Assembly: GCA_903930565.1 (NCBI GenBank)
Contig: CAIYZC010000621.1
Span: forward strand, 1 to 38,134
From: an uncultured Pedosphaera sp.
Lineage (GTDB): Bacteria > Verrucomicrobiota > Verrucomicrobiia > Limisphaerales > Pedosphaeraceae
Direction of reading: 5' to 3'
Length of the DNA: 38,134 bases
The notes beneath the pieces were generated by a model. It worked only from the letters and a program-made list of their open reading frames with translations, was not told where the DNA came from and searched no databases. Of this stretch, positions 1-38,134 are shown in pieces. The position numbers and the translations under genes were made by a program. Numbering within the stretch: position 1 is the stretch's first letter; every line of letters starts with the position of its first letter.

Positions 1-149
1 AGCACCTGCGGGCCGAAGGAAAGGTTCGGGACAAAATGCCCGTCCATGATGTCCAAGTGGAGCCATTCCGCGCCGGCTTTTTCCACCCGGACGGATTCAC
101 TCGCGAACCGGCCGAAATTGGCGGCCAGCAGGGACGGAGCAATTATCAT
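1..149 (-). CDS. rpe: Ribulose-phosphate 3-epimerase, N-terminal part (cut by window edge)
   Basis: The first 49 residues of ribulose-phosphate 3-epimerase are encoded, and the rest lies beyond position 1. The enzyme interconverts ribulose 5-phosphate and xylulose 5-phosphate in the cytosolic pentose phosphate and Calvin pathways. The protein opens [12 protein letters not shown], the usual first beta strand of this TIM barrel with the catalytic-site serine. It continues with [15 protein letters not shown], which carries the metal-binding and active-site His and Asp of the family. The ATG at 149 is chosen because it gives the typical family N-terminus. The gene lies 34 bases downstream of the membrane-protein gene and may share its transcript. 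Confidence 0.92.
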
Positions 150-183
150 TACGCCCAAGGCTAATGAATTTCCGCCCCCGTCG

Positions 184-684
184 TCAACGCCCGGTTGACG
201 CCATTTCCGGCTTCCCCACGCTGTTGGATGCAGTTTGCGACTGCGCAGGTCTGTTCTCGGGAACGCCGCGGGCCGCCCCGGAAAACGCAATGATTAGCCC
301 ACCCGCCAACAGGCAATTCGCGGCGTCGACCCAGGGGGGCTGAAAAGGCAAACCGAGGCGGCACGCGTGGACGGCCAGCACCAAGCCTTCCACGATCAGA
401 AATGTTCCCCACCACGCAATGGCGGCGGCAAACCGGCGCGGCCAGATGGCCAGCACCATAAACCAGAGCCCCACCAAGGTGAACATCCCGGCGGTCATGC
501 GGAGCCAGTAATCCAGCATGGGATCATCGGGGAGGGGGCCGGCGCCCAATTCCCGCAAGCGCCGGACCGCGGTGGGCCAACCCACCACGACGCCCACGAT
601 GGAAATGCCCCAGGCCACCGCGGCCCACGCCAGGAATACCCGCAGCAAACGCAGCCGCCGTTCGTTCGTTGGCGGGCGGCGCAT
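184..684 (-). CDS. Small integral membrane protein, function unknown
   Basis: This 166-residue protein belongs to no family I recognise. It has a basic N-terminus ([14 protein letters not shown]) followed by about four hydrophobic segments, near residues 15-36, 64-82, 86-106 and 122-138. It ends in a hydrophilic tail of about 28 residues, so it is probably an inner-membrane protein with a basic cytoplasmic start. Its ATG lies 5 bases past the stop codon of the DUF1501 gene, so it is very likely the last or next-to-last gene of the PSCyt-DUF1501 operon. No catalytic motif is visible. It could be a DoxX-like or DUF-type membrane protein, but I see no diagnostic residues. Confidence 0.75.
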
Positions 685-689
685 CCGGT

Positions 690-2165
690 TCAGGCCAGGA
701 CGGCTTGGATGACTTCACCGGCCACGTCGGTGAGGCGGAAATCGCGCCCGTTGTAGCGGAAGGTGAGTCGGTCGTGTTGCATGCCCAACAGGTGCAAGAT
801 GGTGGCGTGCAGGTCGTTGATGGTCACTTTGTCATCCGCGGCCTTGAAGCCCACCTCGTCGGTGGCGCCATGGTGATAACCGGCTTTCACGCCGCCGCCC
901 GCCAGCCACACGGTGTTCGCATGTTGATTGTGGTCGCGGCCGGGCTTGCCGCCCGGTTGGGAGATGGGCAGGCGTCCGAACTCCCCGCCCCAAATCACCA
1001 GCGTGCTGTCCAACAAGCCGCGCTGCTCCAGGTCGGTCAGCAGCGCGGCGATGGGTTGGTCGGTTTCGGCGGCGAACCCGCCGTGGTTGCCGGCGATATC
1101 TTTGTGGCCGTCCCAGCTCAACTGGTTCTCGGTGCCGCCACTGTAAATCTGTACAAAGCGGACGCCCCGTTCCACCATGCGTCGCGCCAACAGGCATTGC
1201 CGCGCGAAATGGGAGCAATGTTTTTCATCGACGCCGTACAGGGCCTTGATATGCGCCGGTTCGCGCTCCAGTTCCAAGGCCTCGGGGGCCGTGACCTGCA
1301 TCCGGTAGGCGAGTTCAAAGCTTTCGATGCGCGCGTTCAACTCGTTGTCGCCCTCCGGCGGCAAGTGCGCCCGGTTGAGCTGGGCCAGCAGGTCCAACTG
1401 CGCGCGCTGCGCCGGGTCGGACATCCCATGGGGTCGAACGAGGTTGTCGATCGGTTCGCCGTGGGGCCGGAGGAAGGTGCCTTGGTAAACGCTGGGCAGA
1501 AAGCCCGCGCCCCAATTCTGCGCGTAGCCTTTGGGCAGGCCCCGGTTCAACGGATCGGCCATGACCACAAAACCCGGCAGGTTTTGATTTTCCGAACCAA
1601 GGCCGTAATTCACCCATGACCCGACGCATGGCGCGCCCATGCGCGTCACGCCGGTGTTCATCGCGAACAGGGCGGGGCTGTGGTTGTTGGAGGTGGTGTG
1701 GAGCGAATGGATAAAGGCCATTTTGTCCACGTGCCGGGCCATGCGGGGAAAAATCTCCGAAACCCAACTGCCGCTCTGGCCGTGCCGCTGGAAAGCGAAA
1801 GGCGATTGCATCAGCGGTCCGACTTCGTTGGCGAAAAACCCGGTGAACTTGTCGATGCCGGCCAGGGTTTGACCATTCCGTTTGGCGAGCTCGGGTTTGT
1901 AATCCCAAGTATCCACCTGGCTCGGACCGCCGTTCATAAACAACCAAATGACGGCCTTGGCGCGGGCCGGGTAATGGGGTGGGTGCGGGGCCAGCGGACC
2001 GCCGGCGGCCGGGGTCGCGGTGGCCGCGCCGGCGGCGGGATTGAGCCAGCCCTGTTGGTCGAGCAGGCCCGCCAGGGCTAGCAGCCCAAAACCCGCGCCC
2101 GCCCGTTGCAGGGCGGCGCGGCGGTTCATGCGGAACGGCGGAGTGGGGGGAAAGGGGGACGGCAT
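690..2165 (-). CDS. DUF1501 family exported protein (Tat signal)
   Basis: This 491-residue DUF1501 protein belongs to a family that is distantly alkaline-phosphatase/sulfatase-like and very common in Planctomycetes and Verrucomicrobia. The sequence MNRRAALQRAGAGFGLLALAG near the N-terminus is a twin-arginine export signal. The true start may therefore be the internal Met at 2129 rather than the ATG at 2165. Family landmarks include VIWLFMNGGPSQVDTWDYKP after the signal, LVIWGGEFGRLP and GRDHNQHANTVWLAGGG in the C-terminal half, and a C-terminal HLLGMQHDRLTFRYNGRDFR. The gene begins 4 bases after the stop of the PSCyt gene. Such pairs are widespread and presumed to act together in the cell envelope, but their biochemical role is not established. 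Confidence 0.93.
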   Translation of the reverse strand: MPSPFPPTPPFRMNRRAALQRAGAGFGLLALAGLLDQQGWLNPAAGAATATPAAGGPLAPHPPHYPARAKAVIWLFMNGGPSQVDTWDYKPELAKRNGQTLAGIDKFTGFFANEVGPLMQSPFAFQRHGQSGSWVSEIFPRMARHVDKMAFIHSLHTTSNNHSPALFAMNTGVTRMGAPCVGSWVNYGLGSENQNLPGFVVMADPLNRGLPKGYAQNWGAGFLPSVYQGTFLRPHGEPIDNLVRPHGMSDPAQRAQLDLLAQLNRAHLPPEGDNELNARIESFELAYRMQVTAPEALELEREPAHIKALYGVDEKHCSHFARQCLLARRMVERGVRFVQIYSGGTENQLSWDGHKDIAGNHGGFAAETDQPIAALLTDLEQRGLLDSTLVIWGGEFGRLPISQPGGKPGRDHNQHANTVWLAGGGVKAGYHHGATDEVGFKAADDKVTINDLHATILHLLGMQHDRLTFRYNGRDFRLTDVAGEVIQAVLA

Positions 2166-2169
2166 GGGG

Positions 2170-5100
2170 TTACTCCAAATAAATGAATTCGTTTAAGCCA
2201 AACAACGCTTGGCAGAAATCGGCCCGCGCCAGTTCCGCGCGTTCGCCGGCCGGGGCTTCGGCATACCGCGCTGCTTGTTGTTGGAGGAAGCCGGTGGCCG
2301 CGGCCAGTTCGGCCGCCGTGGGGGCGCGGCCCAGGGCGAGCCGGTAGCCCAGCGTGATGGCCGCGGCCGGGGATTCCGCCGCCGCCGGCGCCAGGCGGGC
2401 GGCCAAAGCCCGGGCGTATTCGCGCACCCGCGGGTTGTTCAAGAACAAGAGCGCCTGCGGCGCCACTGTGGTGGGCGTGCGTCCCCCCACACTCACCGAC
2501 GGGTCGGGGGCGTCGAAGAGTTGCAGCAGGGGGATGAACTGGCTGCGCTTCACAAAGAAGTAGATGCTGCGCCGCCGCATGCCTTCATCCAACGTTCCCG
2601 GGCCGTAAAGGCGGTCCTCCAATTGGCCGCTGACCGCCAGGGTCGAGTCCCGGATGGCCTCGGCTTCCAAGCGTTGGCGGGAGTAATGCCAGTAGCCCTG
2701 GTTTTCCGGATCCGTTTGCCCGCGGGCGGCATCCCGGTCGGCGCTTTCGCGGTAGGTGGCACTGTTCATGATGAGCCGGTGCAACCGCCGCACATCCCAG
2801 CCGTGCGCTTGGAAATCCGCCGCCAACCAGTCGAGTAATTCGGGATGGCTCGGCCGCGCGCCCTGGGTGCCGAAATCGTTCGCGGTGGCCACCAAACCCC
2901 GGCCGAAATGATGCTGCCACACGCGGTTTACCGCCACCCGGGCCAGCAAATCCCCGGCGCCAAACTTCGAGTCGGTGATCCAATTGGCCAACGCCCTTCG
3001 GCGCCACGAGGTTCGGCTGCCCGCCGGAGCGGCGGCCTGCCAGCGGCCATCGCCGTCAGGCGCATGATTCAAAACGGTCAAATAACCGGGCATAACTTCT
3101 TCCGCCTTCTGCCGGGTGTCGCCGCGCTTGAGGAAAAACGTCTGGGCGTAAAAGTGCGGGAAACCACGGTCATCGGCGTGATGGGGGATCGGCTTGAAAC
3201 CCTCGCTGGCTACCATGACTTTTTCCACGGCGGCTTTGGGTTGGCCGCGGAGATGCTCGCGCACCGCGGCGTCGAGGCGCTGCCAGGCGGCATCGCGCGG
3301 CCGGTACCACTCCCGGAGGAGTTCCCGTTGCGCCGCGCCCAGGTTCGCCCCGCCCGGCGCGGCCGCCCGGGCCGCCAGCGCGGCGCGCAATTCGGGCGCC
3401 GCCCCCGGGCCGCGCAACTCCGTCGGCAGCGGCCCGGTGGCCAGCGACAACCGCGGCCGGCCAATGGTGTGCTTTTGGTTGCCGTTGAACGCCAGGGTGA
3501 CCGTCAATTTCACTCCGCCGGGAAATTGCGCCGGTTCGGCGAAGCGGAACGCCGCGGCATGGTTGGTGCCGAATTGCGGGTCCACCGCCCACCCGGACGC
3601 CGGATCGCCGTCCACCACCTTGGCCACCGCCAGGCTCGCGTTTTGCTCAAAGGTTGCGCGCGGCTGCGTGAGTGCCACTTTCACCGGCGCGCCTTCGCCC
3701 GTCAGCGGCGCGGCGCTCACCTGCAGGTCAGTGAATTGGAAATTGCCGTTGCCCGCCCGCCCGGGACCGCCGTGGGGGAGCGAGGAATCGGCGAGCGCCT
3801 CGATGCGGATGCCCGTCACGTTGGTGGCGCTCGTGTGCCCCTCGAACACGAAAGTGTCGTGGTCCGGGTTCTTGCCCGTGGCGAGCACCGAACCGTCGGC
3901 CTGCGGCGTCAAAGTCGCCCCGCCGGTGGAGCGGAAACCGTCCAATTCCATCCGGGTCCAATCCGGCAGCACCAGATCCGCGGTGCCGGCGTTTTGCAGC
4001 CAGTCCGCGAACAAGGCGGGCAGTTTTTCGCGCTCGAACCAGTCCCGCGCCGCGACCAGGGCCGCGTGCTCCGCGTCGAACCGCGCCTTTTCCCGGCGGT
4101 GCTTTTCGGGGGTGAAATCCAATTCGACATTGCTCCTGATGGTTTTGGCGAAGGTCGCGATGAAACGGTAATAGTCGTGGCTCGAGATCGGATCAAACTT
4201 GTGGTCATGGCACCGCGCGCAGCCCACGGTCAGGCCGAGCATGGCGGTGCCGGTGGTGCCGGCCATATTGTCCAATTCGTCGTAGCGCGCGGGTTCGAAT
4301 TCGGCTTCGGTCAACTGGGTGGGGAACACTCCCGCTCCGAGGAATCCCGTGGCGGCCAGGGCCCACGGATCTTCCGGCGCGAATTCGTCCCCCGCCAACT
4401 GCCAGCGGATGAACTGGTCGAAGGGCATGCCGTCGTTGAAAGCTTTGATGACAAAATCGCGGTACCAATACGCATAGGGCCGGTCGTAATCCTGCTCAAA
4501 ACCGTGACTTTCGCCGAAGCGCGCCGTGTCCAACCAATGACGGGCCCACCGCTCCCCGTAATGTGGGGAGGCCAGCAACTGGTCCACCAACCGGGCGAAC
4601 GCGTCCGGCGCCGCATCGGCCACGAACGCATCCACCGCTTCGGGGGTGGGCGGCAGTCCGGTAAGGTCCAAATACGCCCGCCGCACCAACACCCGCCGCT
4701 CCGCCGCGGGGTTTGGCGTGATTCCCTGCGCCTCCAGGCGCGCCAAAATGAAATGATCCACCGGGGTCCGCGGCCAGTCGGTGCTTTTCACGGCCGGCGG
4801 CTCCACGGGTCGCAGCGGTTGGAAGGCCCAATGCCGGGCGGCTTCCACCACGTTGTTGGTTGCCGCTGGTGGTGGCCAGACCGCCCCTTCGTCGATCCAC
4901 CTTCGCAGCAAGGCGATTTTTTCCGCCGGCAAGGGTTCCGCCTTGAACGGCATCCGCGCCGCCACGTTGTTCGTCAGCAACCGTTGGATCAGCGCGCTCG
5001 CCGTGGCGTGCCCCGCCTGCAACACCGGCCCGTCCTCCCCGCCCTGCAAGGCCCGCTCCCGCACGTCCAACCGCAGCCCGCCCTTCTGCTTTTCCGGGCC

Positions 5101-5232
5101 ATGGCACGAATGGCACGCCTCCCGCAACACCGGTTGGATGTCGTGAAAAAAATCGACCGGCGGGTTGGCGGCCGCCGCGGCCCAACCACCCAGCGCCAGC
5201 CCAGCCGCGACCAAGAAATTCGTGCGTCCCAT
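2170..5232 (-). CDS. PSCyt1 / DUF1549 / DUF1553 exported cytochrome-like protein
   Basis: This large exported protein of 1020 residues has a signal peptide (MGRTNFLVAAGLALGGWAAAA). A Planctomycete-type cytochrome c domain (PSCyt1) follows, with the haem-binding CHSCH at about residue 40. Next comes DUF1549 (about residues 140-345), which contains a second CxxCH in GCARCHDHKFDPIS. A beta-rich spacer (about 430-580) resembles a carbohydrate-binding or discoidin-like module, and DUF1553 occupies about residues 700-1000. The TAA stop lies 4 bases before the DUF1501 start, which is the classic arrangement for this family pair. The two CxxCH motifs suggest covalent haem and periplasmic redox chemistry. 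In this family that is inference rather than demonstrated function. Confidence 0.94.
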   Translation of the reverse strand: MGRTNFLVAAGLALGGWAAAAANPPVDFFHDIQPVLREACHSCHGPEKQKGGLRLDVRERALQGGEDGPVLQAGHATASALIQRLLTNNVAARMPFKAEPLPAEKIALLRRWIDEGAVWPPPAATNNVVEAARHWAFQPLRPVEPPAVKSTDWPRTPVDHFILARLEAQGITPNPAAERRVLVRRAYLDLTGLPPTPEAVDAFVADAAPDAFARLVDQLLASPHYGERWARHWLDTARFGESHGFEQDYDRPYAYWYRDFVIKAFNDGMPFDQFIRWQLAGDEFAPEDPWALAATGFLGAGVFPTQLTEAEFEPARYDELDNMAGTTGTAMLGLTVGCARCHDHKFDPISSHDYYRFIATFAKTIRSNVELDFTPEKHRREKARFDAEHAALVAARDWFEREKLPALFADWLQNAGTADLVLPDWTRMELDGFRSTGGATLTPQADGSVLATGKNPDHDTFVFEGHTSATNVTGIRIEALADSSLPHGGPGRAGNGNFQFTDLQVSAAPLTGEGAPVKVALTQPRATFEQNASLAVAKVVDGDPASGWAVDPQFGTNHAAAFRFAEPAQFPGGVKLTVTLAFNGNQKHTIGRPRLSLATGPLPTELRGPGAAPELRAALAARAAAPGGANLGAAQRELLREWYRPRDAAWQRLDAAVREHLRGQPKAAVEKVMVASEGFKPIPHHADDRGFPHFYAQTFFLKRGDTRQKAEEVMPGYLTVLNHAPDGDGRWQAAAPAGSRTSWRRRALANWITDSKFGAGDLLARVAVNRVWQHHFGRGLVATANDFGTQGARPSHPELLDWLAADFQAHGWDVRRLHRLIMNSATYRESADRDAARGQTDPENQGYWHYSRQRLEAEAIRDSTLAVSGQLEDRLYGPGTLDEGMRRRSIYFFVKRSQFIPLLQLFDAPDPSVSVGGRTPTTVAPQALLFLNNPRVREYARALAARLAPAAAESPAAAITLGYRLALGRAPTAAELAAATGFLQQQAARYAEAPAGERAELARADFCQALFGLNEFIYLE

Positions 5233-5444
5233 AGTGCAAATTCAAACTTGCTCTCCCACGGGGGGAAAGCAAGTCCAAGTGTCCGTTTTCCGTGGCCTTT
5301 TTCCACCCGAATTTTGTCCCCGCGGCGCCATGGGAAGGCCAAATCCGCTTGGTCCGGAGTGGATTCCCCCGCCGCGGGCGGGGTTGCGCCGGCGGCAATT
5401 CGCTGCTGACAAGGCCGCGGTTTGCGGGTAGCGTGCCGTCACTT

Positions 5445-6377
5445 ATGATCACGGAACATGCGACCGAGTGGCTCGGCTTTCCGGTGCGGCTGTTTGCGCC
5501 GGAGGAGGCCGGGGAGAAGCCCGTGGATTGGTCCCGCACCATTTTCCGTCTGGCATTGGATTGGGATGCCACGATGGATTTCACGGAATTGTTCGCCGCA
5601 TTCCTGGAGCAACCGGGGGTGGAGCAAACCCCGGCGATCGTTATCGGGAAGTTTTTTGCCGAATCCCCTGAAGACACCGCCGAAGAGGTCGTGGAGTCGT
5701 TGGTGACCGCCCGGGAATGCTTGCCGGCCCTGCGGGGGATTTTTCTCGGGGACCTGGTGAGTGAGGAATGCGAGGTTTCGTGGATCAACCAAACGGATGT
5801 CTCCCCCTTGTTCACGGCCTACCCCGGCTTGGAACATCTGCGGTTGCGGGGCACGAACCGCTTGAGCTTGGGCCGGCGCCCCCGGCACGCGCGGCTGCGC
5901 TCGCTCACGATTGAAACCGGCGGCCTGCCGCCGGCCTTGCTGGGCGAGGTGTTGGCGGGGGATTTCCCCGCCCTGGAAACGCTGGAACTTTGGCTCGGCA
6001 CGCCGAGCTATGGTGGCGACGTGACCCTGCTGGATCTGCAATCGCTGTTGTCCGGAAAATTGTTTCCCCGCCTGCGCCATTTGGGGTTGCGCGACAGTGA
6101 GCTGGCGGATGCCCTTGCCGCCGGTCTGGCTGGCGCGCCGATTTTGGAGCAGTTGGAGGGGTTGGATTTATCGCTGGGTAATTTGGGCGATGCGGGAGGC
6201 GCGGCGTTGCTGGCCAACCCGGCCCTGCGGCGGTTGCAGCGGTTGAATTTGCGCCATCATTACCTCTCGCCGCGCGTGGCGCGGGCGTTGCAACAGGCGC
6301 TGCCATTTGTGGATGTGGCCGAGGCGCAGGACAGCCAAACTCCGGAGGAGGATCGTTACGTCGCGGTGGGGGAATGA
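5445..6377 (+). CDS. STM4015 family leucine-rich repeat protein
   Basis: This 310-residue protein matches the STM4015 family. The start MITEHATEWLGFPVRLF and the segment RTIFRLALDWDA fit that family's N-terminal region. The second half is a run of leucine-rich repeats of the 'LExLDLSLGNLGDAGGAALL' type, about 25-28 residues per repeat, which usually form a protein-binding surface. No catalytic residues or signal peptide are seen, so a cytoplasmic partner or substrate-recognition role is inferred. I chose the ATG at 5445 over upstream in-frame Met codons because it yields the family N-terminus. Its 3' end overlaps the STM4014-like gene by up to 71 bases. Together with the hydrolase and radical SAM genes at 8863-11872 it completes the STM4011-4015 set. 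Confidence 0.85.
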   Translation: MITEHATEWLGFPVRLFAPEEAGEKPVDWSRTIFRLALDWDATMDFTELFAAFLEQPGVEQTPAIVIGKFFAESPEDTAEEVVESLVTARECLPALRGIFLGDLVSEECEVSWINQTDVSPLFTAYPGLEHLRLRGTNRLSLGRRPRHARLRSLTIETGGLPPALLGEVLAGDFPALETLELWLGTPSYGGDVTLLDLQSLLSGKLFPRLRHLGLRDSELADALAAGLAGAPILEQLEGLDLSLGNLGDAGGAALLANPALRRLQRLNLRHHYLSPRVARALQQALPFVDVAEAQDSQTPEEDRYVAVGE

Positions 6378-7566
6378 CCCGGCGCCCGCCGAGTTCGCGC
6401 TCTTCTGCAATCCGGAATCGCGGCGCGTGGAAGGTTTCAGTCAAGCGCTGGGCCGACTCCGGCGTCAGCGTCCCCGGTTGGTGCCCTGGCTATGGGTGGC
6501 GGGCAGGGTGCCTTGGGAACACTTGCTTCCGGACGGTCTGCCGCATCTGCGGCTCGAATCGCCGGGTCGCAATTGGCCGGTGGAACAACAACTGCTCCTT
6601 CGCGGAGCGGATTTGGCGGAACCGGAGGGCGAAGGGCGGTGGCGCCGCTGGTCGGCCGGGGCGGTTGCGGCCCTGTCGCTTGACCCGGGGCGCGTGCTGC
6701 CGATGCGCCAATGGTTTTTGGGCTGGCGGGCAACTTTGGAGGAATTGACCGCGTGGGCGAACCGCACGGGCGGGGCCGGGCGTTGGTTGACGCCACCCGC
6801 CCAAGTGTTGCTCATGGGCGACAAGGCGGCTTGCCAAGCGGCCTTGGAGGGGGCGGGGGTGCCGGTGCCGCCCGCACTGGGGGTGCCGCGGGATTTTGAC
6901 GATCTGTGGGAACTCATGCGGCAGGCCGGCCGAAGCCGCGTGTTTCTCAAGCCATGTCACGGCTCCTCGGCTTCGGGCGTGGTGGCACTGGAGGCGGGGC
7001 GGGGCGGGGTGCAGGCGTTTTCCACCCTGGAATTGACCGCGGCGGAGGGGGAGGTGCGACTCTACAATCGGCGGCGGATTCAGGTGTGGCGCGGCCTGAC
7101 GGAAGTGCGGCGGTTGGTGTCGGCGGTGGTGGCGGAACGGTGTTTGGCGCAGGTGTGGGTGCCCAAGGCGGGGCTGGCCGGCGGTCCGTTCGACCTGCGC
7201 GTGGTGGTCATTGGCGGACGCGCCCGGCAGGTCATGGTCCGATTGGGCCGGGGGCCGCTGACCAATTCGCTGCTGGGGGGTGGCAAGGCCGAAGTCGCGG
7301 CGGTCCAGGAGCGCATGGGCCCGGCGGGCTGGGCGCGGTTGTTGACCGTATGCGAACAAACGATGGCGCGGGCGTTTCCGGGCGCGTTGTCCGCCGGCTT
7401 GGACGTGCTGGTGGAGCCGGATTTTCGCACGGTGCGCGTCCTGGAGGTGAACGCTTTTGGCGACCTGTTGCCGCGATTGTTGCACGAGGGCCGTGACACC
7501 TACTCCTGGGAAGTGTTGGCCGCCAACGGGGCCGCCCCGGCTCAGGTCTCCGCCACGGGCGCGTAA
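6307..7566 (+). CDS. STM4014 family ATP-grasp-like protein
   Basis: This protein has 419 residues if read from the ATG at 6307. The recognisable family region begins with FALFCNPESRRVEGF. ATP-grasp landmarks follow: DKAACQAALEGAGVPVP (start of the nucleotide-binding subdomain), VFLKPCHGSSASGVVAL with Lys215 and a glycine/serine loop, FDLRVVVIGG, and the C-terminal metal-binding VLEVNAFGD with Glu380 and Asn382. ATP-grasp enzymes couple ATP hydrolysis to carboxylate-amine or carboxylate-thiol ligation, but the substrates here are unknown. The N-terminus is uncertain. The only in-frame ATGs (6307, 6313) lie inside the upstream gene, while the ATG at 6374 that overlaps the upstream TGA is one frame off. 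The 3' end overlaps the convergent DUF6745-type gene by 25 bases. Confidence 0.82.
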   Translation: MWMWPRRRTAKLRRRIVTSRWGNDPAPAEFALFCNPESRRVEGFSQALGRLRRQRPRLVPWLWVAGRVPWEHLLPDGLPHLRLESPGRNWPVEQQLLLRGADLAEPEGEGRWRRWSAGAVAALSLDPGRVLPMRQWFLGWRATLEELTAWANRTGGAGRWLTPPAQVLLMGDKAACQAALEGAGVPVPPALGVPRDFDDLWELMRQAGRSRVFLKPCHGSSASGVVALEAGRGGVQAFSTLELTAAEGEVRLYNRRRIQVWRGLTEVRRLVSAVVAERCLAQVWVPKAGLAGGPFDLRVVVIGGRARQVMVRLGRGPLTNSLLGGGKAEVAAVQERMGPAGWARLLTVCEQTMARAFPGALSAGLDVLVEPDFRTVRVLEVNAFGDLLPRLLHEGRDTYSWEVLAANGAAPAQVSATGA

Positions 7567-8489
7567 AGTTTCGGATCGTCAAAACCGGCGGTCCAGGCCA
7601 CGGCGGCATGGCAACTGGTCATGGTGGGGGGCACCCGGACCAAGTAATGCCGGCCGGTGGAGGGGCAGTGCAGGGAGACCAGAACCAGCGGCTCATCGTT
7701 CGGAAGGTCCACGCGGTAGAGCCGCCGTTCGCCGCCCCGGTCCCGGTCGGTGTCGAGCACTGCTGCATTCACGGACCGCAGAAAGTGTTCCCGGCCGACG
7801 CGCTCGATCATGATCCGGCGCACTTCGGTGTTCCGCTCGGCCAGGATTACTTCGCCGGTCAGTGTTTCCGGGGCGAAGGCGATTTGCGGCGTCACCACGA
7901 CGCCGTTCCACCGCAAGCCCGCGTCGGCCAGCGAGGCCGGCAGGCGGGTGAGCCCCGTGCCGCCCACATCGACCCAGGAGCCTACGGTCACGCCCTCCGG
8001 GATCGACTTCAGCCGCGCGCAACCGCGCAGGTCCAGCGTGGAGAGCGGCCCGAGGCCGGGCGGCAGGGCGTCCAGTTCGACGCAGCCCCGCGCCCGGACC
8101 CAGCCGTGGGTCACGCGGGTGTCGGCCGGCCAGTCCCGCAGCGCGGTGCAACCCTCCAACCCCAGGAAATCCACGTGCAGGTCCCCCGGCAAGGCGGTGA
8201 GCTTCTGGCAGCGTGTCAGGAGCAGGGTGCCAATCCGCCAGCCGGGCGGGAGGACCGTGAGTTGCCGGCAATCCGTCAGCTCCAGCCGGTGGTCCACGCG
8301 CAAATCCGCCGGCAGGGTGGTGAGCGGTTGGCCGGTCAAATTGAGGGAATAACAATGCAACCCGGCGGGGAGCCGCACCGGTGGCCGCCCGGTTTGCCAG
8401 GTGAGATCCAGCACGCCGGTGGTGATTCCCGCGGGGGCGGTGCCGGCGGCGATCAAACGCGCCGCCTCGGGGGCTTTGAGCGTGGGCAT
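7542..8489 (-). CDS. Leucine-rich protein with C-terminal DUF6745-like domain
   Basis: This 315-residue protein has two parts. Residues about 1-200 are imperfect repeats of about 20 residues of the form L..LP..L.V...L.L..C..L, for example TTLPADLRVDHRLELTDC. They predict a short solenoid with many 'LP' turns. Residues about 205-310 resemble DUF6745, with NTEVRRIMIERVGREHFL, RRLYRVDLPNDEPLVLVSL and HYLVRVPPTMTSCHAAVAWT. The biochemical role of the family is unknown. The ATG lies 9 bases after the stop of the 110-residue gene upstream, so the two are surely co-transcribed. It is probably the last gene of the STM4013-4012-4011 operon. It is a second type of leucine-rich protein at this locus, not homologous to the STM4015-like one. 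Confidence 0.8.
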   Translation of the reverse strand: MPTLKAPEAARLIAAGTAPAGITTGVLDLTWQTGRPPVRLPAGLHCYSLNLTGQPLTTLPADLRVDHRLELTDCRQLTVLPPGWRIGTLLLTRCQKLTALPGDLHVDFLGLEGCTALRDWPADTRVTHGWVRARGCVELDALPPGLGPLSTLDLRGCARLKSIPEGVTVGSWVDVGGTGLTRLPASLADAGLRWNGVVVTPQIAFAPETLTGEVILAERNTEVRRIMIERVGREHFLRSVNAAVLDTDRDRGGERRLYRVDLPNDEPLVLVSLHCPSTGRHYLVRVPPTMTSCHAAVAWTAGFDDPKLYAPVAET

Positions 8490-8498
8490 CGGAATACC

Positions 8499-8831
8499 TT
8501 AGTCGCGCACCCGTTGATCGGCTCCGGGAATGTATTCGCGTTGGATGCGCACCTCATAAATCCCCCGCGGCAGGTCGATGGGGCCGTGCTCCTCGTGAAC
8601 GATCCTGGCGCTCCGGGCGGACACCTCCAAATACAACTGGAGTCCGGACCGGTACAGCTGCGCCGCCGCGGGGTCCGCGAGTCGATGCGCGTGGCCGGTG
8701 ACTTCCCCTTCGGCCAGCACCGGCGGGACCGCGGCGCGATACTTGGGCAAGGCCTCGGCGCGGGCAATGAGAAAGACATCCCCTTGCCGCCAAACTTTGG
8801 GCGGCTTTTTGGTGCGATTTAGGCCGAACAT
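8499..8831 (-). CDS. Small conserved protein paired with the DUF6745-like protein
   Basis: This 110-residue soluble protein has no signal peptide or membrane segment. Notable stretches are WRQGDVFLIARAEALP, VLAEGEVTGHAHRL with two His, and a C-terminal IVHEEHGPIDLPRGIYEVRIQREY, suggesting a compact all-beta fold. I recall similar small proteins beside DUF6745 genes in other bacteria, but that is memory, not a search result. Its function is unknown. It sits 9 bases upstream of the DUF6745-like gene and 31 bases downstream of the STM4011-like gene, in the same orientation. The conserved His/Glu residues could bind metal, which is speculation. Confidence 0.75.
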   Translation of the reverse strand: MFGLNRTKKPPKVWRQGDVFLIARAEALPKYRAAVPPVLAEGEVTGHAHRLADPAAAQLYRSGLQLYLEVSARSARIVHEEHGPIDLPRGIYEVRIQREYIPGADQRVRD

Positions 8832-8862
8832 GGGAGGAAATTAACCGATCCTGGCCGGCGGT

Positions 8863-9726
8863 TCAAGCGGGCGACGGAATGCGCTCCAACAAGCCCGCGC
8901 CGAAGACCTTTTCCAGCTCCAAATGTTCCAAGTGGGCATAGCCGATGTGGCAGCCGCAAGTCTCCGCGGGGCACGGACGGGGTTGCAGGCGCGCCGCAAA
9001 ATCGGGCGCGTAGATATTGCCGATGATGTCCCGGACGAAATGACACCGCCGCGCGTCCCCGGCGCCGTCCACGCTGAACACCGTGTGCCCGGTGCGGCAG
9101 GCCCGGCCCCGGCTGGCGTGGCGGCGATTGTTGAGCGGGAACCACGGGTCGAACGCGGTCAACCGGGCCAGTTCCCCCGCGGTGTAATAGTCGGGGGTGC
9201 GCTTGTAGGCGTTCACCCACACGTAGACCGCCGGCCGCAGGCGGTCCCGCAGCGGCGCCAGTTCCGCCAATGCCTCCCGCACCCCCACCACCCCCACGCT
9301 GTAGCGAATCCCCCGGGCGTCCAGCCGGTGGCATTGGCGTACGAACCGCTCCCGGTTCACCTCGGTGGGATGGAAGGTGCACCACAGGGCCAGCGTGGCG
9401 GGATTCGCGTCCGCCACCCAATCCAAGCGATGGGCAAGATTGGTTTGGATCGCCACCCGGCGAACGTTGCCAGTGTGGCTGAGGGCGGCCAAGGCTTGTT
9501 GGTAGTAACGGTGCCCGAGCGCCTCCCCCCAGGGGGTGAACAGAATGCCCAATTTCTCGGCCCGGCCGCCGGCCCAGGCCGCGAAGCGCGCGAGCCGCTC
9601 CGCGTCATCCCGCAGCTCGGCCGGCGTGTTCCGGGTCTTGGCGAAGGGACAGTAACCGCACGCGTAATTGCAACTGGAGAGCGGGCCGCGGTAGAGGATG
9701 GACCAATGGGCTGGCGGGGGCTTCAT
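8863..9726 (-). CDS. STM4011 family radical SAM protein
   Basis: This 287-residue radical S-adenosylmethionine enzyme has its 4Fe-4S cluster motif CNYACGYC at Cys19, Cys23 and Cys26. The barrel region GILFTPWGEALGHRYYQQAL supplies the SAM-binding 'GxE'-like part. The C-terminal third has further cysteines (RACRTGHTVFSVDGAG, RRCHFV, RPCPAETCGCHIGYAHLE), suggesting an auxiliary cluster or SPASM-like site. This length and pattern fit the STM4011 family. The substrate is unknown. Its ATG overlaps the stop of the STM4012-like gene in an ATGA junction (9723-9726), so the two are translationally coupled. It probably acts with that enzyme on a shared substrate. Confidence 0.88.
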   Translation of the reverse strand: MKPPPAHWSILYRGPLSSCNYACGYCPFAKTRNTPAELRDDAERLARFAAWAGGRAEKLGILFTPWGEALGHRYYQQALAALSHTGNVRRVAIQTNLAHRLDWVADANPATLALWCTFHPTEVNRERFVRQCHRLDARGIRYSVGVVGVREALAELAPLRDRLRPAVYVWVNAYKRTPDYYTAGELARLTAFDPWFPLNNRRHASRGRACRTGHTVFSVDGAGDARRCHFVRDIIGNIYAPDFAARLQPRPCPAETCGCHIGYAHLEHLELEKVFGAGLLERIPSPA

Positions 9727-11051
9727 CGCAATTCAAAACGGGCCATCTCCTCCCGGACGCGCGCCGACCACAACCACGGCCCGACCACGTCGGAGAACTC
9801 CAAACCCGCTTCGGTTAGTTGCAGTTTCCCCTCCTCCGCGCGGGCCCATCCCTCCGCCAACAGTTCGGCCAGTTCGGGGAAATCGGCGTCCGGTGTGGTG
9901 CCAAAAAAAGCCTGGTAGGCCGCGCGGTCCAATCCCTCCGCCCGCAATAAGGATTTGAGCACGTAGCGGCGTTGTTGTTCCTCCCGGTCCAGGGCGAAGC
10001 CGTAATCGACCCGGCTCATCTCCCGGCGGCTGCGTTGCAGGAAGTCCGCGATGACCGCGCCCACTCCCGCCCGCCCGACCGCGTACTCCGATGAGTAGTG
10101 GAGCGCCGTCGTGTAGGATCGCGCTCCGGGGCCCAGTCCCACCATCCCGTCTTCCTGGCAGCAGTACACCGGCCCTTCGGCGGGTTGGTAATCCTCCCGG
10201 CGGAACAACCGCAGGGAGATTTGCCGATAACCCTGCTCCCGGAGGTAATCCCGTCCTTGGCGGTACAACGCCAGGCGTTCGTCAGTGGGACGGTGACCGC
10301 GGCGGTCCAGGCCGGTCAAAGGCCGGACATACAGCGGGTATAAGTAAATCTCCTGTGGCGCCACGGCCAGGGCTTCATCCAGGGAGGTTTGCCAGGAGCC
10401 GGGCGTTTGCCCGGGCATGCCGTAGATGAGATCCACGTTCAGGCAGGGAAACTTCGCGGCCGCGAGTAGTTCCAAGGCGCGCCGGGCGTTGGCCACGGTC
10501 TCCGGGCGGCCCAGGGCGCGCAATTCCGCGGGGACGAAACTTTGCACCCCCAGGCTCACCCGCGTGAAGCCCAGTGACCGTAATTGCGCAATTTTCTCCG
10601 CGCCCACCGTTCCCGGGGAGGCCTCGATCGCGCGCGGCAAAGGCTCCTCCGCCGCGCCGAAGTGCCCCCGCAGGATGCCATCCAGGCGTGCCAATTCCGG
10701 ACCCGTCAGAAAGCTGGGCGTGCCTCCGCCAATGGCCACCCGTGCCACCCGGGCCGCGCCGCCCAAGGCTTCAGCGACCGCTTCCGCCTGTCGTTCCAGG
10801 GCGTCCAGGTACCGGCCCACCAGCCCGGCGCCGGGGGACGTGGTGGTGAAGAGGTTGCAGAACCCGCACCGGGCCTCGCAAAACGGCGCATGGACGTATA
10901 AGAACAACGCGGAGCGATCCTCTCCGGACCAGACTTCCGCCAGTTCGCGCGGCGGCTGGAGCCGGCGGTAGGCGGTCTTGTGGGGGTAGGCGTAGGCGTA
11001 CGCTTGGAACCGTCCCCCGGAGGCGGCCCATTCGCGCAAGGTGCGGCTCAT
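9723..11051 (-). CDS. STM4012 family radical SAM protein (HemN-like)
   Basis: This 442-residue HemN-related radical SAM protein matches the STM4012 family. The start MSRTLREWAASGGRFQAYAYAYPHK is typical of it. The cluster motif CEARCGFC lies at Cys58, Cys62 and Cys65 within YVHAPFCEARCGFCNLFTTT. The fourth cysteine of true HemN/HemW (CxxxCxxCxC) is replaced by Leu (CNLF). Further HemN-like features are the SAM-binding IGGGTPSFL, FTRVSLGVQSF and NVDLIYGMPGQT. The ATG at 11051 is chosen because it forms an ATGA overlap with the STM4013-like stop; a longer in-frame reading to 11234 merely overlaps that gene. It is probably not a coproporphyrinogen dehydrogenase, because it sits in a five-gene locus of unrelated enzymes. 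Confidence 0.88.
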   Translation of the reverse strand: MSRTLREWAASGGRFQAYAYAYPHKTAYRRLQPPRELAEVWSGEDRSALFLYVHAPFCEARCGFCNLFTTTSPGAGLVGRYLDALERQAEAVAEALGGAARVARVAIGGGTPSFLTGPELARLDGILRGHFGAAEEPLPRAIEASPGTVGAEKIAQLRSLGFTRVSLGVQSFVPAELRALGRPETVANARRALELLAAAKFPCLNVDLIYGMPGQTPGSWQTSLDEALAVAPQEIYLYPLYVRPLTGLDRRGHRPTDERLALYRQGRDYLREQGYRQISLRLFRREDYQPAEGPVYCCQEDGMVGLGPGARSYTTALHYSSEYAVGRAGVGAVIADFLQRSRREMSRVDYGFALDREEQQRRYVLKSLLRAEGLDRAAYQAFFGTTPDADFPELAELLAEGWARAEEGKLQLTEAGLEFSDVVGPWLWSARVREEMARFELR

Positions 11052-11872
11052 GGGTGACCGGCTGGCGCCGTGAGGGGCAGCAACATCTCGCCATACGGAA
11101 CCGTCCACACCACCGGATGCCCCTGGCGGTGGCCGTGCCGCCCCCCTTCGCCGTAAAGGGTGCCGTGGTCGGAAGTGACGATCGCAAAAGTGGGCCGCGG
11201 CCGGCGGGCGAGCCCGGCCTCCAGCACCGGCCATTGGCTGTCCACATAGCGCAGGGCCGCCGCGTGGCTTTCCCGGCTGTCGCTTGTCGCGCCCGGCAGG
11301 TAAAAGTAATTGGGTTGATGCAGGGCGGAGAGATTGATGAAGAGAAAAAGCGGGCGCGGGTCCGGCGCTGCCAGCCGCTCCGCCGCAAACTCAAACTGAT
11401 GGCGGGTTGATTCCGGGTCCGTGACGCCGAAGCGCTCCTCCCAATAAGCTTCCTCGAACAAACCCGGCAACACCCGGCCCAGGGGATTGCGCAGGTTGAA
11501 GAACCCGACCCCGCCGATGCATACGGTCCGCCACCCTTCCTGCCGCAGGCCCGTCACCAGGTCCGGCGCGTCAAACACCTTGGTGCCCGGGCCGGTGGTT
11601 TCACTGCCCGCAAACCGGGCGGCGAACAAACGGGTGGGGTTGGCACCGGGGGCCGCCGGGGTGGGGAGGTAACCGGCGAAAAAGGCTTGATGCGCCGCGT
11701 AGGTGAAACTGCCCGGCGTGTGCCGCTCTTCCCAGCCCGCCGGCAGACGCCGGGCCAGGTGGGGCGTCCCCCCGCCCCGCCATTCGGCCACCGCCACGTC
11801 ATAACGCAAGGTGTCGAGCACGATCAGGAGCAGATCGTGGTGGCGGCAAAGCTCCGGCAGGTCGCGGTGCAT
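11048..11872 (-). CDS. STM4013/SEN3800 family hydrolase (alkaline phosphatase superfamily)
   Basis: This 274-residue member of the alkaline phosphatase/sulfatase-like superfamily matches the STM4013/SEN3800 family. The metal-binding start is DLLLIVLDTLRYDVA with Asp20. The segment GSFTYAAHQAFFAGYLPTP carries the Thr/Ser nucleophile region, and TSDHGTLYGEGGRHGH with later HP provides the C-terminal Asp/His metal ligands. No signal peptide is seen with the start at 11872. The in-frame Met at 11950 would only add an unconserved 26-residue extension. It is the first gene of the minus-strand STM4013-4012-4011 operon and is joined to the next gene by an ATGA overlap. It lies 89 bases downstream of rex on the same strand. 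Confidence 0.85.
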   Translation of the reverse strand: MHRDLPELCRHHDLLLIVLDTLRYDVAVAEWRGGGTPHLARRLPAGWEERHTPGSFTYAAHQAFFAGYLPTPAAPGANPTRLFAARFAGSETTGPGTKVFDAPDLVTGLRQEGWRTVCIGGVGFFNLRNPLGRVLPGLFEEAYWEERFGVTDPESTRHQFEFAAERLAAPDPRPLFLFINLSALHQPNYFYLPGATSDSRESHAAALRYVDSQWPVLEAGLARRPRPTFAIVTSDHGTLYGEGGRHGHRQGHPVVWTVPYGEMLLPLTAPAGHP

Positions 11873-11961
11873 GGGCTCAAAAGGATGGCATCGGCGCCCG
11901 GCTGCGCAAGGGCTTTTTTCCACCGCCCGCTTGCAGGGTGCTCCCAGCAAGGTTGCCGCCC

Positions 11962-12606
11962 TTACCCTTGGATGAAGTAACTGAGATTTTCCAACTCGAT
12001 GGCCAGGTTGACGTTGTTGACCATGACGTCCTCAGGAACGTGGAGCACGAGGGGGGCGAAATTCAGGATGCCGGTCACTCCTGCTTTGACCAGGCGGTTG
12101 GTGACTTCCTGGGCGGAGGGGGCGTCGACGGTCAGAATGGCCATGCGCACGCCGCGGTCGTGGATAATGGCCTCCAGTTCGTCCATGCCCAGGAGGGGTT
12201 GGTCGGGCTTTTTGTCGCGTTTGCGCAGGGGATCGATATCGAAGGCGGCGATGATTTCAAAGCCTTCCTTTTCAAATCCTCGGTAGGAGAGCAGCGCCAA
12301 GCCCAGGTTGCCGACCCCCACGAGGACCACGGGTTGCAGGCTCTTGGTGCCCAACTGCGCCGAGATCATCTGGAACAACTCCTCGACCTCGTAGCCCAAG
12401 CCGCGGGTGCCGAACTGGCCGAAATAGGTCAAATCCTTGCGCAACTGCGTGGATTTCACCCCCGCCACTTTGGCGAGCGCCTCGCTGGAAACGGTGCGCA
12501 GGCCATTCTCCCGCAGGCGGGCCAGGCAGCGTGAGTAAATGGAGAGACGATAGATCGTCTTGCGCGGTATTTCAGGGCGGTCCGGTTTTTTCAAGCTGCG
12601 GAACAA
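11962..12606 (-). CDS. rex: Redox-sensing transcriptional repressor Rex
   Basis: Rex is a DNA-binding sensor of the NADH/NAD+ ratio that represses fermentation and respiration genes when NADH is low. The 214-residue protein has the family winged-helix N-terminus (KTIYRLSIYSRCL, VSSEALAKVAGVKSTQLRKDLTYFGQFGTRGLGY). A Rossmann domain follows, with VVLVGVGNLGLALLSYRGF and FDIDPLRKRDK, and the C-terminal helix ends NLAIELENLSYFIQG, the domain-swap helix. The start codon appears to be TTG at 12606, since no ATG precedes the conserved region in frame. A second TTG lies at 12594. I found no clear Rex operator (TTGTGA-N6-TCACAA type) nearby. Confidence 0.93.
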   Translation of the reverse strand: MFRSLKKPDRPEIPRKTIYRLSIYSRCLARLRENGLRTVSSEALAKVAGVKSTQLRKDLTYFGQFGTRGLGYEVEELFQMISAQLGTKSLQPVVLVGVGNLGLALLSYRGFEKEGFEIIAAFDIDPLRKRDKKPDQPLLGMDELEAIIHDRGVRMAILTVDAPSAQEVTNRLVKAGVTGILNFAPLVLHVPEDVMVNNVNLAIELENLSYFIQG

Positions 12607-12680
12607 ATAATTTAGAACCCGGGGAAACGCAAGGGCGGGTTGGTGTCCGCCCGGTTAAATCGTGTCGGCGAACGCGGAGA

Positions 12681-13610
12681 TTACACATCACACAGCCGCA
12701 CCGCCTCGGTCAGGCCGGCCACCGGATCGCGGGTGGGAATGAACTCGTGCCCGACGAAGCCGTGGTAACCGGTCTCTGCGATGGCCGCCATAATCGGCGG
12801 ATAATAAAGCTCCTGGGTGGTGTCCAATTCCACGCGGCCGGGGTTTCCCGCCGTGTGGTAGTGGCCGATCCATGGGTGGTGTTGCCGGATGCGGCTGATG
12901 ATGTCCCCGTGCATAATCTGGACATGATAAATGTCGAACAAGACTTTGACCCGTTCCGACCCCACCGTGCGGCAGATTTCCACGGCGGCGTCGATGTCGT
13001 CGCAGAAGTAATCGGGGTGTCCGCGCATCTCGGCGTTCACGCGGGAGTTCAGCATTTCGAGGCAAACCGTGACTTTTTGCTTTTCTGCATGACCGGCGAT
13101 TTGCCGTAATCCGTCCAGCATGTTGGCCCGGCCTTCGGCTGGGGACAAACCGCGGCGGAACCCGGAAAAGGTGATCACGCTCGGCACGCCCGCCGCCGCT
13201 GCTTGGTCGATGCGTTCGTGCAACATCGCCAGGCACTCCGTGTGCTCCTCCCGGTGGGCGAAGCCCTTCGCGAAGCCATGGCTCGGCGCGAGTGCGCAGG
13301 TGAGACCGCGTTGCCGCAGCTTCGGCCATTCCTCCGGGGGCACCAACTCAATTGCCGGCATGCCCAGGGCCGCGGCGTGACCCGCCAACTCGTCGGCCGT
13401 CATGGGTTTGAAGCACCACCACACGGCGGATTGTCGGATCCGGCCCTTGGTGACGCGGAAAGGCTCCGGCGCGGCCGGGGTGGGGGAGGCGTTCATGGTG
13501 TGGGTGGTCGCTGCGGACGCTCCGAGGGCCAGGCCGGCGGCGGCCAATCGTTGCACGGCCCCGCGACGGGAGACGGGTCCGCGGGTCGGAGAGTTGGGTT
13601 GGTTCGTCAT
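12681..13610 (-). CDS. Tat-exported hydroxypyruvate-isomerase-like TIM-barrel protein
   Basis: This 309-residue protein of the sugar phosphate isomerase/epimerase TIM-barrel superfamily is most like hydroxypyruvate isomerase (Hyi). The N-terminus VSRRGAVQRLAAAGLALGASAA is a twin-arginine export signal. The barrel contains metal-ligand and active-site segments VTVCLEMLNSR (Glu), VKVLFDIYHVQIMHGD (Asp, His), WIGHYHTAGNPGR and GFVGHEFIPTRDP (Glu), matching the Hyi layout. Exported members of this family are abundant in Verrucomicrobia and Planctomycetes and their substrates are mostly unknown, so a carbohydrate-related periplasmic isomerase is as likely as a glyoxylate-pathway enzyme. I chose the ATG at 13610 over the in-frame Met at 13661 because it places the RR motif at a normal distance. 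Confidence 0.85.
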   Translation of the reverse strand: MTNQPNSPTRGPVSRRGAVQRLAAAGLALGASAATTHTMNASPTPAAPEPFRVTKGRIRQSAVWWCFKPMTADELAGHAAALGMPAIELVPPEEWPKLRQRGLTCALAPSHGFAKGFAHREEHTECLAMLHERIDQAAAAGVPSVITFSGFRRGLSPAEGRANMLDGLRQIAGHAEKQKVTVCLEMLNSRVNAEMRGHPDYFCDDIDAAVEICRTVGSERVKVLFDIYHVQIMHGDIISRIRQHHPWIGHYHTAGNPGRVELDTTQELYYPPIMAAIAETGYHGFVGHEFIPTRDPVAGLTEAVRLCDV

Positions 13611-13694
13611 ACCATAGGGTGGTTGTCGGGAACAACATAACTGCGCCGCCCGTCTTGCCAAGGGCGGAAAGCACCGGCCGGCGGTGCGGCGACC

Positions 13695-14363
13695 TCAACC
13701 GCGCGTCGGCAACGGCGGGGGTGGTTGAAACCGGGGATCGTCCGCCCGAAGGCCGTTGGTGCGCCGAAATTCGGCCAAGCCGGCCACCGGCAGCACCAGC
13801 ACGACCCGTTGTTCGGGAAAGCGCACCAGCGTGAGCTGGCCGATCCACTTCGTCGGCCCCGTGGAGGAAGTTTGGGCGTGGGGGTTCTGGGTCAGGTAGC
13901 GCTCCATCGCGGCGACCCATTCCCGCCCGGTCAGCGGCTTGGCGGTCCGCATCCCGGTGGTGCAGGCCGTCACTTCCGGATCGGCCAAGTATTGCCAGCC
14001 GCTCACTTGGGTCGCTTGGTAGAGCAAGTCACCCAGCCCGCAGCCGAATGGGCCGGCCACTGGGAAAGTAATTTGTCGCGGCCAGGGGAAACGGGGGATA
14101 TGCCGATCCGTCCAAGCGGCCAACCGGTCGGCTCCGGGAAAGGGGGTCCAAGGACGTGATTGGGCCATCATCATTCCCCGGGTGGGCGGATGCCACAAGC
14201 CTGCGGTCGGGAAAGGCAACGGCGGTGGCGGTCGATTCGACCGGGCCGCCCACAGCCCCCCCGTCACGAGGAGCAGCACCACGCCCACTCCCGCACTTGC
14301 CCGTCGCCGTGGACTCCACCGGTTTGGCTTGCCGCGGACGGGCGGTTGGCGGGTGGAATGCAT
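13695..14363 (-). CDS. Membrane-anchored protein, function unknown
   Basis: I do not recognise this 222-residue protein. It has a basic N-terminus (PNRWSPRRR), one hydrophobic segment at about residues 24-40 (AGVGVVLLLVTGGLWAA), then a proline-rich linker and a soluble domain. The stretch GDLLYQATQVSGWQYLADPEV faintly resembles the STN/secretin N-terminal fold found in type II secretion and TonB-related proteins. Together with LTGREWVAAMERYLTQN this suggests a small alpha/beta domain facing the periplasm. It starts 17 bases after the malate synthase stop on the same strand and may be co-transcribed, though no functional link is evident. The C-terminus is again proline-rich. Confidence 0.6.
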   Translation of the reverse strand: MHSTRQPPVRGKPNRWSPRRRASAGVGVVLLLVTGGLWAARSNRPPPPLPFPTAGLWHPPTRGMMMAQSRPWTPFPGADRLAAWTDRHIPRFPWPRQITFPVAGPFGCGLGDLLYQATQVSGWQYLADPEVTACTTGMRTAKPLTGREWVAAMERYLTQNPHAQTSSTGPTKWIGQLTLVRFPEQRVVLVLPVAGLAEFRRTNGLRADDPRFQPPPPLPTRG

Positions 14364-14380
14364 GGCGGGCGGTGCCTGCT

Positions 14381-16006
14381 TTAGTCCAGTTCGTCGTAAG
14401 CGGGCAGGGTGAGGAAGTCGACGAGCCGGGGGGCTTTGCTCATTTCAGTGAACAGCTTCACCGCTTGCGGGAAATGGCCGCCCGTGTACCGGGCGGTGCC
14501 GATTTCGCCTTCGATGCGCGCCAATTCCTGGGGCAGGATTTCGTCATACAACTCCGGCGTTACGGTCCGGCCGTCCGCCAGTTTTGCCCGGTAATGGATC
14601 CATTGCCACACCTGCGAGCGGGAAATCTCGGCGGTCGCGGCGTCTTCCATCAAATAATAAAGTGGCACGCAGCCCAGGCCGCCCAGCCAGGCCTCCAAAT
14701 ACTGCAGGCCGATGCGCAGGTTGGACCGAAAGCCCTCTTCGGTGATCATCCCCGTCGGCACTTGGAGCAAGTCGGCGGCGGTGACGTGCACGTCCTCCCG
14801 CAACCGACTGATTTGGTTGGGTTGCGGCATGTGCTTGTCGAAGGCTTGGAGCGCGATGGGCACCAACCCCGGGTGCGCCACCCAGGTGCCGTCGTGTCCG
14901 TCGGTCGCCTCGCGTTCCTTGTCCGCCAGCACCTTGGCCAGCGCCGCCTCGTTGGCCTGCGGGTTGTTCTTGATCGGGATTTGGGCCGCCATGCCGCCCA
15001 TGGCGTGCGCCCCGCGCCGATGACAACTGCGGATGACATTCAAGCAGTAGGACCGCATGAAATGCGTCGTCATGGTCACCTGCGACCGGTCGGGCATCAC
15101 GAACTCCGGCCGGGCGCTGAATTTCTTGATATAACTGAAAATGTAGTCCCAACGCCCGCAGTTCAAGCCGGCCGAATGCTCCCGCAGCTCGTACAGGATT
15201 TCCTCGGTTTCAAACGTGCCCAGGATCGTTTCGATGAGCACCGTGGCCTTCACGCTGCCGCGCGGAATCCCCAGTTCGTCCTGGGCGAAGTTGAACACGT
15301 CGTTCCACAGGCGCGCCTCCAAGTGGCTCTCCAGTTTGGGCAGGTAAAAATACGGCCCCGAGCCCCGGGCCACCAGCGCCCGGGCGTTGTGGAAGAAGTA
15401 GAGGCCGAAATCGAAGAGACTGCCGGACATCGGCCGGCCGTCCACCCACACATGCTTTTCGACCAAGTGCCATCCGCGCGGGCGCACCATGAGCGTGGCG
15501 ATCTTCTCGCCCAGCGCGTAGCGCTTGCCCTCGGGGCTGGTGAAATCGATTTTCCGCGCCACGGCGTCGCGCAAGTTGGCCTGGCCCTGGACCACATTGG
15601 CCCAGGTCGGGGACGTGGCGTCCTCGCAGTCCGCCATGAACACTTTCGCGCCGGAGTTCAGCGCGTTGATGATCATTTTCCGGTCCGTCGGCCCGGTGAT
15701 TTCCGTGCGCCGATCCTGCAGGTCCGCCGGTACCGGCGCCACCCGCCAATCGCCTTCGCGGATCGCGCGGGTGGCTTCGAGGAAGTCCGGCCGCCCGCCC
15801 GCGTCCAAGTCCTGTTGCCGCACTTGGCGCGCCGCCAGCAACTCCCGCCGCCGTCCGTCGAATTGGCGGGCCAGCTTCAGCAGGAACGCGGTCGCCGCGG
15901 GGTTGAGGATTTCCGCGCCCACCGCATCGAGCGGCGCCCGTAATTCCCAGCCCGCGGGCGGGATCGCCGGGGGCATTGTGGTTCCATTCTGATTCGTCGT
16001 GGTCAT
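14381..16006 (-). CDS. aceB: Malate synthase A
   Basis: Malate synthase condenses glyoxylate with acetyl-CoA to give malate. The 541-residue length is that of the A isoform. Diagnostic stretches are [21 protein letters not shown] (catalytic-site Asp/Glu and metal binding), [22 protein letters not shown] with the glyoxylate-contacting Arg, [37 protein letters not shown], and [16 protein letters not shown]. No isocitrate lyase lies in the window. Instead, genes for (S)-ureidoglycine aminohydrolase and allantoate amidohydrolase lie immediately upstream on the same strand, so the enzyme may draw glyoxylate from purine breakdown. The gap to the ureidoglycine gene is 97 bases. Confidence 0.96.
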
Positions 16007-16103
16007 CGTGTGTGTTCGGTGCCGCCTACCCTTGCCCGCGCCCGGCGCGCTGTCAAGAACGGGGCAAGGCCGCGGCCATGTCCTCCGCGCCGGCCGCCCC
16101 GGC

Positions 16104-16847
16104 TTAAATCGGATCGCGGTTCACGTCCTGATAGCAAATGTAGCTGGTGGGCGTTTTGCCCAGTGCGGCGAACCATTGCGGGCAGAACGGCGCGATCCAC
16201 AGCACGTCGCCCGCGGTCACGGGATGGTAATCGGTGTCCAGGCGTTGAATGCCCTGGCCCTTGAGAAAGGCCACCCCGTATTCGTTTAACCGTGTCGTGA
16301 CCGTGGCGGGGGCCGCGCCGGGCGCGTGGGTGACGATGCTCACGGCCAAGTCGAATGCCGGCTGGTCCGGGAGGAGGGATTGCAACTTGATATCGGGGTG
16401 GTCCGCGGCGGGGACGGCTTTGACCTCGCGTTCATGGCCAAAGATGGGGGCGGGGCGCGCCGCGCCCGCGAGCGGCACGTAGCGTTTTTGGAACAACAGC
16501 AATTTTAGCGGGGTGACGGAGCCTTGGAAAAAGATGTCCTTCCCCGGCGGCAGGTAGGCGAAGCCCCCTGCTTCGAACCGGTGCTTGCGCTCGTCCACCG
16601 TCAGCCCGCCGGCGCCCTCCAGGGCGTAAACGAAGAATTCGAAGGCTCCGGTATTGCCGCGGCCCTCCGCCTCGCGGCCCAAGGTGACCTGCAGTTGGCA
16701 GAACCCGGCGCCCATCGCGGGTGAAATCTGCACCAAGCAGGTGGCTTTTTCCCAGCCCGGCAGGTTGCCGGGGGTGAAGCCCCCGCCCGCCAGCAACGCG
16801 TAACGCCCCCGAAGCACGCTCCGCGTGGCGCCAAAAAGATCCGTCAT
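16104..16847 (-). CDS. allE: (S)-ureidoglycine aminohydrolase
   Basis: This bicupin enzyme removes ammonia from (S)-ureidoglycine to give (S)-ureidoglycolate in allantoin catabolism. The 247-residue length fits the family. The N-terminus [19 protein letters not shown] closely follows family members, and [22 protein letters not shown] and [12 protein letters not shown] belong to the first cupin. The second cupin contains [48 protein letters not shown] and a C-terminal [13 protein letters not shown], which carries the expected Glu/His/Gln metal-site and active-site residues. It starts 15 bases after the stop of the allantoate amidohydrolase gene, which makes its substrate; the two form an operon. 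Confidence 0.92.
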
Positions 16848-16862
16848 GATAATATTGGTTTG

Positions 16863-18149
16863 CTAAACGACCTCCTTGGTAACCGGTTCGCCGCCCGCCG
16901 GCCATCCCAAAATCCAGCCCATGGTCGCCTGCGTCCACCGGTCCAAGGCCGCCACCGCCTCCCGCAAGTGCTCCTCCCGCGTGGCTTCCGCCGGATGGTG
17001 GCTCACGCCGCCCAGGCTTTGCACGAACATCATCCCGGTGGGAACGCCCGCGCGCGCGGTTTCGGCCGCATCGTGCAGCGGCCCCGAGGGCAACCGGGGT
17101 GGGTTGTGCCCGGTGATCACGGTGACCGCCGCCTGGCAACCCGCGATCAATTCCGGGTGAAAGGGTACCGGTGCGATTCGCAGCAGGGGCGACCAAACCA
17201 CGGTGCAACCCCCTTCGCGGGCGAATCGTTCGGCGGCCGACCACGCCCCGTCGCGCAGCGCCGCCAGGGCCGCGGGATCCAAGTGCCGCAAATCCAGCGT
17301 GAGCCGGCACTCGGCCACCACACTGGTCGGAATCCCCGGCCGGGTCTCGCACGACCCGATGGTGGCGACGCCTCCCCATTCGTTGGTGAGCCGGTACAAC
17401 TCCGGCGCGAGCCGCGCCGCCGCCAAAAAGGCGTCCTGCCGCACGGCCATCGGCGTGCTCCCGGCATGGGCGGCCCGCCCGGTGAAGGTCAGCACGTGGC
17501 GCTCCACCCCAAAGGTTCCGGTGACCGCGCCCAGCGATCGTCCCATGCTTTCCAGCACCGGCCCCTGCTCGATGTGTAATTCCAAGTAGGCCGCCGCGTG
17601 GCGCAATTCCCGGCCGCTCTCCAACACGCGTTCGAAATCGATTCCCACCGCGCGCAGCGCGTCGGGCAGGGTGACGCCCGCGCGGTCCCGCAAGCCGCGG
17701 GCCGCGGTTAGGTCCAGGGTGCCGGAGCACGCCGAGGAGCCGAACAAGCTCTTGCCAAAGCGCGCCCCTTCCTCATCCGCCCAATCCACCAAGCGCACTG
17801 TCATCGGCGGCCGGCCGTCGTATTGGGTCGCGAGCCGCCGCAGGACCGCCAAACCCGCCAGCACATTCAAGCATCCATCGAGCCAACCGCCGTTGGGCAC
17901 GGAGTCCAGATGGCCGCCCAGCAACAGTTCCCGTTCGTCGCCCCCCCGGAGCGTGGTCCATAAATTTCCCGCCGCGTCCATGTGCACCTCCACCGGCATT
18001 CCCCGGAGTTGCTCCTGGAACCAAGCCCGGGCCGCCTGCCAAGCCGGGGTGAACGCCACCCGCTGCGCCCCGTGATCGTCCCCGGTGAGCGTGCGCAGTT
18101 GTTTTAGTTGGGTTAAAACGAGCTCAATGTTCAAACCGGTGCCCTGCAT
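16863..18149 (-). CDS. allC: Allantoate amidohydrolase (M20 / HyuC-type)
   Basis: This 428-residue metallohydrolase belongs to the M20 amidohydrolase/carbamoylase family. Metal-site segments are LLGGHLDSVPNGGWLDG (His, Asp), WADEEGARFGKSLFGSSA (adjacent Glu residues), LELHIEQGPVLE (His) and, near the C-terminus, GVSHHPAEATREEHL (His). The dimerisation domain includes GRAAHAGSTPMAVRQDA. The family covers allantoate amidohydrolase, ureidoglycolate hydrolase and N-carbamoyl-amino-acid hydrolase, which look alike by motif. I choose allantoate amidohydrolase because the next gene, 15 bases downstream, encodes (S)-ureidoglycine aminohydrolase. The usual SGxGHDA is SGPLHDA here. A start at the ATG at 18149 gives a normal N-terminus. 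Confidence 0.87.
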   Translation of the reverse strand: MQGTGLNIELVLTQLKQLRTLTGDDHGAQRVAFTPAWQAARAWFQEQLRGMPVEVHMDAAGNLWTTLRGGDERELLLGGHLDSVPNGGWLDGCLNVLAGLAVLRRLATQYDGRPPMTVRLVDWADEEGARFGKSLFGSSACSGTLDLTAARGLRDRAGVTLPDALRAVGIDFERVLESGRELRHAAAYLELHIEQGPVLESMGRSLGAVTGTFGVERHVLTFTGRAAHAGSTPMAVRQDAFLAAARLAPELYRLTNEWGGVATIGSCETRPGIPTSVVAECRLTLDLRHLDPAALAALRDGAWSAAERFAREGGCTVVWSPLLRIAPVPFHPELIAGCQAAVTVITGHNPPRLPSGPLHDAAETARAGVPTGMMFVQSLGGVSHHPAEATREEHLREAVAALDRWTQATMGWILGWPAGGEPVTKEVV

Positions 18150-18401
18150 GCGTAAAGCTTAAACCCCGCCACCCCGTGGGGCAAGCCGGCTGGGGGAGGG
18201 GAAGTGGATTGAATTTGCGTTGTCAGGAGGCCGCGTTGGCGTTCCCGGCTCAAGCGTGTGCCGGGGGCGCGTCCGCCCCGCAGCCGGTTCGGTATGGTCC
18301 AAGGCGGGAGTTCGCCAGAGCATAATGAGCATGCCGGTGGCGAAGGGCCAATGTGGAGCCGGCGCGGTTGGAATCAAACGGAAATTTCCCACCCGCTGTC
18401 G

Positions 18402-19214
18402 TTACCGTCGGCCGCCAAAACCCCGCGAGCCGCCGCCGGTGGTGTGGCCGCCAAAACCGCCGCCGCCCCGGACCCCGCCGCCACCGCCGCCGTACAAGCG
18501 GTAACCGGGCGACCACACCACCCCGTGGCCCCCGTGGTTGTACCAACCGCCGCCCCGAAACGACAAACCCCACGGATAACCGACATACGTGTACGGTTGG
18601 AAATACCACCCGTAATCCGCCCCGTAGGCCCAAGTGCCGTAGGGGTTGTAGTCAGTGTTGGGGATCGTGTAAGTCTGCACCGTCGAACCTTGGTAACCGG
18701 GGTTCGCATACGCATACGTCTGCTGCGGGGGCGGCGCCACCGGCTGCGGCCGGGGCGGGTTCGCGTACGCGGGCGCCGACGGGGGCGGGGCCATTTGGTC
18801 GCGCAAGGCTTTGTCGTGGAGCAGCATTTCCGCGGTCACCGGGTTGGGGACTTTGGCTTTTTGCAGATAAATGATCCCATCGGCGGACAAATTAAACGCG
18901 TTGGGTGAGTTGTTGATGTACGAGCGCACGACGTCATCCGGCACGCCCGCCTGCACCATGCGCAGGATGTCGCGTGCGGGTGGCCAAAGGGGCAGCGCGG
19001 CGGAAGGGGACATCTCGGGCAAAGGACGCGCGGCCAAGGTGTCCGGCATGGGGGCGGGAGCCGGCATCGGATCGCCGTAAGCGGCCGCGGCGGGCGGTGG
19101 CGGTGGTGGCGGAGCCCCGGGGGCGTCACCGGTCGTGATTTGCAATTCCGCCCCGCCGGCCCATGGCGCGATCGCCAAGGCCAAAATCCAGAAATACGAA
19201 AGCTTCTGTCTCAT
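18402..19214 (-). CDS. Exported Pro/Gly-rich protein, function unknown
   Basis: This 270-residue protein starts at MRQKLSYFWILALAIAPWAGGA, a typical Sec signal peptide. A proline-rich stretch follows (PPPPPPPAAAA). A conserved-looking helical segment spans about residues 80-140 (DILRMVQAGVPDDVVRSYI, LSADGIIYLQKAKVPN). A long Tyr/Pro/Asn-rich region follows, and the C-terminus is Gly/Arg-rich (YGGGGGGVRGGGGFGG). The helical segment resembles a domain I associate with Verrucomicrobia envelope proteins of unknown role. The repetitive ends suggest a surface or matrix protein. I picked the ATG at 19214 because the longer in-frame reading to 19991 runs antisense through the HAD gene and lacks a signal peptide. 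Confidence 0.75.
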   Translation of the reverse strand: MRQKLSYFWILALAIAPWAGGAELQITTGDAPGAPPPPPPPAAAAYGDPMPAPAPMPDTLAARPLPEMSPSAALPLWPPARDILRMVQAGVPDDVVRSYINNSPNAFNLSADGIIYLQKAKVPNPVTAEMLLHDKALRDQMAPPPSAPAYANPPRPQPVAPPPQQTYAYANPGYQGSTVQTYTIPNTDYNPYGTWAYGADYGWYFQPYTYVGYPWGLSFRGGGWYNHGGHGVVWSPGYRLYGGGGGGVRGGGGFGGHTTGGGSRGFGGRR

Positions 19215-19373
19215 AAGCCACCTGTATCGGTGTACTATCAACCTAGCACCGTTTGGCCCCCCTGCAAGGGAAATGCTCATCGCAGCGGGGGGCTTCCCTT
19301 CCTTCCCGGGTTGGCGGTTTTGGGCGGGTTTGAGTTTGCCAAGGCGCGGGCGGGCGACTAGCCTTGCCGCCCG

Positions 19374-20054
19374 ATGATCCGACTGGTCCTTTTTGATATC
19401 GACGGCACGCTCATCCACACGGATGGGGCGGGGGTGCGGGCGTTCGGGCGCGCGCTGGCCACGCAGTTCCAAGCGCCGGCGGCCACGGATCATGTCAGTT
19501 TCGCGGGGCGCACCGACACCGGCCTGGCCCGGGAATTCTTTCGGCAGCACGGCATTCCGGCCACGCCGGAGAATTTCGCGGCCTTTTTCGACTGCTACAC
19601 CCATTGGCTGGCCCACTATCTGGAGTCGGCGCGGGGAGGCATCTGCGCGGGGGTGTGGCGGCTGATTTACGATCTGCGCCGCCTGCCCGACCCGCCGGCC
19701 ATCGGCCTGCTGACCGGCAACATCCGCTTGGGCGCCGAAATCAAGCTGCGGCACTTTGACCTGTGGGACTGCTTTGAAACCGGCGGGTTTGCCGACGACC
19801 ATGAAGACCGCAACCAAATCGCGGTGGCGGCTTTGAACCGCGGCGCGGATTGGGTGGGGGAACCGCTCCGGGGGGATCAGGTCATGGTGATTGGCGACAC
19901 ACCGCTCGACATCGCCTGCGCGCGGGCCATTCAAGCCCGCGTGGTGGCCGTGGCCACCGGCCAGTATTCCGTGGCCGAGTTGCTCCAGCACCGCCCCGAC
20001 TACGCGGTTCCCAATTTGGACAAAATCCGGGCGCGCGACCTCTGTCTCCGTTGA
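19374..20054 (+). CDS. HAD family hydrolase, phosphoglycolate-phosphatase-like
   Basis: This 226-residue haloacid dehalogenase-superfamily phosphatase has motif I LVLFDIDGTLIHTDG (nucleophile and acid/base Asp). The cap domain is alpha-helical (about residues 15-95). Motif II is IGLLTGN, the Lys of motif III lies in GAEIKLRHF, and motif IV is VMVIGDTPLDIACARA. The layout is that of Gph/PGP-type enzymes, which remove phosphate from 2-phosphoglycolate or similar small metabolites; the exact substrate cannot be read. It is transcribed divergently from the Pro/Gly-rich protein gene. Its 3' end converges on the FmdB-type gene with only 21 bases between the two stops. Confidence 0.88.
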   Translation: MIRLVLFDIDGTLIHTDGAGVRAFGRALATQFQAPAATDHVSFAGRTDTGLAREFFRQHGIPATPENFAAFFDCYTHWLAHYLESARGGICAGVWRLIYDLRRLPDPPAIGLLTGNIRLGAEIKLRHFDLWDCFETGGFADDHEDRNQIAVAALNRGADWVGEPLRGDQVMVIGDTPLDIACARAIQARVVAVATGQYSVAELLQHRPDYAVPNLDKIRARDLCLR

Positions 20055-20075
20055 TCCCGGAGGGCGGCCGCCAAC

Positions 20076-20315
20076 TCAGTGCGAATGGGCTTTGCCCGTG
20101 CCGCACATCCCGCAGGAACTGGGATTGCTCGAGCAATTCGGTCCGTCTCCGCCCCCGGCGCCACCGGCGGGCACGCTCGAAGCGAACACGGACAACTTCT
20201 TGGTCAGCCGCGGGGAACCGCAGCGGGGGCACGGGGTACCCGACCAATCGCGTGTGCGCACCAGGATTTCGCTGTCCTGCGCGCAATCTTCACAATGAAA
20301 CTCGTAAATCGGCAT
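20076..20315 (-). CDS. FmdB family zinc-ribbon protein
   Basis: This 79-residue protein opens with MPIYEFHCEDCAQDSEILV, followed by GTPCPRCGSPRLTKKLSVFAS. That is the CxxC...CxxC zinc ribbon of the FmdB regulatory-protein family. A low-complexity Gly-rich linker leads to an extra cysteine cluster near the C-terminus (CSSNPSSCGMCGTG) and a His tail (KAHSH), also common in the family. Members were first described beside formamidase genes and are often called putative regulators; the real role is unsettled. The ATG at 20315 gives the standard N-terminus. Confidence 0.9.
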   Translation of the reverse strand: MPIYEFHCEDCAQDSEILVRTRDWSGTPCPRCGSPRLTKKLSVFASSVPAGGAGGGDGPNCSSNPSSCGMCGTGKAHSH

Positions 20316-20370
20316 GGGTCGAACCTACCACGGTTTCGCGGACGGCTCAAGACCCGGAAGAACCCCTGAT

Positions 20371-20402
20371 TTTTAACCACAGAGGGCACAGAGAGCACAG
20401 AG
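20371..20402 (+). repeat. Left arm of 32-bp perfect inverted repeat (CACAGAG type)
   Basis: This 32-base sequence is repeated exactly, inverted, at 20918-20949. It begins TTTTAACCACAGAGG and consists of near-identical 9-base units built on CACAGAG. It lies between the FmdB-type gene and the GxxExxY gene, 57 bases before the latter's start codon. Repeats of this kind are common around GxxExxY genes in environmental bacteria, which I recall rather than searched. Confidence 0.9.
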
Positions 20403-20459
20403 GGGAGGGGGAAAAGGGATTGTTCTTGGGCGGAGGAAATTGCATAGTTTTGACAAAAC

Positions 20460-20831
20460 ATGGAACCTTATGTGCATCAGGAACTTAGCGGGGCGATTAT
20501 CGGGGCGGCCATTTGCGTCCTGCAGACCCTGAAGCCCGGTTTGGATGAAAAAATCCACGAACGCGCCCTGGTGCATGAGCTGCGCAAGCGGGGGCATCGG
20601 GTGGAACAGCAAATGCAATTTCCGGTAATGTACGATGGCTGCGAGGTGGGAACCTTGGTTCCCGACCTCATCGTGGATGCGGCAGTGATCGTGGACGCCA
20701 AAGTCGTTACCGCGTTCAATGAAAACCACGCCGCCCAGATGATGGGCTACCTGGCCATTACCGGGTTGCGCCTGGCGCTCTTGCTCAACTTCCGGCACGC
20801 CAAATTGGAAGTAAAACGCATCGTCAAATGA
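20460..20831 (+). CDS. GxxExxY family protein (PD-(D/E)XK_3-like), variant motif
   Basis: This 123-residue protein belongs to the GxxExxY family, which is assigned to a PD-(D/E)XK nuclease-like fold. The N-terminal helix ELSGAIIGAAICVLQTLKPG is characteristic. The name-giving motif here reads GLDEKIH, so the usual Tyr is His. Downstream, LVPDLIVDAAVIVDAKVVTAF supplies the Asp and the D-x-K corresponding to the (D/E)xK signature. The C-terminus (HAAQMMGYLAITGLRLALLLNF) also matches. The family's function is unknown. The gene stands alone between perfect 32-bp inverted repeats, suggesting that repeat and gene travel as a unit. Confidence 0.88.
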   Translation: MEPYVHQELSGAIIGAAICVLQTLKPGLDEKIHERALVHELRKRGHRVEQQMQFPVMYDGCEVGTLVPDLIVDAAVIVDAKVVTAFNENHAAQMMGYLAITGLRLALLLNFRHAKLEVKRIVK

Positions 20832-20917
20832 ACCCATAGCACCGGTTACGGCCCCCTAAATTGTTGAAGCTCTGTTCCCAAAAAGTTCAAATCCGGTCCC
20901 TCTCCTCGCTGGGTTTT

Positions 20918-20949
20918 CTCTGTGCTCTCTGTGCCCTCTGTGGTTAAAA
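20918..20949 (-). repeat. Right arm of 32-bp perfect inverted repeat (CACAGAG type)
   Basis: This is the exact reverse complement of 20371-20402, reading CTCTGTGCTCTCTGTGCCC at its left end and running into a seven-A tract (20946-20952). About 65 further bases rich in GTGGTT units (20953-21017) follow before the LarA-family gene. It lies 86 bases after the GxxExxY stop codon, so the two arms enclose that gene and little else. Confidence 0.9.
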
Positions 20950-21019
20950 AAATCCGTGGTTTGTGGTTTCCGACCGCCCCGGCTTCCGTTAGTTTGGTGG
21001 TTTCGGTGGTTGGTTTGCA

Positions 21020-22288
21020 TTGGATATGAAAGTGAATCTTGCTTACGGCCAGGGGCACCTGGCGATCGAATTGCCGGCGGAGCGCACCACGGTCATCAAC
21101 CCGAGCCACACGGCCGGGCTGGCGGATGAACGGGCGGCGGTCCTGGCGGCGCTGAACCAACCCATCGGCTGCAAGCCGCTGCGGGAATGGATCCGCCCCG
21201 GGGACCGGGTCTGTATCGGCTTCACCGACATCACCCGCGCCACGCCCAATGAGCGGCTGATTCCCTGGCTGCTGGAGCACCTCGCCCATGTGCCGCGGGA
21301 GAACATCACGCTGCTCAATTCGTTGGGCACGCACCGTCCCAACACCAAGGAGGAGCTGGAAAAGCTGCTCACCCCGGCGGTCGTGCGCGATTACCGCGTG
21401 CTGAATCATGAACCGGAAAACCCCGCCGCCTTGGTGCCCTTCGGCACGACCCGCGACGGCACCCCGGCGCTCATCAACCGGCACTTGGCCGCGGCGGATG
21501 TGCGGATCATCACCGGCTTCATTGAGCCGCACTTTTTCGCGGGTTTTAGCGGCGGTCCCAAGGGTATCATGCCCGGGTTGGCCGGGTTGGAGACGGTGAT
21601 GAGCAACCACGGGGAAAAGAATATCGGCGATCCGAAGTCCACCTTCGGCGTCACCGCCGGCAATCCAATTTGGGAGGAAATGCGGGAGATCGCGTTGCGC
21701 GTCGGCCCGAGTTTCCTGCTCAACGTTACACTCAACGAGGACAAACGCATCACCGGGGTGTTCGCGGGCGACTTGATTGCCGCGCACCAGACCGGCTTCG
21801 AATTTGTGCGCCAGGCGGCGATGCAAAGGGTCAAGTCCCCATTCGAAGTGGTGGTCACCACCAACAGTGGGTATCCGCTGGACCAAAACTTGTACCAAGG
21901 CGTGAAGGGCATGAGTGCGGGGGCGCGCGTCCTGCAGCCCGGGGGTACCCTGATTTTGGCCTGCGAATGCCGGGAGGGCGTGCCGGCGCGCAGTCCGCTG
22001 GATTTGCTGCTCCGAAGCGCCGGTTCGCCCGAGGAAATCCTCGCGCTGCTGGCCACGCCGGGCTTCGTGCGGCCCGAGCAATGGCAGGCGCAAATCCAGG
22101 CCTTGATCCAACGCCGCGCCCGGGTGCTCTTATACAGCACGCTGCCCGATGAAATCGTCCGCACCGCCCATTTGGAGCCGTGCCATGACATCGCGGCCGC
22201 GGTGCGGCAGGAGTTGGCGGCGCGTGGTCCGGACGCCCGGGTGGCGGTGTTGCCCCAGGGGCCGTTGACGATTCCGTACCTCGCCTGA
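21020..22288 (+). CDS. larA: LarA family nickel-pincer racemase/epimerase (lactate racemase-like)
   Basis: This 422-residue member of the LarA family uses the nickel-pincer nucleotide cofactor to racemise or epimerise alpha-hydroxy acids. Landmarks of characterised LarA are present. FTDITR supplies the substrate/catalytic Asp and Arg, and LGTHRP a catalytic His. EPHFFAGFSGGPKGIMPG carries the nickel His and the cofactor-bound Lys. MSNHGEKN supplies a further nickel His, and YPLDQNLYQGVKGM the Gln and Lys of the substrate site. No cofactor genes (larB, larC, larE) lie in the window. The substrate could be lactate or another 2-hydroxy acid. The in-frame codon at 21026 (MKVNLAYG) is an alternative start. 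Confidence 0.88.
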   Translation: MDMKVNLAYGQGHLAIELPAERTTVINPSHTAGLADERAAVLAALNQPIGCKPLREWIRPGDRVCIGFTDITRATPNERLIPWLLEHLAHVPRENITLLNSLGTHRPNTKEELEKLLTPAVVRDYRVLNHEPENPAALVPFGTTRDGTPALINRHLAAADVRIITGFIEPHFFAGFSGGPKGIMPGLAGLETVMSNHGEKNIGDPKSTFGVTAGNPIWEEMREIALRVGPSFLLNVTLNEDKRITGVFAGDLIAAHQTGFEFVRQAAMQRVKSPFEVVVTTNSGYPLDQNLYQGVKGMSAGARVLQPGGTLILACECREGVPARSPLDLLLRSAGSPEEILALLATPGFVRPEQWQAQIQALIQRRARVLLYSTLPDEIVRTAHLEPCHDIAAAVRQELAARGPDARVAVLPQGPLTIPYLA

Positions 22289-22523
22289 CCGGACGGGGCA
22301 CTGTTCCGAATTTCCCAGTGCGCCCAAAACGCGGCAGCGTTTGGCGCAACCGGGGTGGGAAGCACCGCCGGGGGCGGGGAGCGAATCCCACCGGGGTCGA
22401 ACTTTGCAGCGTCGCGCAAGGATTGCCCGCCCGGGCGCGCACTCCGGCACGATAGTTGCTTGATGGCTGGCGGAATTACTTGATTCGGATAACTCGGATG
22501 TATCTAGGCGTGGAAACCGGTTG

Positions 22524-24089
22524 ATGAAACTCAGCAATTACGAAGTCGGGAACTTCTTTGACGAGATGTTCGGCGAGGACGGCCGACCGCGGGTGGCAGC
22601 GCGTCCATTGGCAAAAAAAATCGAATCCCTCCCCATGGGCGAACTGTTCAACCGCCAGCAGGCGGCGGATCGCGCCTTGGTGCAGGCGGGGATCACGTTC
22701 AACGTGTATGGCGAGAGCGAGGGGGTCGAAAAAACCCTTCCGTTCGATCTGGTGCCCCGGATCGTGCCTTCCGCGGAGTGGGACCGCATCGAACGCGGGC
22801 TGAAGCAGCGCATTCGGGCGCTGAACATGTTCATCGACGACTTGTACCACGACCAGCGCATCATCAAGGACGGGGCGGTGCCCGACCATATCGTGTCCAC
22901 GTCGAAAGGGCTTCGGGCGCCGTGCATCGGCCTCAATCCCCCGCGCGGCATTTGGTGCCACATCACGGGAACGGATTTGGTGCGGCACAGCGATGGCGAG
23001 ATTTACGTCCTGGAGGACAATCTGCGCTGTCCCTCGGGCGTTTCCTATGTGCTGGAAAACCGGCGCTTGATGAAGAGCCTGTTTCCCGAAGTGTTTGAAG
23101 CTTCCCGCATCCGGCCGGTGTCGAACTATCCCATCCGGCTGCGCGACATGCTGGAATACCTCGCGCCCGAAGGCGTCACCACCCCGCGGGTGGTGGTGCT
23201 CACGCCGGGCGTGTTCAATTCCGCGTACTTCGAGCACTCCTTCCTCGCCCAGCAAATGGGGGTGGAACTGGTCGAAGGCGGCGATTTGGTGGTGTCCGAC
23301 GGTTACGTGTGGATGAACACCACCAACGGTTTCGAGCGCGTGGACGTCATTTACCGCCGCATCGACGACGATTTTCTGGATCCCGAGACCTTCCGGGCGG
23401 ATTCCATGTTGGGCGTTCCGGGGCTGATGAAAGTTTACCAGGCCGGCAACGTCGCCTTGGCCAACGCCCCGGGCAGCGGGGTCGCGGATGACAAAGTGGT
23501 CTACGCCTACGTGCCGCGGATCATCAAGTACTACTTGGGCGAGGACATCATCCTGCCCAATGTGCCCACCTACATCTGCGCCGAACCGGCCGACTTCAAG
23601 TACGTGCTGGAGCACTTGCCGGAACTCGTCGTGAAAGCCGCCAATGAATCGGGCGGTTACGGCATGTTGATCGGCCCGCATTCCACCGCCGCCCAGCGGG
23701 AGGAATTCGCGCGCCGCATCACCGCCAACCCGCGCAATTATATCGCCCAACCCACGCTGTCCCTTTCGCGGGTGCCCACCTTGGTGGACGGGCATTTGGA
23801 GGGCCGGCATGTGGATTTGCGGCCTTATATCCTCTATGGCAAAGACATCTTCGTGCTGCCCGGCGGCCTGACCCGCGTGGCGCTCAAGAAAGGCTCCTTG
23901 GTGGTCAATTCCTCCCAAGGCGGCGGCACCAAGGACACTTGGGTGCTGGCCGACAGCCCCGCCACGCTGGCGGCGGACGAAATGGTCCCCGGCGCGGCCC
24001 AAAACCAAGGCCAAAGCCAGAGTCAGAGTCAAAGCCAATTTCAAACCGAAACCCCCAGCGCCACCCAGGTGGCAGGAGCCAGCGCCTAA
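22524..24089 (+). CDS. Circularly permuted type 2 ATP-grasp protein
   Basis: This 521-residue circularly permuted ATP-grasp protein (DUF404/DUF407 type) is predicted to ligate amino acids or peptides. Key parts are ITFNVYGESEG, the metal-binding VLEDNLRCPSGVSYVLENR (Glu164, Asn166), VVVLTPGVFNSAYFEHSFLA, FERVDVIYRRIDDDFLDP, and ELVVKAANESGGYGM with Lys371 and a Gly-rich loop. QGGGTKDTWVL follows near the end. The last 40 residues are a low-complexity Gln/Ser tail (GQSQSQSQSQFQ). The ATG at 22524 is used, with a TTG directly before it. Its stop overlaps the alpha-E gene start by one base (TAATG). It heads the 12.8-kb ATP-grasp/alpha-E/transglutaminase run. Confidence 0.93.
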   Translation: MKLSNYEVGNFFDEMFGEDGRPRVAARPLAKKIESLPMGELFNRQQAADRALVQAGITFNVYGESEGVEKTLPFDLVPRIVPSAEWDRIERGLKQRIRALNMFIDDLYHDQRIIKDGAVPDHIVSTSKGLRAPCIGLNPPRGIWCHITGTDLVRHSDGEIYVLEDNLRCPSGVSYVLENRRLMKSLFPEVFEASRIRPVSNYPIRLRDMLEYLAPEGVTTPRVVVLTPGVFNSAYFEHSFLAQQMGVELVEGGDLVVSDGYVWMNTTNGFERVDVIYRRIDDDFLDPETFRADSMLGVPGLMKVYQAGNVALANAPGSGVADDKVVYAYVPRIIKYYLGEDIILPNVPTYICAEPADFKYVLEHLPELVVKAANESGGYGMLIGPHSTAAQREEFARRITANPRNYIAQPTLSLSRVPTLVDGHLEGRHVDLRPYILYGKDIFVLPGGLTRVALKKGSLVVNSSQGGGTKDTWVLADSPATLAADEMVPGAAQNQGQSQSQSQSQFQTETPSATQVAGASA

Positions 24090-25069
24090 TGTTAAGCCGC
24101 GTAGCCGATTCAATTTATTGGATGAGCCGTTACGTCGAACGCGCGGAAAATGTCGCGCGTATCGTCGATGTGAACCTCAACATTTTGTTGGACTCCACGA
24201 TGGCGGACCAACAATGGCAACCCTTGGTGAACATCACCGGCGACCACGAGGACTTCGCCAAGCGCTACCAAGTGGCGAACCAGCACACCGTGCTGCAATT
24301 CCTCACGTTTGACCGCGACAACCCGAATTCCATCCTCTCCTGCCTGCGCTCCGCGCGGGAAAACGCCCGCTCGGTCCGCGAGATCATTTCCTCCGAGATG
24401 TGGCTGCAACTCAACCAGTTTTACCTCACGGTGAAAGCGGCCGCGGAGAGCGGACGCGGGCTGGATTCGCCGCACGAATTTTTCACCAACGTCAAACTCT
24501 CCAGTCATCTCTTTACAGGTCTGACCGACGCGACGATGACCCACGGGGAGGGGTGGCACTTCTCCCGCCTCGGGCGCAAGTTGGAACGTGCCGACAAGAC
24601 TTCGCGCATTTTGGACGTGAAGTATTTCATCCTGCTGCGTTCGGTGGCGGATGTGGGCACGCCCTTCGATGACGTGCAGTGGGCGGCGGTGCTGCGGTCT
24701 TCGAGCGCGTTCGAGATGTACCGGAAACGCCACGGCCGCATCGCGCCGAAGCTCATCGTGGAGTTCCTGCTGTTGGACAGCGAATTCCCGCGGGCCATCC
24801 GGTACTGCTTGAACGCAGCCCGGGACTCGTTCCACGCCATTTCGGGCACGCCGATCGGCACGTATCGCAAACCCGCCGAAAAACTCCTCGGCCAATTGTG
24901 CTCGGACCTGGCCTACGCCACGATCGACGACGTGATGGGCGAAGGGCTGCACGAATACCTCGACACGCTGCAATCCAAGATGAATCTCGTGAGCCTCGGC
25001 ATTCACGAACGGTTCTTCGCCAAACGGGTGCCGGAGACCCGCCACTCTTCGATGGAGAAAATGCAGTAA
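24089..25069 (+). CDS. Alpha-E domain protein
   Basis: This 326-residue protein is almost entirely the alpha-helical alpha-E domain (DUF403). It opens MLSRVADSIYWMSRYVERAENVARI, the family hallmark, and includes GWHFSRLGRKLERADKTSRILD and RFFAKRVPE near the end. The domain is always linked with circularly permuted ATP-grasp proteins and transglutaminases and is thought to assist the ligase; its chemistry is not established. It starts on the last base of the upstream stop (TAATG), so translation is coupled. The transglutaminase-DUF2126 gene follows after 30 bases. Confidence 0.94.
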   Translation: MLSRVADSIYWMSRYVERAENVARIVDVNLNILLDSTMADQQWQPLVNITGDHEDFAKRYQVANQHTVLQFLTFDRDNPNSILSCLRSARENARSVREIISSEMWLQLNQFYLTVKAAAESGRGLDSPHEFFTNVKLSSHLFTGLTDATMTHGEGWHFSRLGRKLERADKTSRILDVKYFILLRSVADVGTPFDDVQWAAVLRSSSAFEMYRKRHGRIAPKLIVEFLLLDSEFPRAIRYCLNAARDSFHAISGTPIGTYRKPAEKLLGQLCSDLAYATIDDVMGEGLHEYLDTLQSKMNLVSLGIHERFFAKRVPETRHSSMEKMQ

Positions 25070-25099
25070 ACCGCGGTGCCCGATTTTTCGAACTTTCCC

Positions 25100-28000
25100 A
25101 TGGCCATTCACGTCGCCCTCAACCACAAGACCCACTACCGGTACGACCGTCCCGTTTCACATTCGCCGCATGTGATCCGCCTCCGGCCGGCCCCCCATTG
25201 CCGGACGCCGATCCTGAGTTACTCGCAGCGCATCCTGCCCAAGCAACACTTTTTGAACTGGCAGCAGGACCCCTTCAGCAACTACCTGGCCCGCTTGGTG
25301 ATTCCGGACAAAACCCGGGAACTGTTGGTGGAAGTGGATTTGGTGGCGGAAATGGCCGTGTACAATCCTTTCGATTTCTTCCTGGAGGAAAGCGCGGAGA
25401 AGTGCCCCTTTACCTATGAAGCGCACCTCAAAAAGGAGCTGGCCCCCTTCCTTGAAGCGCTTCCCGCTGGTCCGAAAGTGTTGGAGTACCTCCACACCAT
25501 CGACCTCACCCCCATCCGCACGATTGATTTTCTGGTCCGCATCAACCAGCGCTTGTGCAACGACATCCGGTACACGATCCGCTTGGAGCCCGGCGTGCAA
25601 ACGCCCGAACGCACCCTCGAACTGCGCTCCGGCTCCTGCCGGGACACCGGGTGGCTGCTCGTGCAATTGCTGCGCCATCTCGGCCTGGCCGCCCGGTTCG
25701 TTTCCGGCTACCTCATCCAACTCAGCCCGGATGTCAAGGCGCTCGACGGCCCTTCGGGGACGGAAGTGGACTTCACCGACCTGCACGCGTGGACGGAAGT
25801 TTATCTGCCGGGAGCGGGCTGGATCGGGATCGACCCGACCTCCGGTTTGTTCGCCGGGGAAGGCCACATTCCGCTGGCCTGTTCGCCCGATCCCATGGGC
25901 GCCGCGCCGGTGACCGGCGGGGTGGACAAGTGCGAGACCAACCTCGAGCACACCATGACCGTGACGCGCATTTACGAATCCCCGCGCGTGACCAAGCCTT
26001 ACACCGAGGAGCAATGGCAGTCCATTGAGGCGCTCGGTCACCAGGTAGACCGCGATCTGCGCCAGGGCGACGTGCGGCTGACCATGGGGGGCGAGCCGAC
26101 CTTTGTCTCCATCGACAACATGGACGGCGAGGAATGGAATTTCACGGCCCTGGGACCCGAAAAGCGCAAGCTCTCCGGACAACTTTTGCGCCGGCTGAAG
26201 CAAAAATTCGGCCCCGGCGGCTTGTTGCATTTCGGCCAGGGCAAGTGGTACCCCGGAGAATCCCTGCCCCGGTGGGCGCTCTCGTGCTATTGGCGGCGGG
26301 ACGGCCAGCCGATCTGGCACAACGAAGCGCTGATCGCGCCGGACAACGCGAACCTGGGGCACACGCCCCGCGACGCCGAGCGGTTCGTGCAAGGACTGGC
26401 CACGCAGTTGGGGCTGCCGAATGAGCACATCATGCCGGCCTTCGAGGACGTGTGGTATTACCTCTGGCGCGAGCGCAAATTGCCCGGCAACGTCGATCCC
26501 TTGGATGCGCGGCTGGACAACAAAGAGGAACGTCGGCGTCTGGCGAAGGTTTTTGAACAGGGTCTCGACCGTGTCATCGGCTACGTGTTGCCCGTTCGCC
26601 GCGGCGAAGGCAACCAAGCGCGTTGGGTGTCCAGTTCCTGGTTCCTGCGCCGGGAGCATTTGTTCCTGGTCCCGGGGGATTCCCCGATTGGTTTGCGTCT
26701 GCCCTTGGATTCACTCCCTTGGGTGGCGGAGACTGATTACCCGCACCTGCATCAACCGGACCCGATGGACAAGCAGGCGCCGTTGCGGCGCGTGCTTGTC
26801 TCCGGCAAGGCGCGCACCCCCGGCGAACGCCCGGTCGAAGGCCCCCTGGTCAACGCCCCGGCGCCCTTCGCGTCGGCCAAGGGCATCACTCGCACCGCGT
26901 TGTGCGTCGAACCGCGCGGCGGTCAGCTCTATATTTTCATGCCCCCGGTGAGCACCACCGAGGATTACCTCGAATTGATCAGCGCGGTCGAACAGGTGGC
27001 CGAAGCCCTGAAACTGCCGATCATGATCGAGGGCGGCACCCCGCCGCACGACGACCGGCTCAACCACGTCAAGGTCACGCCGGACCCGGGAGTCATCGAG
27101 GTCAACCTGCATCCCGCCGCGGGTTGGGATGAACTGGTGGCCAACACGACGACCTTGTACGAAGAAGCGCGCCTCTCGCGCCTCGGTACGGAAAAGTTCA
27201 TGATCGACGGCCGCCACGTGGGCACCGGGGGCGGCAACCATGTCGTGATCGGCGGGCCGACCGCGGGCGACAGTCCGATTTTGCGCCGGCCCGACTTGCT
27301 GGCCAGCATGCTGGCCTTCTGGCAGAACCACCCTTCGCTCTCCTTCCTGTTCAGCGGCCTGTTCATCGGGCCGACGAGCCAGCATCCGCGCGTGGACGAG
27401 GCCCGGGACGACACGTTGTACGAATTGGAACTCGCCCTCCGGCAGTTGCCCAAGCAGACCGCGGCGCCGCCCTGGCTCGTGGACCGGTTGTTTCGCAACC
27501 TCCTCATCGACACGACCGGCAACACGCACCGGACGGAGTTTTGCATCGACAAGTTGTTCTCCCCGGAAGGCTCCACGGGCCGGTTGGGCTTGGTGGAATT
27601 GCGGGCCTTTGAAATGCCGCCGCACGCCCGCATGAGCCTGACCCAGCAACTGCTGTTGCGCAGCCTCATCGCGCGCTTCTGGCGCGCCCCCTACCAGCAG
27701 AAGTTGGTCCGGTGGGGCACGGAACTGCACGATCGCTTCATGCTGCCGCATTTTGTGGAGCAGGATTTCCGCGAGGTCATCGAAGATCTGGCCGCCCACG
27801 GCTACCCGCTCCAGCCGGAGTGGTTCGCGCCCCATCTGGAGTTCCGGTTCCCGGTGTACGGCAGCATCGCCCACCGCGGAGTGCATTTGGAAATTCGCCA
27901 AGCCCTCGAACCCTGGCATGTGCTGGGCGAGGAAGGATTCGCCGGGAGCACCGTGCGCAATGTCGATTCCTCGTTGGAACGGTTGCAAGTCAAAGTGCGC

Positions 28001-28396
28001 GGCTTGGTGGACACCCGCCACACGGTCACGTGCAACGGCCGCGCCGTGCCCTTGCACCCGACGGGCACGCGGGGCGAGTTCGTCGCCGGCGTGCGTTACC
28101 GCGCCTGGCAGCCGCCCGAGTGCCTGCATCCGTACATCGGGGTTCATTCGCCGCTCACCTTCGACATTTTGGACGGTTGGAACCGCCGGTCGATCGGCGG
28201 CTGCACCTATCATGTCACGCACCCCGGCGGTTTGAGCCATGTGAAGCTGCCGGTGAACGCCTACGAGGCGGAGAGCCGGCGTCTGGCCCGTTTCCTCGCC
28301 CAGGGGCACACTCCGGGCACCTTCACGCCGCCCCCCGTGGTCCGAACGGCGGAAGCGCCGTTCACCTTGGATTTGCGCGGGAGTGGGTTGCCGTAA
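25100..28396 (+). CDS. Transglutaminase-like/DUF2126 fusion protein
   Basis: This 1098-residue protein opens with the bacterial transglutaminase N-terminal beta domain (MAIHVALNHKTHYRYDRPV). A transglutaminase/protease-like core follows, with the catalytic triad visible as Cys180 (RSGSCRDTG), His229 (DLHAWTEVY) and Asp245 (GIDPTSG). The rest (about 320-1090) is DUF2126, beginning near LTMGGEPTFVSIDNMDGEEWN and including HVGTGGGNHVVIGGPTAGDSPIL and SLSFLFSGLFIGPTSQHPR. Such fusions accompany ATP-grasp/alpha-E genes and may cut or rearrange the isopeptide or peptide bonds these make. I chose the ATG at 25100; a GTG at 25076 is also in frame. No signal peptide is seen. Confidence 0.94.
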   Translation: MAIHVALNHKTHYRYDRPVSHSPHVIRLRPAPHCRTPILSYSQRILPKQHFLNWQQDPFSNYLARLVIPDKTRELLVEVDLVAEMAVYNPFDFFLEESAEKCPFTYEAHLKKELAPFLEALPAGPKVLEYLHTIDLTPIRTIDFLVRINQRLCNDIRYTIRLEPGVQTPERTLELRSGSCRDTGWLLVQLLRHLGLAARFVSGYLIQLSPDVKALDGPSGTEVDFTDLHAWTEVYLPGAGWIGIDPTSGLFAGEGHIPLACSPDPMGAAPVTGGVDKCETNLEHTMTVTRIYESPRVTKPYTEEQWQSIEALGHQVDRDLRQGDVRLTMGGEPTFVSIDNMDGEEWNFTALGPEKRKLSGQLLRRLKQKFGPGGLLHFGQGKWYPGESLPRWALSCYWRRDGQPIWHNEALIAPDNANLGHTPRDAERFVQGLATQLGLPNEHIMPAFEDVWYYLWRERKLPGNVDPLDARLDNKEERRRLAKVFEQGLDRVIGYVLPVRRGEGNQARWVSSSWFLRREHLFLVPGDSPIGLRLPLDSLPWVAETDYPHLHQPDPMDKQAPLRRVLVSGKARTPGERPVEGPLVNAPAPFASAKGITRTALCVEPRGGQLYIFMPPVSTTEDYLELISAVEQVAEALKLPIMIEGGTPPHDDRLNHVKVTPDPGVIEVNLHPAAGWDELVANTTTLYEEARLSRLGTEKFMIDGRHVGTGGGNHVVIGGPTAGDSPILRRPDLLASMLAFWQNHPSLSFLFSGLFIGPTSQHPRVDEARDDTLYELELALRQLPKQTAAPPWLVDRLFRNLLIDTTGNTHRTEFCIDKLFSPEGSTGRLGLVELRAFEMPPHARMSLTQQLLLRSLIARFWRAPYQQKLVRWGTELHDRFMLPHFVEQDFREVIEDLAAHGYPLQPEWFAPHLEFRFPVYGSIAHRGVHLEIRQALEPWHVLGEEGFAGSTVRNVDSSLERLQVKVRGLVDTRHTVTCNGRAVPLHPTGTRGEFVAGVRYRAWQPPECLHPYIGVHSPLTFDILDGWNRRSIGGCTYHVTHPGGLSHVKLPVNAYEAESRRLARFLAQGHTPGTFTPPPVVRTAEAPFTLDLRGSGLP

Positions 28397-28428
28397 GTGG
28401 TTCGCTAGGCTAGGCTTGCGCGAGCACG

Positions 28429-31002
28429 ATGAACGCACCAACGCCCACGCAGTCCCAGTCCCAGTCTACCGGCCGCCCGGTGGCCCCCGCGCCCCCCGAT
28501 GAGGGGGGCGCGTTGCCCGGCATTTTCACGGGCTACGCCCCGCGGCCCGGGGGCTATGACGAGCTGACCGATCAGCGCGGGGGGGTGCGGCCGCATTGGC
28601 GTTCGCTGGTGTCTTCCCTCGACCGGTTGGGCCATGAAGAGCTCACCTTGCGTTGGGACAACGCCCGGCGGATCATCCGGGAGCACGGGGTCACATACAA
28701 CATTTACGGCGACCCCCAGGGCATGGACCGCCCGTGGGAGCTGGACATGCTGCCGCTGGCCATCCAGCCCGCCGAATGGCACGCCATCGAAGCCGGTCTC
28801 GCCCAGCGCGCCCGCCTGCTAAACCTGGTCTTGGCGGATGTCTACGGGCCCCAGCGGTTGCTGCGCGAGGGGCACCTGCCGCCCGCCTTGGTGCAGGCCA
28901 ATCCCGGCTTTCTCCGCCCCTGCCACGGCCTGCCCATGCGCGGCAATATTCATCTCCATTTCCACGCCGCGGACTTGGCGCGCGCGGCCACCGGCCAATG
29001 GTGGGTGATCGCGGACCGCACCCAGGCTCCTTCCGGCGCCGGCTACGCCTTGGAAAACCGGATCGTGCTGTCCCGCATCCTCCCCGAAGAATTTCGTGAC
29101 TGCCAGGTGGAGCGGCTGGCTTCTTTCTTCCGCACCATTCGCGCCACTCTCCGTTCCTTGGCGCCGTTGAACCCCGACAACCCCAGCGTCGTGTTGCTCA
29201 CCCCGGGGCCGTACAACGAAACGTATTTCGAGCACGATTACCTCGCGCGCTACCTCGGCTTCACCTTGGTGGAGGGCGGCGACTTGACGGTGCGCGACGA
29301 AAAGGTGTTCATCAAGACCTTGGAGGGTCTGCGGCCGGTGGACGTGATTCTCCGCCGCGTGGATGACAATTTTTGCGATCCCTTGGAACTGCGCGGGGAC
29401 TCCTTTCTGGGCGTGGCCGGCTTGGTGCAGGCCGTGCGGGCGGGAAATGTGACCGTGGCCAACGCCCTGGGCTCCGGCCTCATCGAAGGGGCCGCCTTTT
29501 TGCCCTTCCTGCCCGGGCTCTGTCGCCACCTGTTGGACGAGGACTTGAAGTTGCCCTCGGTCGCGACCTGGTGGTGCGGCCAGCCCAAGGAGCGCGCTTA
29601 CGTCCTGGAACATCTGGACGAACTGGTCATCAAACCCGCTTTCCGCTCCGGTTCCCAGCAGCCGCTCTTCGGCGCCCGCCTGAACGCCGCACAACGCGCC
29701 AAGCTGGTGGCCGCCATCCGGGAGCAGCCGGAAAATTTCGTGGGCCAGGAGCGCGTCGCGCTCTCCACCGCCCCGGTGTGGGGTCACCATCATGCCGAAC
29801 CCCGGCCCCTCGTACTCCGCACCTACGCCACCGCCGCCACCGCGGATTCTTTCTCGGTCATGCCCGGCGGCCTCACGCGGATTTCCCCCTCCGCCGAGGA
29901 TCCCGTGGTGTCGATGCAGAGCGGGGGCGGCAGCAAGGATACGTGGGTGCTTTCCGAGGGGCCTGTCAGCCCCGTCTCCCTACTCTCCTCGCGCGGCCAG
30001 CCGTTGATGAGCGCCGGTCCCTCCGCCGCCGAACTCCCCAGCCGCGTCGCGGACAATCTGTTCTGGCTCGGCCGCTACGTCGAACGTCTGGAGGGCACCC
30101 TGCGCATGTTGCGTTGCATCGTGCTCCGCCTCTCGGGTGAGGCGGGGGCGGACGGCTCGGCCGAACTCACCGCCCTGGCGCAAACCTTGGTGCGGCGCCA
30201 GTTGCTGCCCGACCGGTTCCTCGGGCGCGTGCCCTTGAAGGATCTCGAACATGAGATTCTGTTCCTGATCTACAAGCCGGAGCGCCTCGACAGCGCCCGG
30301 CAAATCCTGGCCAGCGTCCGCGGCATCGCTTCCATCGTCCGCGACCGGTTCTCCTTCGACACCTGGTCCATTCTCAACAAGTTGAACATCGACGGCCGCG
30401 CCCGGCCGCGCCGCATCCCGCTGGCGGAAGCGCTGGCGATGCTCAACACAATCATCTTGGACCTCTCCGCCTTCAGCGGTTTGGAAATGGAGAACATGAC
30501 CCGCGGCTTGGGCTGGCGCTTCCTGGATTTGGGCCGCCGTTTGGAGCGGTCCATGCAGCTCGCCCGGTTGCTGCGCTGCGCGTTCCCGCCCGGGGTCCGT
30601 CCGGGGCTGTTGTTGGAACCTCTGCTGGAAATCTGCGACAGCCTGATGACCTATCGCCGGCGGTATTTTTCCGGGGTGCAACTCGGCTCGGTGCTCGAAC
30701 TTCTGGTGTGCGATCCCGGCAACCCCCGTGGCTTTGCCTTTCAAATCGAGGCCTTGGCGGCGCACGCCGAAAACCTGCCCCGCGAGGCCGCCACGCCCGG
30801 GGGCACCACCGAGGAACGCCGGGTCGCCGGCCTGCTGCTGCGCCTGCGGGCGGCGGATGTCAAAGGACTCGGCGGTCCGCCGGACGGCGCGCCCGATGAG
30901 GGGCTCGCCACCCTGCTTGACGATTTCCAAGTCGAGCTGGGCCTGCTCTCGAACCAATTCAGCCATCACTATTTCAGTCACACCGTTTACCGGGTCAGTT
31001 GA
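28429..31002 (+). CDS. Circularly permuted ATP-grasp/alpha-E fusion protein
   Basis: This 857-residue fusion carries a circularly permuted ATP-grasp domain (about residues 60-510) and a C-terminal alpha-E domain (about 535-857, starting SRVADNLFWLGRYVERLEG). It is a diverged second copy of the two separate proteins at 22524-25069. The site VLEDNLRCPSG of the first copy is VIADRTQAPSG here (Ala195, Arg197), losing the Glu and Asn expected to bind metal. The Gly-rich ESGGYG loop after the conserved Lys (Lys402) is RSGSQQ. The ADRTQAPSG pattern also occurs, as I recall, in other proteins of this fused subfamily. The N-terminus contains a Gln/Ser tract (TPTQSQSQS). The transglutaminase gene follows after 4 bases. 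Confidence 0.93.
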   Translation: MNAPTPTQSQSQSTGRPVAPAPPDEGGALPGIFTGYAPRPGGYDELTDQRGGVRPHWRSLVSSLDRLGHEELTLRWDNARRIIREHGVTYNIYGDPQGMDRPWELDMLPLAIQPAEWHAIEAGLAQRARLLNLVLADVYGPQRLLREGHLPPALVQANPGFLRPCHGLPMRGNIHLHFHAADLARAATGQWWVIADRTQAPSGAGYALENRIVLSRILPEEFRDCQVERLASFFRTIRATLRSLAPLNPDNPSVVLLTPGPYNETYFEHDYLARYLGFTLVEGGDLTVRDEKVFIKTLEGLRPVDVILRRVDDNFCDPLELRGDSFLGVAGLVQAVRAGNVTVANALGSGLIEGAAFLPFLPGLCRHLLDEDLKLPSVATWWCGQPKERAYVLEHLDELVIKPAFRSGSQQPLFGARLNAAQRAKLVAAIREQPENFVGQERVALSTAPVWGHHHAEPRPLVLRTYATAATADSFSVMPGGLTRISPSAEDPVVSMQSGGGSKDTWVLSEGPVSPVSLLSSRGQPLMSAGPSAAELPSRVADNLFWLGRYVERLEGTLRMLRCIVLRLSGEAGADGSAELTALAQTLVRRQLLPDRFLGRVPLKDLEHEILFLIYKPERLDSARQILASVRGIASIVRDRFSFDTWSILNKLNIDGRARPRRIPLAEALAMLNTIILDLSAFSGLEMENMTRGLGWRFLDLGRRLERSMQLARLLRCAFPPGVRPGLLLEPLLEICDSLMTYRRRYFSGVQLGSVLELLVCDPGNPRGFAFQIEALAAHAENLPREAATPGGTTEERRVAGLLLRLRAADVKGLGGPPDGAPDEGLATLLDDFQVELGLLSNQFSHHYFSHTVYRVS

Positions 31003-31006
31003 CACC

Positions 31007-31906
31007 ATGATTTACGATCTCGCCCATACGACGATTTACGACTATTCGGACGTGGTTTCCCTGTCCCACCATGTCATCCGCCTCCAACCCCGGGAGTTGC
31101 CGCGCCAACGGCGGCTGCAAACCGCACTCGAAATCGACCCCGCTCCCGGCAGCGCCCGCGCCCAACGGGACTACTACGGGAACGAAATGTCGTTCATCAC
31201 GGTCGAGGTCGCGCACAAGCGCCTGCAGGTGACCGCCACCAGCCGGATTGAAGTCCTGCCCGCCCCGGTGCCGGAGCCGGACCGCTCCCCGGCCTGGGAA
31301 ACGGTGCGGGAACAGTTGCGGGAGGAGGAGCCCGGGACGGCTCTGGCGGCGGGCGAGTTTCTGTACGATTCCCCGCATATCACCGTCGGCCCCGCGTTCG
31401 AGCAGTATGCGCGCCCGAGTTTTCCCGCCGGCCGGCCGCTGCTGGCGGGGGTGCTGGATCTGACCGCGCGCATTCACCGTGAATTCAAGTTTGATCCCAA
31501 GGCCACGACCGTGGCGACCCCGTTGGCCGACGTGCTCAAGCACCGGCGGGGCGTTTGCCAGGACTTTGCGCATTTGGAAATCGCCTGCCTCCGCTCCCTT
31601 GGACTGGCCGCCCGTTACGTGAGCGGCTACCTCGAAACCGATCCCCCGCCCGGCAAGCCGCGCCTGGCCGGGGCCGACGCCTCCCATGCTTGGCTGGCCG
31701 TGTATTGCCCCGTCCACGGCTGGGTGGATGTGGATCCCACCAACAACCTCCTGCCTTCCCAACGCCATGTCACCGTCGGTTGGGGCCGCGATTACGGTGA
31801 TGTCTGCCCCATCCGCGGGGTGATTCTCGGCAGCGGCGCCCACGTTTTGAAAGTCGCCGTCGATGTGATTCCCAGTCACGAACCCCGCTTTCCGTTCGCC
31901 GCTTAA
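31007..31906 (+). CDS. Transglutaminase family protein
   Basis: This 299-residue protein has the bacterial transglutaminase N-terminal region (MIYDLAHTTIYDYSDVVSLSHHVIRLQP) followed by a transglutaminase-like core. The catalytic triad reads Cys184 in RRGVCQDFAHLE, His227 in DASHAWLAVY and Asp243 in GWVDVDPTNN. It may act as a peptidase/amidase or acyl-transferase; no signal peptide is present, so it is probably cytoplasmic. It starts 4 bases after the ATP-grasp/alpha-E fusion gene and ends 4 bases before the next gene, so all three are translated from one message. I used the ATG at 31007 because it yields the family N-terminus; a longer upstream reading overlaps the alpha-E region. Confidence 0.94.
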   Translation: MIYDLAHTTIYDYSDVVSLSHHVIRLQPRELPRQRRLQTALEIDPAPGSARAQRDYYGNEMSFITVEVAHKRLQVTATSRIEVLPAPVPEPDRSPAWETVREQLREEEPGTALAAGEFLYDSPHITVGPAFEQYARPSFPAGRPLLAGVLDLTARIHREFKFDPKATTVATPLADVLKHRRGVCQDFAHLEIACLRSLGLAARYVSGYLETDPPPGKPRLAGADASHAWLAVYCPVHGWVDVDPTNNLLPSQRHVTVGWGRDYGDVCPIRGVILGSGAHVLKVAVDVIPSHEPRFPFAA

Positions 31907-31910
31907 ACTT

Positions 31911-34900
31911 ATGGAAACTGCCGCCCCCTCCCTCCGCCTCACCCCCTCCCTCATCGAGGGCATCAACCTCCGCCTGGCCATGGCCGGTTGCCCCACCTTC
32001 GGGCAACCGCAGGCCACCCAGTTGTCCGGGCTCACCGCCCCGCTCTTCGCGCGCCAGAAGGAAACGATGCGCATTCTGGCCGAATACCTCTGCCCGGCGG
32101 ACCGGCGGGTGGCCAACTTTCTCAACGAATACCTTTACGAAACCGGCCGCAAGGTGAAACTGCCCGCGCGCACCTTCGTGCTCGACAGTCCCGGCTTGGC
32201 CCGGATGCTGTCCCTCCCCCCGGACAAGGACGATTTCGAGTCCGCCATCATGCACTCCTACCGGGTGCGACAGGGGGTGCTCCACAATCCGGCGAACGAC
32301 CGCCGCACGACGGTCGGGGTGTTCCATGTCGCCGAAGGGGGGCTCCCCATTCCCGATGACAAACTCGCGGTGCCGCTCGGCGCCTTCGCCCGGCTCTTGG
32401 AACTCGCCCTCCAACCTCCCGCCGATTTATTGCGCCTGCCTTTCACCGCCACCCAGGCGCAACCGGCGGAGTGCTTCGTTTCCCTGTTGCTCCGGCCGGT
32501 GATCTGCCCGGCCGTGCCCGGCTTCACCGCGGAGAAATCGATGGAAATCCGCTTCTTCGCCCCGGGCAACCTGGTGAGCAACCTCGACTTTGTCGAAACG
32601 ATTTTCGGCAATGCGGGCGACCCTTTCCTGCCGGAAAACGACGCCTGCCTGGATAGTGAACATTGGTCCGGGCACACCGGCTGCATCATTCTCGCCCCCC
32701 ACCTCACCAAAGTCACCAAGAAGGCCCTTGGCCTCCCCTCTTGGGAGCAGGCCGATGAACGCCGCCGCCGCGATGGCATGTGTTGGCGCGACGAGAATGA
32801 GCTGTACAACAACGGCTCCGCCTTCAAAGTCACGGCGCGGGATGAAAACGGCGTCATTGTCACCGTCATCGCCGACAACTATTACGGCTATTGCAAGAAG
32901 GAGGTCAAAACCCAGATCAGTTTCGCCGCGAACCTGTTCGGTTTGTGCGAGGAGGAGCACGCCGGCGGGGCCTTGGTGTATCCCAGCTACGATTTGGGTG
33001 AGGAATTCCACGCCGACCAGCACGTTCGCGACCGTGGCCACAATTTTGCCGAGGTCGTCCAGCTCTGCGGCGCCGCGATGGACGTGCAGCCGGAAGGCTA
33101 CGCCATCGACAAACGGTTCCCGGAGATTGTCTATGTGCCGCAGGATGTCCGATTCGACCTCCAAAAGCAGTTGATCACGTGGCCCAAGCCCGAGGGCGGC
33201 ACCGGCAGCCTCAAACTGTTGGCCGACCACATTTACGTGCGCCCCTCCGGGTATAAAATCCAGATGGAGAAACCGCCCGGCAAACGCGCCTGGCGTCTGG
33301 TCGGGACCGTCGCGGAAGGCACCCTCTGCCACAAACCCTGCACGGTTTCCGGCGGCGGCAAATCCGAAATCTCCAAGCCCATCACGGACGCCATCATCCA
33401 AGGCCCGGTGTTCGTCGCCGATTTCGGCGCGGACTTCCGGTTGGTGGCCGAATTGGTCAACGGGGATTACAGCGAGCGCTTTCTCGACCCCGCGCTCAAC
33501 GGCAAAGACCACCGCAAGGTTCTCAGTTCCGAGCGTTCCCTCGGTTCCGTCATCAAGCTGTTCACCCCGTCCGAGGCGGAATATTCCCCCAAATTCAATG
33601 CCTGGCTCCGCAGCCAGCCCCAGTACCTCTTGGAACTGGTCTTCGTCGTCAAACGCTTCTACAAAGCCGAATGGGGCCGGGATTGGCGCGACCATTTCAG
33701 CGTCGATATCATCAACGGCACCCCTGGCAATGAGCTCAAATGCGACAACCGCAAGCTCGTTTCCAACTTCCTCCGCGTCGGCTATGCGGCCGACGGCGCT
33801 TGGCGGGTGTTCGGCCTGCGCAAGGATTTCCACCCCGCCACCAAGCTCCAAATGGAGGATGACATCACCGCCTCCATCGTGGTGCCGACCACGGCGTTGG
33901 CGAATCTCAACCCGGATTACTCCAATCCCTCGGTGAAGTTCGTCAAAAACTGCGAGTTTCGCCTGTTCCAACGTCCGGACGAGGCGATCCATCGCGGTTA
34001 TGACGCCCAGGCGGAGAGCGACTTGGCGCAGCCCGACAATTTTCTGTCGAATTTCGCGCCGCTCACGGCCGCTGATGCCCGGGCCCTGCGCCAGGAGGCG
34101 ATCGGCTTCGTCAAGTTCACCGACCCCATGCAGCGGCTGATTGAGGCGTCGGCGGAAGGCGGGCCGCCCGATTACTTCGTGTCCTCGGCCCATCCGCGGA
34201 TCGTCAATGGCAAGCCCTCCAAGAACCCGCGCTACCTGCAATTGCGCCCCGACTTGGTGCGGCCGCGCGACGCCTACCTGGCCGAGATGGCCACCCGTTT
34301 CCAACGGCGCATTCCCCTTTCCGCGCCGTTGCACACGCCCGTGAATGCGGTCATGCCCGGTCGCCGAAATAACCCGCCCGAAACCGGGGTGCGTTCCCTC
34401 GCCGTCTTCAACCCCATCCATTACCTCGATTATCCCGAGCTGTTCATGGAGGTGATCTGCAGCCTGACCGGCAAATCCCCCTCCACCACCGGCGCGGGTT
34501 CGGAAGGCGCCCTTACCAAGGGCCCCTTCAACGCCCTCCCGCCCATCATCGACCTCAACGCCGCCTTGGTCTCCTTTGTGCTCACGGGCTACCGCGCCTT
34601 TGTTTCGGCCGCCGGTTATGTCGGTCCCAAGGTGCGGGTGGACCACGACGTGAGCCTCCTGATTCCGGAGGTCTGGTGTCGGATGGCGCCCGAGGAGCGC
34701 GATCCGGCTTTCCTGCTTGCCCATGGCTACTTGGAAGCCTGCCCGGACTTGGTGCACGAGGGGAAACCGGTGCTCGCCAGCCGCTTGGGCTACCGGATGA
34801 CCAGCAGCTTCGCCCGCACCTTCTTCGGCCGGGTGTTCAACCACCCTCATGTGGTGTTCACTGATGAGATGCTCCGCCCGGAAACCCAGGACCTCGCCCT

Positions 34901-35336
34901 CTTCGCGGATGGCATGGATAATATTGTCACCACGCAGAAACGCGTGGCGGAGAGCTACTTTGCCGATGGCAGCGTCGCTTGGGCTTGCCCGCCCCTGGCC
35001 GCTTTGTTGCACATCATGGCCTACGGCCACCATGAGGGCCGGGGGCTGCACAGCCCCGAATTCCGGGCCCTGTTCGGCCGGGAGCAACTCATGGCCAGCG
35101 ACTGGTACCAGGCCCGGTTGGAAGCCAAACAGCGCGGGGATATGAAACTTTGGCACACCCATGCCAACCATTTGCTGCGCTTTGAGCAAAGCCCCCATTA
35201 CAAAGAGGAAGCCCAACGCCTGCGCGTCCACGATCGGATGGAAGCGGCGTGGGAGGCTTACCACCAGGCGAAGGCTGCTGGTTATCTGGCCAAACTCCGC
35301 GGCACGATCGGGGTGCAGCCCCTGCCGCTCCGCTAA
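31911..35336 (+). CDS. Probable PPi-type phosphoenolpyruvate carboxykinase
   Basis: The length of this 1141-residue protein fits PPi-dependent PEP carboxykinase (about 1130-1150 residues, Entamoeba and Propionibacterium types). That enzyme interconverts PEP + CO2 + phosphate and oxaloacetate + pyrophosphate. The region CTVSGGGKSEISK (about residues 475-490) resembles a phosphate-binding loop. The stretch RSLAVFNPIHYLDYPELF, GKSPSTTGAGSEGALTKGPF (about 853-873) and VGPKVRVDHDVSLLIPEVW is the most strongly conserved-looking part and matches my memory of this family. No signal peptide or membrane segment is present. The assignment is from length and remembered motifs. The gene lies 4 bases after the transglutaminase gene, which is odd for a central-metabolism enzyme. 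Confidence 0.6.
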   Translation: METAAPSLRLTPSLIEGINLRLAMAGCPTFGQPQATQLSGLTAPLFARQKETMRILAEYLCPADRRVANFLNEYLYETGRKVKLPARTFVLDSPGLARMLSLPPDKDDFESAIMHSYRVRQGVLHNPANDRRTTVGVFHVAEGGLPIPDDKLAVPLGAFARLLELALQPPADLLRLPFTATQAQPAECFVSLLLRPVICPAVPGFTAEKSMEIRFFAPGNLVSNLDFVETIFGNAGDPFLPENDACLDSEHWSGHTGCIILAPHLTKVTKKALGLPSWEQADERRRRDGMCWRDENELYNNGSAFKVTARDENGVIVTVIADNYYGYCKKEVKTQISFAANLFGLCEEEHAGGALVYPSYDLGEEFHADQHVRDRGHNFAEVVQLCGAAMDVQPEGYAIDKRFPEIVYVPQDVRFDLQKQLITWPKPEGGTGSLKLLADHIYVRPSGYKIQMEKPPGKRAWRLVGTVAEGTLCHKPCTVSGGGKSEISKPITDAIIQGPVFVADFGADFRLVAELVNGDYSERFLDPALNGKDHRKVLSSERSLGSVIKLFTPSEAEYSPKFNAWLRSQPQYLLELVFVVKRFYKAEWGRDWRDHFSVDIINGTPGNELKCDNRKLVSNFLRVGYAADGAWRVFGLRKDFHPATKLQMEDDITASIVVPTTALANLNPDYSNPSVKFVKNCEFRLFQRPDEAIHRGYDAQAESDLAQPDNFLSNFAPLTAADARALRQEAIGFVKFTDPMQRLIEASAEGGPPDYFVSSAHPRIVNGKPSKNPRYLQLRPDLVRPRDAYLAEMATRFQRRIPLSAPLHTPVNAVMPGRRNNPPETGVRSLAVFNPIHYLDYPELFMEVICSLTGKSPSTTGAGSEGALTKGPFNALPPIIDLNAALVSFVLTGYRAFVSAAGYVGPKVRVDHDVSLLIPEVWCRMAPEERDPAFLLAHGYLEACPDLVHEGKPVLASRLGYRMTSSFARTFFGRVFNHPHVVFTDEMLRPETQDLALFADGMDNIVTTQKRVAESYFADGSVAWACPPLAALLHIMAYGHHEGRGLHSPEFRALFGREQLMASDWYQARLEAKQRGDMKLWHTHANHLLRFEQSPHYKEEAQRLRVHDRMEAAWEAYHQAKAAGYLAKLRGTIGVQPLPLR

Positions 35337-35397
35337 TTCCGCCCCCGGCGAGCCCTCCTCCTCGGGGGGGCATTTGATCCGGTTGGCCTCAAAAATC

Positions 35398-35432
35398 AAA
35401 CGGCCGGCAAACTTTTGGTTCGCCGGCCGTTT
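35398..35432 (-). terminator. Rho-independent terminator of tRNA-Ala
   Basis: A perfect 11-bp stem (AAACGGCCGGC against GCCGGCCGTTT) encloses a 13-base loop. Read on the minus strand, the stem is followed by TGATTTTTGAGG, a usable T tract. It lies 9 bases beyond the 3' end of the tRNA. On the plus strand no T tract follows, so it is a poor terminator for the long operon arriving from the left. Confidence 0.75.
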
Positions 35433-35441
35433 CAAATTGTA

Positions 35442-35517
35442 TGGTGGAGCCGAGGGGAGTCGAACCCCTTACCTTCTCAATGCCATTGAGACGCTCTACC
35501 AGATGAGCTACGACCCC
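35442..35517 (-). tRNA. tRNA-Ala (anticodon GGC)
   Basis: This 76-base tRNA has an encoded 3' CCA. The acceptor stem pairs GGGGTCG with CGGCTCC and includes the G3:U70 wobble pair that marks alanine tRNAs. The D arm follows as TAGCTCATCTGGTAGAGC. The anticodon stem TCTCA/TGAGA holds the loop ATGGCAT with anticodon GGC (codon GCC), and the T arm contains GGTTCGACTCC. The gene has its own promoter upstream (35533-35561) and terminator downstream (35398-35432), so it is a single-gene unit antisense to its neighbours. Confidence 0.97.
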
Positions 35518-35532
35518 ATACGAGGTGCCAAG

Positions 35533-35561
35533 AATCTACGCAGTCCGCGGTCCGGCGTCAA
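35533..35561 (-). promoter_or_regulatory. Sigma-70-type promoter of tRNA-Ala
   Basis: Reading the minus strand, a -35 box TTGACG is followed by a 17-base spacer and a -10 box TAGATT, which ends 15 bases before the tRNA 5' end. Directly upstream of the -35 box are two A tracts (GAAAAAAACCGAAAAAATC at 35563-35581), spaced about one helical turn apart. They look like an UP element that binds the RNA polymerase alpha subunit, as is usual for stable RNA genes. Confidence 0.8.
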
Positions 35562-35770
35562 AGATTTTTTCGGTTTTTTTCGGAGGCCTCGCTGCGGGGG
35601 TTTTCGGGTGGGGCGATCCGCCTGCTGCGACCAATCCAACGGCTGCCGCCGCGGCCCGGCGCCGGGGCGCCTTTTCGTCACGGATCCGTCACCCGGGCGC
35701 CTTGCCCAATTCACATTCACGCCCTTGATCCCAGGCGGGCCGAACCGGTTAATCTACCCGGGGGTGGGGG

Positions 35771-37126
35771 ATGCCTCCTGCCCCGCACCCGATGCCCAGT
35801 AACCTTTCCCCATTCCGCCGCGAGGAATCGCCCGGCGCCCCGGATACCCCGGTGGCGCCCGGCTCCGATTGGCCCGTGTCGCCGCGCCGCGCATCGGTTT
35901 ACTTGGGCTGCGCCGTTTTGGGCTACATCGGAATCTACCTCTGCCGCAAAAACCTCTCGGTGGCCATCCCGATGATCCAACAGGATCTGGGGGTGACCAA
36001 GGCGCAGATCGGTGTCGTGGCCAGTTACAGCACGATCGCTTACGCCGTGGGGAAGATTTTCTTCGGCCCGATCATTGACCGGGTGGGCGGGCGCACTTGC
36101 TTCCTGTTCGCTTTGGCCATGGTCGCGCTGTTCGGCGCCGTGGGTGCGCTGTCGTTCTCCCTGCCGTTGCTCACCCTCTGCTACAGCGCCAACCGGTTCA
36201 CCGGCGCGGCGGGCTGGGGTTCCATGGTGAAGCAGGTGCCCGATTGGTTTCCCCAGCGCCACTTGGCCCTGGCCATGGCCATCCTCTCCCTCAGCTTCGT
36301 CTTCGGCGGCGTTGCTGCTTTGGTGGTGGCCGGCCGCATCGACGCCCTCACCGACCATAATTGGCGCGCGGTCATGGGGCTGCCCTCGGTGCTCCTCCTG
36401 GCCATTCTGTTCATCAGCTGGTTCGTGTTGCCCCGCCGCCCCGCCCCGCCCGTCCGACCGGCCTCCCCGGTCGGCGTCCCGGCCCCGGTCGCGCCGAACC
36501 GCCTCACCCAATTTCTGGCGCTGGCCGCCATCCCGCAGTTTTGGGTGGTTTGCGGGTTGAGTTTCCTGCTCACCCTCACGCGGGAAACCTTCAACACTTG
36601 GACGGTGGATTTCATCAAGACCGAGGGTGGGGGGGCGCTCACCACCGAAGTGGCCGCTTTTCTCAGCACCCCTTTCGATGCCGCCGGGGCCTTGGGCATC
36701 ATTCTCCTCGGCTGGATCCTTGACCGCCTCACCGCCGGCCGGCGCACCGCCTTGCTCTTCCTCACGCTGACGTTGCTCGCGGCTTTGATTTACGAGTTGC
36801 CGACGTTGTTGCATCAAGGGCTGACTTCGGCCATTGTGGCCATTGGCTTCATCGGCTTTATGTCCTACGGACCATACAGTTTGTTGGCCGGCATTTTGGC
36901 GTTGGAAATTCGCGGCCAGGAATATGTCGCCACGGTGGCGGGCTTTGTGGATGCTTCCGGCTACCTCGCCGGCATCATTTCCGGCTACTACTTCGGCCGC
37001 ATCCTGGACTCGGGCGGTTATCCGTTGGGCTTCCATTTTCTGGCCGGGGTCACGCTTCTGGCCGCCTTCTTTTCCCTCCTGCTCCGCCGTTCCCACCCCT
37101 CCCACCACCAGCCCGCCTCCCCATGA
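35771..37126 (+). CDS. MFS transporter, organophosphate:phosphate antiporter (GlpT/UhpT) type
   Basis: This 451-residue inner-membrane protein has about 12 predicted transmembrane helices in two six-helix halves. The loop between the halves is proline-rich (RRPAPPVRPASPVGVPAPVAPN, about residues 222-243). The first helix region YLGCAVLGYIGIYLCRKNLSVAIP matches the organophosphate:phosphate antiporter group (GlpT, UhpT, PgtP), which exchanges sugar phosphates or glycerol 3-phosphate for phosphate. RETFNTWTVDFIKTEG and GYYFGRILD support this. The ATG at 35771 is used; a Met at 35792 is possible. Its stop overlaps the start of the phosphodiesterase-type gene (ATGA at 37123-37126), suggesting uptake of a product the secreted enzyme releases. 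Confidence 0.88.
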   Translation: MPPAPHPMPSNLSPFRREESPGAPDTPVAPGSDWPVSPRRASVYLGCAVLGYIGIYLCRKNLSVAIPMIQQDLGVTKAQIGVVASYSTIAYAVGKIFFGPIIDRVGGRTCFLFALAMVALFGAVGALSFSLPLLTLCYSANRFTGAAGWGSMVKQVPDWFPQRHLALAMAILSLSFVFGGVAALVVAGRIDALTDHNWRAVMGLPSVLLLAILFISWFVLPRRPAPPVRPASPVGVPAPVAPNRLTQFLALAAIPQFWVVCGLSFLLTLTRETFNTWTVDFIKTEGGGALTTEVAAFLSTPFDAAGALGIILLGWILDRLTAGRRTALLFLTLTLLAALIYELPTLLHQGLTSAIVAIGFIGFMSYGPYSLLAGILALEIRGQEYVATVAGFVDASGYLAGIISGYYFGRILDSGGYPLGFHFLAGVTLLAAFFSLLLRRSHPSHHQPASP

Positions 37127-38040
37127 AATCGCTCCGCCGCTCCACTTTTCGCACTCTGGCCACCTGGGTATTGGCCGTCGCGCTCGTCGGCCCCGCCACC
37201 GCCCAAGTCCCCGGGGTCCGCCATGTGGTCATCATCGGTTGCGACGGCATGAGCCCCGACGGTCTGCGCCACGCGGCCATTCCGGAGCTGCAAAAACTGA
37301 TGCAAAACGGCGCGTTCACCCTCCACGCCCGCGGGGTCATGCCCACGGTGAGCAGTCCGAACTGGGCCTCCATGATCATGGGCGCGGGCCCCGAGCAGCA
37401 TGGCGTCACCTCGAACGAATGGGAGACCAACAAGTTCCAAATCGCCCCGGTCGTCGTTGGCTCCGGCGGCATGTTCCCCACCATTTTCGGACTGTTACGC
37501 GAACAACGGCCGCAATCCGTCATCACCTGTTTTCACGATTGGGACGGCTTCGGCCGCCTGTTCGAGCGTGCCGCGGCCGATTTGATTGAGCATCCCGCCG
37601 GTCCCACCAACACCATCGAGCGCGCCATTGGGGCCTTCAAAGACCGCCATCCCACCTTCACCTTCATCCATTTGGATCATGTGGACGACGCCGGCCACCA
37701 CTCCGGGCACGGCACCCCCGAGTATTACGCCGCCATCGGCGTCGCCGACCAACTGATCGGCCGCGCCATTCAGGGCCTGAAAGACGCCGGCATGTGGGAG
37801 CAGACCATCCTGCTCGTCACCGCGGACCACGGCGGCAAGGGCAAAGGCCACGGCGGCGCCACGATGGCGGAATTGGAAATCCCTTGGATTCTTCACGGCC
37901 CCGGGGTTGCTCATGGGCGCGAACTCACCACGCCGGTCAATACGTACGACACCGCCGTGGCCGTCGCCTACGTTTTTGGCCTCAAAACCCCCTCCGTCTG
38001 GATCGGCAAGCCCGTCGCCGAAGCCTTTTCCCAGCCGTAA
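37123..38040 (+). CDS. Exported alkaline phosphatase-family hydrolase (nucleotide pyrophosphatase/phosphodiesterase-like)
   Basis: This 305-residue protein has a signal peptide (MKSLRRSTFRTLATWVLAVALVGPATAQ). A type I phosphodiesterase/nucleotide pyrophosphatase domain follows. Metal and nucleophile segments are HVVIIGCDGMSPDGLRH (Asp), GVMPTVSSPNWASMIMG (Thr/Ser nucleophile region), HLDHVDDAGHHSGHG (Asp, His) and LVTADHGGKGKGHGG (Asp, His). It is shorter than many family members but all metal-site blocks are present. It acts in the periplasm or outside the cell. It is coupled by an ATGA overlap to an organophosphate transporter gene, so a phosphodiester or phosphomonoester such as a glycerophosphodiester is the likely kind of substrate. 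The exact one cannot be read. Confidence 0.88.
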   Translation: MKSLRRSTFRTLATWVLAVALVGPATAQVPGVRHVVIIGCDGMSPDGLRHAAIPELQKLMQNGAFTLHARGVMPTVSSPNWASMIMGAGPEQHGVTSNEWETNKFQIAPVVVGSGGMFPTIFGLLREQRPQSVITCFHDWDGFGRLFERAAADLIEHPAGPTNTIERAIGAFKDRHPTFTFIHLDHVDDAGHHSGHGTPEYYAAIGVADQLIGRAIQGLKDAGMWEQTILLVTADHGGKGKGHGGATMAELEIPWILHGPGVAHGRELTTPVNTYDTAVAVAYVFGLKTPSVWIGKPVAEAFSQP

Positions 38041-38134
38041 AATCGGCCGTGAATCCGGCCCGGTAATCGAACCTTGAATCCTTCGCCCGTTCGGGCGTCC
38101 AATCCCCCTCATGGATCTTGCTTGTTATGTACTC

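Follow-up and report, generated by a model that had tools for sequence, protein, structure and literature searches.

In the LysW/LysX system, LysX joins the amino group of the substrate to the γ-carboxyl group of Glu54, the C-terminal residue of LysW, and the E54A substitution in ArgW results in loss of function (PMC10433800). Another ligase of the ATP-grasp type, RimK, lengthens the C-terminus of S6 with Glu, and its residues R189 and N262 are reported to contact the last bound Glu (PMC10092738). The protein families STM4011 to STM4015 (collectively STM401x) are defined in NCBIfam, and no functional description of, or hypothesis for, the system was found in the literature searched, most subscription journals lying outside it. 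The searches are consistent with a preliminary description of the DNA studied here, made from its letters alone, which named no known product.

All five STM401x families are encoded at positions 5445-11872 of a 38,134-nucleotide stretch of DNA (the window) from an uncultured Pedosphaera sp. A verrucomicrobial origin, which the preliminary description considered probable, fits the matches in a genome of the same class, that of Verrucomicrobium sp. BvORR034.

Gene content, order and distribution of the STM401x locus

Family membership was judged by the curated NCBIfam cut-offs and, in agreement with the preliminary description, a profile (HMM) search placed each of the five proteins above the cut-off of its family. 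The features are as follows.

5445..6377, plus strand: STM4015 family protein consisting of LRR domain, acidic linker and C-terminal tail, proposed substrate or carrier (NF038076, 314.7 bits, cut-off 275)
6324..6374, plus strand: acidic linker and kept tail of STM4015 (...EEDRYVAVGE-stop), with the terminal Glu (E310) as putative attachment site (from the alignment and C-terminus counts)
6313..7566, plus strand: STM4014 family ATP-grasp ligase, start codon uncertain (NF038074, 309.1 bits, cut-off 175)
7542..8489, minus strand: LRR and DUF6745 protein, recurrent accessory gene (PF20530, 71.3 bits, cut-off 27)
8499..8831, minus strand: p110, an all-beta protein of 110 amino acids, recurrent accessory gene (without a Pfam or NCBIfam family)
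8863..9726, minus strand: STM4011 family radical SAM enzyme with CxxxCxxC and C-terminal cysteines, SPASM-like (NF038073, 381.4 bits, cut-off 200)
9723..11051, minus strand: STM4012 family HemN-like radical SAM enzyme (NF006067, 558.4 bits, cut-off 380)
11048..11872, minus strand: STM4013 family alkaline-phosphatase (AP)-superfamily hydrolase (NF038075, 364.0 bits, cut-off 250; PF00884 also above its cut-off)

The start of STM4014 is uncertain because the in-frame ATG (6313) lies inside STM4015; the ATG at 6374, which overlaps the STM4015 stop codon, is out of frame. Two of the five genes are on the plus strand and three on the minus strand, with overlaps of 4 nt between STM4013 and STM4012 (11048-11051) and between STM4012 and STM4011 (9723-9726), all as first described. 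The five-protein system of the preliminary description holds as regards its families, but two further minus-strand genes, encoding the DUF6745-LRR protein and p110, had been overlooked between STM4014 and STM4011, and the cluster therefore comprises seven genes.

Gene order was counted over the window and 88 loci, and completeness over the 75 loci spanning 12 kb or more. The five genes co-occur elsewhere in the neighbourhood comparison: 62 of the 75 loci hold all five, which places their clustering above chance. Wherever a locus has both STM4015 and STM4014 (67 loci), the former lies directly upstream of the latter and adjoins it; STM4013 lies ahead of STM4012 in 73/77 loci, and STM4012 ahead of STM4011 in 84/85. 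The STM4015-STM4014 and STM4013-4012-4011 genes are two modules of changing relative orientation, which face each other in the window. Eight loci contain the radical SAM genes with neither STM4014 nor STM4015 nearby. Whole-genome searches located STM4014 elsewhere in seven of these eight genomes, leaving one in which it was not found, and a match to STM4015 or an LRR protein in all eight; six have a recognisable STM4015/STM4014 pair and one has an LRR gene adjoining STM4014.

The system is sporadic within phyla. The STM4011 cut-off is passed in only 3 of the 289 genomes sampled from the phylum. A search of the GTDB species genomes gave at least 538 candidate stretches coding for a relative, and the best 80 of these loci belong to the Verrucomicrobia, Planctomycetes, Chloroflexi, Acidobacteria, Bacteroidetes, Cyanobacteria, Myxobacteria, Actinobacteria, Proteobacteria and others; copies on plasmids extend the list to Deinococcus, Methylobacterium, Paenibacillus, Salmonella and Bacteroides. 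The STM401x system is yet found across at least nine phyla (Verrucomicrobia, Planctomycetes, Actinobacteria, Myxobacteria, Cyanobacteria, Bacteroidetes, Deinococcus, Chloroflexi and Proteobacteria, including Salmonella). Such a sporadic occurrence over so many phyla suggests that the system has spread horizontally and that its product is useful. Escherichia coli was discarded as a natural host, since megablast with the Salmonella cluster matched none of 5,426 E. coli genomes.

The C-terminal tail of STM4015 and the STM4014 ligase

In the C-termini listed, the LRR domain of STM4015 is followed by a variable linker rich in Asp and Glu (38% acidic residues in 68 proteins, against a background of 16%) and then by the tail [WY]R[YF][VI]xV[SGAT]E-stop. 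Of the 68 non-redundant proteins, 67 end in Glu; the single other ending belongs to a paralogue lengthened by a few residues (AVSEYLQD), encoded beside three intact copies. The residue at -2 is Ser, Gly, Ala or Thr in 65/68 and that at -6 is Tyr or Phe in 61/68. The information content is 1.6-3.9 bits at each of positions -7 to -1 and 0.3-1.2 bits at most positions further upstream. E310 is invariant in an alignment of 35 sequences, tandem paralogues (up to six copies) retain the tail, and the terminal Glu is kept in the endings from Salmonella (MNAMYTE) and Bacteroides (YYPMITE).

In a prospective test, all 12 STM4015 proteins subsequently collected from different genomic locations end in [SGT]E, while two LRR homologues that were found in the same genomes with the same profile, but are encoded away from STM4014, have other endings. 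Overall, Glu is terminal in 79 of the 80 STM4015 proteins checked. At two Planctomycetes loci a low-scoring LRR homologue, one with a WGR domain, precedes STM4014 and still ends in Glu. STM4015 is a single-copy gene in the genome of the window, and a degenerate DNA pattern of the tail plus stop codon has one match in this 6.6-Mb genome, namely STM4015 itself (6354-6377). Co-variation between tail strength and STM4014 profile score was not detected over 66 loci (rho 0.08, p 0.53).

The closest PDB sequence relatives of a 45-sequence STM4014 profile are LysX (1uc8, 3vpd) and RimK (5zct, 4iwx), with E-values of 3e-8 to 1e-5. The LysX stretch DIRVFVV...RRSAHWITN aligns with the invariant STM4014 residues D269, R271, R285, T292 and N293, and K146, K188, R271, E353 and N355 are invariant in the 45 sequences. 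RimK R189 and N262 align with STM4014 R271 and N355, positions of a kind common among ATP-grasp ligases. The predicted STM4014 model (pLDDT 92.4) has as its top Foldseek matches LysX, LysW-bound ArgX, PsnB, MdnB and RimK, and in VIA-align its eight best rows are all LysX, ArgX or RimK (Z 22.1-22.9, 262-274 residues, rmsd 2.7-3.1). Other ATP-grasp families (PurK-type, glutathione synthetase) begin at Z 21.2 as against 22.9, and since they score only slightly lower, the fold alone leaves the substrate unfixed. STM4014 scores 19.6 bits against the LysX equivalog TIGR02144 (cut-off 275.6) and 23.5 bits against RimK TIGR00768 (cut-off 143.4), so that its kinship with LysX is one of profile and fold only. 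Taken together, the profile and model comparisons support, by a small margin and short of proof, a relationship of STM4014 to the ATP-grasp ligases acting on peptide or protein carboxylates.

Radical SAM enzymes, hydrolase and accessory genes

In STM4011, the CxxxCxxC cysteines C19, C23 and C26 together with C210, C228, C252, C257 and C259 are invariant in seven diverse sequences, and the C-terminal region matches that of SkfB, the maturase of the sporulation killing factor (a peptide). The PDB relatives of STM4012 are HemN (1olt) and the methyltransferase NocN (9p2u). Both proteins resemble radical SAM enzymes that act on peptides.

The residues D20, T57, D235, H236 and H248 of STM4013 are invariant in 30 sequences, and four of them (D20, D235, H236 and H248) correspond to the ligands of the AP superfamily. 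Thr57 was assigned to the nucleophile region by motif reasoning. The PDB relatives are sulfatases and phosphodiesterases; an FGly-type sulfatase was considered and rejected, the invariant residue of the nucleophile region being Thr57 and not Cys or Ser. For the same reason phosphate-ester chemistry, i.e. of the phosphatase type or phosphoryl transfer, appears more likely than FGly sulfate chemistry.

The preliminary description had raised the possibility of a small precursor peptide or a constant extra gene. Clustering of the recurrent neighbouring ORFs of at least 100 amino acids yielded no separate precursor peptide, and two accessory elements do recur. The p110 and DUF6745 genes share a cluster in 29 of the 75 loci, among them the window and its relatives from Verrucomicrobium, and recur together next to STM401x genes in several phyla. 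The pair is also present in nearly all of the 80 IMG/VR contigs found with p110, in Microcystis phages, and on a plasmid of Deinococcus ficus with no STM401x gene nearby; it is autonomous, and accessory to the STM401x system. Neither p110 nor DUF6745 was retained as a candidate substrate of STM4014, as the pair occurs in many phage contigs in which STM4014 was not seen within ~6 kb.

No Pfam or NCBIfam match was obtained for p110, which corresponds to PHROG 27831, where its function is not described. Eleven residues (R15, G17, D18, G42, T45, G46, H49, H79, E81, H82 and the terminal D110) are invariant in 66 sequences. The model is all-beta (pLDDT 89.7); its fold gave no PDB match with E below 0.001 (best VIA Z 3.1), and it resembles only viral proteins without a described function (best E 6.8e-6). 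The ends of p110 and DUF6745 are likewise anchored at the C-terminus, that of p110 always being Asp.

A HAD phosphatase gene (Pfam Hydrolase/HAD_2) is present in 24 loci, often between STM4014 and STM4013. It occurs together with the p110-DUF6745 pair in only three loci (Fisher p 0.002, ancestry uncontrolled).

Proposed mechanism and comparison with known systems

The STM401x system is real and widespread, and is best read as carrier-protein biosynthesis with a testable site. The favoured mechanism, to which a probability of about 0.55 is assigned, is that STM4015 is a covalent substrate or carrier whose terminal Glu is loaded by STM4014, the load being modified by the radical SAM enzymes and phosphate being removed by STM4013 or the HAD protein. 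The LRR domain would form the body of the carrier, with the flexible acidic linker presenting the tail R-[YF]-[VI]-x-V-[SGAT]-Glu. STM4014, as an enzyme of the LysX/RimK type, would convert the terminal Glu to an acyl phosphate and couple an amine, most likely an amino acid, to it. STM4011 (SPASM-like) and STM4012 (HemN-like) might subsequently alter the attached group or the tail next to it, and the gene content suggests that STM4013, with the HAD phosphatase where present, could take phosphate off an intermediate. The p110/DUF6745 pair would be accessory to these steps, which presumably follow in this order.

The strongest element of this proposal is that the STM4015 C-terminus would be the site of the STM4014 reaction; the exactly terminal Glu (79/80) and the kinship of STM4014 with LysX and RimK point to this site. 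Least certain are what STM4014 attaches and what becomes of the product, which might be a released molecule or a permanently modified STM4015. No release peptidase is conserved in the neighbourhood of the loci compared. A broader version, according to which LRR proteins are amino-group-type carriers loaded by an ATP-grasp enzyme on a C-terminal Glu, on which two radical SAM enzymes build a phylum-spanning metabolite or cofactor, would define a new class of carrier-protein biosynthesis and is put forward tentatively, as something that could well prove wrong.

Three other readings of the same evidence were weighed. The SkfB-like C-terminal region of STM4011, and the position of the graspetide ligases PsnB and MdnB just behind LysX and ArgX among the Foldseek matches of STM4014, would suit a RiPP-like system, in which the tail (short, terminal and present in tandem copies) is a core peptide whose Tyr, Val or Glu is cross-linked or otherwise modified by the radical SAM enzymes, and in which STM4014 makes an internal amide or ester in the manner of the graspetides. 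The usual graspetide and Tyr chemistries fit poorly, because the tail has no conserved Ser, Thr or Lys nucleophile (position -2 varies among S, G, A and T) and because position -6 may be Phe instead of Tyr; nor did the neighbourhood clustering reveal a recurrent gene for a protease or a leader-binding protein. A RiPP-like system is accordingly judged to be improbable.

RimK is an equally close structural relative of STM4014 (Z 22.8), and this, along with the common tail of several divergent LRR copies and the lack of a conserved release enzyme at the loci, is what would be expected if a lasting addition of amino acids to the tail tuned binding by the LRR domain with no small molecule being released. 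Such tuning would leave the two strictly co-occurring radical SAM enzymes and the AP-superfamily hydrolase unexplained, and is regarded as improbable.

LRR domains usually bind partners, and the hydrophobic residues of the tail are conserved beyond the needs of a simple flexible tether, but a tail that serves for docking only, recruiting STM4014 or the radical SAM enzymes while the substrate of STM4014 is a free small molecule or an external client bound by the LRR domain, is quite improbable given that Glu is exactly terminal, that the LysX/RimK kinship points to the C-terminus as the site of reaction and that the tail is in no other protein of its own genome. This last reading is that of the preliminary description, in which the LRR protein was a recognition scaffold; that assignment is probably wrong or incomplete, the conserved Glu-ending tail making STM4015 a likely substrate or carrier. 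The same description proposed machinery for the modification of peptides or cofactors, which agrees in kind with the ligase kinship of STM4014, the resemblance of STM4011 to SkfB and that of STM4012 to HemN and NocN, and its interpretation as a whole is thus partly supported. An anti-phage defence system was rejected, PADLOC models giving a single weak, partial match (29 bits, to the HemN-like protein).

With STM4015 as the probable substrate and one residue predicted, the five-gene system becomes testable by mass spectrometry and, if the favoured mechanism is true, LRR proteins would join the known carriers of covalently tethered biosynthesis.

The NCBIfam records for STM4011 to STM4015, of which the genes are members by the curated cut-offs, give no function and include neither p110 nor DUF6745. 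The pearlin pathways to 3-thiaglutamate and 3-thiahomoleucine likewise include a radical SAM step and carry out small-molecule chemistry on the C-terminal end of a carrier (PMC9303977), but their loading is tRNA-dependent and carried out by PEARL enzymes, whereas an ATP-grasp ligase is present here. RimK is also an ATP-grasp ligase acting on a protein C-terminus, that of S6, to which it adds glutamates (PMC10092738), but here there is no ribosomal protein, and the ligase has a dedicated LRR partner and radical SAM partners. The likeness to LysW/LysX, known from lysine and arginine biosynthesis and from AmCP natural products, lies in an acidic, Glu-ending tail (EDWGE in LysW) beside an ATP-grasp ligase and in LysX/ArgX being the best matches of STM4014 by both profile and fold. 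By contrast, STM4015 is an LRR protein of ~310 amino acids and LysW a zinc protein of ~54, the tail R[YF][VI]xV[SGAT]E comes with neither the zinc-binding LysW domain nor EDWGE, and the STM401x neighbourhood provides two radical SAM proteins and an AP-superfamily hydrolase, with no other gene resembling those of the lysine pathway recurring nearby.

Neighbouring genes in the window

The window contains, besides the five-family STM4011-STM4015 cluster, a second neighbourhood for peptide-bond formation, about 11 kb from the STM4011-STM4015 genes:

22521-31906, plus strand: ATP-grasp/transglutaminase cluster of tightly packed genes

It encodes two circularly permuted ATP-grasp proteins, two transglutaminases, one of them fused to a DUF2126 amidoligase, and Alpha-E domains. 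Directly upstream of the gene for the AP-superfamily hydrolase STM4013, and on the same strand, is a gene for a redox-sensing repressor, which lies close to two genes for oxygen-sensitive enzymes:

11962-12606, minus strand: Rex-like repressor gene (Put_DNA-bind_N and CoA_binding domains)

The p110-DUF6745 pair in phages and on plasmids

The 110-residue protein p110 and an adjoining DUF6745 protein form a frequent two-gene module of unknown function in phages (IMG/VR loci L107-L186), where several of the DUF6745 proteins contain simple repeats, e.g. DSVWDSVRASV. A VWA-domain protein is encoded near the pair on two Deinococcus plasmids, one with the STM4011-STM4015 genes and the other without:

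L016, 1183-3201: VWA-domain protein
L021, 9363-11222: VWA-domain protein

Variants of the LRR protein STM4015

Some proteins in the STM4015 position have a WGR domain N-terminal to the LRRs (loci L057 and L034). In Actinomadura (L102 and L092) five to six STM4015 copies are arranged in tandem, with divergent LRRs and a C-terminal tail that is identical in kind, as if one ligase were common to several carriers.
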